From Actinophytocola gossypii (GTDB lineage: Bacteria; Actinomycetota; Actinomycetes; Mycobacteriales; Pseudonocardiaceae), in assembly GCF_025165815.1 (NCBI RefSeq), contig NZ_JAFFZE010000009.1:1-64000 (forward strand): a stretch of 64,000 nt of DNA, given 5' to 3'. Shown here one piece after another: positions 1 to 64,000 of the stretch. The notes under the pieces are model-generated. The model worked only from the letters and a program-made list of their open reading frames with translations, was not told where the DNA came from and did not search any database. Both the position numbers and the translations under genes were made by a program. Position 1 is the first letter of the stretch. Every line of letters begins with the position of its first letter.

Positions 1-124
1 CCCCCCCCCCCGCCGCGTCTCGCGGAGGAGCGGTGCAGCGCATCCGGCAACACGCGACGTCGGGGGGTTGGGGCCGGCGGTGTCGGGTACGCCTTGCCTC
101 TGCGACCGACGGAAGGAGACCGTG

Positions 125-271
125 ATGGCTGGCTTGTTGAACCGGATCAAGGGCTATCTGCGCAGCCCCAAGGGGCAGCAGATGACCAACAAGGCGCGTG
201 ACATGGCGAAGGACCCGCGCAAACGTGAGCGCGCCCGGCAGGCCGCGGACAAGCTGCGCCGCAGGCGCTGA
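125..271 (+). CDS. Small basic hypothetical protein (48 aa)
   Basis: This short protein begins MAGLLNRIKGYL and is strongly basic, ending in a run of arginines. A clear ribosome binding site (GGAAGGAG) ends a few bases before the ATG, which is why I prefer this start to an upstream in-frame one at 68. There is no signal peptide or membrane segment. The pattern of an amphipathic N-terminus followed by Lys/Arg-rich sequence would suit nucleic-acid or membrane-surface binding, but no function can be assigned. It stands alone, upstream of and convergent with the propeller gene on the other strand. Confidence 0.6.
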   Translation: MAGLLNRIKGYLRSPKGQQMTNKARDMAKDPRKRERARQAADKLRRRR

Positions 272-399
272 CCCGCTGGGCGGGAGAACATGACCAGTGC
301 TGGCAGCGAGCACGCTCCGGTGCCCGCTGACCAGCAAGGACGAGGGATCACCCTCGGACTACCTCACCGGCTCGCCGCGACCAGGAGCCGGTCGAGGGG

Positions 400-2682
400 T
401 CAGCGGCCGATGTCGCTGCGCGCGGCAGCGCGGACGATGCGTTGTGCTTCCCACTTCTCGATGGTCTCCTCGGCCACCAGTTGGCTGGTGACGGACCTGA
501 CGTGGTGGACGAAGCGGCCGTGGTTGGGCCAGGTGCGGTCGTCGAGGATCAGGTCGTTGACGGTGCAGTCGGCGCCGACCTGGTGGTTCGACACGCCGGA
601 GTCGATGTCGCCCACCACCACGTGCGGGCGGGTGTCGGGGGTTGTGCCGCTGGTGGCGCAGAACGGTGCGTCGTAGCGGAACAGGGTGCTGCCGGTGCTG
701 AAGTAGACGTCGCCGGAGCTGTGCACGGCCAGGTGGCCGATCTGGGTGTCGTGGAGGACCGTGCGGGTTCCGTCCTCGGGGTCGAGGGTGAAGAGGGCGT
801 CTCCGGCGAGGCTGCCGTAGAGGAGGCCGTCGGCGGGGTTGAAGGTCAGGGAGCCGGACGAGCTGTCGCTGGGGCCGTAGCTGTGGCGGTCGACCACCTC
901 GGCCGCCGCGACGTCGATGGCGAAGACGTCCTGGCCGGCGGTGCCCCAGAGGCGACCGTCGGCGGCGAAGGTCAGGGCCGGGATGGCGGGCTTGCCGGGG
1001 GCCGGGACGAACTCCCACAGCTTGCGGTTCTCCGCCACTGACCAGGCGAAGACCTTCGCCTCGGTCTGGGTGGGCGGGGTGGCGCTGTGTCCGCTGTAGA
1101 TCGTCGTACCGCCGTAGAGGATGCCGTCCTGGTAGGCCAGGGACGTGATGCCCTGGTCGGTGACGACGCCGCGTTCCCGGGTCACGAGCTCGCCGGTGGC
1201 GGGGTCGTACACGGCGAGGACGCCGGACAGCTCACCCAGGATGGCCATGGTGCCGACGGCCACCAGGTCGCCGGCGCTGGTCAGGGCCCTGGGGCGGATC
1301 TGGCGGTCGGCCTTGAGGTCGAAGAGGCGCTCCGGGTTGTTGTCGTCGTGGCCCGGTTCGGGGTGGGGGGAGTACTCGGGGCTGTGCCAGGGGAGTGCCG
1401 GATCGTAGGAGTACAGGCGCGCGTCCGGGTAGGCGCCGACGTAGAGGCGGCCGTCGTGGTTGAGCATGCCCTCGGACTGGGAGAACGTGTGGAACTCCTC
1501 GATCTCGGCTGACCCGGGGTCGATCGCGGCGAAGCCTCCGTTGAGGAAGCCGCCGGTGTACACGCGGCCGTCCGGGCCCTCGGAGATCGCGGTGATGTCG
1601 ATGGGCTCGCCCTGGATGTCGGTCGGGACGAACGAGGACGCTCCCGTCGTCGGGTTGTAGCGGAACATCGTGCCGCGCCAGAGGAGGCCCACCAGCGTCT
1701 TGCCGGGGTGGTCGGGGTCGTCCAGTTCGGCCCAGCCGATGCCGCGGGTGTTGGCCACCCGGCCGGTGAACGGCACGCCGGTGCCGGTGACCTCGCCCGT
1801 CGCCGGGTCGTAGCGGACCAGCTCGTTGGCGCGGATCAGGTAGACGTGGCCGTTCTCGTCGGCGGGGGAGGGCTCCAGGCCGTGGGCGTCGTCGATCCGG
1901 TCGACCCACTGGCCCTCGGCGATGTCCCACACGTACAGCGGCGACGGGAAGGCCTCGCCGAAGCGGACGTAGAGGTGGTCGCCGACCACGTCCACGTCGT
2001 AGGCCCACGCCTCCTCGTGGTTCGCCAGGTCCGGCGGGACCGGGAGGGCCTGGCGCTCGCCGGTGTCCGTGTCGACGGCGTAGACGCGGGCGGGGTTCTC
2101 GGTGCCGGCGTAGACGGTGTCGCCGTGGGTGTCGACGCTGCGGACGTAGCTCCGCTCGGGGTCCAGTCGGCCGTAGTCGCGGTACTCGCCGGTGGCCGGG
2201 TCGTAGGAGAAGAGCGTGCCGCCGGGGGACGTGCCGCCGTAGACGACCGAGTCGTCGTCGGTGGCGACGTCCCAGACGAAGCCGGCGTCGACCGGCGTGC
2301 CCAGGTCGGTGAGGCCGGTGTCCTCGGTCCAGCGGAACAGCTTGGCCGAGCCGTAGGTGCCGACGTAGACGCTGCCGTCCGGGGCGGCGGTGACCGCCCA
2401 GGAGCCGCCGGCGCCGGACAGCGGGTAGCGGGCGAGCACGTCGCCGGTGGTGGGGTCCACCGCGCTGAGGTGCGCCGGCTCGCCGGACGAGGCGCTCCAC
2501 AGGACGGTGCGGCCGTCCGGGCCGGGAGCCACGACGCCGCCGATGAGCAGCACGTCCTGGAGGGGCGTGCCGATCTCGACGACACGGTCCGCCGCGGGGG
2601 CGGGGCCGGCCCCGGCCGGTGCGGTCAGCACCAGTGGAGCGGCCAGGGCGAGGCTGGAAACGGCGGCGATCGTGCGTTTCAT
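400..2682 (-). CDS. Secreted beta-propeller protein A (760 aa)
   Basis: The first 25-30 residues are a typical Sec signal peptide (MKRTIAAVSSLALAAPLVLT, then small residues), so the product should be exported. The mature part is built of repeated WD/PQQ/kelch-like blades with recurring motifs such as YDPATGE, VYVGT and YGGT, consistent with one or two beta-propellers. The last 90 or so residues form a separate C-terminal module ending ARSDIGR, which also closes the divergent paralogue at 2826. AGGAGG precedes the ATG. It is transcribed away from propeller B, with regulon operators in the shared intergenic region. The role may be substrate binding or a lyase-like activity on an external polymer; that is inference from the catabolic context. 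Confidence 0.85.
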   Translation of the reverse strand: MKRTIAAVSSLALAAPLVLTAPAGAGPAPAADRVVEIGTPLQDVLLIGGVVAPGPDGRTVLWSASSGEPAHLSAVDPTTGDVLARYPLSGAGGSWAVTAAPDGSVYVGTYGSAKLFRWTEDTGLTDLGTPVDAGFVWDVATDDDSVVYGGTSPGGTLFSYDPATGEYRDYGRLDPERSYVRSVDTHGDTVYAGTENPARVYAVDTDTGERQALPVPPDLANHEEAWAYDVDVVGDHLYVRFGEAFPSPLYVWDIAEGQWVDRIDDAHGLEPSPADENGHVYLIRANELVRYDPATGEVTGTGVPFTGRVANTRGIGWAELDDPDHPGKTLVGLLWRGTMFRYNPTTGASSFVPTDIQGEPIDITAISEGPDGRVYTGGFLNGGFAAIDPGSAEIEEFHTFSQSEGMLNHDGRLYVGAYPDARLYSYDPALPWHSPEYSPHPEPGHDDNNPERLFDLKADRQIRPRALTSAGDLVAVGTMAILGELSGVLAVYDPATGELVTRERGVVTDQGITSLAYQDGILYGGTTIYSGHSATPPTQTEAKVFAWSVAENRKLWEFVPAPGKPAIPALTFAADGRLWGTAGQDVFAIDVAAAEVVDRHSYGPSDSSSGSLTFNPADGLLYGSLAGDALFTLDPEDGTRTVLHDTQIGHLAVHSSGDVYFSTGSTLFRYDAPFCATSGTTPDTRPHVVVGDIDSGVSNHQVGADCTVNDLILDDRTWPNHGRFVHHVRSVTSQLVAEETIEKWEAQRIVRAAARSDIGR

Positions 2683-2738
2683 CGGTCCTCCTGGGCGGTG
2701 CGGAGCCGGGTGGCGGGCACTCTAACCCCGAGCACCAA

Positions 2739-2756
2739 TATCGGTAAAGACCGTAA
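2739..2756 (+). promoter_or_regulatory. Regulon operator A
   Basis: TATCGGTAAAGACCGTAA fits the shared 18-bp consensus TWNCGGNNNRGACCGNWA. It lies 56 bp upstream of the start of propeller A, in the divergent region between propellers A and B. Confidence 0.65.
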
Positions 2757-2787
2757 TTCGAGGGCTCGTGAGATCCGGAGCGTGGTG

Positions 2788-2805
2788 TTACGGTCCATAA
2801 CGGCT
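2788..2805 (-). promoter_or_regulatory. Regulon operator B2 (weaker, overlaps B)
   Basis: On the minus strand this reads AGCCGTTATGGACCGTAA. The GGACCGTAA half is a perfect match to the consensus and the other half is degenerate. It is offset by exactly 10 bp, about one helical turn, from operator B, so two dimers could bind side by side. Confidence 0.4.
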
Positions 2806-2815
2806 AGGACCGAAA
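2798..2815 (+). promoter_or_regulatory. Regulon operator B
   Basis: TAACGGCTAGGACCGAAA fits the shared consensus. It ends immediately before the AGGAGG ribosome binding site of propeller B, 10 bp before its ATG, a position suited to repression. Confidence 0.7.
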
Positions 2816-2825
2816 AGGAGGCGTC

Positions 2826-5348
2826 ATGCGACGTGGCCTGAGCCTGTTCGTCGCGGCGGTGTGTGTCGCCCTGACCGCCCCGGCGGCGCCCCGTGCGGCC
2901 GCCGTCGACTACCCGGTGTTCCACGAGATCGGGCCGTTGCCGCTCGCCTCGGTCACCGCGCCCGGATCGGCGCTCGGGCACGGTCCCGACGGACAGCCGT
3001 GGCTCTATCTGGTCTCCTCGGGCTCGCCGGCGGTGCTCAGCGTCGTCGACGCGCGGACCGGGGAACGGGAGCACGAGTTCCCGTTGCCGGGTGCGTCCGG
3101 GTCCTGGGCGGTGGCGAGCGCGCCGAACGGGGACGTCTACGTCGGCTCGTACTCCGAGGGCCGGCTGTACCGGTGGACGCCCGGCGCCGACGCCGTCGAG
3201 GATCTGGGGCAGCAGATCCCCGGCGAGACGTTCATCTGGTCGCTCGACATCGACGAGGACGGCCGGGTGTACGGCGGTACCGGGCAGTTCGACGCGCACG
3301 CCTTCCGGTTCGACCCGGCGACCGGCGACACCACCGATCTCGGTGCCCTGGGGGCGGGTCAGGAGAACCTCCTGGCACGGTCGATCGCGGTCGGCGGCGG
3401 CACGGTCTACGTCGGCACGGGCGCGCACCCTCGGCTGGTCGAGATCGACGCCGACACCGGTGACCGGCGCGAGGTCCCGCTGCCGGAGCCGGCCCGCGAA
3501 CTCGACTACGTCTACGACCTCGACCTGCGCGGGGACCTGCTGTTCGTCCGAGCGAGTCCGGACGGGAGCCCGCGCCCGCTGCACGTCTACGACGTCGTCG
3601 CCGGGGAGTGGATCGACACGGTTCCCGGTGCGCACGGGCTGACCGTGTCCCCGGTGGCGCCGGACGAGCGCTCGGTCTACTTCACCAAGGACGGGGCGCT
3701 GCACCGCTACGACCTGTCCACCCGGACCTGGTCGTCGACCGGGGTCACCGGCGTCGGCGACGTTCGCGGGTTCGGGTTCCTCGAACTCGGGCAGGACGGC
3801 CGGCCGGGGGCGAGCCTGGTCGGGCTGGACCACCAGGGGCGCTACTTCGTGTACTCGCCGGGGACGGGGGCCGTCGAGCACCGGGTCGCCGACGCGGTGG
3901 CCGCGCCCGCGCCGATCCGGTCGATCACCGAGGGGCCGGACGGCCTGCTGTACGCCGGCTCCTTCCTCGCCGGCGGGTTGGCCGGCTACGACCCGGAGAC
4001 CGGCGAGAAGCGCGGGTTCGCGCCCGAGGTCGGGCAGGCGGAGGGGATGACCACCCACGACGGCGCCTTGTGGATCGGCACCTACCCCGGCGGCGACATC
4101 TACCGCTACGACCCGGACCGGCCGGCCGAACCCGGGGCGAACCCGCGGCACATGCTGAGCCTGTACGACCTGCACGGGCAGTCCCGCCCGTTCGCGCTCA
4201 GCTCGGCGGGTCGCTACCTCGCGATCGGCACGGTGGCCCGCAACGGCGGCGCGGGCGGTGGCCTCACGCTGCTCGACCCGGACACCGGGGAGCACTGGTT
4301 CACCGATGTGGTGCCCGGGCACAGCGTCGTCTCGCTGGCCTTCCGCGACGGGGTGCTGTACGGGGGCACCTCGGTCTACGGCGGTGCGGGCGGCCCGCGG
4401 CCGACCGACCCCGACGCCGTCGTGTTCGCCTACGACGTCGAGCGCCGGGAGAAGCTGTGGCAGGTCGCGCCGGTGCCGGGCGAGGGCGCGCTCGGCGAGC
4501 TGGCCTTCGACAACGACGGCAAGCTGTGGAGCCACACCCCGGTGACCGTGTTCCGGCTCGACCCCGGCACCCGGCGGGTCGAGGCGGTCCGCAACTACGG
4601 GGAATACCCGTGGGACGAGGTCGACCACGCCTGGGTCGGCTCCCGGCTGTGGATCGACCCGTACGACGGGCTGCCGCACGTCGTCACCCAGCGGTCCATG
4701 TACAAGATCGACCCGACCACCCTCGACCGCGCCCGCTGGTTCCGGCCGGTCTCGTACGGGTTCCTGCACAACAACGGCAACATCTACCTGGCCCGTGACC
4801 CCCGCGTGTGGGAGTACACGCCGAGCGCCCGGCCCGCCGCGAGCGTGTCGATCCCTGGCGACCCGGCGCCGCCGTGCGGGGAGCGGCCCGTCGAGCTGGC
4901 CGGGTTCGGGCCGGGGGAACTCGTCGAGGTGTGGCTGCGGCCCTCCGCCACCTACCTCGGGTCGGTGCACGCCGGCCCGGACGGCACGCTGAGCCACCCG
5001 TTCACCCTGCCGGGGGACGCCCCGCCGGGCGAGAACCGCGTGGAGATCAAGCGCGTGCTCACCGGCCGGGCGCTGACCGCCGACTTCACGGTGCCCGCAC
5101 CGTCCGCGCGGACCGAGCACGACACGGTGGTGTTCGGCGAGGCGGACTCCCGCGTGCCCAACGGCGCCCAGGACGACGGGTGCACGTTCCTCGACGAGGT
5201 GTGGCTCGAGGCGCCGTTCGCCGGGCACGGGGACTTCGTCCGGACGGTGCACGGGCTCGCCGCGGCGTGGCGGGCCGACGGCCTGTTCACCGCGCGGGAG
5301 AGCCGCGCGGTCACCGTCACCGCGGCCCGGTCCGATGTCGGGCGGTGA
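2826..5348 (+). CDS. Secreted beta-propeller protein B (840 aa)
   Basis: A signal peptide (MRRGLSLFVAAVCVALTAPA) leads into a propeller protein with repeated blades carrying YDPETGE, VYVGT and YGGTSVYGG motifs. It is a paralogue of the divergent protein A and of propeller C at 13233. Relative to A it carries an inserted Ig-like segment (around residues 665-755, starting near SVSIPGDPAPPCGERPVEL) before the shared C-terminal module, which ends ARSDVGR. AGGAGG is well placed before the ATG. The gene heads an operon with two amidohydrolase-like genes and a DegT aminotransferase. It is probably extracellular and recognises or cleaves the regulon's substrate; the activity is not established. Confidence 0.85.
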   Translation: MRRGLSLFVAAVCVALTAPAAPRAAAVDYPVFHEIGPLPLASVTAPGSALGHGPDGQPWLYLVSSGSPAVLSVVDARTGEREHEFPLPGASGSWAVASAPNGDVYVGSYSEGRLYRWTPGADAVEDLGQQIPGETFIWSLDIDEDGRVYGGTGQFDAHAFRFDPATGDTTDLGALGAGQENLLARSIAVGGGTVYVGTGAHPRLVEIDADTGDRREVPLPEPARELDYVYDLDLRGDLLFVRASPDGSPRPLHVYDVVAGEWIDTVPGAHGLTVSPVAPDERSVYFTKDGALHRYDLSTRTWSSTGVTGVGDVRGFGFLELGQDGRPGASLVGLDHQGRYFVYSPGTGAVEHRVADAVAAPAPIRSITEGPDGLLYAGSFLAGGLAGYDPETGEKRGFAPEVGQAEGMTTHDGALWIGTYPGGDIYRYDPDRPAEPGANPRHMLSLYDLHGQSRPFALSSAGRYLAIGTVARNGGAGGGLTLLDPDTGEHWFTDVVPGHSVVSLAFRDGVLYGGTSVYGGAGGPRPTDPDAVVFAYDVERREKLWQVAPVPGEGALGELAFDNDGKLWSHTPVTVFRLDPGTRRVEAVRNYGEYPWDEVDHAWVGSRLWIDPYDGLPHVVTQRSMYKIDPTTLDRARWFRPVSYGFLHNNGNIYLARDPRVWEYTPSARPAASVSIPGDPAPPCGERPVELAGFGPGELVEVWLRPSATYLGSVHAGPDGTLSHPFTLPGDAPPGENRVEIKRVLTGRALTADFTVPAPSARTEHDTVVFGEADSRVPNGAQDDGCTFLDEVWLEAPFAGHGDFVRTVHGLAAAWRADGLFTARESRAVTVTAARSDVGR

Positions 5349-5352
5349 GGCC

Positions 5353-6087
5353 GTGCGGGTCTTCGACGCGCACCGGCTCCTCGGCCAGCTCCCGAACACC
5401 CCCGCCGGGGTCACCGCCGACGGTCTGCTGGCCGAGCTCGACCACCTGGACATCGACGCGTGCGCGGCGACGAGCACCGCGGAGCTGTTCGGCGACCCGG
5501 CCGACCCGGCGGCACGCCAGGCCGCCGGGACGGTCGCCGGCCCGCGGACGCTCGCGGTCCCGGTGATCGTCCCGGCGGTGGCCGGTGCGGGCTGGCCAGC
5601 CACCGTGGACGACGTGCTCGCCGCGTCGCCGGCGCTGGTGCGGGCCTGCCCGGTACGGCACCGCTTCGACCCGCTCGGCCCGGTCGCCGTCCGCTGGTGG
5701 CCGCGGCTGGCCGAGCACGGCATCCCGGTCGCGATCGACGCCGCCGAGTGCGGGCTGCCGGTCGTCGCGGCGCTGGCGGCCGTCCACCCCGGGCTGCGGA
5801 TCCTGGTGCTCAGCCCCGGCTACCGGGAACTGCGCCGGCTGGGTGAGCTGCTGGAGACCTTCCCCGGCGTACACGTCGAGACCGGGACCGTGGTGACCGC
5901 GGGCGGTGTCGAGTGGCTCGCCGGCCGCTACGGCGCGCACCGGCTGGTGTTCGGCACCGGCGCGCCGCGCTGGGACGACGCGGGCGCCCGCTTCCTGCTC
6001 GAGCACCTCGACCTGCCCGCGGCGGACGTCGCGATGATCGCCGCCGGCAGCGCGCGGGCCCTCATCGGAACGAGGTGGCCCTGGTGA
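5353..6087 (+). CDS. Degenerate amidohydrolase-fold protein 1a (244 aa)
   Basis: The protein resembles the amidohydrolase-2 (TIM barrel) family in overall layout, opening with VFDAHRLLGQLPN, but it lacks the metal ligands. The HxH motif is reduced to HRL, the later histidines are absent, and the usual FGTD near the C-terminus is FGTGAP. I chose the GTG at 5353, which has GGTGAGG just upstream and gives the expected first beta strand; an ATG at 5335 is the alternative. The stop overlaps the start of the next gene (GTGA). Its partner at 6084 keeps all catalytic residues, so this may be a regulatory or structural subunit. A similar degenerate protein lies at 16429. Confidence 0.75.
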   Translation: MRVFDAHRLLGQLPNTPAGVTADGLLAELDHLDIDACAATSTAELFGDPADPAARQAAGTVAGPRTLAVPVIVPAVAGAGWPATVDDVLAASPALVRACPVRHRFDPLGPVAVRWWPRLAEHGIPVAIDAAECGLPVVAALAAVHPGLRILVLSPGYRELRRLGELLETFPGVHVETGTVVTAGGVEWLAGRYGAHRLVFGTGAPRWDDAGARFLLEHLDLPAADVAMIAAGSARALIGTRWPW

Positions 6088-6848
6088 TCATCGACGCCCA
6101 CGGCCACGTCGGCACCTGGGGCGACTTCTTCGTCCCCCAGCCGTCGGCCGACTGGCTGGTCGCCACCGCGACGCGGATCGGCATCGACGCCGTCGGCGTC
6201 TCCCACCTGGTCGCGATCGGGTACGACACCCGGCTGGGCAACCGGATGGCGCTCGACCTGGCTCGCCGGCACCGCGGGCGGCTCGGGGTGTGGCTGGTCG
6301 CCGACCCGCACGACCGGGACGGCCACAGCGTGGTCGCCGAGCAGCTCGACGAGCCGGGCGTGTGGGGGCTCAAGCTGCACCCCGACGTGCACGAGTGCTC
6401 CGTGCTGGACTCGCGGTACACGCCGTACCTGCGGCTCGCGACCGAGCGCGGGGTTCCCGTGCTGTGCCACGGGCAGACCCGCTCCGACCACTCCGACCCG
6501 GGCGACCTCGCCGAGGCGGTCCGGCGGCATCCGGGGCTGCGCCTGCTCGCCGGTCACGCCGGACTGTGGCCGGACGGGTTCACCAGGGCCGCCGAGCTGG
6601 CCGCCGCCCACGACGGGCTCCACCTGGAGATCTGCGGGTCGCGCCTGACCGCCCGGTGGCTGGAGCACCTGGTCGCGGTCGCCGGCGCGGACAAGGTGCT
6701 GTTCGGGACCGACGCGTGCTTCCTGGATCCACGGGTCGGCCTGGGCAAGGTCGTGCACGCCCGGCTGTCCCCGGCCGACCGCGACCTCGTACTCGGCGGC
6801 AACGCCGCCCGGCTGCTGGGTTCGCGAGCACGACACGACGGAGGGTGA
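6084..6848 (+). CDS. Amidohydrolase family protein 1b (254 aa)
   Basis: This is a metal-dependent hydrolase of the amidohydrolase-2 family. Visible ligands are the N-terminal HGH (IDAHGHVG), the lysine in GLKLHPD, the histidines in LCHGQ and LAGHAG, and the aspartate in FGTDA. Members act as hydrolases or decarboxylases on small cyclic or carboxylated substrates; the substrate here is unknown. The GTG start overlaps the upstream stop by four bases (GTGA), indicating translational coupling with the degenerate paralogue 1a. It is followed five bases later by a DegT aminotransferase. The pair 1a/1b is mirrored by 2a/2b at 16429-17915. Confidence 0.85.
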   Translation: MIIDAHGHVGTWGDFFVPQPSADWLVATATRIGIDAVGVSHLVAIGYDTRLGNRMALDLARRHRGRLGVWLVADPHDRDGHSVVAEQLDEPGVWGLKLHPDVHECSVLDSRYTPYLRLATERGVPVLCHGQTRSDHSDPGDLAEAVRRHPGLRLLAGHAGLWPDGFTRAAELAAAHDGLHLEICGSRLTARWLEHLVAVAGADKVLFGTDACFLDPRVGLGKVVHARLSPADRDLVLGGNAARLLGSRARHDGG

Positions 6849-6853
6849 GGGAG

Positions 6854-8029
6854 ATGCTGGCGATCGACGGTGGCGCGCCGGTACGGAACCGGGACTGGCC
6901 GCGGTGGCCGCCCGCCGCGGACGACGCGCAGCACGCCCTGCTGCGGGAGGTCGTCGACGGCGGCGACTGGGGATCCACCAGCGGGCGCCGGTGCGACGAG
7001 TTCACCTCGGCGTTCGCCGCCCGCCACGGGTGCGCGCACGGCGTCGCCGTGGCCAACGGGACGCTCGCCCTGTTCGCGGCCCTGCACGCCGTCGGGGTGC
7101 GGCCGGGGGACGAGGTGGTCGTGCCGGGCTACACGTTCGTGGCGTGCGCGTCGTCGGTACTGCTCCTCGGGGCGACACCGGTGATCGCCGATGTCGACCC
7201 GGACCACCTGCACCTGACCGCGGCGACGGTGGAGCCCGCGCTCACCGCCAGGACCAGGGCGGTCATGGCGGTGCACCTGGCGGGCAGCCCGGCTCCGATG
7301 GACGAGCTGGCCGCGCTGGCCCGCCGGAAGGGCCTGGCGGTCGTCGAGGACGCCGCGCAGGCCCACGGCGCCGGCTACCGGGGACGGCCGGTCGGCTGCC
7401 TCGGCGACGTGGCGACGTTCAGCTTCCAGTCCAGCAAGGCGATGACGGCCGGCGAGGGCGGGATCGTCACCACCGCCGACGGCGCGGTCGCCGACGCGGC
7501 CTGGTCGGTGTGCAACCTGGGCCGGGTCCGCGGCGGTGCCTGGTACCACCACGCGGAGCTGGGCTGGAACCTCCGGATGACCGAGCTCCAGGCGGCGCTG
7601 CTGCTGCCGTGGCTGGACCGGCTGGACGCCGAGATCGACCGCCGCGAGGACTTCGCCCGCCGGCTGTCCGACTCGCTGGCCGGCCTCCCGGTGCGGGTCG
7701 TCGCCGACCCGGCTGGCACCGACCGCGACACCCGGCACCTGCTGATGCTGCGGCTGGACGAGGACGTGCACAAACCGTGGGTGGTCCGGGCGATGGCGGC
7801 CGAAGGCGTGCCGGTCGACGCCGGCTACCCCGGCCTCGGCCGGCTCACGCCCGTCGCCGAGCGGGCCGTCGTACTTCCCACCCCGGCCGTCGACCGGGCC
7901 GGCGCGTCGGTGGTGTGGCTGCGGCAGAACGTGCTGATGGCCGGTCCCGACGGGGTTCGCGACGTCCTGGCCGCACTCGAACGCGTGCTGACCGACCCCC
8001 GGGCGACCTCGGGAACGGGCGGCGCTTGA
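6854..8029 (+). CDS. DegT/DnrJ/EryC1-type PLP aminotransferase 1 (391 aa)
   Basis: The full-length PLP enzyme of the DegT family shows the expected landmarks: VANGTLAL in the cofactor phosphate loop, EDAAQAHGA with the PLP-binding Asp, and the catalytic lysine in SFQSSKAMTAGEGG. Such enzymes aminate keto-sugars or keto-cyclitols, or work in reverse on amino-sugars. The ATG at 6854 gives the usual family start (LAIDGGAPVR). The gene is the last of the operon begun by propeller B. A second DegT gene sits at 15221. In this catabolic setting removal of an amino group from an imported amino-sugar is plausible, but that is inference. Confidence 0.88.
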   Translation: MLAIDGGAPVRNRDWPRWPPAADDAQHALLREVVDGGDWGSTSGRRCDEFTSAFAARHGCAHGVAVANGTLALFAALHAVGVRPGDEVVVPGYTFVACASSVLLLGATPVIADVDPDHLHLTAATVEPALTARTRAVMAVHLAGSPAPMDELAALARRKGLAVVEDAAQAHGAGYRGRPVGCLGDVATFSFQSSKAMTAGEGGIVTTADGAVADAAWSVCNLGRVRGGAWYHHAELGWNLRMTELQAALLLPWLDRLDAEIDRREDFARRLSDSLAGLPVRVVADPAGTDRDTRHLLMLRLDEDVHKPWVVRAMAAEGVPVDAGYPGLGRLTPVAERAVVLPTPAVDRAGASVVWLRQNVLMAGPDGVRDVLAALERVLTDPRATSGTGGA

Positions 8030-8048
8030 CAGCGTTCCCCGCGCTCAA

Positions 8049-8066
8049 TTACGGTCTGGTCCGTAA
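8049..8066 (-). promoter_or_regulatory. Regulon operator C
   Basis: TTACGGTCTGGTCCGTAA on the plus strand is the most symmetric copy of the regulon operator (TTACGG and CCGTAA arms). It lies 17 bp before the ATG of the epimerase gene at 8084, separating this operon from the one upstream. Confidence 0.7.
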
Positions 8067-8083
8067 ATGAGGGGAGGGGCTCC

Positions 8084-9091
8084 ATGCGAACCGAAGCCGA
8101 GCTCGACGAACGGCTGGCCACACCCAGCGCCGGCCTGCTCGACGACCTCGCCGCGCTCGACGGCGACGTGCTGGTGCTGGGTGCCGGCGGCAAGCTCGGC
8201 CCGAGCCTGGTCCGGCTGGCGCGCAACGCGTTACCGGCCAAGCAGCGGGTGCTGGCGGTGTCCCGCTTCAGCGATCCGCGCCTCGCCGCGCGGATCGAGG
8301 AGGCCGGGGCGGTGGCGGTCCGCGCGGACCTCGCCGACGAGGCGGCGCTGCGCGACCTGCCGGACGCGGCGAACGTCGTCTACCTCGTCGGCGCCAAGTT
8401 CGGCACCGAGGGGCGCGAGCACGCCGCCTGGTTCACCAACACCTACCTCCCCGGCCGGGTCGCCGACCGGTTCCGGGGCAGCCGGATCGTGGCGCTGTCG
8501 ACCGGGAACGTCTACCCGTTCGTCCCGGCCGGCAGCGGCGGCGCCACCGAGGCGACGCCGGTCGGCCCGGTCGGCGACTACGCCATGAGCTGCCTCGGCC
8601 GGGAGCGGGTGCTGACCCACTTCGCCGAGCGCGACGGCACCCCGATGGCGCTGATCCGGCTCAACTACGCGGTCGAGCTGCGCTACGGGGTGCTCGTCGA
8701 CCTCGCTCGGAAGATCCTCGCCGGGGAGCCGATCGACGTCACCACCGGCAGCGTCAACGTCGTCTGGCAGGGCTACGCGAACGAGGTCACCCTGCGCGCC
8801 CTGCGGCTGGCCGACAACCCGCCAGCGGTGCTCAACGTGACCGGCCCTGAGGTGGTGTCGGTACGCTGGGCGGCCGAGGCGCTGGCCGCCGAGCTGGGGC
8901 GCGCGGCGGAGCTGACCGGCACGGAGGCGCCGACCGCGCTGCTGTCCAACGCGGCGCGCTGCCTGCGGCTGTTCGGCTACCCGGAGCTGACGCCCGCTGA
9001 GCTGGTCGAGCACACCGCGCGCTGGGTCGCCGGGGGCGGCCCACTACTGGACAAACCCACCAAGTTCGAGCGTCGGGACGGGCGGTTCTAG
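8084..9091 (+). CDS. NAD-dependent epimerase/dehydratase family protein (335 aa)
   Basis: An extended short-chain dehydrogenase fold is indicated by a Rossmann start (VLVLGAGGKLGPSLVRLA) and by SAM-like sugar-nucleotide epimerase architecture. The classical YxxxK is not obvious: a Tyr occurs in VGDYAMSCLGRERVL. Substrate and reaction are unknown. GGGGAGGGG precedes the ATG. A regulon operator lies directly upstream, so it starts its own transcript, which continues into the aldolase-type gene at 9118. Codon 50 is TTA, a rare leucine codon in DNA this GC-rich. Confidence 0.8.
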   Translation: MRTEAELDERLATPSAGLLDDLAALDGDVLVLGAGGKLGPSLVRLARNALPAKQRVLAVSRFSDPRLAARIEEAGAVAVRADLADEAALRDLPDAANVVYLVGAKFGTEGREHAAWFTNTYLPGRVADRFRGSRIVALSTGNVYPFVPAGSGGATEATPVGPVGDYAMSCLGRERVLTHFAERDGTPMALIRLNYAVELRYGVLVDLARKILAGEPIDVTTGSVNVVWQGYANEVTLRALRLADNPPAVLNVTGPEVVSVRWAAEALAAELGRAAELTGTEAPTALLSNAARCLRLFGYPELTPAELVEHTARWVAGGGPLLDKPTKFERRDGRF

Positions 9092-9117
9092 CAGCGGTGC
9101 GGACCACGGAGAACGAG

Positions 9118-10176
9118 ATGTCCCTGCCAGCGGCGGTCGCCGAACCCGCGTCGGCGCGCGAGCTGTTCCGGGGCGGAATGGTCATCCCGGCCCACCCGTT
9201 GGCGCTCACCGCCGAGCGCCGGCTGGACGAACGCCGGCAGCGGGCGCTGACGCGGTACTACGTCGAGGCCGGTGCCGGCGGGCTGGCGGTCGGGGTGCAC
9301 ACCACCCAGTTCGCCATCCACGGCACCGGGATGCTGGCGCCGGTGTTGGAACTGGCCGCCGAGGCCACGCGCGAGTACGACCGGCGGACGGTGCTCGTCG
9401 CCGGGGTGGTCGGCCCGACCGGCCAGGCGGTGGCCGAGGCCGAGCTGGCCGCGTCGCTCGGCTACGACATGGTCCTGCTCGCCCCCGATCCCGACCTCGA
9501 CGAGGACGGGCTGCTCGACCGCACCAGGGCGGTCGGCTCGGTGCTGCCGGTGATCGGCTTCTACCTGCAGCCGTCCGTCGGTGGCCGGGTGCTCTCCCGC
9601 GCCTTCTGGACCCGGCTGGCGGCCGTGGAGGCGGTGGTCGGGATCAAGGTGGCGCCGTTCAACCGGTACCGCACGCTCGACGTGCTGCACGGGGTGTGCG
9701 AGGCGGGCCGGGAGGGCGAGGTGTCGCTCTACACCGGCAACGACGACCACATCCTGGCCGACCTGGTCACCCCGCACCAGGTGGTGGTCGGCGGCCGCCG
9801 TACCGACGTGGAGTTCGTCGGCGGGCTGCTCGGCCAGTGGTCGCTGTGGGCGCGGCGGGCGGTCGAACTGCTCGAACGGAGCAGGCTGGCCAGGGCGGGC
9901 GACCTGGCCGAGACCCGCCGGCTGCTCACCCTCGACGGCCACCTGACCGACGCCAACGCGGCGATCTTCGACGCCGCGCACGGCTTCCACGGGTGCATCC
10001 CCGGCATCCACGAGGTGCTGCGCCGGCAGGGGCTGCTCGCCGGCCGCTGGTGCCTCGACCCGGACGAGGACCTGTCCCCTGGCCAGCTCGCCGAGATCGA
10101 CCGCGTGCTGGCCGCCTACCCGTGGCTCCAGGACGACGAGTTCGTCGCCGCCCACCTCGACCGCTGGCTGGCCTGA
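9118..10176 (+). CDS. Dihydrodipicolinate synthase/aldolase family protein 1 (352 aa)
   Basis: The sequence follows the DapA/N-acetylneuraminate lyase TIM-barrel family, with the Schiff-base lysine in VVGIKVAPFNRY and a tyrosine in GFYLQPSVGG. The usual GTTGE loop is replaced by GVHTTQF. At about 350 residues it is longer than classic DapA (about 290). I chose ATG 9118, preceded by GGAGA; an in-frame GTG at 9097 is also possible. Family members cleave or form 2-keto acids by Schiff-base chemistry, which would suit the last step of sugar-acid breakdown. It ends 7 bp from the convergent regulator gene. A paralogue lies at 21049. Confidence 0.8.
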   Translation: MSLPAAVAEPASARELFRGGMVIPAHPLALTAERRLDERRQRALTRYYVEAGAGGLAVGVHTTQFAIHGTGMLAPVLELAAEATREYDRRTVLVAGVVGPTGQAVAEAELAASLGYDMVLLAPDPDLDEDGLLDRTRAVGSVLPVIGFYLQPSVGGRVLSRAFWTRLAAVEAVVGIKVAPFNRYRTLDVLHGVCEAGREGEVSLYTGNDDHILADLVTPHQVVVGGRRTDVEFVGGLLGQWSLWARRAVELLERSRLARAGDLAETRRLLTLDGHLTDANAAIFDAAHGFHGCIPGIHEVLRRQGLLAGRWCLDPDEDLSPGQLAEIDRVLAAYPWLQDDEFVAAHLDRWLA

Positions 10177-10183
10177 AGGGCAT

Positions 10184-11395
10184 TCACGGACGCAGGGTGA
10201 GGCGGTACAGGGTCAGCGGACGGCCGCTGCCGCCGCTGGCCTGGCTGCCGGTCCGCTCGGCCAGCCCGGCCAGTTCCAGCCGGTTCAGCATGCGCCGGGC
10301 GGTCCGCTGCTGGACGCCGAGCCGGTCGGCGATCTCGCGGGTGTTCAGCGGCTCACCGCCACCGGCGTCCGCGGCCGCGTACAGCTTCTCCAGGGTCGCG
10401 GTCGACAGGCCGACGCGCCGGCTCAGCACCCCCAGGTTCGGGGTCGCGGTGCGCTGGGTCGTCCCCTCCAGCACGATGTCGGTGTCGGCTCGCAGACACA
10501 GCACCGCGGCCACGTCGCCGATCCGGCGGGCGCGGGCCAGTGCGCGGCGGGCCAGGCTCTCCGCCTCGGCCGCGCTGCGGCCCATGCCGAGTCCGATGTG
10601 GACCACCGACTGGTTGGCGGCGAGCCGGGTGAGCATCGGCAGCCCGGTGAACCCGCCGGTGACCTCGTGCAGCGGTCCCCGCGTCGTCACCAGCAGGTGG
10701 ACGCCGGCCCGGTAGGCGGCCACGGTCCCGCCGAGCGCCGCCGCCTCACGCAGCAGGCCCTCGTCGTCGGCCACCTCGACCAGGCCCAGCACGATCTGGG
10801 CGTCCTCGGTGACCTGCCCCTCGGCGGCCGGCAGCAACTGGCGCAGCGCGAGCCGGACGGAGTGCGTCGACGGCACCAGCCGCAGCACGGTCAGCTCGTC
10901 GCGCAGCTGCTCGTACACCGAGTTCAGGCAGGTGATCGCCAGCCGGGACGGGTTGCCTCGGTGGAACGCGACCAGCGACTCGGTGGTGAGGCTCTGCCGG
11001 TACGGCTGGGTACCGACTCCGTCGGCCGGCAGCCCGGCGTCCCGGAACGCCCCCGTGACGTCGGCCGTGGGCAGCGTGTCGATGGACAGCCGGGTGACGT
11101 CGTGCCCGGCGTGCTGCAGCCGGACCAGGGCACTGAGCAGGGTGTCGCCGGAGTAGTCGACGAACGCGGCCGGCCGGGTCAGCTGCCCGGCGTCCCGCGC
11201 CAGCAGGTACGGCACGATCCCGGTGAACAGCCAGCCGTCGACCTCCGGCGCGTGCGCCTCGACCAGCTCCGGTGCCCGCGACTCGTGGTCGTAGTCGAAG
11301 CGCAGCGCGGTGACCTCCGGCTGCTCCTCGCAGGTGGCGGCCACGTCGTCGACCAGGTCGTCGGGGCCGACAACCCCGATGGTGAGCCGCATCAC
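10184..11395 (-). CDS. HTH transcriptional regulator with large sensor region (403 aa)
   Basis: About 330 N-terminal residues form a sensor-like region (an alpha/beta receiver-type start LTIGVVGPDDLVDDV, then a domain with IGLGMGRSAAEAESLARRAL that recalls degenerate GGDEF modules). The C-terminus is a winged helix-turn-helix (LNTREIADRLGVQQRTARRMLNRLELAGLAE). It is the only DNA-binding regulator in the 22-kb catabolic region and has a copy of the regulon operator about 20 bp before its own start. It is therefore the best candidate for the protein that binds those sites, probably as an autoregulated repressor. That link is inference. Confidence 0.8.
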   Translation of the reverse strand: MMRLTIGVVGPDDLVDDVAATCEEQPEVTALRFDYDHESRAPELVEAHAPEVDGWLFTGIVPYLLARDAGQLTRPAAFVDYSGDTLLSALVRLQHAGHDVTRLSIDTLPTADVTGAFRDAGLPADGVGTQPYRQSLTTESLVAFHRGNPSRLAITCLNSVYEQLRDELTVLRLVPSTHSVRLALRQLLPAAEGQVTEDAQIVLGLVEVADDEGLLREAAALGGTVAAYRAGVHLLVTTRGPLHEVTGGFTGLPMLTRLAANQSVVHIGLGMGRSAAEAESLARRALARARRIGDVAAVLCLRADTDIVLEGTTQRTATPNLGVLSRRVGLSTATLEKLYAAADAGGGEPLNTREIADRLGVQQRTARRMLNRLELAGLAERTGSQASGGSGRPLTLYRLTLRP

Positions 11396-11415
11396 GCCAT
11401 CCGATTCCTGTCAGG

Positions 11416-11433
11416 TTCCGGTCCCATCCGCAA
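11416..11433 (-). promoter_or_regulatory. Regulon operator D (in front of the regulator gene)
   Basis: On the minus strand this reads TTGCGGATGGGACCGGAA, fitting the consensus. It sits in the 40-bp gap between the esterase gene and the regulator gene, 20 bp before the regulator's ATG, which suggests autoregulation from an internal promoter. Confidence 0.6.
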
Positions 11434-11435
11434 TG

Positions 11436-12398
11436 CTATCGCTCATCGCCGAGCAGGGAGGCCAGCAGCTCCAGGTGCTCGGCCTCCTGATCGCCGCCGC
11501 CGCCCTCGTGGCCGTTGTAGGGCCAGACCCGCATGTGCTTGTCGCCCGCGTAGTGGTGGTAGGCGGCGAAGACGGTCGACGGCGGGCACACCGGATCCAT
11601 CAGCGCGGCGGAGAACCAGGCCGGCACCCGCGCCCGCGCGGCGAAGTTGACGCCGTCGAAGTAGCTCAGCGTCGCGAACACGTCGTCCTCCCGCCCCCGG
11701 TTGGCCTTGAGGTACGCGACGAGCTCCGCGCGCGAGCCAGCGGCGCCGATCTCCGTGGCCCGCCGGAACATCGTCAGGGACGGCACGTCCAGCAGCACCG
11801 CGCGCAGCCGCGCCGAGGCCAGACCGGCGACCGCCAGGCCGACCCCGGCGCCCTGGCTGCCGGCCGCGACCGCGATCCGCGCCGGGTCGACCCCCGGCAG
11901 CGACCCGGCGGCCTCGACCGCGCGCACGGCGTCCACGTAGACGCGCCGGTAGTAGTAGGTCTCCGGGCAGGTCAGGCCGCGGGTGAGGAAGCCCGGCACC
12001 TCGGCCCCGCTGCCGCCCGCCGGATCCGCGGTATCGCTCTGGCCGCGGGTGTCCATCACCAGCGTGGCGAGCCCGCACGCCGGCAGGCTCAGCCACTGGT
12101 GCGGTCGGCCCCGCCCGACCGTGTAGCCCAGGTAGCGGACGACGCAGGGCAGCGGCTCCGGGCGGTTGCTGGGGCGGAGGAACCAGCCGCCGATCCGGTG
12201 CCCGCCGAAGCCGGTGAACTCGACCTCGAAGGCGTCGACGAGCGTGAGCGGGCCGTCCTGCCGGCGCAGCACCGGGTCGAGCGGGAACTCTCGGGCCTCG
12301 GCCAGGGTCCGGTTCCAGAACGCGTCGAAGTCGGCCGGTTCCTCGCGGTCGGGCCGGTAGCGCCACAGCTGCTCCAGCGGCAGGTCGACCAGGGCCAT
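11436..12398 (-). CDS. Acetyl xylan esterase / cephalosporin-C deacetylase family hydrolase (320 aa)
   Basis: The protein is a cytoplasmic alpha/beta hydrolase of the AXE1 family, with the family N-terminus (DFDAFWNRTLAEA), the RGQSDT motif, the nucleophile Ser181 in AAGSQGAG, an aspartate in ALMDPVCPPS and a C-terminal histidine in GHEGGGGDQE. Family members remove acetyl groups from xylo-oligosaccharides and similar acetylated sugars after uptake. The length matches the family (about 320 aa). It lies downstream of the epimerase gene at 12420 and upstream of the regulator gene. Its presence supports an acetylated carbohydrate as the regulon's substrate. Confidence 0.88.
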   Translation of the reverse strand: MALVDLPLEQLWRYRPDREEPADFDAFWNRTLAEAREFPLDPVLRRQDGPLTLVDAFEVEFTGFGGHRIGGWFLRPSNRPEPLPCVVRYLGYTVGRGRPHQWLSLPACGLATLVMDTRGQSDTADPAGGSGAEVPGFLTRGLTCPETYYYRRVYVDAVRAVEAAGSLPGVDPARIAVAAGSQGAGVGLAVAGLASARLRAVLLDVPSLTMFRRATEIGAAGSRAELVAYLKANRGREDDVFATLSYFDGVNFAARARVPAWFSAALMDPVCPPSTVFAAYHHYAGDKHMRVWPYNGHEGGGGDQEAEHLELLASLLGDER

Positions 12399-12419
12399 CG
12401 GCGGCTCCTCAGCGCTTCC

Positions 12420-13166
12420 TCAGTGGATCCGGGCCGGGGTCCAGCCCAGCACGTTCGGCTCGTCGCGGTCGAGGGTGCGCGGGTCGCCCACGATCGGGAC
12501 GGCACGGTACCCGCCCCGGTACCGCAACGCGGCCTCGACCGCGGCGGCGAGGTCGGTGCCGGCCAGCGCGGCCACCGGGGTGCCGTCGGCCAGGCGGGGC
12601 CGGTCGAGCCGGCCGCTGTCGGGCCGCCGCCAGGCCGGCCAGTCGGCGTCCGGCGTCGGGTAGGCCAGCCGCAGCGAGCAGACCGACGGCCGGGACCGCC
12701 GGGCGGACAGGACCAGGCACACGTCCTCGGCGAGGCGCTTGGACAACCCGTACGGCTCGGTGGCGTCCGGCGGCGCGGTCGGGTCGATCGGGCGGCGGCC
12801 GTAGTCCGCGTGCACCGACATGCTGCTGATGTGGACGAACGCCGCCAGGTCGTGCCGCTGGGCCGCGGCGAGACCGAGGTGGACCGAGCCGACGTTGACG
12901 GCGAACGCGGCCGTGACCCGCGCGGGATCGGCCGTCTCGCCCGCCCGAGGCACCACCGCGGCAAGGTGGACCGCGGCGTCCGCCCCTGCCAGCACGTCCA
13001 GCGCGCCCTCGCCGGTCACGTCGGCCGCGACATGGGTGACGCCCGGCGGTCCGGGGGTGGCGGGATCGACAACGACCAGGTCGTGCCGGCCGGCCAGGTG
13101 GGCGCAGAGCAGGCGGCCGACCATGCCGCCGCCGCCGATCAGCACGACCCGCACGCTCGCCTCCAC
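12420..13166 (-). CDS. NAD-dependent epimerase/dehydratase (248 aa)
   Basis: A short extended-SDR enzyme with the N-terminal nucleotide-binding motif VVLIGGGGMVGRLLCAHLAGRHDLVVVD, DVTGEGAL, the SSMSVHAD strand and a YGLSKRLAED segment that supplies the catalytic Tyr and Lys. At 248 aa it is short, like uronate dehydrogenases of this superfamily, which oxidise hexuronates to lactones; that assignment is tentative. It is transcribed divergently from propeller C with a regulon operator between them, and is followed by the acetyl esterase. Confidence 0.82.
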   Translation of the reverse strand: MEASVRVVLIGGGGMVGRLLCAHLAGRHDLVVVDPATPGPPGVTHVAADVTGEGALDVLAGADAAVHLAAVVPRAGETADPARVTAAFAVNVGSVHLGLAAAQRHDLAAFVHISSMSVHADYGRRPIDPTAPPDATEPYGLSKRLAEDVCLVLSARRSRPSVCSLRLAYPTPDADWPAWRRPDSGRLDRPRLADGTPVAALAGTDLAAAVEAALRYRGGYRAVPIVGDPRTLDRDEPNVLGWTPARIH

Positions 13167-13202
13167 CGGATGTTGCTTTCCCCTGCCGGCAAAGTTAGCT
13201 TA

Positions 13203-13220
13203 TTACGGCCAAGACCGAAA
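13203..13220 (+). promoter_or_regulatory. Regulon operator E (divergent promoter)
   Basis: TTACGGCCAAGACCGAAA fits the consensus. It lies between the divergent epimerase (start 13166) and propeller C (start 13233) genes, ending 12 bp before the latter's ATG, so one site may control both directions. Confidence 0.7.
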
Positions 13221-13232
13221 ATGGGAGGTCGG

Positions 13233-15224
13233 ATGAGACTGGCCGTGCTGCTCGCCACCCTGGTCGCCACGGCGACGGTGCTCGTACCGGGCGCCACAGC
13301 GGAAAACCGTCCCGGCCATCCGGTCACCGGCGTCGAGGAGGACCTCGGGTACCCGATCGCCGGCCGGGTGCTCTCCCAGGACCAGTCGCAGGGGGTGGAC
13401 GCGCGGGGGCGCCCGCAGGCGTACTGGGTCACCGCCGGGAACGACGAGACCCCGGCGATGTTCCAGGTCACCGACATCCGCTCCGGCGAGGTGGTCTTCG
13501 GCGAGCGGCTGCCGGCCGGCGTGCACAGCTGGGCCAGCACGTTCTCCACCGCCGAGGGCGCGGTCTACTTCGGCATGACCACCGGGGAGCTGTACCGGTG
13601 GCGGCCCGGCGACCCGGCCGTGACCGCGCTCGGCACCCCGGTCGACGGCGAGGGCATCTGGCGGCTGGCGGCCGCCCCCGACGGCGTCGTCTACGGCGGC
13701 ACCTACCCCGGCGGGAAGCTGATCTCCTACGACCCGGCCACCGGCGAGGTCACCGACCACGGGCAGGTACTGCCCGGCGAGACCTACGGCCGCTCACTGG
13801 TCGTCACCGACGAGCACGTCTACTTCGGCACCCAGCCCAACGCCCGGCTGGCGCGGTTCGACCGGGCGACCGGCGCGGTGACCCGGATCCACCTGCCGGC
13901 GGAGTACGCGGTCCACGAGGTCGTCTACGACATGACGCTGGCCCGCGACCAGCTGTTCGTCCGGGTGCAGCCGTCGAACGACCTGCTGGTCTACGACACG
14001 GCCACCGCCGAGTTCGTCGACATCGTGCCCGGCATCTCCGGGCGGGCCATCTCCCCGCTCGACCCGGCGGGTGAGCACGTCTACTTCCGGATCGCCGCGC
14101 ACGGCATCGTCCGCTACCACCTGGACACCCACTCCTGGGTGCCGATCGGCTGGGGACCGAACGCGTTCCCCGGCACCTGGGCCTGGATCGACCTGGACGA
14201 CCCGGACTTCCCCGGCGAGTCCCTGGCGATGACCTACTACTACGGCCGGATCTACGTCTGGAACCCGACCACCGGGGCGACCCGCTACCTCGGCGAGTCC
14301 GACCTGGAGGGCGCGCCGAGCCCGGTCCAGGCACTCGGCCGCGGCCCGGACGGCGCCATCTACGTCGGCGCGTTCCTGTCGCCGCCCGGAATGGCGCGGT
14401 TCGACCCGGCCACCGGCGCCACCACGGTGCTCCCGTCGGCCGGGCAGGTCGAGGGGTTCGGCACCTACGACGACCGCCTGGTCTACGGCCGCTACCCGCA
14501 CGCGCACCTGCTCGACTACGACCTCGACCAGCCGTGGGACTACGGCACCAACCCGGGGCCCGCGGTGGAACTCGGCGCCGAGCAGGACCGCCCGCAGGCC
14601 TTCGCCCAGGTCGGCGACCGGATGGCCGTCGGCAGTGTGCCGGTCTCCGGCAGGCTCGGCGGGGCACTGTCCCTGTGGGACCCGGCCACCGGTGAGGTGA
14701 CCGTGCACCGCGACGTGGTCCCGGACCAGAGCGTGGTGTCGCTGGCCACCCACCGCGGCCTGCTCTACGGCGGCACGTCGGTGTACGGGGGCTACGGCAT
14801 CGACCCGGTGGCCACCGAGGCGAAGCTGTTCGTCTTCGACCCCGACACCGGGCAGGTGGTGTCGGCGGTGACCCCGGTCCCCGGCTCGAAGGCGATCAGC
14901 GCGCTCACCGTCGACCGCCGCGGCTGGATCTGGGGGCTCGCCGACCGGACGCTGTTCGTCTACCACCCCGGGGCGAACCGGGTGATCCGGTCCGCCGAGC
15001 TGTTCGGCGGCGGGTCGACGCGGTACGGCACCGAGCGGGGCCTCGTCCTGCGCGGCCGGTCCGCGTACGTCGCGACGGCGGGCTCGCTGTGGCATGTGGA
15101 CACCCGAACCTGGCGGGCGACCGAACTCGCCGACGGCGGCGTCGCCCACCTGGCCACCGACGACGACGGGCGGCTGTACTTCGCCCGCGGCGCCCGCCTG
15201 TACCGCTGGACCGAGAACACATGA
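13233..15224 (+). CDS. Secreted beta-propeller protein C (663 aa)
   Basis: A signal peptide (MRLAVLLATLVATATVLVPG) is followed by a propeller with blade motifs like those of proteins A and B (YDPATGEVT, VYFGT, YGGTSVYGG). Unlike A and B it lacks the C-terminal module ending ARSD[IV]GR and stops at the last blade (RLYRWTENT). GGGAGG precedes the ATG. The open frame extends far upstream, but that part is antisense shadow of the genes at 11436 and 12420. The stop overlaps the start of the DegT gene (ATGA). Probably extracellular or surface associated and acting on the same substrate class as A and B. Confidence 0.85.
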   Translation: MRLAVLLATLVATATVLVPGATAENRPGHPVTGVEEDLGYPIAGRVLSQDQSQGVDARGRPQAYWVTAGNDETPAMFQVTDIRSGEVVFGERLPAGVHSWASTFSTAEGAVYFGMTTGELYRWRPGDPAVTALGTPVDGEGIWRLAAAPDGVVYGGTYPGGKLISYDPATGEVTDHGQVLPGETYGRSLVVTDEHVYFGTQPNARLARFDRATGAVTRIHLPAEYAVHEVVYDMTLARDQLFVRVQPSNDLLVYDTATAEFVDIVPGISGRAISPLDPAGEHVYFRIAAHGIVRYHLDTHSWVPIGWGPNAFPGTWAWIDLDDPDFPGESLAMTYYYGRIYVWNPTTGATRYLGESDLEGAPSPVQALGRGPDGAIYVGAFLSPPGMARFDPATGATTVLPSAGQVEGFGTYDDRLVYGRYPHAHLLDYDLDQPWDYGTNPGPAVELGAEQDRPQAFAQVGDRMAVGSVPVSGRLGGALSLWDPATGEVTVHRDVVPDQSVVSLATHRGLLYGGTSVYGGYGIDPVATEAKLFVFDPDTGQVVSAVTPVPGSKAISALTVDRRGWIWGLADRTLFVYHPGANRVIRSAELFGGGSTRYGTERGLVLRGRSAYVATAGSLWHVDTRTWRATELADGGVAHLATDDDGRLYFARGARLYRWTENT

Positions 15225-16432
15225 CCGGGATCCGCTTTCCCGGTGTGGCCGAGGCGGCGGGGCGCACCCTCGGTGAGGAGGAGGTCGCCGCGCTGCGCCG
15301 GGTGATCGACTCGGGCATGCTCTCCGGCGTCTGGGGCACCGAGGTGCCGGCGCTGGAGGCCGCGATGGCCGAGTTGCACGGCGTGGCGCACGCGGTGGCC
15401 GCCAGCTCGGGCACCGCGGCGATCCACTTGGCCCTCGCCGGCCTCGGGCTCGACCCGGGCGACGAGGTCGTCACCTCGCCGATCAGCGACTTCGGCACCG
15501 TGGCGCCGATCCTCGCCTGCAACGCGGTGCCGGTGTTCGCCGACGTGGACCCGCTGACCGGCAACCTCGACCCGGCCGCGGTGGCCGCGGCGATCGGCCC
15601 GCGAACCAGGGCGATCGTGGTGGTGCACCTGTTCGGCGCCGCCGCCCCGACCGCGGAGCTGCGCGCCGTCGCCGACCGGCACGGGCTCGCGCTGGTGGAG
15701 GACTGCGCCCAGGCCTGGCTCACCCGCACCGCCGACGACCGGCTGGCCGGCACCACGGGCGTCGCCGGCTGTTTCAGCCTCCAGCAGTGGAAGCACATCA
15801 CCTGCGGCGACGGCGGGCTCGTGGTCACCGACGACGCCGCGCTGGCCCGCCGGATGCGGCTGTTCGCGGACAAGGGCTGGCCCCGCGACACCGGCCGGCA
15901 CCACGTCAGCTTCGGGGTCAACTACCGGATGACCGAGCTGCAGGCGGCCGTGGCCAGGGCACAGCTGGTGAAGCTGCCCGGCGTCCTGGCCGCCCGGCGG
16001 CGGCTGGCCGCACGCCTGGTGGCCGCGGTCGCCGACGTTCCGGGCATCACCGTGCCGGGTGACGTCGACCGGCACGCGTGGTGGCTGTTCCCGTTCGTGG
16101 TCGACCCGGAGACCGGCCCGGACAACCAGGCGTGGGCGGCCCGGCTCGTCGCGGCCGGGATCCCCGCCCGCGCCGGGTACCTCGCCGAGGGGCTGCACTG
16201 CGCGCTGGCACTGACCACCGCGCCGGTCTACGGGTCGAGCCGGTACCCGCTGACCAGCCCACCCGCCGACGCCGTGCCAGGATACGGTCCGGGCCGCTGC
16301 CCGCGGGCCGAGCGGATGATCGAGCGGACGCTCGTCGTCGTGGACTGGAACGAGCGGTACACCGACGAGCACGTCGACGCGATCGCCAGCGCCTTCCGAT
16401 CAGCGATCCGAGGAACCGGGAGACCGACCTGA
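15221..16432 (+). CDS. DegT/DnrJ/EryC1-type PLP aminotransferase 2 (403 aa)
   Basis: A second DegT-family PLP enzyme with SSGTAAIHLAL, EDCAQAW and the catalytic lysine in LQQWKHITCGDGG. It is clearly divergent from the copy at 6854 but occupies the same place: after a propeller gene and next to an amidohydrolase pair. It starts within the propeller C stop codon (ATGA) and ends in a CTGA overlap with the next gene. The WKH context of the lysine resembles sugar aminotransferases acting on keto-sugars or inosose-like substrates. The direction of the reaction in the cell is unknown. Confidence 0.87.
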   Translation: MTGIRFPGVAEAAGRTLGEEEVAALRRVIDSGMLSGVWGTEVPALEAAMAELHGVAHAVAASSGTAAIHLALAGLGLDPGDEVVTSPISDFGTVAPILACNAVPVFADVDPLTGNLDPAAVAAAIGPRTRAIVVVHLFGAAAPTAELRAVADRHGLALVEDCAQAWLTRTADDRLAGTTGVAGCFSLQQWKHITCGDGGLVVTDDAALARRMRLFADKGWPRDTGRHHVSFGVNYRMTELQAAVARAQLVKLPGVLAARRRLAARLVAAVADVPGITVPGDVDRHAWWLFPFVVDPETGPDNQAWAARLVAAGIPARAGYLAEGLHCALALTTAPVYGSSRYPLTSPPADAVPGYGPGRCPRAERMIERTLVVVDWNERYTDEHVDAIASAFRSAIRGTGRPT

Positions 16433-17169
16433 GCAGCCTGCTACCCCCGATCCCGCCCGGCCGGGAGCGCATCGGCGTCGACGTGGACGTGCTGTTCGGC
16501 CGCATCCCGAGCCGGCACGACGTGGACGCGAGCCTGCCCGCGGTGCTCCGGCTGCTCGACGCCCACGGCCTCGACCGCGCCCTGCTCGGGTCGCTGCGCG
16601 GCGGCCTGTTCGACGCCCGCACCGGCAACGACGAGCTGCTCGCGACCTCCGACCCGCGGCTGGTCCCGGTCGGCACCGTGGACCTCCGCGACGCCCTGAC
16701 CGCCGAGCCCGAGCTGGACCGCCTGGCCGGCGCCGGGGTCCGCCTGCTGCGGCTGTTCTGCGCCGAGCAGGGCGCCGAGCCCGACTTCCCCGGCCTGCGG
16801 CACGTGGCCGCGCTGGCCGCCGAGCGCGGGATGACCGTGCTCACCAGTGGCGACGTGCGCCGGTTCTGGCGGCCGTTCGCCGGCCGGAGCGCGTCGGTCT
16901 GCTTCCTCGACGTGCACGCCTACCACCTCGCCGACTTCGTGCTGCTCGCCCGGGACGAGCCGGGCTTCGTGGCCTCCGCCCGCCTGCTCAACGCCCCGGA
17001 CTCGATCGAGCGGGTGGTCGCCGAGGTCGGGGCACGGCACCTGGCCTACGGGTCGGGGCTGCCGCGCTCCGACGTGACCCCGTCGGCTCTCCGGTTCCGG
17101 TTGGCCGATCTGACGCCGGGGGAGTGGGACCAGGTCGGCCACGGCACGGCGGAAGGCTGGTTGACGTGA
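16429..17169 (+). CDS. Degenerate amidohydrolase-fold protein 2a (246 aa)
   Basis: This is the counterpart of protein 1a. It opens with GVDVDVLFGRIPS, where active family members have DxHxH, and near the C-terminus has YGSGLP in place of FGTDA, so the metal site is gone while the barrel framework remains. The only in-frame start close to the upstream stop is a CTG at 16429, in a CTGA overlap with GGGAG six bases upstream; the next candidate is a GTG at 16483, which would cut off the first strand. The end overlaps the next gene by GTGA. The pairing with active protein 2b suggests a non-catalytic partner. Confidence 0.7.
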   Translation: MSSLLPPIPPGRERIGVDVDVLFGRIPSRHDVDASLPAVLRLLDAHGLDRALLGSLRGGLFDARTGNDELLATSDPRLVPVGTVDLRDALTAEPELDRLAGAGVRLLRLFCAEQGAEPDFPGLRHVAALAAERGMTVLTSGDVRRFWRPFAGRSASVCFLDVHAYHLADFVLLARDEPGFVASARLLNAPDSIERVVAEVGARHLAYGSGLPRSDVTPSALRFRLADLTPGEWDQVGHGTAEGWLT

Positions 17170-17915
17170 TCATCGACGTGCACGCGCACGCCGGGCCGTG
17201 GTTCTTCGCCATGGACGTCGGCGATCCCGGCCTCGGCGAGACGCTGATGCGCCGGTACGGCATCGACGCCGCGATCGTCTCGGCGTCGGAGGCGGTGACC
17301 TACGACGCGGTGTCGGGCAACCGGTGGTTCGCCGACGTGCTGGACCGGTGGCCGGCCGACGGGCCGAGGCTGTACGGGTACGTCACGGTCAACCCGACCG
17401 ACCTGCGGGCCGCCGAGGCCGACCTCGAGCGTTACCTGCCGGGCGGGAGGTTCCTCGGCGTCAAGATCCACACCACCTACCCGGCCCAGGGGTTGGGGTC
17501 GACGGCGATGCGCGACGCCCTCCGGCTGGTCGCCGCCGCCGGGGTGCCCGCCCTCGTGCACACCTGGGGCGCCGACGTCTGGGCGCTGGTGGACGTGCTG
17601 GCCGCCGAGCCCTCGTTGCGGCTGGTCGCCGGGCACATGGGTGGCCCGGCCTGGCGGGAGGGGGTCGCCGCTGCGGCCCGCTGCGACCGGCTCTACCTGG
17701 AGCCGTGCTGCTCCATCACCGACCGAGGGAAGGTCCGGTTCGCCCTGGACCGCGTGCCAACCGGTCAGCTGCTGTTCGGCACCGACGCCACCCTCATCGA
17801 CCCCGCGGTGTCGCTGGGCGTGGTCGCCGACGCGGGCCTGGACGCCCGCGAGCGGGAGCTGATGCTGTGGCGCAACGCCGCGGAGCTGTTCGGGATCGCC
17901 GTGCCGCGCCCGTGA
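17166..17915 (+). CDS. Amidohydrolase family protein 2b (249 aa)
   Basis: An amidohydrolase-2 family enzyme with the metal ligands intact: HAH in IDVHAHAG, lysine in GVKIHTT, histidines in LVHTWG and VAGHMGG, and aspartate in FGTDA. The GTG start overlaps the stop of 2a (GTGA). It is paralogous to 1b at 6084. It probably hydrolyses or decarboxylates a small intermediate in the cytoplasm; the substrate is not known. It is the last gene of the transcript that starts with propeller C; the transporter operon begins about 90 bp further on behind its own operator. Confidence 0.84.
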   Translation: MIIDVHAHAGPWFFAMDVGDPGLGETLMRRYGIDAAIVSASEAVTYDAVSGNRWFADVLDRWPADGPRLYGYVTVNPTDLRAAEADLERYLPGGRFLGVKIHTTYPAQGLGSTAMRDALRLVAAAGVPALVHTWGADVWALVDVLAAEPSLRLVAGHMGGPAWREGVAAAARCDRLYLEPCCSITDRGKVRFALDRVPTGQLLFGTDATLIDPAVSLGVVADAGLDARERELMLWRNAAELFGIAVPRP

Positions 17916-17972
17916 GCCTGTCGACGGGCCTATTGACGCGGGCAAACCCTTCCCATAGATTCCGGTTCTATA

Positions 17973-17990
17973 TTTCGGCCCGGACCGCTA
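17973..17990 (+). promoter_or_regulatory. Regulon operator F
   Basis: TTTCGGCCCGGACCGCTA fits the consensus with the conserved GGACCG. It ends 17 bp before the ATG of the solute-binding protein gene, placing the importer under the same control as the enzymes. Confidence 0.65.
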
Positions 17991-18007
17991 TTAGGAAGGA
18001 CGCGCCC

Positions 18008-19246
18008 ATGAGGAAGGTGGCACTGGCCGGCCTGGCGCTCTCGATCGGCCTGCTCGGCGCGGCATGCGGGGACTCCGAGGCCGGTGACGGTTCCTCGGTC
18101 ACCATGTGGATGTACCCGGTCATCGCCGACCAGGAGGCCAGCCGCACGTTCTGGTCGGAGTTCGAGACGGAGTTCGAGGACGCCAACCCCGACATCGACC
18201 TGACCATCGAGCTCCAGCCCTGGGACGGCCGGCAGGAGACGATCTCGACCGCGCTCGCCTCGGGCACCGGCTTCGACATCGTCCTGCTCGGTCCCGACCA
18301 GATCCCCCAGCACGCCGAGCAGGGCTCGCTGGTGCCGGTGGACGACATGGTCGCCGACTCCGTCGACGCGTTCCTGCCCAACGCCGTCGAGTCCCTCAGC
18401 GTCGACGGCACGCTGTACGGCGTTCCGATCTACCACACGGTCGTGACGCCCGTGTACAACAAGAAGGTGTTCGCCGAGGCCGGCATCACCGAGCCGCCGG
18501 CGACCTGGGACGACCTGCTGGCCGCCGCCGGCCCGCTGGCCGAGAAGGGCATCCCGGTCTTCGACTACCCGGGCGACCCGGAGGAGACCCTCAACCTCAC
18601 CTTCTACCCCCTGCTGTGGCAGGCCGGCGGCCAGATCTTCGCCGACGACGGCAAGTCCGTGGCCTTCGACCAGGCGCCCGGTGTGGCCGCGCTCCAGTTC
18701 CTGGCCGACCTCCGCGAGGCCGGCGGGCTGCCGCCGGACGCGCCGACGGTCAAGAACTCCCTGGAGGGACGGCCGTTCACCAGCGGCGAGAGCGGTGTCC
18801 TGCAGGCGGCCGACCTGGCCACGGCCAACCAGCTGATCGACTCCCTCGGCGCGGACACCGCGGTGCCGATCCCGCCGCTGACCGGCGAGGAGCAGGTGAC
18901 CTTCGGCATCCCCGGCTCGCTGGTGGTGTCGCACGCGACCGAGAGCCAGGACGCGGTCGCCGAGGTGCTCCGGTTCGTCTCCAGCGCCGAGACCGCCACG
19001 AAGCTGGCGGAGGCGTCCGGCTTCTTCCCCGCGCGGTCCGATGTCGACATGCCAGCCGACGGTCCGCACGTGGACGTGTTCGCCGACGCGCTCGAGCACG
19101 CCTACCCCGGCGACGCGCACCCGCAGGCCCGGCAGGTGATGTCGATCCTGGCCCCGCAGGTCCAGGCCGTGCTGACCGGGGACAAGACGCCCGAGCAGGC
19201 GCTGGCCGACGCCGCCGCCGAGGCGAACCCCATCCTCGCCGGGTGA
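18008..19246 (+). CDS. ABC sugar-type solute-binding lipoprotein (412 aa)
   Basis: A lipoprotein signal peptide (MRKVALAGLALSIGLLGAAC) is followed by an extracellular binding-protein fold of the carbohydrate family 1 type, with landmarks such as GTGFDIVLLGPDQI, NKKVFAEAGITEPPATWDDLL and a C-terminal tail of ALADAAAEAN. AGGAAGGA precedes the ATG. It captures the regulon's substrate at the cell surface and hands it to the two permeases that follow directly. A regulon operator sits just upstream. The ligand cannot be read from the sequence. Confidence 0.9.
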   Translation: MRKVALAGLALSIGLLGAACGDSEAGDGSSVTMWMYPVIADQEASRTFWSEFETEFEDANPDIDLTIELQPWDGRQETISTALASGTGFDIVLLGPDQIPQHAEQGSLVPVDDMVADSVDAFLPNAVESLSVDGTLYGVPIYHTVVTPVYNKKVFAEAGITEPPATWDDLLAAAGPLAEKGIPVFDYPGDPEETLNLTFYPLLWQAGGQIFADDGKSVAFDQAPGVAALQFLADLREAGGLPPDAPTVKNSLEGRPFTSGESGVLQAADLATANQLIDSLGADTAVPIPPLTGEEQVTFGIPGSLVVSHATESQDAVAEVLRFVSSAETATKLAEASGFFPARSDVDMPADGPHVDVFADALEHAYPGDAHPQARQVMSILAPQVQAVLTGDKTPEQALADAAAEANPILAG

Positions 19247-20202
19247 CACGCGTGGTCGGGACACGGACCAGGACCAAGTCCGGCGGGACCGGGCGCGCGG
19301 CGGACCGGCGGCGCCGCGCACCGGACCGCCGCCCCTGGCGCGCACGACTACGGGAGCCCGCCACCGGGTTGCTGTTCGTGCTGCCGATGCTCGTGTTGTT
19401 CGTGGTGTTCCGATTCCTGCCCATCGCCGGGTCGGTGGGGATGAGCTTCACCGACTACCGGATCAACGGCCAGTGGGACCCGGTCGGCCTGGAGAACTAC
19501 AGCCGGCTGCTGTCCGACCCGGTCTTCCTGGCCAGCCTCCGGGTCACGCTGGTGTACGCGGTGATCTACGTTCCGCTCACCGTCGGCGCGGCGCTCGGCA
19601 CGGCGTTGCTGCTCAACGCGCTGGTGTTCGCCCGGGGCCTGTTCCGGGGCGTGCTGTTCCTGCCGTACGTGACCAGCTTCGTGCTCGCCGGCGTGATCTG
19701 GCGCTGGGTGTACGAGTTCGACGGGCTGATCAACGGGTTGCTGGTCAAGTTCGGCCTGGAGCCGGTCGGGTTCCTCCAGGAGTCGGAGCTCGTGCTGCCC
19801 TCGCTGGCGGTGGTCGCCGCCTGGCGGGGGTTCGGGTACTCGATGCTGATCCTGCTGGCCGGGCTCAAGTCGATCCCCACGTCCTATCTGGAGGCGGCCC
19901 GGGTCGACGGCGCCGGCACCTGGCAGCGGTTCCGGTACGTCGTGCTCCCGCAGCTGCGTCCGGTGCTGTTCTTCGTGGTGGTCATCGAGACGATCGCCGC
20001 GTTCCAGGTGTTCGACACCATCTACGTGATGACCGGCGGCGGCCCGACCAGGGCCAGCTACAGCCTCGTCTACGCCCTGTTCGACCAGGGCTTCCAGTTC
20101 TTCGACTTCGGCTACGCCGCGACCATGGGCATCGGCCTGTTCGTGGTCATCCTGGTGATCTCACTGGTCCAGCGGTGGCTGCTCGACCGGGAGACGAAAT
20201 GA
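19243..20202 (+). CDS. ABC sugar transporter permease, MalF/UgpA type (319 aa)
   Basis: An integral membrane permease with about six transmembrane segments after a basic N-terminal stretch. The cytoplasmic EAA loop that docks to the ATPase is visible (YLEAARVDGAGTWQRF followed by LPQL). I chose the GTG at 19243, which gives the GTGA overlap typical of this operon; GTG 19252 is possible. It works with the binding protein at 18008 and the permease at 20199. No ATPase gene is present in the region, so a shared MsiK-type ATPase elsewhere in the genome is the likely energiser. Confidence 0.9.
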   Translation: MTRVVGTRTRTKSGGTGRAADRRRRAPDRRPWRARLREPATGLLFVLPMLVLFVVFRFLPIAGSVGMSFTDYRINGQWDPVGLENYSRLLSDPVFLASLRVTLVYAVIYVPLTVGAALGTALLLNALVFARGLFRGVLFLPYVTSFVLAGVIWRWVYEFDGLINGLLVKFGLEPVGFLQESELVLPSLAVVAAWRGFGYSMLILLAGLKSIPTSYLEAARVDGAGTWQRFRYVVLPQLRPVLFFVVVIETIAAFQVFDTIYVMTGGGPTRASYSLVYALFDQGFQFFDFGYAATMGIGLFVVILVISLVQRWLLDRETK

Positions 20203-21023
20203 CCACGCGCACCCACCGCACACCCCAGCAGTGGGCACTGGTCGCGCTGCTGGCGGTCATCGCCCTGCTCACCGTGGCGCCGTTCCTCGTGATGCTGCTG
20301 CTCGCGCTCTCGCCGCCGGACGTGCAGAGCATCCCGCAGGAGATGCCGAGCGAGCTGACCACCGAGAACCTGACCGGCGTGCTGTCCTCGCACGGCATGG
20401 TCCGCTGGACGCTGAACTCGGCGATCTACTCGGTCGCGTCGGTGGTGGTCATCCTGATCACCGCGGCGATGGCCGGCTACGCGTTCGCCAAGAAGCGCTT
20501 CCCGGGCCGGGACGTGCTGCTGTGGTCGTTCCTGGCCACCCTCATGGTGCCGTTCCAGGCGATGCTGATCCCGATGTTCGTGTTGGTCACCGAGTTGGAC
20601 GGGGTGGACACGTTCTGGGGGCTGATCGTTCCCACGCTGGCCAACTCGCAGGCGGTGTTCCTGATGCGACAGTTCATTCGGGACCTGCCGGACGAGCTGT
20701 TCGACGCGGCCAAGGTCGACGGCGCGTCGGAGTGGTGGGTCTTCTGGCGGCTGGTGCTGCCGCTGACCAAGCCCATCCTGGCGACCCTCGGCGTGTTCGT
20801 GTTCCTCTGGCACTGGAACGACTTCCTGTGGCCGCTGGTCGTGGCGCAGAGCGACGAGATGCGCACGCTGACCGTCGGACTGGCCACTTTGCACGGTCAG
20901 AACGTCACCACGGCCGAGCTGATGGCCGCCGCCACGGTCAGCGTGGTGCCGTGTCTGCTGGTCTTCTGGCTGCTGCAGCGGTACCTGGTGAACAGCATCA
21001 CGATGAGCGGGCTCAAGGGCTGA
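20199..21023 (+). CDS. ABC sugar transporter permease, MalG/UgpE type (274 aa)
   Basis: The second membrane subunit of the importer has six predicted transmembrane segments and the EAA loop (LFDAAKVDGASEWWVFW then LPLTKP). It starts inside the stop codon of the first permease gene (ATGA), so the two are translated together. The C-terminus NSITMSGLKG is typical of this subfamily. The aldolase-type gene follows 25 bp downstream. Confidence 0.92.
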   Translation: MTTRTHRTPQQWALVALLAVIALLTVAPFLVMLLLALSPPDVQSIPQEMPSELTTENLTGVLSSHGMVRWTLNSAIYSVASVVVILITAAMAGYAFAKKRFPGRDVLLWSFLATLMVPFQAMLIPMFVLVTELDGVDTFWGLIVPTLANSQAVFLMRQFIRDLPDELFDAAKVDGASEWWVFWRLVLPLTKPILATLGVFVFLWHWNDFLWPLVVAQSDEMRTLTVGLATLHGQNVTTAELMAAATVSVVPCLLVFWLLQRYLVNSITMSGLKG

Positions 21024-21048
21024 CCGGCGACACCGGTAGGTTGAGGCG

Positions 21049-21957
21049 ATGCAGCCCGACCAGCGGGTCGCCGAGCTGGCCGGCCGGCTTCGTGGTCGGC
21101 TGGTGGCCGCCGCCGCGACCCCGACGGACGGCGGCGGCCGCGTCGACGCCGCCGTCGTCGACGCGTACCTCGCCGGCCTGGTGGCCGACGGCGCCGGCGG
21201 CCTGGCGGTGTGCGCGCACACCGGACGCGGCCCGTACCTCGACCCCACCACCCGGGATCTCCTCGTGCGCCGGGCGCGGTCGCTCGACGTGCCCGTGGTC
21301 GTGGGCGTCGGCGGCCCGGGCGACACCCCCGCCGCGACCCTGGCGGCCGCCGAGCTCGCGGCCGCCGGTGGCGCGGACGCGCTGCTGGTGTTCCCGTCAC
21401 CGGACCCGCTCGACCGGCACGACGCCCTGTGGCGGGCCACCGGGTTGCCGCTCGTCGCCTTCGACCTCTACACCGCGCCCTACCAGGACACCGACCTGCA
21501 CGCGCTCCTCGCCCACCCCGGGGTCGCCGGGGTGAAGACCGCCCGGCTGCACGACGCGATCGCCTGCCAGGCCGCGCTGGCCGCGGCCCGGGACGCGGGC
21601 CGGCTCGCCATCACCGGCGAGGACCGGATGTTCGGGCCGTCGCTCATGTGGGGCGCCGACGCCGCCCTGGTCGGGATCGCCGCCGCGGCGGTGCCGCTGA
21701 CCGCCGGTGTGCTGGACGCCCACGTCGCCGGCCGGTTCGACGAGTTCGTGGTCGCCTCCCGCCGGCTGGACGCGCTCGCGTCGGTCACGTTCCGCCCGCC
21801 CTACGACGGCTACGTGCAACGGATGCTCTGGATCGCCGCCGCCGAGCAGCGGATCCCGCCGGACCACGCCGGCGACGCGCACGGCCCGGACCTGGACCCG
21901 GCCGAGCGGTCCGACGTGCTCACTACCTGGCGGACGCTCGCCGAAACTAGGGTGTGA
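21049..21957 (+). CDS. Dihydrodipicolinate synthase/aldolase family protein 2 (302 aa)
   Basis: A DapA-type TIM-barrel enzyme with the Schiff-base lysine in VAGVKTARLHDA. Like its paralogue at 9118 it has GAGGLAV followed by HT where classic members have GTTGE, so the two form a subgroup with a changed substrate loop. Length is normal for the family. It probably splits a 2-keto-3-deoxy acid or similar intermediate. It sits at the end of the importer operon and overlaps the next gene by four bases (GTGA). Confidence 0.83.
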   Translation: MQPDQRVAELAGRLRGRLVAAAATPTDGGGRVDAAVVDAYLAGLVADGAGGLAVCAHTGRGPYLDPTTRDLLVRRARSLDVPVVVGVGGPGDTPAATLAAAELAAAGGADALLVFPSPDPLDRHDALWRATGLPLVAFDLYTAPYQDTDLHALLAHPGVAGVKTARLHDAIACQAALAAARDAGRLAITGEDRMFGPSLMWGADAALVGIAAAAVPLTAGVLDAHVAGRFDEFVVASRRLDALASVTFRPPYDGYVQRMLWIAAAEQRIPPDHAGDAHGPDLDPAERSDVLTTWRTLAETRV

Positions 21958-22871
21958 CCATGCGGATCGCGCTCGCCGGACTGGCCACCAGCCATCCGTT
22001 CACCGACGCCGGCACCCTCGCCGGGCACGCCGAGCTGGTCGCCTGGGAGGACGACCCGGAGCGGCGGGCCAGGTTCCAGGCCGAGCACCCGACGGCGCGG
22101 TTCACCCGGGACCTCACCGAGCTGCTCGCCACCGAGCCGGACGGGGTCGTGCTCACGGTGCCGACACCGGGCCTGGCCGACGCCCTGGCCCTGGTCCTCG
22201 CCGCCGATCTGCCGTGTCTGGTCAACAAGCCGGCCGCGGCCACCCCGGAGCAGCTCCGGCGGATCGACGGCGTCGCCGCGGTCGCACCCCACCGGGTGAT
22301 GTCGACGTCGGTGCTGCGGTTCGCGCCCGCGTTCCGGGACTGGTCGGTCGACCGGGACGACGTGCTCGCCGTTCGCGCCACCGTCCGGCACGACGTGAGC
22401 CTGTGGGCGTCCGGCTACAACCCCTGGCAGGACGACCCGGCGGCGGGCGGCGGCACCCTGGTCACCATGGGGATCCACGGGCTCGAGCTGCTGGTGTCGC
22501 TGCTCGGCCCGGAGGTGCGGCTCGCCGGCGTCACCACCGCGCTGCGCCAGCACACCGGCCTGCGGTCCGAGGACACCGCCGTGCTCGCCCTGAGCTGGGA
22601 CGACGGCGTCCCCGGCACCGTGGAGGTGATCGGCGCGACCGACGTCGAGTCCTACACCGTCGCCGTGCACACCCGCGCCGGCGTGGCCACGACCGTGATC
22701 GAGCCGGGACCGGACCCGGTCGAGGGGCTGGGCTACCGAGCCACCATCGAGGCGTTCCTCGACCTGGTGCGCACCGGGACGAGCCCGGTCCCGTGGACCC
22801 AGACCCGCGCGATCCTGGACGTGCTCACCGCCGCGCGCGACAGCACCGCCCCGTTGGCGCATCGTCGGTGA
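21954..22871 (+). CDS. Gfo/Idh/MocA family oxidoreductase (305 aa)
   Basis: An N-terminal dinucleotide-binding domain begins RIALAGLATSHPF and contains the KPAAATPEQ segment that places the catalytic lysine in this family. The C-terminal half is the alpha/beta substrate domain (GGGTLVTMGIHGLELL). Members oxidise or reduce sugars, inositols and sugar acids with NAD(P). The GTG at 21954 overlaps the previous stop (GTGA), and an ATG two codons later is an equally good start. It is the last gene of the catabolic regulon. Confidence 0.88.
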   Translation: MTMRIALAGLATSHPFTDAGTLAGHAELVAWEDDPERRARFQAEHPTARFTRDLTELLATEPDGVVLTVPTPGLADALALVLAADLPCLVNKPAAATPEQLRRIDGVAAVAPHRVMSTSVLRFAPAFRDWSVDRDDVLAVRATVRHDVSLWASGYNPWQDDPAAGGGTLVTMGIHGLELLVSLLGPEVRLAGVTTALRQHTGLRSEDTAVLALSWDDGVPGTVEVIGATDVESYTVAVHTRAGVATTVIEPGPDPVEGLGYRATIEAFLDLVRTGTSPVPWTQTRAILDVLTAARDSTAPLAHRR

Positions 22872-22962
22872 CGTCGGGGGCGTCGAGGCGCCGCGGCAGA
22901 GGGCCGACGGTCACGTCCTGACGTGCGTGGGCTGCCCGCCGTCCATGCCCGGAGTTCCATGG

Positions 22963-24066
22963 TCACCTCGTGTCCGGAGCGCACAACACCAGCGCGGCAT
23001 TGATCCCGCTGAAGGCCACGCTGTTGGACACCGCGACCCGCGGTCCGGTCGCCGTGCTCGTGCGGCCGGCCAGTCGGGGTGCGTTGGGCAGGGGGGTGAC
23101 CAGGTTCGGGTTCGGGTGCACGAAGCCGTCGCGTAGTTGGACGATCGTGGCGATCAGCTCGGTGAGTCCGGCCGCGCCGAGGCCGTGTCCGACCAGGCCC
23201 TTGGTGGAGTTGACCAGCGGGCCGGTGCCGAAGACGTCGACAAGTGCGGTCGCCTCCGCGGCGTCCCCGGCGACCGAGCCGGTACCGTGAGCGTTCACGT
23301 AGTCCACAGCGGACGGACGGATGCCGGCGTCGGCCAGTGCGCGGCGCATCGCCTCGGCCTGGCCGGAAGGGTCCGGCGCGGTGCCACGCCTGCCGTCCAG
23401 CCGCTGGCCGTACCCGCTCAGCCAGGCCAGCGCCTGTCCCCGACGCCGCAGCACCACCGACGCGGCCGCCTGGACGTAGCAGAAGCCGTCGCGGGCCTCG
23501 TCGAACGGCCGGCAGACGCCCTCGGTCATGGCACCGCTGGACAGCAGCGCCCGCCGTTCCGCACCGGACAGCTCGTTCGCCGGCGCCACCACCACGCAGG
23601 TGTCCACCTCGCCGGACCGGATCAGGCGTGCGCCGGCGATCACCGCGAGCGTTCCGCTGGCCGACGCGCCGCCCACCGTGCACCCCTCACCGCGGATCCC
23701 GGTCGCCTCACTGACCACGCCGAGCACGTCCGTGTCCAGGTAGGCCATCGCGTGCGACGGTCGGACGCTGCCCGGGCGCTCGTTGAACCGTTGCCAGACT
23801 CCGGCGTGGTAGTCGAGGGCGAGGTTGTTGCCGGCGACCACCAGCGCGGCCGACTCCAGCTCCGCCGCGGTGAGCCCCGCGGCGCGCATCGCCGCTACGG
23901 CCACGGCCGCACCGCTGCGTGCCGGCAGCGCGGATCGTCCCGGCGCGGTGACGGTGAACCCCGGATCCGCCACGACACCGGCGGCGAGCGCGTCGGCGAA
24001 CGCCGGCACGGTGTCGGCCAGCGCGTTGCGCACGGCCATGCCGGTGACCGCGACCGGTGTGCTCAC
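22963..24066 (-). CDS. Decarboxylating ketosynthase (active-site Cys to Ser) of an HCS cassette (367 aa)
   Basis: The protein has a ketosynthase fold, but the active-site motif (T)ACSSG is ASASG, with Ser135 in place of the nucleophilic cysteine. The two histidines are kept (NAHGTGS and KGLVGHGLGAAG). In polyketide beta-branching cassettes a free-standing KS with this exchange decarboxylates malonyl-ACP to acetyl-ACP for the HMG-CoA-synthase homologue. The GTG start overlaps the stop of the upstream KS (GTGA). It is the last gene of the nine-gene operon. The role is assigned from family knowledge plus context. Confidence 0.82.
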   Translation of the reverse strand: MSTPVAVTGMAVRNALADTVPAFADALAAGVVADPGFTVTAPGRSALPARSGAAVAVAAMRAAGLTAAELESAALVVAGNNLALDYHAGVWQRFNERPGSVRPSHAMAYLDTDVLGVVSEATGIRGEGCTVGGASASGTLAVIAGARLIRSGEVDTCVVVAPANELSGAERRALLSSGAMTEGVCRPFDEARDGFCYVQAAASVVLRRRGQALAWLSGYGQRLDGRRGTAPDPSGQAEAMRRALADAGIRPSAVDYVNAHGTGSVAGDAAEATALVDVFGTGPLVNSTKGLVGHGLGAAGLTELIATIVQLRDGFVHPNPNLVTPLPNAPRLAGRTSTATGPRVAVSNSVAFSGINAALVLCAPDTR

Positions 24067-25751
24067 CCCGCCCGCCGGCGCGCGGTCTCCGGCGCGAATC
24101 CCAGGTGCGTCCGCCGGAAGACCGTGCCCGGCAGCGACAGCCGCACCGCTGGCGGCGTGATCCAACAGGCCGCCCAGTCGAGCTCGCCGCCGTTCACCCA
24201 CGTCCGGTAGGCCGGCCCCGGCTCCGGCAGGGCCCGCAGCCCGGTACGCAGCTCCGCCAGCGAGCTCGCCTCGACGACCGCCCGTGCCGGCAGCTGCTCC
24301 CGCCCTGCCTGCATGGTCCACGCCACCGAGTTGAGGTCGCAGCCCGGTGGCGGATCGGCCAGGAAGTCCGCCAGCTCAGCGGCGCGCGCACCCAGCGAGG
24401 CCTCGTCGGCCGCGGACAGCGGCACGGCGACCCGCCCGGCTCGCCACCGCCCGGCCGAGGCCCGCCGGGCCGGAGACTCCTCCACCACCAAGTGCCCGTT
24501 GGACCCGCCGATACCGAACGAGCTCACCCCGACCCGCCTCGGGGCACTGCCGGCCGGCCAGTCGATGACGCTGCCCGGCGGGGCGGACGGGTCGTGTCGC
24601 ACGGCGAGGTCGGCTCCCACCGAGAGAATGCCGGCGGCGGTGGGGATCTGGCCGTGCCGCAGTACCAGCACAGCCTTGACGAGACTCGCGACAGCGGCGG
24701 CGCTCTCCAGATGCCCGATGACAGCCTTGACGGACCCGACCCACGTTCTCCCGTCCGGTCCCGCCCTGCCTCGTGCCCCGGGCGGGAGCGTGGCTAGCAG
24801 TCTGCGGATACCGTCCACCTCGACCGCGTCGGCACTGGTGCCCGGTGCGTGCGCCTCGACGTAACCGATGTCCGAAGCAGACAGACCGGCCTGCCGGAGC
24901 GCGCGCTGGACCAGCCCCACCTGGGAGTCGGCGTCCGGTCTGATCAGCCCCCCACGCCGACCGTCGTGATTGGTGGCCGCGCCGCGGATCACCGCGGCGA
25001 CCGGGTCCCCGTCGGCAAGCGCGTCATCGAGCCGTTTCAGCACCAGGCTCACCACGCCCTCCCCCCGGACATAGCCGTCGGCGCCGTCGGTGAACGGCCG
25101 ACACGACCCGGACGGCGACAGCGCACCGGCGTGCGCCAGCGTGGCCGGCATGACCCCGGACAGGCACAGGTTGGCGGAGCCGACCAGGGCGACGTCGAGA
25201 TCCCCTGCGCGCAGGCTGGCGACCGCCATGGTCAATGCGGAGAGTCCGCTGGAGCAGCCGGTGTCCACCGTGTAGCTGGGGCCGCGGAAGTCGTAGTGGT
25301 AGGAGAGCCGGTTGGACAGGTAGGTCGGCAGCGCTCCGATGGCCGTGTAGCGGTCGAGCACCCCTTCGCTGATCATCCGGTCGCGAAAGTCGTTGGTGGC
25401 GGACCCCACGAAGACACCCACGTCGAGGCCACGCAAGCTGCCCGGTGCGATCGCCGCGGACTCCATGGCCCGCCAGCTGGTCTCCAGCAGCAGGCGCTGC
25501 TGCGGATCCATCCACACCGCCATGCGCCGGCCGATGCCGAAGAACTTCGCGTCGAAGCAGCTGATGTCGTCGAGCAGGGCTGCGGTCAGGCCGGCCGGCC
25601 CGACCTGCCCGGCCGGGTAACCCACGAGGCGATCCGCCGGCACCTGCCGGGTCTTCGGCGCGCCCACGGTCAGCGTCCGCCAGAACTCGTCGGCCGTGTC
25701 GCTGCCGGGTAGCCGAAAGTCCATACCCACGATGGCGACAGGAGTGCTCAT
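24063..25751 (-). CDS. Stand-alone ketosynthase with C-terminal linker, trans-AT-PKS-like (562 aa)
   Basis: A full catalytic ketosynthase: Cys in VDTGCSSGL, the first histidine in EAHAPGTSADAVE and the second in KAVIGHLESAAA. About 120 residues follow the KS core (from around VPLSAADEASL) and resemble the linker after KS domains of modular PKSs, truncated before any other domain. This enzyme should make the beta-ketoacyl-ACP that the HCS cassette then branches. No acyltransferase is fused or adjacent, so malonyl units must come from a trans-acting or fatty-acid-synthase transacylase. The ATG start overlaps the stop of the ECH2 gene. Confidence 0.88.
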   Translation of the reverse strand: MSTPVAIVGMDFRLPGSDTADEFWRTLTVGAPKTRQVPADRLVGYPAGQVGPAGLTAALLDDISCFDAKFFGIGRRMAVWMDPQQRLLLETSWRAMESAAIAPGSLRGLDVGVFVGSATNDFRDRMISEGVLDRYTAIGALPTYLSNRLSYHYDFRGPSYTVDTGCSSGLSALTMAVASLRAGDLDVALVGSANLCLSGVMPATLAHAGALSPSGSCRPFTDGADGYVRGEGVVSLVLKRLDDALADGDPVAAVIRGAATNHDGRRGGLIRPDADSQVGLVQRALRQAGLSASDIGYVEAHAPGTSADAVEVDGIRRLLATLPPGARGRAGPDGRTWVGSVKAVIGHLESAAAVASLVKAVLVLRHGQIPTAAGILSVGADLAVRHDPSAPPGSVIDWPAGSAPRRVGVSSFGIGGSNGHLVVEESPARRASAGRWRAGRVAVPLSAADEASLGARAAELADFLADPPPGCDLNSVAWTMQAGREQLPARAVVEASSLAELRTGLRALPEPGPAYRTWVNGGELDWAACWITPPAVRLSLPGTVFRRTHLGFAPETARRRAG

Positions 25752-26515
25752 GGCCTCAGCTCCTCGGCTCGCCCGTAGCGATCACCGACCAGTGCGAGCC
25801 GGTCGGCCGCGGCCCACGAACGCTCGTGCGGGCCGGTCTCCACTTCGATGGCCGCGTCACCAGCGGCCAGCACCTGACCGGCGAGCTGCGCCTTCATCAG
25901 CTCCAGGGCACGACGGGGCGCCCGGGCGATTCGCTCCGCCTCGGCCAGTGCCACCGCGACCACGTCGTCGTGCGGGACGATCCGTACCGGCGCGCCTCGG
26001 TCGCGCAGCTCCGCGCCGCGGTACGCCCGCGCCGTCAACAGGAGCTCGGTGCCCAGGGTGGAGCCCAGCCGGGCAGGCAGCAGCCAGGTCGTGCCGTAGG
26101 CCGGTGCCAGGCCGAAGTTGAGAAAGTTCGCCGCGTACATCGAACGCTCGCTGAGGATCGGGATGTCGGCGTACAAACCCTGGGACAGCCCACCGCCGAC
26201 GGCGTGCCCGCGCATGGCCGCCACCACCGGCAGCGGACAGTGCACGAACGCCCGGACGAACGGCTCGACGTCGACCGGGTCCGCCGCGGCCAGGTACTCG
26301 CGGCTGGCGCCGCAGGAGAACCTGTCCGGCAACCCGGTGACCACCACCGCGTGCACCGTCGGGTCGGTCGCGACCACGGCCAGCACGTCTTCCAGCCCGG
26401 CGCTCAGTGCCGGGGAGATGGTGTTGCCACTCGCCTCGTCCGCCATGGTCACCAGTGCGACCCGCCCGGTCCGCAGCAGCCGAACCGGACCGAACGCTCG
26501 CGTCGCGGTCGTCAT
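25748..26515 (-). CDS. Enoyl-CoA hydratase family, ECH2-type decarboxylase (PksI/CurF-like, 255 aa)
   Basis: A crotonase-fold enzyme with the oxyanion-hole glycine motif GHAVGGGLSQGLYAD and the ECH2-specific stretch NFLNFGLAPAYGTTWLLPARLG, which closely follows the pattern of PksI-type proteins. In beta-branching cassettes ECH2 decarboxylates 3-methylglutaconyl-ACP to a beta-methyl enoyl-ACP. ATG 26515 overlaps the stop of the ECH1 gene by four bases, and its own stop overlaps the KS start. Residue-level evidence favours ECH2 over ECH1. Confidence 0.87.
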   Translation of the reverse strand: MTTATRAFGPVRLLRTGRVALVTMADEASGNTISPALSAGLEDVLAVVATDPTVHAVVVTGLPDRFSCGASREYLAAADPVDVEPFVRAFVHCPLPVVAAMRGHAVGGGLSQGLYADIPILSERSMYAANFLNFGLAPAYGTTWLLPARLGSTLGTELLLTARAYRGAELRDRGAPVRIVPHDDVVAVALAEAERIARAPRRALELMKAQLAGQVLAAGDAAIEVETGPHERSWAAADRLALVGDRYGRAEELRP

Positions 26516-27201
26516 GCTCGTATCCCCCGCAACGACTCGATTCGGTCGAGCACTACGTCGTCCTCGACGGCGGCGCGCAGCAGCCCGTAGCTCTGGTCGA
26601 GGTACCCCGCCGGCACGTGCGTCAACGCCCGGCGGCACGCCTTCAGGTCGGCCACCGAGTTCCTCGGCATCCGCCGCAGGGCGCGCGCCAGCCCGCCGAC
26701 CGACTCGTCGGGGTCCGCGCGGACCTCGTCGGCCAGCCCGAGCCGGTGCGCCCCGGCCGCGTCCAGGCTGGTGGCCAGCAGCGCCGACCGGAACATGGCG
26801 TGGTGACCGATCCGTGCGGCGACGAACGGCCAGATCAGCGCCGGGACCAGGCCGACGAGCACCTCGGTCAGCCGGAAGCTGGCACCCGCGCCGGCGACGA
26901 CCAGGTCACAGGCGGCCGCCAGGCCGACCCCGCCGCCGTACGCCGCGCCGTCCACCACCGCCACGGTGACCAGGCGGCTGTCCCGCAGCGCCGACAGCAA
27001 CTCCCACAGCCGCGCGTGATCCCGCGGCGTCCAGTCGGTCACCGCGTCCAGCGCCGCCCCGGAACAGAACACCGGCCGGTCCGCGCGCAGCACCAGCGCG
27101 CGGCTCGACGACCGCTCCGCCGCGCGCACCTCGGCGAGCAGAGCGGCCACCGTTCGGGACGACAGGTCGACCGGCGCGACGGTCCGCGCGATCACAGCCA
27201 T
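26512..27201 (-). CDS. Enoyl-CoA hydratase family, ECH1-type dehydratase (PksH/CurE-like, 229 aa)
   Basis: A crotonase-fold protein with FCSGAALDAV, GGGVGLAAACDLVVAG and FRLTEVLVGLVPALIWPF, the signature layout of ECH1 enzymes such as PksH. It should dehydrate HMG-ACP to 3-methylglutaconyl-ACP. At 229 residues it is slightly short but complete. The start at 27201 overlaps the HCS gene by ten bases. It is followed by ECH2, giving the usual HCS-ECH1-ECH2 order of known cassettes. Confidence 0.87.
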   Translation of the reverse strand: MAVIARTVAPVDLSSRTVAALLAEVRAAERSSSRALVLRADRPVFCSGAALDAVTDWTPRDHARLWELLSALRDSRLVTVAVVDGAAYGGGVGLAAACDLVVAGAGASFRLTEVLVGLVPALIWPFVAARIGHHAMFRSALLATSLDAAGAHRLGLADEVRADPDESVGGLARALRRMPRNSVADLKACRRALTHVPAGYLDQSYGLLRAAVEDDVVLDRIESLRGIRA

Positions 27202-28352
27202 GCGTACTCCCGCTGGTAGCCGGAGATCCCGGTGAGCACCGCACGGCCCGGCCACTCGGTGCGCACCTCGACCGGCACGTCCCGCGCACCCTGCCCGAGC
27301 AACCGCGTCCGGTCGAGGAACCGGTCGTACTCGGGCACGGACAGCCGTGTCCTGGCCGACAGGTCCGGCAGCACGGCCGTGGCGCCCGCCGGCACGACGC
27401 AGCGGATGAACTCCGCCGCGCTGCCCGAGCCGTAGCTGAACACGCCCAGCACCTGGTCCCGTGTCGAGGGACGGTGCCCGATCGCACTCAGCATCGCCAG
27501 CAGGGTGGTGGCGGAGTAGATGTTCCCCGCCGTCGCCGGCAACCGGGTCGACGGCTCGACCCTTGCCCGGTAGTCCTCGGCGATCGCGTCCGGCCGCAGG
27601 TCCGACAGCTTGCGCAGCAACGTGCGGTGCGCACCCCGAACCATGCCGGGAAACGGCGTGTGCATCGCCAGCATGTCGAAACCGGTCACGATGTCCGTGC
27701 CGGGCACCCGGTCGCAGTGGTCGGCGAAGGCGCCGAGTAGACTGTCCAGGTAGGACACCAGGGACAGATCGGTATCGACCACCTCGACGTCCGGTCCTGG
27801 CCGGAGGAAGTCGGCCAGCTCGTAGCCGTAGCAACCGGAGTCACCCAGCGACAGCTCGACGACGCCTGGCTGGTCGCCGACCAGCACGGCCACCGCACCG
27901 CAGCCCTGGCCCGCCTCGATGTACTCGCCACGGGTCACCGCAGGCACGTCGGCGGCGACCACCAGCGCCTTGCTGCCTGGCTCGACCGACACCAACCCGG
28001 CGGCGGCCTGCAACGCGGCGATCCCGCCGTAGCAGGCCTGCTTCACCTCGAACAGCCGGCACTGCCGGGGGAGGCCGAGCAACTGGTGTACGTGGGTGCT
28101 GACCGACTTGGACATGTCCACGCCCGACTCCGTGGCCACCACCAGAGTTCGGATGTCGTCGCGGGCCAGGGGCCGGGCGGCGGTGGCCGCGAGCGACACC
28201 ACGTCCTCGTCCGGAAGCACCACGCCCTTGCCGACCAGTCCGAGACCGGCCAGCCGGGTGTGATCCAGCCCGCGAGCGGTGAACAACTCCTCGGCGGGCA
28301 ACCACGCCGAGCCGCAGTAGGCGTTGACGGCCTCGATTCCGATCCTGGCCAT
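27192..28352 (-). CDS. HMG-CoA synthase-like beta-branching enzyme (HCS, 386 aa)
   Basis: A thiolase-fold enzyme with the complete HMG-CoA synthase triad: Glu75 in ATESGVD, Cys107 in KQACYGG and His231 in AMHTPFPG. In secondary metabolism these proteins (PksG, CurD and relatives) add an acetyl group from a donor ACP to the beta-keto group of an acceptor ACP-bound chain. I use ATG 28352; a GTG at 28358 would give the 4-nt overlap seen at most other junctions here. Placement between two ACP genes and ECH1 fits a polyketide HCS rather than mevalonate metabolism. Confidence 0.9.
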   Translation of the reverse strand: MARIGIEAVNAYCGSAWLPAEELFTARGLDHTRLAGLGLVGKGVVLPDEDVVSLAATAARPLARDDIRTLVVATESGVDMSKSVSTHVHQLLGLPRQCRLFEVKQACYGGIAALQAAAGLVSVEPGSKALVVAADVPAVTRGEYIEAGQGCGAVAVLVGDQPGVVELSLGDSGCYGYELADFLRPGPDVEVVDTDLSLVSYLDSLLGAFADHCDRVPGTDIVTGFDMLAMHTPFPGMVRGAHRTLLRKLSDLRPDAIAEDYRARVEPSTRLPATAGNIYSATTLLAMLSAIGHRPSTRDQVLGVFSYGSGSAAEFIRCVVPAGATAVLPDLSARTRLSVPEYDRFLDRTRLLGQGARDVPVEVRTEWPGRAVLTGISGYQREYAWL

Positions 28353-28354
28353 GG

Positions 28355-28615
28355 TCACCACGCCCGGGTCGCCGTGGCCAGGACCTCGGCCAGCTCCGCG
28401 AGGGTGTGCGCGCCGTCGAGAACGTCGACGCTCGGCGACAGTCCGGCGTCGTCCAGCGAGCCGACCAGGACATCCAGTCGTTCCAGCGAGGACAGGCCCA
28501 GGTCGGCCAGCGTGCTCTCGGCGACCACCTGGTCCGGCGGGACGGCGTCGGGGACACCGTCGAGCACGGCCAGCACGTTCGCGCGGAGCAGCTCCAGGGC
28601 TTCCTCCGCGGTCAC
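28355..28615 (-). CDS. Acyl carrier protein, probable donor ACP (86 aa)
   Basis: A free-standing carrier protein with a four-helix pattern and the phosphopantetheine serine in LGLSSLERL (Ser43), where the usual Asp before the serine is Ser. It lies next to HCS, as the donor ACP does in known beta-branching cassettes, so it probably carries the acetyl unit made by the decarboxylating KS. It overlaps the second ACP gene by four bases. Confidence 0.85.
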   Translation of the reverse strand: MTAEEALELLRANVLAVLDGVPDAVPPDQVVAESTLADLGLSSLERLDVLVGSLDDAGLSPSVDVLDGAHTLAELAEVLATATRAW

Positions 28616-28842
28616 GACGACGCCCCGAGGCGGTCGAGGAGAGCACGTGGGGTGCCGAGGTCGTAGAGCTCGGCGATGGTGGCCGTGTATCCCACCGACG
28701 CCTTCAACTGTGCCACGTACTCCACGGCGAGGATGGAGTCCAGCCCGAGCTCGGGAAAGTTGCTGTCCAGGTCGACGCGTTCGGGCTCGACGTAGAGCAC
28801 CTCCGCGAGCAACCGGATCGCCTCGGTACCACGGCTGGTCAT
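28612..28842 (-). CDS. Acyl carrier protein, probable acceptor ACP (76 aa)
   Basis: A second free-standing carrier with a canonical LGLDSILAVEYV motif (Ser36). Six residues after the serine it has Tyr42, the place where beta-branching acceptor ACPs usually carry a flag Trp (DSxxxxEW). This suggests the growing chain sits here and is presented to HCS. Starts and ends overlap the neighbouring genes by four bases. Confidence 0.85.
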   Translation of the reverse strand: MTSRGTEAIRLLAEVLYVEPERVDLDSNFPELGLDSILAVEYVAQLKASVGYTATIAELYDLGTPRALLDRLGASS

Positions 28843-29867
28843 TCTGACTCTCCTCCCTGGACGTTTTCGCGCCAGCGGACGGCGGCCGCGGCGGTCAACT
28901 CACCGGCGCCAGCGAAGCCGCCGAACACGACCAGTGAGCCGTCGGGCACCAGGCCGGCCCGTACCGCGTGGTCGAAGGTGATCGGCATACCGGCGCCGAA
29001 GAGATTTCCGTAGCTGTCGAACGTGTCCGGATGCCGGGCCGGGTCCACGCCGAGCTCTCTGGACCAGTTCCGCAGCAGCAACCGGTTGGGCTGGTTGGTC
29101 ACCAGCACGTCGATGTCCTTCGTGGCAAGGCTGAGCCGGTCGCACACCGCTCGGATCACGTCCGGCACCAGGACGGTGCCGCGTTCGATGATGTTCTGCG
29201 CCTTGCGGTTGTCGAAGTGGACGTCCAGTTCGGCGGTGCCTGGTTCCCAGTACAGCCGGCCGTCGGCCAGGACGATGTCGACGTCCGCCGCGTACTCGGG
29301 ATGGTGACGCACTTCGGTGTCCAGGATCGTGGCGCCACCTGTCGCCCCGACCAGCGCCACTGCCGCGCCGTCGCCGATCACCGAGGCGTGTGCCGACGTG
29401 CGGACGCCGGGCTGGGTGAAGATCCGCCCGGAGTTCTGGGTCAGGCACAGCAGCGCGCGGCCCGTGCTGGCGCCGGACAGCAGGTTCCTCGCCAGGCTGA
29501 GCATGTAGGGGAACACCGCGCAGTGCCCGTTGTGCAGATCGATGATCGACTCCGGTCGGAGGCCGAGCCGACGCGCGATCTCCGCGCCAGCACCCAGGAA
29601 CGGCACGTCCGGCAGCGCGGTGTGGGTGATGAGGACTTCGACGTCGTCGAGCACGGTCGGTCCGTGCCGCGCGGTCAGCGCTCCCACGGCCAGCTCGATG
29701 AGATCGGGCGCGGTCTGCGTGCGGTCGGCGTAGCGCCGCGAACGCGGCGCGCGGAACATGGGGTTGCGCACCAGCGGGTCGTCCGGCCGGGCGTACCGCT
29801 CGAAGTACTCGCGGCCGACCTCGGTGGGCGGAAGATAGCTCGCGACGTCGATCAGCCCTGCCGTCAT
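28839..29867 (-). CDS. KASIII-like (FabH fold) protein with His to Asn exchange (342 aa)
   Basis: A thiolase-fold protein of the FabH-like group with the active cysteine (Cys116 in NGHCAVFPYML). Where FabH has HQAN, this sequence has TNQPN, so the catalytic histidine is Asn258; an asparagine remains at 288 (DSYGNLFGAG). Loss of the histidine with a retained cysteine points away from decarboxylative condensation and towards acyl transfer, starter loading or an unusual ligation. The gene follows the ThDP enzyme with an ATGA overlap and precedes the ACPs. The activity is inference. Confidence 0.78.
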   Translation of the reverse strand: MTAGLIDVASYLPPTEVGREYFERYARPDDPLVRNPMFRAPRSRRYADRTQTAPDLIELAVGALTARHGPTVLDDVEVLITHTALPDVPFLGAGAEIARRLGLRPESIIDLHNGHCAVFPYMLSLARNLLSGASTGRALLCLTQNSGRIFTQPGVRTSAHASVIGDGAAVALVGATGGATILDTEVRHHPEYAADVDIVLADGRLYWEPGTAELDVHFDNRKAQNIIERGTVLVPDVIRAVCDRLSLATKDIDVLVTNQPNRLLLRNWSRELGVDPARHPDTFDSYGNLFGAGMPITFDHAVRAGLVPDGSLVVFGGFAGAGELTAAAAVRWRENVQGGESE

Positions 29868-31588
29868 GATGCCTCCCGTACCGCTTCGTGCCGCAGAAAA
29901 GGCAGAAACGGCGGAATCTCGTCGGTGTCCAGCTCGACGCACACCAGTGTCGGCCCGCCACGACTCTCGGCATCGAGCAGGAAGTCCCGGCACGCGTCGA
30001 GACCGGTGCGTGCCCGGACCGTGTGCACGGCGAGGGAGGGGAACATGGCGTCGACGCCGGCACCGATACTGGTCGGGGTGAACCGGTTGTGGCTCGGCAC
30101 GCCGGGGTAGTAGAGATCCTCGCGGGTCACGCACATGGCGTGCGCGTTGTTGTTGAACACCACGAAGGTGACCGGCAGGTGGTATTCCACCGCGGTGTGC
30201 ACCTCCATGCCGTGCATGAAGAACGAACCGTCGCCGGCCAGCACGTAGGTGCGCTTGCCGGTGGCGAACGCCGCGCCGAGGCCGGCCCCGAAACTGAATC
30301 CCATGCCGCCCATGCCCATGGCCAGTACCTGACGACCCCGTCGAGGGGTTGGCAGGAAGTGCACGACGGCCGCGCCGGCGTTGCCGGCGTCGCTGACCAC
30401 GTTGGCATCAACGGGCAGCACGGCCGAAATGACCTCCAGGACTTCCCGGCAGCCGAGTTGGTCACCGCTCCGTTCGGGCAGCGGCAGATGGTCGACCTCG
30501 GCCCGTTGGCGTTCGGTCGTCCCACGCGCGACCTCGCTCGGGGCGGCGGTGTCGCGTCCGCCGAGCATCGTGGTGGTCGCCAGCAGGTTCGCCCGCAGGT
30601 CCCCGTCGACCAGCAGGGCGCGCTCGTCGTGCACGTAGGGAGGCTGGTCGTGAAAGGCGACCAGCTCGCGGGTGGCGAGCAGATCCTCCAGGCCGAGCCG
30701 CGACCCGTGCGGGAGCCGCGTGCCGGCCAGCACGCACGAGGTCGCGGCGAGCAGCGCCCGCCGTACCGAAGGATGCCCCATGGTTCCGGCGACCCCGAGG
30801 AACCGGTGGCTGTGATTGTCGAAGGCGTCCTTCGCGTCGGCCTCGACGGCCACTCCGGCGTCCAGCGCCTCGGCGAGCGCGGCCAGCTCGGCACGCGCGT
30901 TCGCCCGGATCACACCGGATCCCGCGATGATCACCACCCGGCCGGTGCGCAACCGCCAGCGCAGCGTGCCGGAAACCCCGGCCGTGCGGCTCGTCACCGC
31001 CGGTTCGTCCCAGTCGGGTGTGGACAGCGTAGCCTGCTGGATGTCCTTGGGCAGCAACAGGACCGCTGGCCCGGCCGGTGAGCCGACGGCAGCCGCCAGC
31101 GCCGCGGGCAGCAGGTGGGCCACGTCCTCGGGCTTGCCCACCCGCTCACAGAACCGGGACACCGGGGAGAACACCGCGCGGCAGTCGATCGACCCGGACA
31201 CTCCACTCTGGTCCTGGAAGGCACCGCGGCCCTCCAGCGCGGTGGGGGGCTGCCCGACCAGGGCGAGCACCGGAACCTCCGACGCGTACGCCTCGCCGAG
31301 GGCGGCCACCAGGTTCAGCGCGCCGCCGCCGGACGTGGCCGTCACGACCGCGATCCGGTTGCCGGTGCGGTGATATCCGTCGGCCATCGTGCCAGCGGCG
31401 AACTCGTGTTTGGCAATCACCGCGGAAATGGGAAGGCCGGACCCGCTCGCCGCGTCGTAGAGATCCTCGATATTCGCTCCGTGCACGCCGAACATGTGCC
31501 GAACACCGGCGGCCCGGACGAGATAACTCACCATGTGGTCGACCGTTCGCAGCGGCGCGCGGCGCGTCCGCGAAGTATTGAGATCCAT
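29864..31588 (-). CDS. Thiamine-diphosphate-dependent enzyme, acetolactate-synthase-like (574 aa)
   Basis: All three domains of the family are visible: the N-terminal PYR domain with the activating glutamate in AKHEFAAGTMADGYHR, a central domain, and the C-terminal PP domain with the ThDP motif beginning GDGSFF and ending in NNNAHAM. Such enzymes decarboxylate 2-keto acids and transfer the resulting two-carbon unit. It is the first gene of the operon. It could supply an unusual starter or carry out a C-C bond forming release with an ACP-bound acyl group. It is unlikely to be the housekeeping enzyme, given the company it keeps. Confidence 0.86.
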   Translation of the reverse strand: MDLNTSRTRRAPLRTVDHMVSYLVRAAGVRHMFGVHGANIEDLYDAASGSGLPISAVIAKHEFAAGTMADGYHRTGNRIAVVTATSGGGALNLVAALGEAYASEVPVLALVGQPPTALEGRGAFQDQSGVSGSIDCRAVFSPVSRFCERVGKPEDVAHLLPAALAAAVGSPAGPAVLLLPKDIQQATLSTPDWDEPAVTSRTAGVSGTLRWRLRTGRVVIIAGSGVIRANARAELAALAEALDAGVAVEADAKDAFDNHSHRFLGVAGTMGHPSVRRALLAATSCVLAGTRLPHGSRLGLEDLLATRELVAFHDQPPYVHDERALLVDGDLRANLLATTTMLGGRDTAAPSEVARGTTERQRAEVDHLPLPERSGDQLGCREVLEVISAVLPVDANVVSDAGNAGAAVVHFLPTPRRGRQVLAMGMGGMGFSFGAGLGAAFATGKRTYVLAGDGSFFMHGMEVHTAVEYHLPVTFVVFNNNAHAMCVTREDLYYPGVPSHNRFTPTSIGAGVDAMFPSLAVHTVRARTGLDACRDFLLDAESRGGPTLVCVELDTDEIPPFLPFLRHEAVREAS

Positions 31589-31760
31589 GGCCCACCCAGT
31601 CCGTCTCGACGCGGTGACCGACCAACGCCCTGTGGCGTACTACTCGTACGATAAGAGGCGCGGATCGGAACCCGCTCGAGGGCTCGTCGACCTCACTGCC
31701 GATATCCCGCCCGACACCCCGATGATTCATGGGTGTTCGGGAGATCTGAGTGGAGGCGGC

Positions 31761-33038
31761 ATGAGTGATCCAGAAGCCGATGTGACCGTGAGCCGATGCC
31801 CGGTGAGCGGAATTGCCGGGAACTTCGACCCGTTCGGGGCCGAGTACCAGACCGATCCGCCTGGAATGCTCCGAGCCGCGCGCCACCACCAACCCGTGTT
31901 TTACAGCGAGGATCTCGACTACTGGGTCGTGACGCGCTATCGCGACATCAAGGCGACGTTTCGGGACAGCAGCAGGTTCTCCGCGTCGATCGCGCTCGAT
32001 CCCATCACGCCGCTACGTCAGCCGGTGGTCGAGCTGCTGAGAAGCTACCGGTTCGCACCAGGCCCAGTGCTGACCAACGAGGACGACCCCGTGCACCGGG
32101 CGCGACGCAAGGCGCTGGCGGAACCGTTGCTGTCCCGGTCCGTCGCGAAGCTGGAGAACCGGATTCGCGCGCTGGTGTCCGACTACCTCGACGACATCGT
32201 GCCCCGCGGCGCCGCGGACCTGGTCGACGATCTGCTCTGGGACGTGCCGGCGATCGTCGGCCTGCTGGTGGTCGGAGTGCCGGACGAGGACATCGACCGG
32301 GCGCGCAACTACAGCATCAAGCTCGGCATGTTCACCTGGGGGCGGCCAACGCTCGAGCACCAGTTGGAGATCGCCGACCAGGTCGGCCAGTGGTGGACGC
32401 TGGCCGGCGAGCTGGTGGAGCGGCTCAAACGCACCGGTGGGACGGGCTGGGTGCCGCACGCCATCGACGTCCAGCGCACCCGCCCGGAACTGGTCACCGA
32501 CAACCATCTGCAGAACATGCTGATGAGCGGTCTGGTGGCGGCGCACGAGACGACCACCAACGCGGCCGGCAACGCGCTGCGCTACCTGCTCGAACATCGG
32601 GAGGCCTGGGCCGAGCTGTGCGGTGACTCGACGCTGATTCCGAACGCCGTGGAGGAGTGCCTACGGTTCTCCTCGTCCGTGCAGTGCTGGCGGCGTAGGG
32701 CACTGGTGGACGTGCCGGTCGGCGGCACGGTGATTCCGGCGGGCGGCAAGGTGCTGCTGATGATCGGCTCCGGAAACCACGACGACGACGTGTTTCCCCA
32801 GCCGGACACGCTGGACATCCGACGCGCCAACGCCACCGAGCACCTGGCCTTCGGTGCCGGCAACCACGTGTGCATGGGAGCGCCGCTGGCCCGGCTGGAG
32901 TTGCGAATCATCCTGGAGGAGCTGACCAGGCGGCTGCCGGGGATGCGCCTGGTACCGGGGCAGAACTACGACTACCGCCGCAACGCGTCGTTCCACGGAC
33001 CGCAGCACCTGCTGGTCGAGTGGGACACCCCGTCCTGA
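31761..33038 (+). CDS. Cytochrome P450 (425 aa)
   Basis: A soluble bacterial P450 with the heme-binding loop FGAGNHVCMG (Cys371), the I-helix motif LVAAHETTTN and the ExxR in EECLR. TGGAGG lies just before the ATG at 31761; the longer upstream frame has no supporting features. It is divergent from the ThDP operon, so a shared 172-bp promoter region is likely and suggests it oxidises the operon's product. A ferredoxin gene is not adjacent. Confidence 0.9.
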   Translation: MSDPEADVTVSRCPVSGIAGNFDPFGAEYQTDPPGMLRAARHHQPVFYSEDLDYWVVTRYRDIKATFRDSSRFSASIALDPITPLRQPVVELLRSYRFAPGPVLTNEDDPVHRARRKALAEPLLSRSVAKLENRIRALVSDYLDDIVPRGAADLVDDLLWDVPAIVGLLVVGVPDEDIDRARNYSIKLGMFTWGRPTLEHQLEIADQVGQWWTLAGELVERLKRTGGTGWVPHAIDVQRTRPELVTDNHLQNMLMSGLVAAHETTTNAAGNALRYLLEHREAWAELCGDSTLIPNAVEECLRFSSSVQCWRRRALVDVPVGGTVIPAGGKVLLMIGSGNHDDDVFPQPDTLDIRRANATEHLAFGAGNHVCMGAPLARLELRIILEELTRRLPGMRLVPGQNYDYRRNASFHGPQHLLVEWDTPS

Positions 33039-33057
33039 TCGGTGTCGGCCGCCGGTC

Positions 33058-34272
<1,215 letters not shown>

Positions 34273-34456
34273 GCGACCTCACTCCTAGGTCCCGCCCGTG
34301 GCCCGTCCTCGCCGGCGAGAGTCGCCATCAGGATGCCGTGCAGTCGGTCGAGCCCCGCTCGACGCCGCGGCCCGACGTGCCCCGTTTCAACGCGCTCTCG
34401 AGCGCCGTGAGACACGATCGACGCCTGAACAGCACATGACACCGCGAGGAGAAACC

Positions 34457-34966
34457 GTGACCGGTCGAGAGAACCTGATCCACGTGCCAGCCGACGACGG
34501 TGACGGGGTGTGGATCGGCGGCACCCTGCACACGGTCAAGGCGGGGACCGCCACCACGTCGGGGTCGCTCAGCTTCCTCCAGCTGACCGTTTCCCCCGGC
34601 GACGGTCCACCACCGCACATCCACACCGGCGAGGACGAGACGCTGTACATCCTGTCCGGGGAGTTCGAGTTCTTCTCAGCTGGCCGCACCTTCGCCGCCA
34701 CGGCCGGAGACCTCGTCCATGTGCCCCGCGGCACCCTGCACGGCGTGCGCAACGTCGGTGAGTCAACGGCTCGTGCGTTGACCATCTACACGCCCGGCGG
34801 TATGGACCGCTACTTCACCGCAGTGGGGACGCCGGAAGGACTTCCGGGGGCCGGCCCCGCCCCGCTGTCGCCGGAGCAGCTGCGCGCGGCGGTGGAGCAG
34901 GCGCCGGCCCACGGGCTGATCATCCCGCCGCCGCCGGACGGAGGACCTCCGCCACCGCCGCGCTGA
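34457..34966 (+). CDS. Cupin domain protein (169 aa)
   Basis: A single cupin barrel with the two conserved motifs: PHIHTGEDETLYILSGE (metal-binding His/His/Glu) and the later VPRGTLHGVRN with the fourth ligand. GAGGAG precedes the GTG at 34457; an ATG at 34436 is also in frame. The C-terminus is proline rich. Small cupins of this sort serve as quercetinase-like dioxygenases, isomerases or cyclases in natural-product pathways. It converges with the SRPBCC gene with a 2-bp gap. Exact role unknown. Confidence 0.82.
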   Translation: MTGRENLIHVPADDGDGVWIGGTLHTVKAGTATTSGSLSFLQLTVSPGDGPPPHIHTGEDETLYILSGEFEFFSAGRTFAATAGDLVHVPRGTLHGVRNVGESTARALTIYTPGGMDRYFTAVGTPEGLPGAGPAPLSPEQLRAAVEQAPAHGLIIPPPPDGGPPPPPR

Positions 34967-34968
34967 GG

Positions 34969-35619
34969 TCAGCCACGTGCCTGCCGCTGGCTGTCGACGA
35001 TCGAAATGCCGTTGGCGTGCCGGTACTCCAGGATCGCCTTGAGGTTGTCCAGCTCGATCTTGTGGCCGGGGTAGAACAGGTGCCAGAAGTCCCCGACCCA
35101 GAGACGGTCCTTGCTGGGTGCCAGCTCGGGGCGCGGGTTGACGTCGTAGTGCGGGTGGTGACAGTTGGTCCACAGCAGCACCGAGCCCTGCGTACCGAGC
35201 ACCGTCCGCGCCGGCACCACCCGGTACAGGTACACCATCCACAGCTCGTCGCCCTGGTCCCACGCGCAGTGGTAGTCGACGGTGAGCGCGTCCCGGTTGG
35301 CCACCACCTTGGCGTACAGCCGAGTGTCCGGGACGATGCGATCCCAGCCGACCCACAGCCCGTCGTCGTCGACCGGCTCCAGTTCCCTGGCGCTGACCGT
35401 GAACTCCTCCAGGCTGCGGATGTCCGCCAGGTAGTCGAACACGACTTGCGGCGGGCAGTCGATGTAGGCGTGCAGCGTGCAGAAGTCGTGGTAGATTTCT
35501 TTGCTGGAGTAGCTTTCCTTGGCTTCGCGTTCAGCGATCCGGAAGACTTCCGGCGCCGGCGTGTTCTCCACTCTGACAATCCCTGGAATTTCGGCCAGTT
35601 CCGCTTCGGAAACCCGCAT
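34969..35619 (-). CDS. SRPBCC/START-like protein (216 aa)
   Basis: The sequence has an aromatase/cyclase-like helix-grip pattern (LHAYIDCPPQVVFDYLADIRSLEEF, then WVGWDRIVPDTRLYAKVV, and later DFWHLFYPGHKIELDNLKAILE). Such proteins bind hydrophobic or polyketide ligands in a deep cavity. ATG 35619 has GAGAGGA upstream and is preferred over more distant starts. It could bind, cyclise or release the product of the HCS operon, but the link rests on position only. Confidence 0.72.
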   Translation of the reverse strand: MRVSEAELAEIPGIVRVENTPAPEVFRIAEREAKESYSSKEIYHDFCTLHAYIDCPPQVVFDYLADIRSLEEFTVSARELEPVDDDGLWVGWDRIVPDTRLYAKVVANRDALTVDYHCAWDQGDELWMVYLYRVVPARTVLGTQGSVLLWTNCHHPHYDVNPRPELAPSKDRLWVGDFWHLFYPGHKIELDNLKAILEYRHANGISIVDSQRQARG

Positions 35620-35732
35620 CTCGCTATTCCTCTCCGCTTTCGTTGCCTCACGATGCGGTCCGGGCCTCGAAGAGCGAGCCACGATCGGTGGACGATCGGC
35701 GGTCGCGCGGGTTGGGCAGCACACTGGCGGAC

Positions 35733-36545
35733 ATGCCGGGAACCGTGGGCTCGTTCGGTGCGTGGGTGGCGGCCAGCCATCCGTTGCCCGGGTTGGTGGT
35801 GACGGTGGTGGCCGCCGGGCTCGCGGTGACGGCGGGGCATTCGCCGGGCGGCGTCGCCGGGGTGACCGTGGCCGTGTTCGCCGGGCAGTTGTCCGTGGGG
35901 TGGCTCAACGACGTCGTCGACGCCGACCGGGACGCCGTGGTGGGGCGGACGGACAAGCCGGTGGCGGCGGGGCGGGTCGGCCGCCGCGCGGTCGGGCGGG
36001 GAGTGGTGGTCGCCGCGGTGCTGGCGGTGGGGCTGTCCCTGCTGTCCGGCGTGCCAGCGACCGCGGCGCACGTGGGCGCGTTGCTGTCGGCCTGGGCGTA
36101 CGACCTGGGGGTCAAGGCGACGGCCTGGTCGATCGTCCCCTACGCGGTGTCGTTCGGGCTGTTGCCGGCGTTCGCGACCATCGGGGCCACCGGGCACTGG
36201 CCGCCGTGGTGGATCACGGTCGGGGCCGCGGTGCTCGGCAGTGCCGCGCACGTCGCGAACGTCCTGCCGGACATCGACGACGACACCGCGACCGGGGTCG
36301 TGGGACTGCCGCACCGGATCGGCGCCACGGCCAGCCGGTTCCTCGCGGCCGCGCTGGTGCTGGCCGCGTCCGTGGTGCTGGTGGCCGGACCGCCCGGGGC
36401 GGCCTCCGCGCTCGGGATCGCCGCCCTGGTCGTCGCCTGTCTGGTCGTCGGCGGGGGACTGGTGGCGCGGCGGCGGGCCGCGTTCCACGCGGTACTAGTC
36501 GTCGCGGTCCTCGACGTGGTGCTGCTGCTCGCCACGGGCGCGTGA
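35733..36545 (+). CDS. UbiA-type prenyltransferase (270 aa)
   Basis: A polytopic membrane protein with about seven to eight transmembrane segments and the first aspartate-rich motif NDVVDADRDAVVGRTDKP, which binds the prenyl diphosphate through magnesium. A second acidic motif (LPDIDDDTATGV) follows, as expected. ATG 35733 gives the normal family start. The gene is near a type III PKS, methyltransferase and acyl-CoA dehydrogenase, a combination known from actinobacterial prenylated resorcinol/quinone pathways. Its last 51 bp overlap the 3' end of the SDR gene on the other strand. Confidence 0.85.
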   Translation: MPGTVGSFGAWVAASHPLPGLVVTVVAAGLAVTAGHSPGGVAGVTVAVFAGQLSVGWLNDVVDADRDAVVGRTDKPVAAGRVGRRAVGRGVVVAAVLAVGLSLLSGVPATAAHVGALLSAWAYDLGVKATAWSIVPYAVSFGLLPAFATIGATGHWPPWWITVGAAVLGSAAHVANVLPDIDDDTATGVVGLPHRIGATASRFLAAALVLAASVVLVAGPPGAASALGIAALVVACLVVGGGLVARRRAAFHAVLVVAVLDVVLLLATGA

Positions 36546-37370
36546 GACCAGCTCGGACTGGTAGCGCCGGGTCCAGCGGGCCACCAGGGGTGCCACCGGC
36601 GCGAGCGCGAGGTCGAGGACGACGCTGAACGGCGGTACCGCGGCCAGCCGCGCGGGTCCGAGCCAGCGCGGCACGGCGACGGTCCGGTGGCCGTGCCCGG
36701 TCAGGCACCGGTACACCTCGTCGGCGACCTGGTCCGGGCCCGCGCCGAACGAACGGCCGCGCCTGCCCTCCTCGGCGGTCGGACGCAGGCCGCCGGCGCG
36801 CAGCAGCCACTCGGTACGCACCGGGCCCGGCTCGACGGTGTGGATCCGGACTCCGTGCGGCACCTCCCGCCGCAGGCCGTGCACGAGCCCGTCGACCGCC
36901 GCCTTGGTGGCCGAGTACATCGCCAGCGGCGGCACCGGCACCACCCCGGCGAGCGAGGAGATCATCACCACGTCGCCGCGCCGGTCCGCGAGGTGGGGGA
37001 GGGCCCGCCGGGTCAGGTCCGCGACCGCGACCACGTTCAGGTCGACCATGGCCTGTACGGCCTCGGTGTCCAGCTGGGTGAACAGCCCGACCCGGCCCTG
37101 GCCGGCGTTGTTGACCAGCGCGTCGAGCCTGCCGTACCGCTCGACCACGTGGTCGACCAGCTCGCCGCGCTGCCGGGGATCGGTGAGGTCGCACGGCACG
37201 GCGTGGACGCCGGCCGCGCGCAACCGGGTCTCGTCCCTGGCGCACGTGACGACCGTCGCGCCCTCGGCCAGCAGCCTCGTGACGACGGCGGCTCCGATCC
37301 CGGCGGTGCCGCCGGTCACCAGGACCACCCGGTCGCGGACGGTTCGTTTCGTGAACATGCCGGTGGGCAT
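36495..37370 (-). CDS. Short-chain dehydrogenase/reductase (291 aa)
   Basis: A classical SDR with TGGTAGIG cofactor loop, NNAGQGRVG, and the catalytic Ser-Tyr-Lys set in MISSLAG and YSATKAA. A C-terminal extension (LAAVPPFSVVLDLALAPVAPLVARW) looks hydrophobic and may tether it to the membrane. ATG 37370 or 37358 can both serve as start; neither has a strong ribosome binding site. It lies on the opposite strand within the type III PKS locus. Substrate unknown. Confidence 0.85.
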   Translation of the reverse strand: MPTGMFTKRTVRDRVVLVTGGTAGIGAAVVTRLLAEGATVVTCARDETRLRAAGVHAVPCDLTDPRQRGELVDHVVERYGRLDALVNNAGQGRVGLFTQLDTEAVQAMVDLNVVAVADLTRRALPHLADRRGDVVMISSLAGVVPVPPLAMYSATKAAVDGLVHGLRREVPHGVRIHTVEPGPVRTEWLLRAGGLRPTAEEGRRGRSFGAGPDQVADEVYRCLTGHGHRTVAVPRWLGPARLAAVPPFSVVLDLALAPVAPLVARWTRRYQSELVSRARGEQQHHVEDRDD

Positions 37371-37415
37371 ACCCGCCGGGCGCGTACTCACCCCACTTTC
37401 GGGTACACGCCGCGC

Positions 37416-38138
37416 GTGCCAACGACCCGGTTCCGGCCCAACGACGTCGCGCTCTACGACGCGAACGTCGAGCAGTGGTGGCGGCGGAGGGGCGTGTTCG
37501 CGATGCTGCACTGGCTCGCCGCGGCCCGCGCCGAGCTGGTCCCGCCCGCCCCGCGACCGGGCGCGGTGCTGCTCGACCTGGGCTGTGGCGCCGGGCTGCT
37601 CGCGCCGCACGTCGCCGACAAGGGCTACCGGCACGTCGGCGTCGACCTCTCGCCCGAGACGGTCCGGCTGGCCGGCGCGCACGGCGTGCACGCGGTCCGC
37701 GGCGACGTGCTGTCGATCCCGGCGGCCGACGAGTCGGCGGACGTGGTGGTCGCCGGCGAGATCCTGGAGCACGTGCCGGACCTGCCGCGTGCCGTCGCGG
37801 AGGCGTGCCGGGTGCTGCGGCCCGGCGGGTCGCTGGTGCTGGACACGCTCGCCGCCACCGCGGTCTGCCGGTGGCTGGCGATCGGCGTCGCCGAACGGGT
37901 GCCCGGCCTGGCCCCGCGCGGCGTGCACGACCCGGCGCTGCTGGTGGACCGGTCGCTGCTCGTGCGGGAGTGCGGGCGGCACGGTGTGGGGTTGGCTCTG
38001 CGGGGTATCCGCCCGTCGGCGACCGGGCTGATCGCCTGGCTCCTCCGCCGGGCGGACACGGTCGCGATGGTGCCGACCCGGTCGACCGCCGTGCTGTTCC
38101 AGGGGTACGGCACCAAGACCGGCACGAGGGAAGGATGA
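37416..38138 (+). CDS. SAM-dependent methyltransferase, UbiG-like (240 aa)
   Basis: A class I methyltransferase with motif I in LLDLGCGAGLLAPHVADKG, followed by VGVDLSPETV and the post-I acidic residue, and EILEHVPDLPRAVAEACRVLRPGG. The layout (DANVEQWWRRRGVFAMLHWL at the N-terminus) matches the UbiG/Coq3-like group that O-methylates phenols and hydroquinones. The GTG start lies 45 bp from the divergent SDR start. The end overlaps the next gene by ATGA. It probably methylates the phenolic product of the type III PKS. Confidence 0.87.
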   Translation: MPTTRFRPNDVALYDANVEQWWRRRGVFAMLHWLAAARAELVPPAPRPGAVLLDLGCGAGLLAPHVADKGYRHVGVDLSPETVRLAGAHGVHAVRGDVLSIPAADESADVVVAGEILEHVPDLPRAVAEACRVLRPGGSLVLDTLAATAVCRWLAIGVAERVPGLAPRGVHDPALLVDRSLLVRECGRHGVGLALRGIRPSATGLIAWLLRRADTVAMVPTRSTAVLFQGYGTKTGTREG

Positions 38139-39295
38139 CGGTGTCCGCGATCCCCCGAGCCCGGTCGGTGGCCGAGCGCATGTCCGCACGGGCCCAGGCC
38201 TACGACGCGTCCGGCGAGTTCCCCTCGGCCGACTTCGACGACCTGCGCGACGCCGGGCTCCTCGGCCTGATGGTGCCCCGCCGGCTCGGCGGGCTCGGGG
38301 CGTCCTTCGCCGAGTACGCCGACGTCGCGGTCGAACTGGGCGCCGGAGCAGGGGCGACCGCGCTGATCTTCAACATGCACGCGTCGGTGACCGGGGCGCT
38401 GGCGCACACCCCGGACGACCTGGTGCGCGCGTTCGGCGCGCCGGACAGCTTCTTCGAGTCCCGCGACCGGGTGCTGCGGGCCGCCGCCGACGGCTCGCTG
38501 TACGCGGTCGCGATGAGCGAGCGCGGCGTCGGCTCGCGGCTGTCCAAGGTCGCCACCGCCTACGAGCGCACCGCCGCCGGCTTCCGGATCACCGGCAGCA
38601 AGACGTTCGTCTCCGGCGCCGGGCACGCCGACGCCTACCTGGTCGCCGCCAGGGACCACACCGCCGACGAGCCGCGCGTCTCCTACTTCCTGGTCCCGGC
38701 GGGCGACGGCGTGCGGGTCGAGCCGACCTGGGACGCGCTCGGCATGCGCGCCACCGGCAGCCACGACCTGCACCTGGACACCGAGGTCGGCCGGGACGCG
38801 CTGGTCGGCGGGATCGAGGGCGCCGCGCTGCTGCTCGCCCAGGTCATGCCGCAGTGGCTGGTCGCCTCCTACGCGGCGGTCTATGTCGGTGTCGCCCGCG
38901 CCGTGCTCGACCACGGGGCGAAGCACCTGCGCGAGCGCGGCCTGCACACCCTGCCCGCGGTACGCGCCAGGATGGGCCGGGCCGACACCCGGGTCGCGGC
39001 CGCGGCGCTGGTCGTCGCCGAGGCGGCACGGCGGGTCGCCGAGGACCCGGGCGGCCAGGAGACCAACCGCTGGGTGTGGCGGGCCAAGCTGGCCGCGGGC
39101 GACACCGCGGCGGAGGTCGCCTCGAGCGTGCTGGAGGCGGCGGGCGCCTCGGCCACCCGTCGAGGCCATCCGCTGGAACGGCTCTACCGCGACGCCCGCT
39201 GCGGTGCCCTGCAACCGGCCACCTCCGACGTGTGCGCGGACTGGCTGGGTGCCCGCGCGGTCGGCGACGACCCGGACGAGGCACCCCGGTGGTGA
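38135..39295 (+). CDS. Acyl-CoA dehydrogenase family protein (386 aa)
   Basis: A full-length flavin-dependent acyl-CoA dehydrogenase fold: N-terminal helices (FDDLRDAGLLGLMVPRRLGG), the FAD contact region AMSERGVGSRLSK, GSKTFVSGAGHADAYLVAA in the beta domain, and a C-terminal helical domain. It starts in the stop codon of the methyltransferase (ATGA) and overlaps the type III PKS start (GTGA), so the three are one translation unit. It could desaturate an acyl-CoA starter or hydroxylate an aromatic ring, as some members of this fold do. Confidence 0.87.
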   Translation: MTVSAIPRARSVAERMSARAQAYDASGEFPSADFDDLRDAGLLGLMVPRRLGGLGASFAEYADVAVELGAGAGATALIFNMHASVTGALAHTPDDLVRAFGAPDSFFESRDRVLRAAADGSLYAVAMSERGVGSRLSKVATAYERTAAGFRITGSKTFVSGAGHADAYLVAARDHTADEPRVSYFLVPAGDGVRVEPTWDALGMRATGSHDLHLDTEVGRDALVGGIEGAALLLAQVMPQWLVASYAAVYVGVARAVLDHGAKHLRERGLHTLPAVRARMGRADTRVAAAALVVAEAARRVAEDPGGQETNRWVWRAKLAAGDTAAEVASSVLEAAGASATRRGHPLERLYRDARCGALQPATSDVCADWLGARAVGDDPDEAPRW

Positions 39296-40344
39296 GCCAG
39301 GGCGTGACCGCGGTGCTCACCGGCATCGGCACCGCGCTCCCACCGGTCACCGACCAGCGGGCGTTGTGGGACGGGTACTTCCGCGACCACTTCGCCGGTG
39401 GCCGCGCCGCGGAACGGATCTTCACCGGTGCCGGGGTGGTCCGCCGGCATGCCGTGGTCAGCCCGCTGGACCAGGACCTGTCCGGGTGGTCCACCCAGGA
39501 GCGGATGGAGCTGTACGACCGGTACGCGCCGCCGCTGGGGCACCGCGCGGTGACCGGCGCCCTCGCCGCCGCCGGCCTCGACCCCGCCGACGTCGGCCAG
39601 CTCGTCGTCGCCTCCTGCACCGGTTACGCGGCGCCGGGCCTGGACGTGCGGCTGGCCGCGTCGCTCGACCTGGCCGCCGACACCCAGCGCCTGCTCGTCG
39701 GGCACATGGGCTGCTACGCCGCGCTGCCCGCCCTGGCCGGCGCGGGCGACTTCGTGACGGCCAGGGGGAGGCCCTCGGTGCTGCTGTGCCTCGAGCTGAC
39801 CTCGCTGCACCTGCAACCACCCACCCCGGACGTCCAGCAGGTCGTGTCGCACGCGTTGTTCAGCGACGCCGCCGTCGCCGTCGTCCTGCGACCGGGTGGC
39901 GGACCGGGGCTCGAACTGGTCGACACCACCGCGGTCACCGATCCCACCACCGCCGACCACATGACGTGGGCGGTGACCGACCGCGGGTTCCGGATGACCC
40001 TGTCCCCGCGCGTCCCCGACGTGCTCGCCAAGCACGTCCACGCCACCGTCGAGAACCTGTTGGTCCGGCACGGCCTCACCACGCGTGACGTACGCGGCTG
40101 GGCCGTGCACCCCGGCGGCCCGCGCATCCTCGACACCGTGCGGGACGTGCTCGACCTGCCGGCCGAGGTGCTGCGGCACTCCCGGCACGTGCTGCGCGAA
40201 CACGGCAACTGCTCCTCGGCGACGGTCCTGCTCGTGCTCGACGACCTGCTCACCACCGGCGGGCTCCGCGCCGGTGACCCGGTGCTCGCCATGGCCTTCG
40301 GTCCGGGCCTGACCCTCTACACCGCGCTGTTACGGGTGACCTGA
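39292..40344 (+). CDS. Type III polyketide synthase (350 aa)
   Basis: A chalcone-synthase-type thiolase fold with the catalytic cysteine (Cys141 in GHMGCYAALPAL), histidine in WAVHPGGPRILD, asparagine in EHGNCSSATVL and the family GFGPG loop as AFGPGLTLY. It condenses malonyl-CoA units on an acyl-CoA starter to make pyrones, resorcinols or phloroglucinols. GTG 39292 overlaps the previous stop. Codon 347 is TTA, a rare leucine codon that in streptomycetes can place a gene under bldA control. The last 28 bp overlap the convergent cutC-like gene. Confidence 0.92.
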   Translation: MSQGVTAVLTGIGTALPPVTDQRALWDGYFRDHFAGGRAAERIFTGAGVVRRHAVVSPLDQDLSGWSTQERMELYDRYAPPLGHRAVTGALAAAGLDPADVGQLVVASCTGYAAPGLDVRLAASLDLAADTQRLLVGHMGCYAALPALAGAGDFVTARGRPSVLLCLELTSLHLQPPTPDVQQVVSHALFSDAAVAVVLRPGGGPGLELVDTTAVTDPTTADHMTWAVTDRGFRMTLSPRVPDVLAKHVHATVENLLVRHGLTTRDVRGWAVHPGGPRILDTVRDVLDLPAEVLRHSRHVLREHGNCSSATVLLVLDDLLTTGGLRAGDPVLAMAFGPGLTLYTALLRVT

Positions 40345-41063
40345 CACAGCTCGGCCGCCTCGTCCTCGTCGGTGTCGAACCGGTCGGACCCCGCGGGCGC
40401 CCCGACACCGGCGAACGACACCGCACCGGCACCCGCCGCGCCGGCCGGCCGGCGCGGGGCCGCGTGCAGGTCGCGTACGCCGGTCGCGTCGAGGACCCGC
40501 CGGGCGTTGCCGGCTCGCACCCCGCCGCAGGCCATCACCGCCACCCGCCCGTCCGCCCGCTCGACCAGCTCCCGGACCAGCCCCAGCCCGTCGAGCACCG
40601 ACCGCCGCCGACCCGACGTCAGCACCCGGGCGAAGCCGAGCGCGGCCACGTCCTCCAGCGCCCGCACCGAGTCCTCGGCGACGTCGATCGCCCGGTGGAA
40701 CGTGACCGGCAGCCCGCCGGCCGCCGCGACCAGGCCGGCGCACTCCCGGTCGACCCGCCCGGCGTTGTCCAGCGCCCCCACCACGACCCCCGCCGCCCCG
40801 CACTCCCCGGCCAGGACGACGTCCCGCCGCATCACCGCCAGCTCCTCCGGCGCGTAGTGGAACCCACCCGGCCTCGGCCGGACCAGCACGTGCACCTCGA
40901 CCCGGTCCCCGGCCAGCGCCACGGCCCGCTCGATCAGGCCCGCGCTCGGCGTCAGCCCGCCCTCGGCCGCCGCGGCGCACAGCTCCACCCGGTCCGCTCC
41001 GGCCCGCACGGCCGCGAGCACCCCGGCGATCGAGTCCACACTGATCTCCACCCGCACCGTCAT
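40317..41063 (-). CDS. cutC: Copper homeostasis protein CutC family (248 aa)
   Basis: A TIM-barrel protein of the CutC family with the characteristic N-terminus (VEISVDSIAGVLAAVRAGADRVELC), LVRPRPGGFHY, VTFHRAID and LTSGRR motifs. The family is named for copper tolerance, but its enzymatic role is not settled. Length matches the family. It is convergent with and overlaps the type III PKS gene by 28 bp, and has no obvious functional link to it. Confidence 0.9.
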   Translation of the reverse strand: MTVRVEISVDSIAGVLAAVRAGADRVELCAAAAEGGLTPSAGLIERAVALAGDRVEVHVLVRPRPGGFHYAPEELAVMRRDVVLAGECGAAGVVVGALDNAGRVDRECAGLVAAAGGLPVTFHRAIDVAEDSVRALEDVAALGFARVLTSGRRRSVLDGLGLVRELVERADGRVAVMACGGVRAGNARRVLDATGVRDLHAAPRRPAGAAGAGAVSFAGVGAPAGSDRFDTDEDEAAELCQVTRNSAV

Positions 41064-41088
41064 GCCGCCAGCATGGACACCGGCCCGC

Positions 41089-41928
41089 TCACTCGTCGAA
41101 CCCGGTGTCGCGGGCGACCGACTCCCAGGCGGCGATCTCGGTCCGCACGGCGTCGAGGTGGGCGAGGATCGTGTCCACCGAGTCGTCGCCGAGCGGCAGC
41201 CGCAGCGGGGTGTCGTCCGCCGCCAGCGCCGTGCGGATGGCCTCGGCCGCCTTGACCGGGTCGCCCGCCTGCCCGCCGTGCCCGGTTCGGACGAAGGTCC
41301 TGGTCCGGCCCGCGCTGTCGGCGTAGACCGGATCCTCCGCGCTGAAGTACGCCGCGCCCGCGCCGAACAGGTTCGTGCGGAACGCGCCTGGCTCGACCAC
41401 CAGCACCTTGACGCCGAACTCCCCGACCTCGGCGGCCAACGCCTCGGACAGCCCCTCCAGGGCGAACTTCGTCGCGCAGTACGCGGAGAAGCCGGGCATC
41501 GTGACCTGGCCGCCGACGCTGCTCAGGTTCACGATCGCGCCGCTCCGCCTGGCCCGCATCGCCGGCAGTACCGCGCGGATCAACGCCGCCGGCCCGAAGA
41601 AGTGCAGGTCGAACAGGTGACGGAGCTCGTCGTCGGTGGTCTCCTCGACCGCGCCGACCTGGGTCCGTCCGGCGTTGTTCACCAGCACGTCGATCCGGCC
41701 GTGCCGGCTCAGCACGTCCGCGACCGCCTCGTCGATCCGCGCGGTGTCGGTAACGTCCAGCCGCACCGGGTCCACCTGGTCGGGATGGGCGGCCACCAGG
41801 TCCGCCATCGTCTCCGGTCGCCGGACGGCCGCGACGACCGTGTCCCCCGCGGCCACCGCGTCCTCGGTGATCGCCCGGCCGAAGCCGCTGTTCGCGCCGG
41901 TCACCAGCCACACTCTCGGGTTCGTCAT
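41089..41928 (-). CDS. Short-chain dehydrogenase/reductase (279 aa)
   Basis: A classical SDR with TGANSGFGRAIT, DVTDTARIDEAV, NNAGRTQVG, and the catalytic tyrosine and lysine in YCATKFALEGLSEAL. It belongs to the common group of oxidoreductases that begin WLVTGANSGFG. It is divergent from a LysR regulator 62 bp away, the standard arrangement for control of a single target gene. Confidence 0.9.
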   Translation of the reverse strand: MTNPRVWLVTGANSGFGRAITEDAVAAGDTVVAAVRRPETMADLVAAHPDQVDPVRLDVTDTARIDEAVADVLSRHGRIDVLVNNAGRTQVGAVEETTDDELRHLFDLHFFGPAALIRAVLPAMRARRSGAIVNLSSVGGQVTMPGFSAYCATKFALEGLSEALAAEVGEFGVKVLVVEPGAFRTNLFGAGAAYFSAEDPVYADSAGRTRTFVRTGHGGQAGDPVKAAEAIRTALAADDTPLRLPLGDDSVDTILAHLDAVRTEIAAWESVARDTGFDE

Positions 41929-41989
41929 GGCTCCACCGTTCCGCGCCGGGCACCGCGTCGTCCAAGACCCGCTGTGATAGCCATTGGTT

Positions 41990-42880
41990 GTGGACGTGCA
42001 CGGGCGGGACCTGGCCTACTTCGTCGCGGTGGCCGAGGAGCTGCACTTCACCCGGGCGGCCGAGCGGATGTACGTGTCCCAGCCGGCGTTGAGCAAGCAG
42101 ATCCGGATGCTGGAGCGGCAGCTCGGCGCGTCGCTGTTCGAACGGGACCGGCGCGAGGTGCGGCTGACGCCCGTCGGCGCCGCGCTGTTGCCGCACGCCA
42201 GGCGGATCGCCGAGGAGTGGTCGGCGGCCAGGGCGGCGATCGAGTCGGCGAAGGCCGCGCAGCGCGCGACGCTGGTGGTCGGCATGAGCACCAGTCCAGG
42301 CCGCGGCCTGCTGCCCGCGTTGCGGTCCCGGCTGGCCGCCGAGTTCCCGGACGCCAGGATCAGGCTGCGTCAGGTCGGCTGGGCGGACCCGGTGGCCGGT
42401 CTCGCCGACGGCACCGCGGACGTCGGCTTCGTCTGGCTGCCGATGCCCGATGCCCACCGGTACCGGTGGGTGGTGGTCGCCAGTGAGCCACGGCTGGTCG
42501 CGCTGCCCGCCGGGCACCCGCTCGCCGGTCGGGCGACGGTCGCGTTCGCCGACCTGCTGGACGAACCGTTCCTCGCGCTGCCCGAGTCGGCCGGCGCGGC
42601 GCGCGGGTACTGGCTCGCGCTGGACGCCAGGGGCGGCCGGGCGCCGGTCATCGGCGGGGAGATCAACAGCGCGGAGGAGACCCACGAGGCGGTGGCCAAC
42701 GGCGACGGGGTGGTGCTGCTGGCCGAGGGCAACGCGCCGCTGGTCGCCAGGGACGACGTCGTGGTCCGTCCGGTCACCGGCGTGGCGCCCAGCGAGCTCG
42801 CCGTCGCCTGGCGGGCGGACGACGAACGTCCACTGGTCCTCGGCTACGCCCGCGCGGCGCTCGTATTGACGAAATCTTGA
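41990..42880 (+). CDS. LysR-family transcriptional regulator (296 aa)
   Basis: The N-terminal winged HTH is clear (LAYFVAVAEELHFTRAAERMYVSQPALSKQIRMLERQLG), and the rest is a periplasmic-binding-like effector domain. GTG 41990 or GTG 41996 can serve as start, with the HTH beginning a few residues later. It most likely controls the divergent SDR gene and itself. The effector is unknown. Confidence 0.9.
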   Translation: MDVHGRDLAYFVAVAEELHFTRAAERMYVSQPALSKQIRMLERQLGASLFERDRREVRLTPVGAALLPHARRIAEEWSAARAAIESAKAAQRATLVVGMSTSPGRGLLPALRSRLAAEFPDARIRLRQVGWADPVAGLADGTADVGFVWLPMPDAHRYRWVVVASEPRLVALPAGHPLAGRATVAFADLLDEPFLALPESAGAARGYWLALDARGGRAPVIGGEINSAEETHEAVANGDGVVLLAEGNAPLVARDDVVVRPVTGVAPSELAVAWRADDERPLVLGYARAALVLTKS

Positions 42881-42912
42881 CGCCCCCGCTCACACCGCGC
42901 TGTTGTGCGTGA

Positions 42913-42928
42913 TTGAACAGCTGTTTAA
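42913..42928. promoter_or_regulatory. Palindromic operator before a TetR gene
   Basis: TTGAACAGCTGTTTAA is a near-perfect 16-bp palindrome with a perfect AACAGCTGTT core. It ends 9 bp before the GTG of the TetR regulator and is well suited to autoregulation of the regulator and the ABC exporter downstream. Confidence 0.65.
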
Positions 42929-42937
42929 CCTGGTGGT

Positions 42938-43606
42938 GTGTCAGCGAGCAACGACGAGACCGCCGCGAAGGCAGGCGCCACCGCCGACCGGATCCGCGAT
43001 GCAGCCATCGCGCGGTTCGGCCAGGACGGGTTCGGCGCCGGGCTGCGGGCGGTCGCCGCTGACGCGGACGTGACCGCGGGTCTGGTCGTGCACCACTTCG
43101 GCTCGAAGGAAGGGCTGCGCAAGGCCTGCGACGAGCACGTGTTGGCGGTCATGCGCGAGCAGAAGACCAAGGCGCTGACCGACGGCACGGCCGGCATGCT
43201 GATGGCCCAGATGGCCGAACTCGAGCACTACGCGCCGATCGTGCTCTACCTGATGCGCAGCCTGCAGACGGGTGGCGAGCTGGCGGCCACGCTCATCGAG
43301 CAGATGACCGAGGACGCGGACGCGTACCTGGCCGCGGGCGAGGCGGCCGGGGTCGTGCTGCCCAGCAGGGACCGGGCGGCACGCACCCGTTACCTGGCCT
43401 ACCAGAGCGCGGGCGGCATGCTGCTGTGGTTCACGCTGCACGGGTCGAACACCGATCCCGAGGAGTTCCGGAAGTCGTTCCGCCGCTACGTGGAGGAGCT
43501 CGCACCGCCCGCCCTGGAACTGTTCACCCAGGGCCTGCTGGTCGACCGGTCGATGCTCGACGCCTTCCTGATGTACGTCCCGGATCCGCCAGCCGGCGAG
43601 CGCTAG
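42938..43606 (+). CDS. TetR-family regulator of the ABC exporter (222 aa)
   Basis: The N-terminal TetR helix-turn-helix is visible (RIRDAAIARFGQDGFGAGLRAVAADADVTAGLVVHHFGSKEGL). The C-terminal ligand domain is helical. The start is a GTG directly behind a palindromic operator, with no clear ribosome binding site, so the transcript may be nearly leaderless. The ABC ATPase and permease genes follow, an arrangement typical of drug or polyketide-antibiotic exporters controlled by a TetR repressor. Confidence 0.9.
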   Translation: MSASNDETAAKAGATADRIRDAAIARFGQDGFGAGLRAVAADADVTAGLVVHHFGSKEGLRKACDEHVLAVMREQKTKALTDGTAGMLMAQMAELEHYAPIVLYLMRSLQTGGELAATLIEQMTEDADAYLAAGEAAGVVLPSRDRAARTRYLAYQSAGGMLLWFTLHGSNTDPEEFRKSFRRYVEELAPPALELFTQGLLVDRSMLDAFLMYVPDPPAGER

Positions 43607-43661
43607 TCACCACACCCCGCTCGGGGCCCCCACATCATCCACGCCACTCACACGATGAGGC

Positions 43662-44566
<905 letters not shown>

Positions 44567-44570
<4 letters not shown>

Positions 44571-46231
44571 TGGCCACCGCGACGACCACCACCAGCCGCG
44601 CCGCGCACGCCGTCCAGCGCGACTCCGCGACCCGCGGCACCGGCGTCCTGCTGCGGTTCATGCTGCGGCGCGACCGGATCCGCTTCCCGGCCTGGACGCT
44701 CGGGCTCACCCTGCTGATGACCTACTTCGCCACCGCGCTGGAGACCCTCATCAAGACGCCGGAGGACCTGCGCGGACTGTCCGCGTTCTCCGCCAGCCCG
44801 GTCGGCGCGTTGTTCGGCGGCCCCGGGTTCGGGTTCGACGACCTGACCCTCGAACGGTTCCTGGCCGGGCAGTACGGGCTCTACATCGTCCTCGGTGCCG
44901 GGCTGATGGGTCTGCTCACCGTCGTCCGGCACACCCGCGTCGAGGAGAGCTCCGGCCGGGCCGAACTCGTCCGGGCCAACGTCGTCGGCCGGCACGCCCA
45001 GCTCACCGCGGCGTTGGCGCTGAGCGCGCTGATGGCCGTCGCGGTCGCGGTGCTCGTCGGCGGGATGATGGCCGGCCGCGGCTTCGACCCGGGCGGCTCG
45101 CTGCTGTTCGGCGCCGCCATCGGCGCGGCCGCGCTCGCCTTCGCCGGCATCGCGGCGGTCACCACCCAGCTGTCGGAGTACCCGAGGGCCACCTCCGGCA
45201 TGGCGGGTGCGGTGCTCGGGGCCGCGTTCGTCCTGCGTGGACTGGGCGACATGGCCGCGGTCCAGGGCGCCGGCCCGGCCTGGCTGTCGTGGCTGTCGCC
45301 GCTCGGCTGGTCGCAGCAGACCGCGCCGTACGTGCACGATCGGTGGTGGCCGCTGGTGATCACGCTGGCCTTCGCCGGTGCCGCGGCCGCGGCCGGCTAC
45401 GCGCTCTCCGCCCGCCGCGACCTCGGCGCCGGTCTCGTGCCGCCCCGCCCGGGGCCGCCCCGGGCCGCGCCCTGGCTGCGTGATCCGCTCGCGCTGGCGT
45501 TCCGCCTCCAGCGCGCGAGCCTGATCGGCTGGACCGTGGCCCTGCTCGTCGGCGGCGTCGCGTTCGGCGCGTTCACCCAGCCGATGCTCGACGGCTTCGA
45601 GGACGCGCCGGCGGACCTGGTCGCCGTCATGGGCGGCTCGGCGGACATGCTGTCCGGTTTCCTCGGCCTGATGGGCCTGACGATGGCGCTCGTCGTCGCG
45701 ATCTTCGCCGTGCTGGCCGTGCACGCCCTGCGCGCCGAGGAGACCGAGGGACGCGCCGAACCGGTGCTGGCGACGGCGGTCGGCCGGCCAGCCTGGATCG
45801 GCGCGTACCTGACGGTGGCCGCGGCCGGCGTGCCGTGGCTGCTGCTGACCGCCGGCGTCGGCATGGGCGTCGGAGCCGCGGTGAGCACCGGCGACGCAGG
45901 CCTGATCGACGATCTCGTCCTCGGCCACCTCGCGCACACCCCGGCCGTGTGGTCCGTGCTCGCACTCGGCGCCCTGCTGTACGGCGCCGCGCCCCGGGTG
46001 CTGCCCGCGACCTGGGCCGTCGTCGCCTACGGGACGGTCGTCGGGTTCTTCGCACCGATCCTCGAACTCCCCGACGGCGCGATCCGCGTGTCGCCGTTCG
46101 AGCACGTCGGCGAGTACCCGCTCGTCCCGGTCGACGTCACCGCGGTGCTCGTCCTGACGGTGCTGGCCGCACTGGTGGCGTACGCCGCCGTGGTCACCTT
46201 CCGGCGCCGCGACCTGACCACACCGAGCTGA
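44567..46231 (+). CDS. ABC exporter permease, polyketide antibiotic transporter type (554 aa)
   Basis: A large membrane protein with two homologous halves of about six transmembrane segments each. Both halves carry the AEExxGRAE-like loop after the third segment ([22 protein letters not shown] and [20 protein letters not shown]), typical of this exporter family. The GTG start overlaps the ATPase stop, with an ATG as second codon. Together with the ATPase it should export hydrophobic compounds. Confidence 0.9.
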
Positions 46232-46258
46232 GCCACAGCAACGCGGCGATCGCGTCGA

Positions 46259-46867
46259 TCACCCGGCGCTGTCGGGCCAAGGCAGTACGGTCAACTGGGG
46301 CCACTGCTCGCGCCAGCGCCGGGTCTTCGCCTCGTAGACCTGACGCGGAGCGAGCACCGGATTCGGCCGGACGACGAGGTTGAACACGTCGGCGAGACCG
46401 TGTGGGGCGTAGACGCGCCACCGGTCGGCCCCGTCGAGGCGGACGCCCAGACAACAGGTGGTCGCGGCGAACGAGTCGATCGCCGCTTCGGTCGACGGAT
46501 AGGGCTCACACGGCACGCCGAAGTGGTCCTCGTACCACAGGTGCACACGTGCCTCGTTGCGGATCTCCACCGGAACCGGCAGGTCGCCGAACAGACGCGC
46601 GCCCGCGCGGATGACCTCGTTCTCGGCGTCCCAGCCGAGGTCGGAGTCGTCGAAGTAGAACAGGTCGTAGTCCCTGATGCCCTCGGCCGGCGGCCGGTCG
46701 GTGACCACGTTCCACACGGTCTGGAACAGTCAACCGGCGGTCAGGTACCAACCCGGTAGCTCCAGCGTCGTCGCGCGGACGAGGACTTCCAGCAGTTGCT
46801 CGTTGCGGGAGAGGGTCGCGCGCAAGGCGTCCAGTTGTTCGCCCACGGCGAGCCGGCCGATCAGCAT
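46259..46867 (-). pseudogene. Nucleotidyltransferase-family gene interrupted by an in-frame TGA
   Basis: Read from ATG 46867, the frame gives MLIGRLAVGEQLDALRATL up to PGWYLTAG, then TGA at codon 46 (plus-strand 46730-46732), then LFQTVWNVVTDRPPAEGIRDYDLFYFDDSDLGW and on to 46259. The whole follows the NTP_transf_6 (DUF925) family, in which I recall AGCLFQTVW at this place, so the TGA replaces a conserved cysteine codon. The shorter open frame (46717-46259) lacks the N-terminus. It is either a nonsense-mutated gene, a base-calling error, or a Sec/readthrough codon. Divergent from the PadR gene across a palindrome. Confidence 0.75.
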
Positions 46868-46873
46868 GTGAGC

Positions 46874-46889
46874 ATTCTAGTGCTAGAAT
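46874..46889. promoter_or_regulatory. Perfect palindromic operator between divergent genes
   Basis: ATTCTAGTGCTAGAAT has perfect 7-bp arms around TG. It lies 7 bp before the GTG of the PadR-type regulator and 6 bp before the ATG of the divergent nucleotidyltransferase gene, so the regulator probably controls both directions by binding here. Confidence 0.7.
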
Positions 46890-46896
46890 AGCCGCC

Positions 46897-48039
46897 GTGT
46901 CCTCCACCCTCACCGATGGCGAGCTGACCGTGCTCGGGTTGCTCGTCGAGCAGCCGCGGCACGGGTACGAGTTGGAGCGGGTCATCGAGGAGCGCGGAGT
47001 GCGGGCGTGGACCGCACTCGGGTTCTCCTCCATCTACTACGTGCTCGACAAACTCACCAAGCGCGGCCTGATCGAACCGACCGGCACTCCCTCGTCCGCC
47101 AAGTCGCGCACCACCTTCCGGCCCACCGCGACCGGCCGTGCGCTCTGTGCCGACGCCACCCGCGACGCGCTGTCCACCCTGACCCCGCCGCGCCCACGCG
47201 TCCTGATCGGAATGGCCAACAGCCCTGGCCTACCCGACTCCGACATCGTGACCGGACTGACCCGACGCCTCGACGCGTTGCGGACACAACTCGCCGACGT
47301 CCGGGCGACCCGCGCCCGGCAGGCCCCCCTGCCACCCGCCGCCGACGCGATCTTCGACTACGGCGAGGCCATGCTCGCGGCCGACATCAGCTGGACCGAA
47401 ACCACCCTGGCGAAGGAGACCGTGATGGACAAGTACGACGTCAAGAAGGCCCACCGCGCGCTCTACTCGCCCTCGGCCAAGGACTTCACCGTCGTCGACG
47501 TGCCCGAGCTCCGGTACATCACCGTCGACGGCGCGGGCGATCCGAACACCGCACCCGCCTATGCGCACGCGGTCGAAGCCCTCTACGGCGTGGCCTACAC
47601 GCTGAAGTTCGCCAGCAAACGCGACGGCCGGGACTTCGTGGTCGGCCCGCTGGAAGGACTGTGGCGCGCCGACGACCCCTCCGTCTTCGTCACGCGCCGC
47701 AAGGACGCCTGGGAGTGGACCATGATGATCAGCCTCCCCGACTGGATCAGCGACGACATGGTCCACACCGCAGTCGACGCCGTCACCCGCAAGAAGGACA
47801 ACCCCGCGCTCGCCGAGCTCCGGCCGCGCACCATCGCCGAAGGAACCTGCGTCCAGATCCTGCACCTCGGCTCCTACGACGACGAGACCCCCACCCTGGA
47901 CCGCCTGCACAACCACTACCTCCCCGACAACGCGCTCACCTTCAACGGCGACCACCACGAGATCTACCTCAGCGACCCGCGCCGCACCGCCCCCGCCAAG
48001 CTCAGAACGGTCCTGCGGCAGCCGGTCAAACCCGTGTAG
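46897..48039 (+). CDS. PadR-type regulator fused to a GyrI-like effector domain (380 aa)
   Basis: Residues 1 to about 175 are a PadR winged-helix regulator (LTDGELTVLGLLVEQPRHGYELERVIEERG, then a helical C-terminal part). From about residue 177 a complete GyrI-like small-molecule-binding domain follows (MDKYDVKKAHRALYSPSAKDFTVVDVPELRYITVDGAGDPN). The junction keeps AAGGAGA before an in-frame ATG at 47425, just as a stand-alone GyrI gene would have, so a recent fusion or dual translation is possible. A palindrome directly upstream suggests autoregulation. The GyrI part may act as the ligand sensor. Confidence 0.85.
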   Translation: MSSTLTDGELTVLGLLVEQPRHGYELERVIEERGVRAWTALGFSSIYYVLDKLTKRGLIEPTGTPSSAKSRTTFRPTATGRALCADATRDALSTLTPPRPRVLIGMANSPGLPDSDIVTGLTRRLDALRTQLADVRATRARQAPLPPAADAIFDYGEAMLAADISWTETTLAKETVMDKYDVKKAHRALYSPSAKDFTVVDVPELRYITVDGAGDPNTAPAYAHAVEALYGVAYTLKFASKRDGRDFVVGPLEGLWRADDPSVFVTRRKDAWEWTMMISLPDWISDDMVHTAVDAVTRKKDNPALAELRPRTIAEGTCVQILHLGSYDDETPTLDRLHNHYLPDNALTFNGDHHEIYLSDPRRTAPAKLRTVLRQPVKPV

Positions 48040-48093
48040 CGCGCGTCACGTCCGGTCGTGTCACGTCTGCGCGGGCGACGGTGTCTTGGGGGC

Positions 48094-49260
48094 ATGACTG
48101 AGCACAGCACAGCCAAGGTCGTGGTGATCGGAGGCGGCTACGCCGGAACGCTCGCGGCGAACCGCCTGACGCCGGGAGGTGTGGACATCACGCTGGTCAA
48201 CCCGCGCCCCGAGTTCGTCGACCGGATCCGGCTGCACCAGTACGTGTGCGGCACCGGCGAGGCCGCCGTGGACTACGCGCCGATCCTCGGCGACGGTGTC
48301 CGGCTGCTCGTCGACACCGCCACCCGGATCGTCCCCGCCGGCCGCGTGGTCGAGCTGGCATCGGGTGCCGCGCTGGACTACGACCACGTGATCTACGCGG
48401 TCGGCAGCACCGGGGCGCCACCGTCGTCGGTACCCGGCGCGGCCGAGTTCGCGTACTCCGTCGCCGAGTTCGAGTACGCGCGGCGGCTGCGCGCACGACT
48501 GGCCGACGCGCCCCGGGACGCACCGGTCACCGTCGTCGGCGGTGGCCTGACCGGCATCGAGACTGCCGCCGAACTGGCCGAGCAGGGCCGCGCGGTCACC
48601 CTCGTCGGCGGCGGCACCCTTGCGCCGAAGTTCACCGAGTCGGCTCGGCGATCGATCCTCAAGTGGCTGGCCCGGAACGGGGTCGCCGTGCTCGAGGACG
48701 ACGTGGTGACCGAAGTCCGCGCGGAGGCGGTGGTCCTCGGCGACGGAGCGGTGCGACCGAGCGCGGTCACCGTCTGGACGGCCGGCTTCGGCGTGCCCGA
48801 GCTGGCCCGCGCCAGCGGACTGCGCACCGACCCGCTCGGCCGGCTGCTCACCGACGAGACCCTGACCAGCGTCGACGACGATCGCGTCGTGGCCGCCGGC
48901 GACTGCGCCGCGCCGTCGGGCGAACCGCTGCGGATGAGCTGCTACGCGGCCGGGCCGCTCGGGGCGCAGGCCGCCGACACGATCCTGCGCCGGCTCGCCG
49001 GGACCGAGCCGGCGCCGCTCGGCCTGGCCTTCTCCGGCGCGTGCGTGAGCCTCGGACGGCGGGCCGGGGTCCGGCAGTTCGCCCGCAAGGACGACACCGC
49101 GATCGACTTCCACATCGGCGGCCGGCTCGGTGGGGCGATCAAGAACCTGACCTACAAGTTCGGCGTCCTCAAGGTCGGCCGTGAGGCACGCAAGCCGGGC
49201 TCCCGGTTCTGGCTGAAGGGAACCCCACGTCCACAGCGGACCGCCGCCACACCGTCATGA
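48094..49260 (+). CDS. FAD-dependent pyridine nucleotide oxidoreductase, NDH-2-like (388 aa)
   Basis: An N-terminal FAD-binding motif (VVVIGGGYAGTLAANRL), a second dinucleotide motif near residue 145 (VTVVGGGLTGIETAAELAEQG) and a C-terminal AGDCAAP motif identify the NDH-2/FSP1-like flavoprotein group. ATG 48094 is the start nearest the first strand. Its stop overlaps the sigma factor gene (ATGA). ECF41-type sigma factors are commonly encoded next to oxidoreductases of this sort, which are their likely targets. Confidence 0.9.
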   Translation: MTEHSTAKVVVIGGGYAGTLAANRLTPGGVDITLVNPRPEFVDRIRLHQYVCGTGEAAVDYAPILGDGVRLLVDTATRIVPAGRVVELASGAALDYDHVIYAVGSTGAPPSSVPGAAEFAYSVAEFEYARRLRARLADAPRDAPVTVVGGGLTGIETAAELAEQGRAVTLVGGGTLAPKFTESARRSILKWLARNGVAVLEDDVVTEVRAEAVVLGDGAVRPSAVTVWTAGFGVPELARASGLRTDPLGRLLTDETLTSVDDDRVVAAGDCAAPSGEPLRMSCYAAGPLGAQAADTILRRLAGTEPAPLGLAFSGACVSLGRRAGVRQFARKDDTAIDFHIGGRLGGAIKNLTYKFGVLKVGREARKPGSRFWLKGTPRPQRTAATPS

Positions 49261-50156
49261 CCACCGACCACGCCGAGCGGTTCACCCTGTTGCGGCCGCT
49301 GCTGTTCACCATCGCCTACGAGATCCTCGGCTCGGCCACCGAGGCCGACGACGTGTTGCAGGACAGCTATCTACGGTGGTCCGAAGTGGACCTCACGACC
49401 GTGCGGGACACCAGGTCGTACCTGGCGAAGCTGGTGACCCGGCAGGCGCTCAACGCGGTGCGGGCCGGCTCGCGCCGGCGTGAGGACTACGTCGGTCCGT
49501 GGCTGCCGGAGCCGCTGCTGCTCGACGAGCACGACCCCTCGGCCGACGTGGTGCTCGCCGAGTCGGTCTCGATGGCGATGCTCGTGCTCCTGGAGACCCT
49601 CACCCCCGTCGAGCGCGCGGTGTTCGTGCTGCGCGAGGTGTTCGGCTTCGCCCACCACGACATCGCCGCCGCGGTGGGCAGGTCCGTGTCGACCGTGCGC
49701 CAGGTCGCGCACCGCGCCCGCGAACACGTCCACGCGCGGCGGCCCCGTTTCGAACCCGCCGACGCCGCGACGACCGCGAAGATCACCGAGCGGTTCATGG
49801 CCGCGGCGTCCACCGGTGACCTGGACGGGCTGCTCGCGCTGCTCGCCCCGGACGTGGCCCTGACCGCCGACGGCGGCGGCAAGGCCATCGCGACGCTCCG
49901 GCCGGTGGTTGGCGCGGAGCGGGTGGCTCCGTACCTCGTCCACATCTTCCGCGCGTCGTCGGACGTGCGGGTCGAGCTGGCCAACTGCAACAACGCGTCC
50001 GCGATGGTCGTGCACCGCGGCGACCACCTGGACGGTGTCTTCCTGATCGAGATCAACGACCGGAGGATCACCAACCTCTACGCCATCCGCAATCCGGACA
50101 AGCTCGTCACGGTGACGGTGCCGCGCCGGATCAGCCGCCAGACCGAGGAGATCTGA
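49257..50156 (+). CDS. ECF sigma factor, SigJ/ECF41 type (299 aa)
   Basis: Sigma region 2 (LLRPLLFTIAYEILGSATEADDVLQDSYLRW) and region 4 (VERAVFVLREVFGFAHHDIAAAVGRSVSTVRQVAHRAREH) are followed by a SnoaL-like C-terminal domain beginning near residue 175. The DGGGK motif that marks ECF41 factors is present (TADGGGKAIA). The C-terminal domain takes the place of an anti-sigma factor in this family. It is translationally coupled to the oxidoreductase upstream and directly followed by a SnoaL-like gene. Confidence 0.92.
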   Translation: MTTDHAERFTLLRPLLFTIAYEILGSATEADDVLQDSYLRWSEVDLTTVRDTRSYLAKLVTRQALNAVRAGSRRREDYVGPWLPEPLLLDEHDPSADVVLAESVSMAMLVLLETLTPVERAVFVLREVFGFAHHDIAAAVGRSVSTVRQVAHRAREHVHARRPRFEPADAATTAKITERFMAAASTGDLDGLLALLAPDVALTADGGGKAIATLRPVVGAERVAPYLVHIFRASSDVRVELANCNNASAMVVHRGDHLDGVFLIEINDRRITNLYAIRNPDKLVTVTVPRRISRQTEEI

Positions 50157-50593
50157 TGTCCGCCGAAACCAGCACCGAAACCAGCAAGGCGATCTGCGTC
50201 CGCTTCCACGAAGCCATGAACACCCGCGACCCGGAGACCATCTCGACCGTGATCGACGAGCTCGTCGACCCGGACGTGGTGTTCCACTCGCCCGCGCCGC
50301 TGCCGGAGACGGGAGCACGGGCGATCGCGCACGTCTGGGACATGCTCCTCCGCGCGTTCCCCGACCTGCACGTCGCCGTCGAGGACGTGATTGCCGAGGG
50401 GGACAAGGTCGTCATCCGGAACGTGGTCACCGGCAGCCACCTCGGCGACTACCAGGGCCTCGCGCCGACCGGTCGATCCGTCTCCTACAACGAGATGTTC
50501 GTCATCCGGTTCGCGGACGGCCGCATCGCCGAGATCTGGGGAGTCGTCGACCTCCTCACCCAGCTGCGGCAGCTCGGCGCGATCCCCGCCTGA
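50156..50593 (+). CDS. SnoaL-like ester cyclase family protein (145 aa)
   Basis: A small alpha+beta barrel protein of the SnoaL/ester cyclase family (FHEAMNTRDPETISTVIDELVDPDVVFHSP, then AFPDLHVAVEDVIAEGDKVVIRNVVTGSHLGDY). The ATG shares one base with the stop of the sigma factor gene (TGATG), so they are one transcript. Members are widespread, mostly of unknown substrate. It probably belongs to the sigma factor's target set. Confidence 0.85.
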   Translation: MSAETSTETSKAICVRFHEAMNTRDPETISTVIDELVDPDVVFHSPAPLPETGARAIAHVWDMLLRAFPDLHVAVEDVIAEGDKVVIRNVVTGSHLGDYQGLAPTGRSVSYNEMFVIRFADGRIAEIWGVVDLLTQLRQLGAIPA

Positions 50594-50665
50594 CCGACCG
50601 AGAGCGTGGTCTTGCGCGCCGGTGTGTCCTGTGGCACAGTCGCCTGTCACGGAGTGCCATTCAAG

Positions 50666-50680
50666 TGACATTCGGTGTCA
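50666..50680. promoter_or_regulatory. Inverted repeat upstream of the MFS gene
   Basis: TGACATTCGGTGTCA has perfect 5-bp arms around TTCGG and ends 13 bp before the GTG of the MFS gene. It could be an operator for the transporter-esterase pair. No cognate regulator is obvious. Confidence 0.4.
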
Positions 50681-50693
50681 TAGGAGACCCGTT

Positions 50694-52064
50694 GTGAACC
50701 AGCAGCGCACCGAGCCGGACGCACCCGACAACGACGACGTCCTGCATGCCAAGGCGAGCCGCAAGGCCGCGCTCCATCTCTTGCCGATCCTGTGCCTCGT
50801 GTACTTCATGGCCTTCGTGGACCGCACCAACGTCGGTCTGGCCAAGACCTCGCTCGAAGCCGACGTGGGCATCAGTGCCGCGGCCTACGGTGTCGGCGCG
50901 GGCATCTTCTTCCTGAGCTACGCGCTCCTGGAAGTGCCGAGCAACCTCATCATGCACCGGGTCGGGCCGCGGCGGTGGATCACCCGAATCGCGATCACCT
51001 GGGGGGCGCTCTGCTCCTGCATGATGTTCGTGCAGGACGAGTTCACCTTCTACCTCATCCGGTTCCTGCTCGGCGCGGCCGAGGCCGGGCTGTACCCGGC
51101 GCTGATGTACATCATCACGGTCTGGTTCTCGCAGAAGCACCGGGTCACGATGGTCGGGATCATCTACCTCGCCGTCTGCGCCGGGCTCACGCTCGGTGGG
51201 CCGCTCGGCGGGGCGCTGATGGAACTGCACGACGTCGGCGGGCTGTTCGGCTGGCAGTGGATGTTCCTCGTCGAGGGCGCGATCACGATCGTCGTCGGGT
51301 ACTTCGTGTGGCGGCTGCTGCCCGACCGGCCGGAGGACGCGCCCTGGCTGTCCACACGGGAAGCGGAGATCCTGAACCAGCGCGCGGTCATCCGCACCGC
51401 GGCCGCGCACAGCACGCTGAAGGGCAACGTCAAGGTCGCCTTCGGCCGGCCGTTCATCCTCGCGCTGTCCGTGGTCTACTTCGCGAACCAGATCAACAGC
51501 GTCGCGATCCAGTACAACTTCCCGTCGATCGTGGAGAGCCTCGACGTCGAGGGGTCGTTCCTGATCGGCCTGGTCAGTGGCAGTGTGGGGATCGGCGCGT
51601 TCATCGGGGTGCTCGTCATCCCGTGGATCCAGCGCCGGGTGCGCAACGAGATCCGGGTCCTCACGTACACGACGGCGGTCACGGCGGTGGTGGCGGTCGC
51701 CTACACCCTCGTCGACGGCGCCGTCCTGAGCATCCTGCTGATCGACCTCGCCATGCTGCTGCTCATCGGCATCCTCCCGCTCTACTGGTCGGTGGCGATG
51801 GCCAGGATGTCGGGTCTGATGGCCGCGGCGGGCCTCGCGTTCATCAACACGGTCGGGCTGCTCGGCGGGTTCGTCGGACCCTACCTGTACGGGTTCGCCG
51901 AGAGCCAGGGGAGTGAGACGGCCGGGTCCATGGTGCTCGTCGGCGGCTCGGTGCTCGGCGTGCTGCTCATCCCGTGGCTGGCGCGGACGGTACGCGCCGA
52001 GGACCGGCGAACCGGCCACGACGCCGAAGCGGCGTCGCCGGTCGGCGTGGAAGGAAGGGAGTGA
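50694..52064 (+). CDS. MFS transporter, anion:cation symporter type (456 aa)
   Basis: Twelve transmembrane segments with the ACS-family signature at the N-terminus (ALHLLPILCLVYFMAFVDRTNVGLAK) and the GAAEAGLYPALMYIITVWF segment. Such carriers import organic anions like tartrate, phthalate or 4-hydroxyphenylacetate. GTG 50694 has AGGAG upstream. The secreted esterase gene follows directly, so the carrier may take up an acid released outside the cell. Confidence 0.92.
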   Translation: MNQQRTEPDAPDNDDVLHAKASRKAALHLLPILCLVYFMAFVDRTNVGLAKTSLEADVGISAAAYGVGAGIFFLSYALLEVPSNLIMHRVGPRRWITRIAITWGALCSCMMFVQDEFTFYLIRFLLGAAEAGLYPALMYIITVWFSQKHRVTMVGIIYLAVCAGLTLGGPLGGALMELHDVGGLFGWQWMFLVEGAITIVVGYFVWRLLPDRPEDAPWLSTREAEILNQRAVIRTAAAHSTLKGNVKVAFGRPFILALSVVYFANQINSVAIQYNFPSIVESLDVEGSFLIGLVSGSVGIGAFIGVLVIPWIQRRVRNEIRVLTYTTAVTAVVAVAYTLVDGAVLSILLIDLAMLLLIGILPLYWSVAMARMSGLMAAAGLAFINTVGLLGGFVGPYLYGFAESQGSETAGSMVLVGGSVLGVLLIPWLARTVRAEDRRTGHDAEAASPVGVEGRE

Positions 52065-52066
52065 CC

Positions 52067-53701
52067 ATGCGGAACCGAGTCATCGCCGCCCTGCTCGGCG
52101 TCGTGCTGGCGGCCACCTCGATGAGCGTGCCGTCGGCCGCCGCGAGCGGGCCCGGCGCATCCGTCGTGCGGCACACCAGCCTCGGGCTCGTCAAGGGCAC
52201 CGACGAGCGCCGGACCACCGGCACCTTCGCCTGGCGGGGCATCCCGTACGCCGAGCCACCCGTCGGGGACCTGCGCTGGCGCGCCCCGGAACCGCACCGG
52301 CCGTGGCGCGGGGTGCGCGACGCCCGCCACTTCGGCGACGGGTGTGTCCAAGAAGGACGGTTCTTCAGCCCGGCGCCGAGCGGACCGCACTACGGACTGG
52401 ACATCCGCGACGGTCTCAAGAAGCCGGTCGGCGCGGAGGACTGCCTGACGCTCAACGTGTTCCGTCCAGCGACGCACCGGAAGAACCTCCCGGTCATCGT
52501 GTTCGTGCACGGCGGCAGCAACATGGTCGGCTACTCCGCCGACCCGATGTACGACGGTCGGGCGCTGGCGCGGCGGGCGAACGCGGTCGTGGTCACCGTG
52601 AACTACCGGGTCGGCGTCTTCGGCTGGCTCGACCTGCCAGGGCTCAAGACCGGCGACCCGGTCGACGACTCCGGGAACTTCGGCACGCTGGACCAGATCG
52701 AGGCGCTCCGGTTCGTCAACCGCGACGCGCGTGCCTTCGGCGGTGACCCGTCGAACGTGACGGTGATGGGCGAGTCCGCCGGCGCGGTCAACGTGTGGGC
52801 GCTGATGGTCTCGCCACTGACCAAGGGCCTGCTGGACAAGGCGATCCCGCTCAGCGGCGGCCTGAAGTTCCAAACACCGACCGAGGCCCGCACCTACGCC
52901 GAGGGCTTCGCGGAGGAGGCCCTCGGCTCCCAGGGCAGCCCCGAGGACACCGTGCGCCGCCTGCGCGCGATACCCGCCGGCGAACTGATCGAGGCACAGG
53001 TCCGCCGTGGCGCCGAGGTCGGCGATCCGCCCCGGGTGCTCGCGGACGGCTCGGTGCTGCCCGAGGACTACCACGCGGCGATCGCGGCGGGGGAGTACCG
53101 CGACGTCCCGGTGCTCGCCGGCAACACGCTGGAGGAGGGCAAGCTGTTCGGGTCGGCGATCGGCGCGTTCCGCCCGACCGAGTACGAGCGCTTCACCCTG
53201 CAGTACCGGTTCGACCCGGACCGGCCGTCGGACCTGCGGGTGCGTGACCTGATCACCGATCAGTACCTGCCGATCGACGCTCCCGGCGGATGGAACGAGG
53301 CCGCCGACGGGCTGACCGACAGCATCTTCACCGGGATCGTCCTGGACTCGATGAACACCCTGCGAGCGGCCGGGAACGACCGGCTCTTCTACTACCAGTT
53401 CGCCTGGAACCAGGAGCCGGCGCCGTTCGACGACGTGTACGGCGCGGTGCACGCCATGGACCTGCCGTTCGTGTTCCGCACGTTCGACGAGGGGGTGTTC
53501 GAGTTCGCGTTCAGCCGCCGGAACGAGCCGGGTCGGCTGCGGCTGTCGAACCTGATGATGGACAGCGTGCGTGCGTTCGTCCGCACCGGGAGTCCGCAGC
53601 ACCGCGGCCTCGACACGCGGTGGCACCAGTGGCCGCGCAGCGTGGTCTTCGACGCCGACGACCGCTGGGCGACCGCCCGGCCCGGCGAGTTCGAGGGGTA
53701 G
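52067..53701 (+). CDS. Secreted type-B carboxylesterase (544 aa)
   Basis: A signal peptide (MRNRVIAALLGVVLAATSMS) leads a type-B carboxylesterase: oxyanion hole HGG at 148-150, the EDCLTLNVF motif, and the nucleophile Ser237 in GESAGA. ATG 52067 is preceded by GGAAGGGAG; the GTG at 52061 that overlaps the upstream stop is the alternative. Coupled to the MFS carrier, it probably hydrolyses an ester outside the cell and the product is taken in. Confidence 0.9.
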   Translation: MRNRVIAALLGVVLAATSMSVPSAAASGPGASVVRHTSLGLVKGTDERRTTGTFAWRGIPYAEPPVGDLRWRAPEPHRPWRGVRDARHFGDGCVQEGRFFSPAPSGPHYGLDIRDGLKKPVGAEDCLTLNVFRPATHRKNLPVIVFVHGGSNMVGYSADPMYDGRALARRANAVVVTVNYRVGVFGWLDLPGLKTGDPVDDSGNFGTLDQIEALRFVNRDARAFGGDPSNVTVMGESAGAVNVWALMVSPLTKGLLDKAIPLSGGLKFQTPTEARTYAEGFAEEALGSQGSPEDTVRRLRAIPAGELIEAQVRRGAEVGDPPRVLADGSVLPEDYHAAIAAGEYRDVPVLAGNTLEEGKLFGSAIGAFRPTEYERFTLQYRFDPDRPSDLRVRDLITDQYLPIDAPGGWNEAADGLTDSIFTGIVLDSMNTLRAAGNDRLFYYQFAWNQEPAPFDDVYGAVHAMDLPFVFRTFDEGVFEFAFSRRNEPGRLRLSNLMMDSVRAFVRTGSPQHRGLDTRWHQWPRSVVFDADDRWATARPGEFEG

Positions 53702-53751
53702 CGGGCACCGCCGCTCTACACTCGCGGTGGCGTCGAGGGAGGTGACGGGAC

Positions 53752-54426
53752 GTGCCGGTGGATCGAGCACTTGAGACCAAGTACCGGATCGCGGAGACGG
53801 CGATGGCCCTGTTCCTGGAGCAGGGGTACGAGAGCGTCACCGTGGAGGCCGTCGCGGACGCGTCCCAGGTGTCCCGGCGGACGGTGTTCCGCTACTTCGA
53901 CGGCAAGGACGAGCTGGCGTTCCCCGACCACACCGCGCGCCTTGAGCTGCTGGCGCGCAACCTGGTGGAGCCGACCGGGGGCAGGTCGCCGGTGGATGTC
54001 GTGATCGCGGCGACCGAGGCCGTGATGCGCGACTTCCTCCGGCGGCCCGAACTGGTGCTGCGCCGCTACCGGCTGACCAGGCTGGTGCCGGAGCTGCGCA
54101 GGCGGGAGGTCCTCGAGAACGAGCGCTACGTCGCCCTGACCCGCGCGTACCTGCGGGACCACCTGCCCCCCGACGGCCCGCCGTTCCTGCCGATGGCCCT
54201 GTCCGCGCTGATCGACGCGATGCACCGGTCGGCGCTGGGCAACTTCACCCGCAGCGGCGGAACCGTCGACGCGTGCGCCGAACTCGCCGACGGCATGGAG
54301 TGGATCCGCCGCCTGCTGGCCGAGCCGAGTACCGACGGCCACCTGCTGCTCGCCGTCCTCCCGGACAACTCAGCCGTCCGAAAGGCCCTGTCCGCCCTCC
54401 GCGACGAGGCCCAGGACCTGCTCTGA
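53752..54426 (+). CDS. TetR-family regulator (224 aa)
   Basis: The TetR HTH is clear (KYRIAETAMALFLEQGYESVTVEAVADASQVSRRTVFRYFDGKDEL), with a helical C-terminal domain. GAGGGAGG lies upstream of the GTG start. It follows the esterase gene on the same strand after 50 bp and converges with the nitroreductase-like gene. Target unknown; the MFS-esterase pair or itself are candidates. Confidence 0.9.
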   Translation: MPVDRALETKYRIAETAMALFLEQGYESVTVEAVADASQVSRRTVFRYFDGKDELAFPDHTARLELLARNLVEPTGGRSPVDVVIAATEAVMRDFLRRPELVLRRYRLTRLVPELRRREVLENERYVALTRAYLRDHLPPDGPPFLPMALSALIDAMHRSALGNFTRSGGTVDACAELADGMEWIRRLLAEPSTDGHLLLAVLPDNSAVRKALSALRDEAQDLL

Positions 54427-54431
54427 GCCGG

Positions 54432-54851
54432 TCAGTCCTCGGTGGGAACCAGCGCGACGACCGGGATGACGCGGTCGGTCTTGCGTTCGTAGTCGGCGAA
54501 GCCGGGGAAGAGCCCGGCCTGGACGGCGTACTTCTCGTCGCGTTCTGAGCCTTCGAGGTCGGTCGCGCTCACCTCGACGGTCCGGTCGCCGAACTCGGCG
54601 CGGGCCTTCGGGTTGGCGCGCAGGTTCCAGTACCAGGCCGGGTGGTGGTCGGCGCCGGCGTTGGAGGCGAAGACGAGATAGCGGTCGCCGTCCGCCAGGT
54701 ACATCATCGGGCTGACCCGGGGTTCGCCGCTGCGGGCACCGGTGGTGTGCAGCAACAGCAGCGGCGCGCCCTCGAACGGACCGCCCACCTTGCCGTCGTT
54801 CGCCCGGAACTCCTCGATGATGCGCTGGTTGAAGCTCGCCGCGTCGTTCAT
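54432..54851 (-). CDS. Deazaflavin (F420)-dependent nitroreductase family protein (139 aa)
   Basis: The sequence follows the DDN-like family: FNQRIIEEFRANDGKVGGPFEGAPLLLLHTTGARSGEPRVSPMMYLADGDRYLVFASNAGADHHPAWYWNLRANP. These proteins use cofactor F420 to reduce quinones or nitro compounds, mostly in actinobacteria. Length is normal. It converges with the TetR gene and is divergent from a quinone oxidoreductase-like gene. Confidence 0.9.
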   Translation of the reverse strand: MNDAASFNQRIIEEFRANDGKVGGPFEGAPLLLLHTTGARSGEPRVSPMMYLADGDRYLVFASNAGADHHPAWYWNLRANPKARAEFGDRTVEVSATDLEGSERDEKYAVQAGLFPGFADYERKTDRVIPVVALVPTED

Positions 54852-54893
54852 GGACTGATCCTATCCCCGCGATCGGTGCGATGATCGGACACC

Positions 54894-55880
54894 GTGCGCG
54901 CAGCCTTCGTCGAACAGCTCGGGCCGCCGGAGAACATCCGGTACGGCGAGCTGCCCGATCCGGTACCTGGACCGGCGGACGTGCTTGTCGACGTCACCGC
55001 CACCACGATCAACCACGTCGACACGTTCGTCCGATCGGGTACCTGGCGTACCCCGGTCGAGTTCCCGTTCGTGATCGGCCGTGACCTCGCGGGTACGGTC
55101 GCCGAGGTCGGCCGGGACGTCACCGGCTTCGCGGTCGGCGATCCGGTGTGGTGCAACAGCCTCGGGCACGCCGGCCGGCAGGGAGCCGCGGCCGAGCTGG
55201 CCGTGGTGCCGGCCGACCGGCTCTACCCCCTGCCGGCCGGCGTCCACCCGGACGACGCGGTCGCGCTGGCGCACCCGGCCGCGACCGCGTACCTCGCGCT
55301 GTTCACCCACGGCCGGTGCCGGGCGGGCGGGACCGTGGTCGTCGCCGGTGCGGCGGGGAACGTGGGAGGCGCGGCGGTCGTGCTGGCCGCCCAGGCCGGC
55401 GCCCGGGTGATCGCCACCGCGAGCGCGCGGGACGCGGAGTACTGCCGGTCGCTGGGCGCGGCCGAGGTCGTCGACTACCGGGACCCCGAGCTGACCACGC
55501 GGATCCGCGCGGCGAGCCGGGACGGGGTGGACGCGTACGTCGACACCGCGGGGGAGAACGACCTGACCCGCGCGGTCGACCTGCTCGCGCCGCGCGGACG
55601 GGTCGTCGTGCTCGCCGGGATGCGCGGCCGGCCGGTCCTGCCGGTGGAGCCGCTGTACCTCAAGGACGGCTCGGTCCTCGGCTTCGTGATCTCCCGGGCG
55701 AGCACCGCCGAGCTCGCCGAGGCGGCCGGCACGGTCAACCGGCTGCTCGCGTCCGGCGAGCTGCGGCCGAGGACCGTCGAGACCCTTCCGCTCAGCGCCG
55801 CGGCCGAGGCGCACCGGCGGATCGAACGGGGTGACGTGCGCGGAAAGCGACTCGTCCTCCATCCCGACCGGACACACTGA
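54894..55880 (+). CDS. Zinc-independent NADPH:quinone oxidoreductase, MDR family (328 aa)
   Basis: A medium-chain dehydrogenase with the QOR-like N-terminus (MRAAFVEQLGPPENIRYGELPDP), the NADPH-binding motif GAAGNVGGAAVVLAAQAGARV, and no structural zinc cysteines. It reduces quinones or enones in the cytoplasm. GTG 54894 is the first strand start. It is divergent from the F420-type reductase with a 42-bp gap. Confidence 0.9.
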   Translation: MRAAFVEQLGPPENIRYGELPDPVPGPADVLVDVTATTINHVDTFVRSGTWRTPVEFPFVIGRDLAGTVAEVGRDVTGFAVGDPVWCNSLGHAGRQGAAAELAVVPADRLYPLPAGVHPDDAVALAHPAATAYLALFTHGRCRAGGTVVVAGAAGNVGGAAVVLAAQAGARVIATASARDAEYCRSLGAAEVVDYRDPELTTRIRAASRDGVDAYVDTAGENDLTRAVDLLAPRGRVVVLAGMRGRPVLPVEPLYLKDGSVLGFVISRASTAELAEAAGTVNRLLASGELRPRTVETLPLSAAAEAHRRIERGDVRGKRLVLHPDRTH

Positions 55881-55890
55881 CCTGCGCCGT

Positions 55891-55905
55891 TTACCCTGTG
55901 GGTAA
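55891..55905. repeat. Inverted repeat downstream of the quinone reductase gene
   Basis: TTACCCTGTGGGTAA has perfect 6-bp arms around TGT. It starts 10 bp after the stop codon of the upstream gene. It may be an operator or a short hairpin; there is no T-run. Confidence 0.4.
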
Positions 55906-55939
55906 GTCGGTTCGTTCACCTTTGATCCGGTGTGTTCGA

Positions 55940-55956
55940 GTGGGGATTTTCCCCAC
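55940..55956. terminator. Possible terminator-like hairpin
   Basis: GTGGGGATTTTCCCCAC can form a perfect 7-bp stem with a TTT loop. It lies 59 bp after the quinone reductase stop in a 193-bp non-coding stretch. It lacks a U-tail, so termination is only possible, not shown. Confidence 0.4.
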
Positions 55957-56073
55957 CTGAACGGGCCGCCGAGGGGTTCCGTAGTCGGCCCGGATGGGGC
56001 ATCGTCGGGGATCGGAAGGCCGGGTTTCGTTGCCCGGTAAAGGAAATCTTCCAGTCCAGACGTTGGGTTCGGC

Positions 56074-56805
56074 ATGACGAGCGACGATGAGCACCACCGC
56101 GTGGTGATCGTGGGCGCGGGTCTCGGCGGTATCGGCACCGCGGTCCGGCTGCTTCGCCGGGGGATCAACGATCTGGTGATCCTCGAGGCGGCGGGCAGCC
56201 CCGGCGGCACCTGGCGGGTCAACTCCTACCCGGGCTGCCAGTGCGACATACCGTCGAACCTCTACTCGCTCTCGTTCGCCCCCAACCCCTCGTGGAGCAC
56301 GACCTTCCCGCTGCAACCCGAGATCCGTTCCTACGTGGAGGACGTCACCGACCGGTTCGACCTCGACAAGCTCATCCGCTACCACACCGACTTCCCGCAC
56401 CTGCTCGCCGGCTACCCGGTGCACGTCCGCGAGCGCGGCGACTTCCCCTGCTGGGTCACCGACGTGTCCTCCGCCGCCGACGTCGCGGCCAAGGCGCTCA
56501 CCGCGCCGATCGGGCGTGCCACCTGGACCTGGTTCGACCCGACCACGCCGACCCTGCGCGAGGTGTTCACCGAGGTGTGCCGGCCGTGGGGGACCGTGCC
56601 AAGGATCGTCGACGCCCGCCCGCTCGGCTGGCTCACCCGCCGGCTCGGCGAGCGAGCCGCCGCCGTGCCGGAGCTGGCCGACTACGCCGAGCCGTGGTTC
56701 GACCTCGACCCGGACGTGCTGCGGGACATCCCGGAACCCTGGCCGGTGCCCGACCCGGACTACCTCGGCGACACCGGCCGCGCCCTGCTGGGGGTGAGCC
56801 GATGA
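56074..56805 (+). pseudogene. Chimeric remnant: flavin monooxygenase N-terminus joined to an SDR C-terminus
   Basis: The first about 107 residues are the FAD-binding start of a Baeyer-Villiger/flavin monooxygenase (VIVGAGLGGIGTAVRL, then GGTWRVNSYPGCQCDIPSNLYSLSF). The rest, from about 56400, is instead the C-terminal part of an extended SDR (VTDVSSAADVAAKALTAPIG, then TPTLREVFTEVCRPWG). The usual monooxygenase length is near 500 residues, so the frame stays open across an in-frame deletion junction. It overlaps the next fragment by ATGA. Unlikely to be functional, though it could be translated. Confidence 0.65.
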
Positions 56806-57345
56806 CGGTCACCGTCGACACCGACGCGCACCCGGTCTTCCGCGTGTACTCCGCCGGCAACTTCGGCGAGGTCGCGCCGCGGCGGCTCTCGCCCATGTCC
56901 TGGTCCCTGGTCGGCGAGCCGATGGAACGCGGAACCAGGAAGCTCGCCGCCAAGCTGTGGGGCAGGCCGGCCTGGGCCGAGGGGTCGCACTTCGTGTTCG
57001 TCGGCTACTTCGGCTGCCGGCCGTACCACAACCTCGCCGCCTACTGTCACCTGTCCGAGAACATCCCCGGCCTCACCCCGAAGGACGTCACCGACGCCTA
57101 CTTCGAGGGCGTCGACGCGCCGGACGAGGTCCGTGCGCTGCGGGTGAACCCGGTCCGGCAGGTCACCGGCGCGGCCAGGTTCCTCAACGAGCTGCGCGAC
57201 GTCGGTCCCCGCCTGCGTGCCCTGGAGGAACGGGTCGCCGAGCTGGAGTGGGGCCTGCGCGCCGCGGCGACCGCCGGCAGCCCGATAGCGCTGTTCGGCG
57301 TGCTGCGCGACGCCGAGCCGGTGCTGGCCGAGGCGTGGGCACTGC
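56802..57345 (+). pseudogene. N-terminal fragment of a PEP-utilising enzyme-like gene
   Basis: From ATG 56802 the frame encodes about 180 residues (VFRVYSAGNFGEVAPRRLSP, then MSWSLVGEPMERGTR and GCRPYHNLAAYCHLSENIPG) that follow the pattern of the N-terminus of large PEP-utilising, phosphotransferase-like proteins. Family members are several hundred residues longer. After about 57345 this frame turns into meaningless Arg/Pro-rich sequence while another frame becomes coding-like, so the gene was cut and joined to something else. Confidence 0.55.
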
Positions 57346-57630
57346 ACAGCCGGGCTCGGCCTGGCCACGCTCCGGTACGCGCTCGCCGTCGCCCGGATCC
57401 GGCCACCGCCGGGGCGCACACTCCGGCTGGACCTGACCGGCGCGGACGGCGCCCGGCACCGGTTCGGCGACGACGACGCCACCGACGTCCTGCGCGGACC
57501 GCTCCTGGGCTGGTGCCGGGTGGCCACCCGGCGAGCCGGGCGGTTCGCTGCCACCCTGGAGACCGAGACCCTGCAAGCCGAGGGCGAGCTGGCCAGGCTC
57601 GCCGCCGCACACGCGCGAGCGTATCTGTGA
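57346..57630 (+). pseudogene. C-terminal fragment, possibly of a mycothiol-dependent isomerase-like protein
   Basis: In a different frame from the preceding fragment, the sequence reads LATLRYALAVARIRPPPG, then TLRLDLTGADGARHRFGDDD and GPLLGWCRVATRRAGRF, ending at TGA 57628. The LTGxDG...FG...GP pattern resembles the C-terminal region of the MDMPI/TIGR03084 group. There is no start codon or N-terminal domain, so this is a 3' remnant. The family call is tentative. Confidence 0.4.
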
Positions 57631-57646
57631 AGGGAGGTGTCTCCCG

Positions 57647-58105
57647 GTGGTCGAGGTGGAGGTCGAGCGGACGATCGACTGCGCCCCGGAGACGTTTCTC
57701 GAGTTCGTGATGGATCCCGAGCGGTACCGGGAGGTGGACGACAAGATCGTCCAGGTCCTGTGGCAACGCCGCGAGGGAAATCTCACCGAGTTCAAGTTCA
57801 AACCGCGCATTCCCGGTATGCGCCTGCCCGAGCCGCCGGCCGTCTCACAGATGCGGCTCACTCCGGGGAAACGCATCGACGTCGAGCTGGCGCCGCCGCC
57901 GCGAAATCGGGTCAACCATTTCATGGCGACGTTCCGGGCGAGCTGGACCTGCGAGCGGGACGGCGACGGCACACACGTGCGGCGCTGGCTCTCGTTCGAC
58001 TTCAACCCGTTGGTGCGCTGGCTCTTCGAGCCGGTCCTGCGGCGCACGCTGAAGCCGTCGGCGGAACGCGAGCTGCGGCTGGCAAAACAGATCCTGGAGC
58101 GTTAG
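57647..58105 (+). CDS. SRPBCC family protein (152 aa)
   Basis: An intact polyketide-cyclase/START-like protein (VEVERTIDCAPETFLEFVMDPERYREVDDKI at the N-terminus, a conserved C-terminal helix RELRLAKQILER). GGGAGG lies upstream of the GTG. It is the only apparently whole gene among the truncated pieces from 56.0 to 59.4 kb. Ligand and function are unknown. Confidence 0.75.
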   Translation: MVEVEVERTIDCAPETFLEFVMDPERYREVDDKIVQVLWQRREGNLTEFKFKPRIPGMRLPEPPAVSQMRLTPGKRIDVELAPPPRNRVNHFMATFRASWTCERDGDGTHVRRWLSFDFNPLVRWLFEPVLRRTLKPSAERELRLAKQILER

Positions 58106-58149
58106 AGTCCGTATTCGACGCGCAATGGTCCCCGAATTCAGGGAAACCA

Positions 58150-58395
58150 ATGTCGAATACCACCGAACACAACGTGGAAGTGGTCGTCGTCGGCGCCGGG
58201 CTCTTCGGCATCGCGGCCGCGGTCAAACTCCGGCGCGGCGGAATCGACGATTTCGTCGTGCTGGAGAAGGCCGACCGGGTCGGCGGCACCTGGCGGGACA
58301 ACACCTACCCGGGCTGCGCGGTCGACATCCCGTCGCCGGTCTACTCGTTCTCGTTCAACCTCAACCCGGACTGGAGCCGCAACTTCCCCGGCCAG
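58150..58395 (+). pseudogene. Second flavin monooxygenase N-terminal fragment
   Basis: From ATG 58150 the frame encodes about 82 residues of a flavin monooxygenase start (VVVVGAGLFGIAAAVKLRRG, then VGGTWRDNTYPGCAVDIPSPVYSFSF), paralogous to the fragment at 56074. Homology stops after NLNPDWSRNFPG, and from about 58397 another frame carries an MMPL protein. The rest of the roughly 500-residue enzyme is missing. Confidence 0.65.
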
Positions 58396-58396
58396 T

Positions 58397-59155
58397 CACC
58401 TGGTCCATCGCCGCGCGCGGCTGATCCTCGTCGTCGCCTGCCTGTTCGTGGTCGCCGCGGGCGTGCTGGCCGCGGGCGTCTTCGACAAGCTGAAGGTCGG
58501 CGGCTACCTCGACCCCGACGCGGAGTCGAGCCGCACCGCGGACCAGATCGACGAGCGGTTCGGCGGCCAGTACAACCTGGTGTTCCTCGTCGAGGCCGAC
58601 CAGGCGGTCGACTCGCCGGAGGCGGCCGCCGAGGGCACCCGCCTCACCGAGCGGATCGCCGGCGAGGACGCCGTCACCAACGTGGCCTCCTACTGGACCA
58701 CCGGTGACCCGGCACTCCGGTCCACCGACGGCCGGGCCGCGTTGATCGTCGGCCACGTCCCCGGCGACGAGGACACCGCACTGACCCGCACCCAGCACCT
58801 CTACGACGAGTACGCCGACGCCGGCGGCGGGCTGACCGTGCGCGTCGGCGGCGAACAGGCGGTCAACCGGGACATCTTCGGGCACCTGCAGAGCAGCCTG
58901 CTGGTCGCGGAGGCCATCGCCGTGCCGGTGAGCATGCTGCTGCTGGTACTCGCGTTCGGCAGCGTGGTCGCGGCGCTGCTGCCGCTGGTCATCGGCATCC
59001 TGGCCATCGTCGGCACGTTCGGCGAGCTGGCCGTGCTCGGCGGCATCACCGACATGTCCACGCTGGCCGCGAACCTGACCACCGCGCTCGGGCTCGGTCT
59101 CGGCATCGACTACGCGCTGTTCATCGTCGCCCGGTTCCGCGAACGGCTCACCGCG
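58397..59155 (+). pseudogene. N-terminal fragment of an MMPL/RND-type membrane transporter
   Basis: The frame reads HLVHRRARLILVVACLFVVAAG, then LDPDAESSRTADQIDERFGG, an extracytoplasmic domain, and transmembrane segments up to the family motif GLGIDYALFIVARFRERL, where it ends abruptly. Full MMPL proteins are 700 or more residues, so less than 40% remains. The first few codons and the start were lost at the junction with the monooxygenase fragment. Confidence 0.65.
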
Positions 59156-59157
59156 GG

Positions 59158-59310
59158 CGACGAACAGGATGGCGCCGATGACCGCCGACCACAGCCCGTA
59201 GACCCGCGCGGCGTTGCCGACCGGCATGGCGATGTCGAACTGCTGGCGCAGTCGTTCGATGTCCGTACGGACGGATCGGCTGAGTGGAGCGGTGATCTCC
59301 CGCGTTGAGT
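59158..59310 (-). pseudogene. Short coding-like fragment of unknown family
   Basis: On the minus strand this stretch reads STREITAPLSRSVRTDIERL, then FDIAMPVGNAARVYGLWSAV and IGAILFVA, which looks like genuine protein ending in a membrane segment. It breaks off where the antisense of the MMPL fragment begins. I do not recognise the family. The 120 bp from 59311 to the carrier gene at 59434 holds nothing that I can identify. Confidence 0.35.
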
Positions 59311-59433
59311 GCCGTACAGCAGCGCGAACCTGGACGGTTCGCGCACCGCCCAGGACCGCGATGTGCCGTGTTCGGGCACGCCTCCTCAAGAGCAGTGTTC
59401 ACACTTGAGATCAGTGTTCTCGTTTCTTCGTCC

Positions 59434-60750
59434 TCACCACCAGCCGAAGGCGGCCCAGGCGAGGAAGGGCGCGATCGGGATCGACACGAGCCCGTAGGTG
59501 AGCAGCTGGCGGAACAGCCGCGGCCGGACCGACGGCTCGGCCGCGCCGAGGATCAGTCCGCCGGTGATGCCGAGCGGGTTGATGTCCACCAGTACCGAGG
59601 CCAGGGCGAGGGCCAGCACGCCGCCGACGGGGGAGACGCCGGCCTCCACCAGCGGCGGCAGCAACGGCATCGCGGTCACGAACACCGCGATGGAGCTGGC
59701 CGCGAACGACGTCACCCCGGCGATGTAGCACAGCACCAGCAGGCTCAGCGCGGGCGAACCGTCGACCCGGAGCAGCTCGCTGATCCGCTCGAACGCGCCG
59801 AGGTGCTGCATCAGGCCCACGTACGTCAACAGGCCGCCGATCAGCAGGACCACGTTCCACGGGACCCGCGCGACCACCGCGCCCGGCTCCATCCGCAGCA
59901 CCACCTGCAGGACCAGCGCCGCGGTCAGCCCCAGATAGCCGACGTGCATGTCGAAGCCGACCGACAGGACGACGACGGCGAGCAGGCACGCCACCGTGAG
60001 CACCCGCGCGCCCCGGCGTGCCGGCGCGGCCACCTGCGTGGCGACCGGTGTGGTGACGGCGACCCGCCCCTCGGCATCCGTCCCGGTGCCCTGGCTCGAC
60101 GCTCCGCCGCCGTCCGTCGGTGTACCGGCCCGGCCGCGGGGCACCGCACCGATGCGCACCCCGACGAGCAGCAGGCCCGCGGCCACCACCAGGCCGGTGA
60201 ACAGGCCGCCGAGCAGGAAGGTGACCGGGGCCGAACCGGGAAGCTCGACGCCCAGGTCGGTGCTCAGCTCCCGCGCGGTGACGCCGTAGACGGCGAGCGG
60301 CGAGAGCAGGCCGCTGATGATCCCGGTGATGCCCAGGACGGCCGCCACCAGCGGCGAGATCCGGTGCCGCGCGGCGAGCCCCAGTGCGATCGGGGAGACG
60401 ATCGCGGTCGCGGCCGCGGGCAGCGTGCCGATCGCGGTCAGCACGGCGCCGACGACGAACGGGACCAGCGGGATCAACAGCAGCCGGCCGCCGACCAGCC
60501 GCATCAGCAGGTCCAGCAGCCAGTCGAGCGTCCCGTTGAGCTGGGCGGCGGCGAACAGCGCCGTCACCCCGACGATGAGCACGAAGAAGTCGGCCGGGAA
60601 GAACCCGGTCACCTCCGCGACCGGCACGTCGGCGGCGAGCCCGAGGAGGAACGCCGCGGCCAGCGCCGCCATCCCGAGGTCGAACGCGGGCAGCAGGGTC
60701 GCCACGAAGAGGGCGACCAGTACGACGATGGACACGACCGCCACGCTCAT
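59434..60750 (-). CDS. SLC13/DASS-type anion transporter (438 aa)
   Basis: A polytopic membrane protein with eleven or so hydrophobic segments and two related halves, each with a conserved re-entrant-like stretch (TAIGTLPAAATAIVSPIAL and GVTSFAASSIAVFVTAMPLLP), as in SLC13/ArsB-type carriers. A variable hydrophilic loop (about residues 230-270) separates the halves. GGAG lies before ATG 60750. It follows the CoA transferase gene by 16 bp, so the pair probably imports and activates a carboxylic acid. Confidence 0.85.
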   Translation of the reverse strand: MSVAVVSIVVLVALFVATLLPAFDLGMAALAAAFLLGLAADVPVAEVTGFFPADFFVLIVGVTALFAAAQLNGTLDWLLDLLMRLVGGRLLLIPLVPFVVGAVLTAIGTLPAAATAIVSPIALGLAARHRISPLVAAVLGITGIISGLLSPLAVYGVTARELSTDLGVELPGSAPVTFLLGGLFTGLVVAAGLLLVGVRIGAVPRGRAGTPTDGGGASSQGTGTDAEGRVAVTTPVATQVAAPARRGARVLTVACLLAVVVLSVGFDMHVGYLGLTAALVLQVVLRMEPGAVVARVPWNVVLLIGGLLTYVGLMQHLGAFERISELLRVDGSPALSLLVLCYIAGVTSFAASSIAVFVTAMPLLPPLVEAGVSPVGGVLALALASVLVDINPLGITGGLILGAAEPSVRPRLFRQLLTYGLVSIPIAPFLAWAAFGWW

Positions 60751-60766
60751 CGGCGGGCTCCTCTCC

Positions 60767-61951
60767 TCAGACCACTCCTCGGTGGCGCAGATCGTCGATC
60801 TCCTCCGCGGGCAGCCCGAGCACGTCGCGCAGCACGTCGGTGGTGTGCTCGCCGAGCGCGGGCGCGCGGGTGCCGGTCGTGCCGTCGAAGCCGGAGAAGC
60901 GCCCGGCCGGCGCCTGCATGAGCCGGGGGACGCCATCGCCCTCGGCCACCTCGACCACCGACCCCCTGGCGCGGATGTGCGGGTCGGCGCACAGGTCCGC
61001 CGCCGTGTTCACCGGTCCGGCGGCCACCCCGGCCTCGACCAGCAGCGACATCAGCGGCTCCAGGTCGTGCGCGGCGACGAACGCGGCGACGCGAGCCTCG
61101 ATCTCCTCGCGGTGCGCCAGCCGGGCGGTCATCGAGTCGTGCACGGCCAGGTCCGGAGCGTCCATCACCCGCACCAGCCGCCGCCACATCTGCTCGGTCG
61201 ACGCGGGCAGGGCCAGCCAGCGGCCGTCGCGGGTGCGGTACAGGCTGTTCGGGCTGATATGCGGGTTCTGGTTGCCCTGTCGCGCCCGGCTCCGCCCGGT
61301 GGCGCCGTACTCGACGACGAAGTCCTCCATCATCCGCAGCAGCGGCTCGTAGAGCGGGATGTCGGCCAGCTGCGGCTCGCCGGTCCGGTCCCGCTGGCGC
61401 AGGGCCAGCATGGCGGCGAACGCCGCGTACATCCCGGTGACGCCGTCGGCGACCGGGTAGCCGGCGAACACCGGCGGACCGTCCGGATCGCCGGTGCGGT
61501 GGGTCAGCCCGGCGAAGGCCTCCGCGACCCTGGCGAAACCGGGCCGGTCGGCGTAGGGGCCGGTCCGGCCGAACGCGCTGACGTGCACCATCACCAGATC
61601 CCGCCGGTACGCCAGCAGGTCCTCGAAGTCGATGCGGAACCGGCGCAGCGTCGCCGGACGGAAGTTCGTCACCACGACGTCCGCGGTCGCGGCCAGCCGG
61701 CCGACCAGGTGCGCCGCGTCGGCGTGGTGCAGATCGACCGTGACGCTCCGCTTGTTGCGGCCGACCATGGCCCACGCCGCGGACACGCCGTCGGCCAGCG
61801 GCGGGTAGAGCCGCGCCGGGTCGCCGTCGGCCGGGTGCTCGATCTTGATCACCTCGGCGCCGAACTCGCCGAGCAGCGAGGACGCCAGCGGACCGGCCAG
61901 GATCGTGGACACGTCCAGGACACGCACACCGCTCAGTGGACCGTCGGGCAC
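60767..61951 (-). CDS. CaiB/BaiF family (class III) CoA transferase (394 aa)
   Basis: The interlocked-fold CoA transferase is recognisable from LSGVRVLDVSTILAGPLASSLLGEFGAEVIKIEHP, the GRNKRSVTVDLHHADA motif, the VMVHVSAFGRTGPY segment and GVTGMYAAFAAMLAL. The catalytic aspartate lies in the region after the GRNK motif. Length is normal. Such enzymes move CoA between carboxylic acids. It is cotranscribed with the anion carrier and divergent from a LysR regulator. Confidence 0.92.
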   Translation of the reverse strand: MPDGPLSGVRVLDVSTILAGPLASSLLGEFGAEVIKIEHPADGDPARLYPPLADGVSAAWAMVGRNKRSVTVDLHHADAAHLVGRLAATADVVVTNFRPATLRRFRIDFEDLLAYRRDLVMVHVSAFGRTGPYADRPGFARVAEAFAGLTHRTGDPDGPPVFAGYPVADGVTGMYAAFAAMLALRQRDRTGEPQLADIPLYEPLLRMMEDFVVEYGATGRSRARQGNQNPHISPNSLYRTRDGRWLALPASTEQMWRRLVRVMDAPDLAVHDSMTARLAHREEIEARVAAFVAAHDLEPLMSLLVEAGVAAGPVNTAADLCADPHIRARGSVVEVAEGDGVPRLMQAPAGRFSGFDGTTGTRAPALGEHTTDVLRDVLGLPAEEIDDLRHRGVV

Positions 61952-62084
61952 CAGGTAATTCCTTCCACGTCACCCGCTGGACCTCGTTGGCGGCGGGATG
62001 CGCACGACAATGCCGCCCGGTGTGCCTGCTGGGAAGGCGGCACAGCGCATCACGGGTGAAAGGTTCCGCCTTTATGGTGAACCG

Positions 62085-62975
62085 ATGAGGGTCGAACGAG
62101 CGCGCTACTTCCTGGCCGCCGTCGAGACCGGGTCGCTGCGGGCCGCGGCCGCCCGGTGCGGGGTCAGCCAGCCCACGGTCGGGCAGCAGCTCGCGCTGCT
62201 CGAGGAGGAGCTCGACGTCGTCCTGCTCACCCGCAGCCGGCACGGGGTGCGGCCGACCCCGGCCGGCCAGGCCATCCTGGAGCCGCTGCGCAGGCTGGTC
62301 GCGGCCGAGGACGACGTGCGCGAGTCGGCCATGGAGTCGAGCGGCACCTACCGCGGCCGGGTCCGGATCGGCGGCGTGTCGGTGACCGCGGCGACGATCG
62401 TCGCGCCGGTCGTCGGGCAGCTCCGCGCGGACCACCCCGGGCTGCGGTTCACCGTCCACGAGGGACGCTCGGCCGACATCGAGGCCGCCGTGCTGGACGG
62501 CGGGCTGGACCTCGGCGTGATCACCACCCCGCCCGGTCCGGCCACGGCCGGGCTGCACCGGCTACCGCTCGTCTCGGCCCCGCTCGGGATCTGCGTGCGC
62601 ACCGACCACCCGCTCGCCGGCCGCGACCACGTGCACTGGCGCGACCTGGAGCCCTGGCCGATCGTCACGATGCGGACCGGCACCGTGCTGTGGGAGACGC
62701 TGCACCGGCACGTCGCCGCTCCGGACGTCGTCGTCCAGGCCATGTCGGCGCGCACGGTCAAGGTGATGGTCGCCCAGGGCGCCGGCCTCGGCGTCCTCGC
62801 CCGGTTCGACACCCCGGCCGACCTCCCCGGCCTGGTCTGGATCCCGATCCGCGACGCGGGCCCGGTCCAGCTGTGCCTGACCCAGCGCCAGGACAGCCAG
62901 CCCTCGCGGTCCGCCCTCGTCGTCCGGCGGCTGATCCTCGCCAGGGCGGCCGAACTGGCGGATCCGGCCGACTGA
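62085..62975 (+). CDS. LysR-family transcriptional regulator (296 aa)
   Basis: Winged HTH at the N-terminus (RARYFLAAVETGSLRAAAARCGVSQPTVGQQLALLEEEL) followed by an effector-binding domain (YRGRVRIGGVSVTAATIVAPVVGQLRADHPGL). ATG 62085 is the proper start; longer frames upstream have no support. It is divergent from the CoA transferase-carrier operon with a 133-bp gap and probably activates it when the carboxylic acid is present. Confidence 0.9.
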   Translation: MRVERARYFLAAVETGSLRAAAARCGVSQPTVGQQLALLEEELDVVLLTRSRHGVRPTPAGQAILEPLRRLVAAEDDVRESAMESSGTYRGRVRIGGVSVTAATIVAPVVGQLRADHPGLRFTVHEGRSADIEAAVLDGGLDLGVITTPPGPATAGLHRLPLVSAPLGICVRTDHPLAGRDHVHWRDLEPWPIVTMRTGTVLWETLHRHVAAPDVVVQAMSARTVKVMVAQGAGLGVLARFDTPADLPGLVWIPIRDAGPVQLCLTQRQDSQPSRSALVVRRLILARAAELADPAD

Positions 62976-63074
62976 GAAGGCGTCCTTTCGCCGCGTGGTG
63001 GACACTCGGTATTGTTGTCGCCGTCCGTCGGTGGTCGGCACATCCCATTGCGCTGCACAACGGGAGGGAATCCT

Positions 63075-64000
63075 GTGGCCGTGGATCTGGAGGTTGCCGC
63101 ACGGACGACGAGTCGCGGGCTGGTCGTGCTGGTCGATGGCGACCTGACCGGGCTGGACACCGACGACGCCGCGGTGCGTGACGCCGTGTCCGAGGTACCG
63201 GCGGCCGGGCTCGTGGTGTTCGACCTCACCAAGGTCCGGCTGCTCACCGCCGCCGGCGTGCACACGTTGCTGTCGGCCATCACTCCGCTGCGGGCCCGTG
63301 GCGTGCGCTGCCGCATCGCGGTCGACCCGGACAGTCCGACCGCGACCGTGCTGGCGGCCGCGGGGATGCCGGCCACCGTGAGCGTCCTGGACACCGTCGA
63401 CGAAGCGCTGACGCGGGAGGAACAGCCGGTCGCGACGAACGACGTGGGGCTGCTCGCCACCGAACTCGCCTCGCTGACCAGGGCACTGGTCGACGCCACC
63501 ACGGTCGGTGCGGTGCTGCGCCGGATCGTGACCGCGACCACCGTCATCGTGCCGGGCGCCGACCTGGTCAGCTTCACCCTGCGGGACCCGGGCGGCGGGT
63601 TCTTCACCCCGACCGGAACCGATCCGGTCGCCAGCGCGTTGGACGAGGTCCAGTACGAGACCGGAGCCGGTCCCTGCGTCGACGCGGCCCGCCTGGACGG
63701 TCCCGCCTACGCCGCCAGCGACGACCTGGCGACCGAGCTCCGATGGCCCACGTTCGCCGCGGCCGCCACCGGCCACGGGTTCGCCGCCGTGCTCTCGACC
63801 GACCTGCTGGCCCACGACCGGCCGCCCGGGCCCGGCGGAGCGCTGAACATCTACTCCCACCAACGCGGCGGGATCAGCACCGACGACCGGTACACCGCAC
63901 TGCTCCTGGCCAGCCACGCCGCGCTCGCGCTGGCCCACGTGACGGCAGCCGAGCTGGCCTCGCTGCAACGCCAGCAACTGCTCAGGGCGGTCGAGACCCG
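63075..64000 (+). CDS. STAS-GAF domain protein, partial (runs off the window)
   Basis: The frame stays open to the end of the window (308 codons seen). Residues 1-110 form a STAS-like domain (RGLVVLVDGDLTG, VVFDLTKVRLLTAAGVHTLLSA), followed after a linker by a GAF domain (TTVGAVLRRIVTATTVIVPGAD, then YETGAGPCVDAARLDGP). In actinobacteria this GAF type often precedes an ANTAR RNA-binding domain, which would lie beyond the edge. GGGAGGGA precedes the GTG. Probably a signalling protein. Confidence 0.8.
   Translation, partial: MAVDLEVAARTTSRGLVVLVDGDLTGLDTDDAAVRDAVSEVPAAGLVVFDLTKVRLLTAAGVHTLLSAITPLRARGVRCRIAVDPDSPTATVLAAAGMPATVSVLDTVDEALTREEQPVATNDVGLLATELASLTRALVDATTVGAVLRRIVTATTVIVPGADLVSFTLRDPGGGFFTPTGTDPVASALDEVQYETGAGPCVDAARLDGPAYAASDDLATELRWPTFAAAATGHGFAAVLSTDLLAHDRPPGPGGALNIYSHQRGGISTDDRYTALLLASHAALALAHVTAAELASLQRQQLLRAVET

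Follow-up and report, generated by a model that had tools for sequence, protein, structure and literature searches.

A free-standing beta-branching cassette in Actinophytocola gossypii, a probable source of the acyl block of a carbazole-type alkaloid

Nine genes on the minus strand form an operon at positions 22963-31588 of the window, the 64,000-nucleotide stretch of Actinophytocola gossypii DNA that was analysed, and matches to Pfam and NCBIfam profiles bear out the coordinates, strand and protein families that an earlier note had given for it. The overlaps reported there for nearly every junction hold for seven of the eight (by 4 or 10 nt), the remaining junction, between ACP2 and HCS, being a 2-nt gap. 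The interval considered at that time ended at the edge of the operon and left out an SRPBCC homologue, two P450 genes and a cupin gene at 31761-35619, which are included here:

22963..24066, minus strand: KS0, decarboxylating ketosynthase; best model PRK07103 (363 bits, under its cut-off); Ser for Cys
24063..25751, minus strand: catalytic ketosynthase (KS), the sole chain-extending KS; PF00109/PF02801 and post-KS linker; Cys-His-His
25748..26515, minus strand: ECH2, decarboxylating enoyl-CoA hydratase homologue; PF00378; PRK07110 above cut-off
26512..27201, minus strand: ECH1, dehydrating enoyl-CoA hydratase homologue; PF00378; best NCBIfam model PRK07112
27192..28352, minus strand: HCS, HMG-CoA-synthase-like beta-branching enzyme; TIGR01835 match; Glu, Cys and His kept
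28355..28615, minus strand: donor ACP (ACP2); PF00550; weak PRK07117 match; counterpart in 9 of 9 loci
28612..28842, minus strand: acceptor ACP (ACP1); PF00550, 4.8e-15; GLDSILAVEY motif
28839..29867, minus strand: KASIII-like condensing enzyme; ACP_syn_III_C; Cys kept, usual His replaced by Asn, Asn kept
29864..31588, minus strand: ThDP-dependent carboligase; TPP_enzyme N/M/C Pfam matches; Glu and GDGxF...NN motifs
31761..33038, plus strand: cytochrome P450a; PF00067; closest solved structures are P450 RhF-like haem domains; homologue in 9 of 9 loci
33058..34272, minus strand: cytochrome P450b; PF00067; no best hit in the other eight loci with an HCS
34436..34966, plus strand: cupin protein; PF07883; resembles quercetinase-like chains; 6 of 9 loci
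34969..35619, minus strand: SRPBCC carbazole synthase homologue (CqsB2-like); PDB 6ipv (CqsB2), E 7.9e-45

Among the five cassette proteins with NCBIfam matches, ECH2 alone scores above the cut-off of its best model (247 bits against 215), the scores of the others being 363 bits for KS0 (cut-off 445), 114 for ECH1 (250), 208 for HCS (360) and 25 for ACP2 (79); the PRK models concerned are those of the PksF/I/H/AcpK set of Bacillus. The nearest PDB chains to the HCS, which is the only copy in this genome, are 8s81, CurD and PksG, and those to the ThDP enzyme are BbmA/CsmA, on which the literature searched held nothing relevant. The catalytic positions of HCS, KS, KS0, the ACPs and the ThDP enzyme were assigned as is usual for these families. 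As had been claimed, the Glu-Cys-His set of the HCS is intact (here and in all nine loci described below), the catalytic KS keeps Cys-His-His, and Ser replaces Cys in KS0; the phosphopantetheine-site serines of the ACPs and the Glu of the ThDP enzyme are likewise present. Among the relatives, the KS0 position is Pro at one locus (L182), and ECH1 is absent from another (L114) within the 21 kb examined. At the position of ACP1 where the Trp flag is expected, the window has Tyr and the other eight loci have Tyr (six), Phe (one) or Leu (one), in no case Trp. PMC12560621 treats a Trp flag in the acceptor ACP as a common recognition motif for beta-branching.

Judged by sequence comparison, the SRPBCC protein has a single credible match in the PDB, CqsB2, the runner-up being Cake6 (1.3e-5). 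PMC7466098 names five residues of CqsB2 (Glu105, Tyr144, Tyr172, His206 and Glu209), four of which are kept, Glu105 being replaced by Asp. The ThDP enzyme, the KASIII-like protein and the SRPBCC protein together appear to match the carbazole-forming trio as outlined in the same paper, so that the ThDP enzyme may act like CqsB3/NzsH, joining an aromatic 2-oxo acid and pyruvate, and the KASIII-like enzyme like CqsB1/NzsJ. Several observations on the trio are counter-points. It is distant from Cqs-type enzymes, the ThDP and KASIII proteins being 35% and 28% identical to those of a Cqs-type locus (L232) whose SRPBCC protein is 70% identical to CqsB2, and the window SRPBCC protein being 40% identical to CqsB2. 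The KASIII-like enzyme keeps Cys and Asn and has Asn for His, as do all nine loci with an HCS and all 11 HCS-free trios of the same type that were compared, whereas L232 and FabH have His. To these may be added the lack of a Trp flag in ACP1 and the distance of 3.4 kb between the SRPBCC and ThDP genes.

The grouping of these genes recurs in other genomes. Thirty of 46 SRPBCC matches were examined as short loci; the ThDP homologue adjoins the SRPBCC gene in 29 of them, the exception being the window, and all three trio genes occur together in 28. Conversely, among the best 79 of 338 HCS relatives the full trio accompanies the HCS cassette in seven which, with the window and the single-contig genome G239, make nine distinct loci in which trio and cassette form one cluster: those of the window and G239, two from Saccharopolyspora, and one each from Actinomadura, Sphaerisporangium, Streptomyces, Amycolatopsis and Pseudonocardia. 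Among all the HCS loci, L116 and G144 are one and the same by their contig coordinates, as are L143 and G163, and each was counted a single time. Genes of the relatives were called with a simple GC-frame script that gives approximate starts. At the eight loci other than the window the SRPBCC gene sits between the ThDP and KASIII genes. In a 30-row FastTree rooted on L232, in which one locus appears twice (rows L109 and L199) and nine HCS-free rows come from 3.6-kb pieces of genomes where no HCS was found, the trios of the nine loci form one clade against the HCS-free trios (support 0.998). No HCS occurs in any of 14 further SRPBCC stretches, each 18-20 kb long.

In the same eight loci an aminotransferase gene precedes the ThDP gene, a position that fits the expected supply of a 2-oxo acid, but its product is most like valine-pyruvate transaminase, which makes tryptophan a less certain substrate. 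The aminotransferase, radical-SAM and FAD-oxidase genes of the relatives have no counterparts in the window cluster, and a search of the whole window genome for the first two gave only matches of 27-32%. One trio of this type, in Nocardia sp. NBC_01327, stands beside genes for a HisC-like aminotransferase and TrpB (above cut-off), which points to tryptophan; in a carbazole cluster treated in PMC10100901, a histidinol-phosphate-transaminase-like enzyme was assigned to the conversion of tryptophan to indole-3-pyruvate. The Nocardia locus is the one with trpB beside the trio, a 28% PLP-enzyme match at L235 having been left out of the count. Another trio of this type has O-methyltransferase and P450 genes alongside.

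We consider it quite likely that the region 22963-35619 is a carbazole-type alkaloid cluster, the acyl block of which comes from a free-standing, dissociated beta-branching system. The genes themselves, their catalytic residues and their conservation as a group are observed; each reaction, the indole substrate, the chain length, the form of the side chain and the product are best read as predictions. KS and ACP1 would lengthen a short starter, either acetyl or a product of fatty acid synthesis, by a single malonate-derived unit to a beta-ketoacyl-ACP1, while KS0 would decarboxylate malonyl-ACP2 to acetyl-ACP2. The HCS would then add the acetyl group from ACP2 to the beta-keto group on ACP1, and dehydration by ECH1 and decarboxylation by ECH2 would yield 3-methyl-2-enoyl-ACP1 (or the 3-enoyl isomer). 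The KASIII-like enzyme would join the branched acyl group from ACP1 to a beta-keto acid derived from indole-pyruvate, with loss of CO2, and the SRPBCC protein would close and aromatise the ring, forming a carbazole that bears a 2-methylalk-1-enyl side chain and that the P450s and the cupin protein might tailor. A counter-point to a 3-methyl-enoyl donor is that CqsB1/B2, by the account in PMC7466098, took beta-hydroxyacyl substrates only.

Several known systems bear comparison with this proposal. The carquinostatin and neocarazostatin clusters (CqsB1-B3, NzsJ/I/H) share with the window a ThDP carboligase, a KASIII-like enzyme, an SRPBCC protein and a free-standing ACP, but in the window donor supply would fall to a KS and a complete HCS cassette, whereas the donor in that pathway is 3-hydroxybutyryl-ACP, made through KASIII (NzsF) and FabG (PMC7466098). 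Unlike those clusters, the window has no phytoene-synthase-like prenyltransferase among the genes scanned. With the HCS cassettes of modular PKSs such as those for bongkrekic acid (Bon), PksX, curacin and mupirocin it shares the donor ACP, KS0, HCS, ECH1, ECH2 and acceptor ACP (PMC12560621), but it has no modular PKS alongside, a stand-alone KS and an acceptor ACP devoid of the Trp flag. In scytonemin biosynthesis the ThDP enzyme ScyA and the cyclase ScyC act on indole-3-pyruvate, and no acyl-ACP step is known to us in that pathway; the window SRPBCC protein is only a weak match to the ScyC model (29 bits; cut-off 400). Carbazomadurins and epocarbazolins have a side chain that is either a methyl-branched alkenyl group (2,5-dimethylhex-1-enyl) or epoxidised, such as beta-branching of the donor would give. 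Carbazomadurins come from Actinomadura madurae (PMC10951976), and PMC7466098, which lists both groups as 3-oxygenated members of the 'mono-oxygenated' carbazoles, describes the A-ring machinery of the latter as still to be identified; no gene cluster for either group was found in the literature searched.

That no PKS lies near the cassette, as had been supposed, was borne out: the next strong KS matches are 435 kb off on the 605-kb contig, which also holds two partial KS matches of 22-23 bits at 294 and 438 kb, although only 23 kb lie to the left of the operon before the contig ends. A low KS count near an HCS is a poor control, since among the other 72 HCS loci, all without the trio, 44 likewise have at most one KS within the 4-21 kb examined; hence whole genomes were searched instead. 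Modular PKSs do occur elsewhere in the window genome, for example on contig C49, and the genome has no second HCS, as one would expect if the cassette acted in trans for such a PKS. The earlier note had counted a modular PKS elsewhere without its own HCS cassette against its reading, and that on C49 answers the description, yet it is of the cis-AT kind: nine of its ten KS matches have the Cys motif, each followed by an AT motif, and the tenth (at 458 kb) has neither. Moreover, Trp is absent from the flag position of the ACP motifs found on C49 and of all nine found in 30 of 46 KS places (3-4-kb pieces), and service by the HCS to a PKS elsewhere was disfavoured on this architecture and these motifs. 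The examined DNA of the nine loci shows no modular PKS beside the cassette, while several of these genomes carry modular PKSs elsewhere; in G239 the nearest other KS among the matches listed is 289 kb away. Since the cassette is also kept with the trio at all nine, including a Pseudonocardia MAG with four KS matches in all, action in trans seems very unlikely.

The other alternatives concern the fate of the acyl chain. The cassette is complete, has a single KS and a single acceptor ACP, suits the making of a small beta-methylated chain, as first thought, and recurs at nine loci. The operon could be a stand-alone maker of a small isoprenoid-like product that either the KASIII-like protein or the ThDP enzyme sets free as an acid, ketone or alcohol, the SRPBCC gene being unrelated. 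HCS cassettes that have one KS but lack the trio occur at two more loci (L117 and L143) and would suit this account, but the SRPBCC gene between the ThDP and KASIII genes at the other eight loci, and the single clade of the trios, make it quite improbable. Because the trio, SRPBCC protein included, matches carbazole-forming enzymes, the acyl-ACP most likely supplies part of a carbazole-type alkaloid, and the acyl chain is probably not the end product first proposed; its release by the ThDP enzyme, an idea given up when the SRPBCC protein proved to match CqsB2, is likewise doubtful. The same assembly logic might instead serve a partner other than indole-3-pyruvate (phenylpyruvate or 4-hydroxyphenylpyruvate, for example, or else an aliphatic 2-oxo acid), and the product would not then be a carbazole. 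The low ThDP and KASIII identities to L232, the Asn for His in KASIII, the Asp for Glu105, the weak ScyC match and the valine-pyruvate transaminase-like enzyme of the relatives would all agree with such a partner, which is nonetheless unlikely given the sole credible match to CqsB2 with four of five residues kept, the TrpB and HisC-like genes beside one trio of this type and the O-methyltransferase and P450 genes beside another.

Turning back to the carbazole-type cluster, its HCS may have a bearing on the origin of these cassettes. In a 36-row tree that includes two mevalonate-type synthases of confirmed identity, on a long outgroup branch, the window HCS lies outside a branch of 25 other HCS rows (99/97). 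Two changes are required on this tree, and the carbazole HCSs may have arisen once or more than once. As the carbazole HCSs fall outside that branch, they could be an early-branching lineage. One tentative possibility, which we rate as less than probable, is that the dissociated line feeds carbazole formation as the missing route to beta-methyl-branched carbazoles of the carbazomadurin/epocarbazolin type, and that modular PKSs drew their cassettes from an early-branching lineage that includes its HCS.

Carbazole biosynthesis with acyl supply from an HCS cassette would be a new variant, and to our knowledge this is the first HCS cassette to be assigned to a pathway lacking a modular PKS; a search of mostly open-access literature, and so a weak negative, found no work that links carbazoles to HCS or beta-branching, nor any that links such cassettes to ThDP or KASIII enzymes. 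If the assignment is true, HCS-type beta-branching runs fully dissociated, outside modular PKSs. It would then provide a genetic entry point to carbazoles whose side chains bear a beta-methyl group, and a set of small stand-alone enzymes with which to study how an HCS selects its acceptor ACP when the Trp flag is missing.

The window spans the opening 64 kb of a 604,686-base contig, C41, in a genome of 7.38 Mb that is 99% complete, and contains nine consecutive genes:

31588-29864, minus strand, ThDP enzyme
29867-28839, minus strand, KASIII-like enzyme
28842-28612, minus strand, ACP1
28615-28355, minus strand, ACP2
28352-27192, minus strand, HCS
27201-26512, minus strand, ECH1
26515-25748, minus strand, ECH2
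25751-24063, minus strand, KS
24066-22963, minus strand, KS0

Overlaps at seven of the eight junctions, with a gap of 2 nt between ACP2 and HCS, bear out the tightly joined operon described in the earlier note, and the active-site residues that it listed are present. Among the cassette proteins ECH2 alone passes its NCBIfam cut-off, and a genome search returned a single HCS, that of the operon. ORFs as called between 22963 and 35724 have a third-position GC of 0.78-0.89, against at least 0.9 in most well-called flanking ORFs, and for this reason the two P450 genes, the cupin gene and the SRPBCC gene that adjoin the operon probably belong to the same island. The first P450 (P450a, 31761-33038) is like the haem domains of RhF-kind P450s, which are self-sufficient, and ends without a reductase part. 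The right neighbours (35733-39295), a UbiA-like prenyltransferase, an SDR and a methyltransferase by Pfam, plus an acyl-CoA-dehydrogenase-like ORF named by eye, whose submitted frame gave no Pfam match, probably lie outside the cluster.

The SRPBCC protein matches no Pfam family at an E of 0.001 and has one good match among solved structures, the carbazole synthase CqsB2 (6ipv; E 7.9e-45). Tyr144, Tyr172, His206 and Glu209 of CqsB2 are kept in the window protein and the loci compared, and Glu105 is replaced by Asp in all of these except L232, a Cqs-type locus. The known carbazole pathway, as outlined in the review PMC7466098, starts with an aminotransferase that yields indole-3-pyruvate, which the ThDP enzyme CqsB3/NzsH links with pyruvate; condensation of this product with 3-hydroxybutyryl-ACP is the task of the KASIII-like CqsB1/NzsJ, and CqsB2/NzsI closes the ring. 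CqsB2-like proteins occur in 40 of 397 genomes of the order (in one, G014, as just a 37-residue stretch), and ThDP and KASIII genes both adjoin the SRPBCC gene in 28 of the 30 loci examined from 46 matches, the exceptions being the window, where the SRPBCC gene is set apart, and L088, with the ThDP gene only in the piece examined.

An HCS alignment search of the genome collection gave 338 relatives, and among the best 79 loci, which were kept, seven have this ThDP, SRPBCC and KASIII trio: those of Saccharopolyspora indica, S. oryzae, Actinomadura sp. DC4, Sphaerisporangium rufum, Streptomyces longwoodensis, Amycolatopsis arida and a Pseudonocardia MAG. With the window and a further genome, G239, the search for the nine-gene set suggested in the earlier note thus yielded nine loci; ACP2 is found in all, and ECH1 is missing from L114. 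Outside the window the gene order is ThDP-SRPBCC-KASIII-ACP1-ACP2-HCS-ECH1-ECH2-KS-KS0. P450a accompanies all nine (identity 65-71% in seven of the eight other loci, 46% in L182) and the cupin six; an aminotransferase (8/9), a HemN-like radical-SAM protein (7/9) and an FAD oxidase (7/9) are absent from the window cluster. In a concatenated tree of the trio (30 rows, rooted on L232; rows L109 and L199 are one locus, leaving 19 distinct HCS-free trios) the nine form one clade with a support of 0.998, and HCS was found in none of the 14 other SRPBCC stretches, each 18-20 kb long. By these patterns the HCS cassette and the carbazole trio belong together. The G239 operon is interrupted between ECH2 and KS by an IS605 OrfB/TnpB-like gene (L062:1761-3032, minus strand); the same genome has a second, solitary SRPBCC gene (L200:9947-10591, minus strand; 46% identical to CqsB2), with no ThDP or KASIII gene in the 20 kb examined.

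No modular PKS adjoins the cassette, as had been claimed, and one KS lies near each of the nine loci, although this local count is a weak control, 44 of 72 other HCS loci likewise having 0 or 1 KS. The cassette might instead serve, in trans, a modular PKS elsewhere in the window genome, where 46 places match PF00109 and a cluster on another contig, C49, has 10 KS hits. Nine of these hits have the Cys motif, and each of the nine is followed by an AT motif; the ACP motifs on C49 follow the pattern DSL..VELRN, and none of nine ACP motifs in 30 of the 46 KS places (read as 3-4-kb pieces) has the Trp common in acceptor ACPs of beta-branching. Whole genomes carrying cassette and trio are a more informative control than the local count: a KS search of them at 1e-10 gave four matches in all in the Pseudonocardia MAG, nine in Sphaerisporangium and 12 to 58 in the remainder; among the matches listed, the closest other KS lies 289 kb off the operon in G239 (one contig) and 59 kb off on the same contig in G144. 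KS placement, the C49 AT motifs and the ACP motifs lacking Trp together make service in trans unlikely.

Other arrangements were met in the survey. Micromonospora sp. CB01531 (G163; L065:16134-20000 with L066:1-5618) and Catellatospora coxensis (L117:2749-11566) carry HCS cassettes that have one KS, a free-standing acyltransferase and P450 genes. In the DNA examined neither the trio nor a modular PKS accompanies them, and they make up a second kind of HCS cassette free of modular PKSs. G346 (L067:15064-20000, L068:1-5729) has homologues of KS, ECH2, ECH1, HCS, ACP, KS0 and P450, and its 40 kb gave no other KS hit; the HCS tree places its HCS close to the one from Saccharothrix algeriensis (L168). 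In that tree (36 rows), 25 HCS rows split (99/97) from nine carbazole HCSs and two mevalonate-type synthases, both of which pass the TIGR01835 cut-off. Rooting on the mevalonate branch would make the carbazole HCSs the earliest to diverge, which is a lead only, since the outgroup is two rows on a long branch (2.43). One Mycobacteriaceae-like family accounts for 36 of the 40 genomes in which the SRPBCC protein occurs; in two such loci, L195:290-10894 (minus strand, assigned by similar ORFs) and L196:7920-18494 (plus strand, by Pfam), ThDP-SRPBCC-KASIII leads into genes for ACP, AMP ligase, MMPL transporter, O-methyltransferase, methyltransferase and P450. Mce-type genes adjoin a locus of this type, which appears to encode an undescribed pathway of carbazole type in which an acyl-AMP ligase supplies the acyl group and the product is exported.

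In the standard cassette, according to PMC12560621, KS0 converts malonyl-donor-ACP to acetyl, HCS transfers that acetyl onto a beta-ketoacyl acceptor ACP, ECH1 dehydrates and ECH2 decarboxylates. The window differs in that its acceptor ACP and the KS for chain extension are each free-standing. The cluster has no AT or reductase gene, and malonyl transfer by FabD and a ready-made starter are therefore assumed. The output would be a 3-methyl-enoyl-ACP, replacing 3-hydroxybutyryl-ACP. Judging by the structure of carquinostatin, the acyl carbonyl presumably becomes a ring carbon, so the product would bear a 2-methylalk-1-enyl side chain. Carbazomadurin A has such a chain, 2,5-dimethylhex-1-enyl, and the epocarbazolins carry epoxidised forms; a chain of this type would imply a 3,6-dimethylhept-2-enoyl donor.

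Several points weigh against the carbazole reading. The window ThDP and KASIII enzymes are 35% and 28% identical to those of L232, and its SRPBCC protein is 40% identical to CqsB2. The cluster resembles an HCS cassette in its working but without the usual Trp, and a carbazole pathway but without the usual KASIII His: Asn stands there in all nine loci, as it does in 11 trios of the same type that lack HCS, so that the KASIII chemistry may differ from the Cqs type. CqsB1/B2 are described as strict for beta-hydroxy acyl groups, although PMC7466098 anticipates that carbazole pathways of other kinds use donors without the hydroxyl. In the relatives, the aminotransferase comes closest to valine-pyruvate transaminase. 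The best independent sign of an indole substrate is one plasmid locus of Nocardia sp. NBC_01327, where the trio has as neighbours TrpB, which scores 528 bits against a cut-off of 392, and a HisC-like aminotransferase; a search of other trio stretches gave no TrpB and one PLP-enzyme match at 28% (L235). At the Nocardia locus (L242:1700-15717) the trio genes are split around a small gene set, and an integrase is also there. The earlier note had proposed a stand-alone maker of a small beta-methylated acyl product; this is half right, in that no modular PKS lies beside the cassette, but the HCS cassette most likely serves to provide the acyl unit for a pathway of carbazole type.
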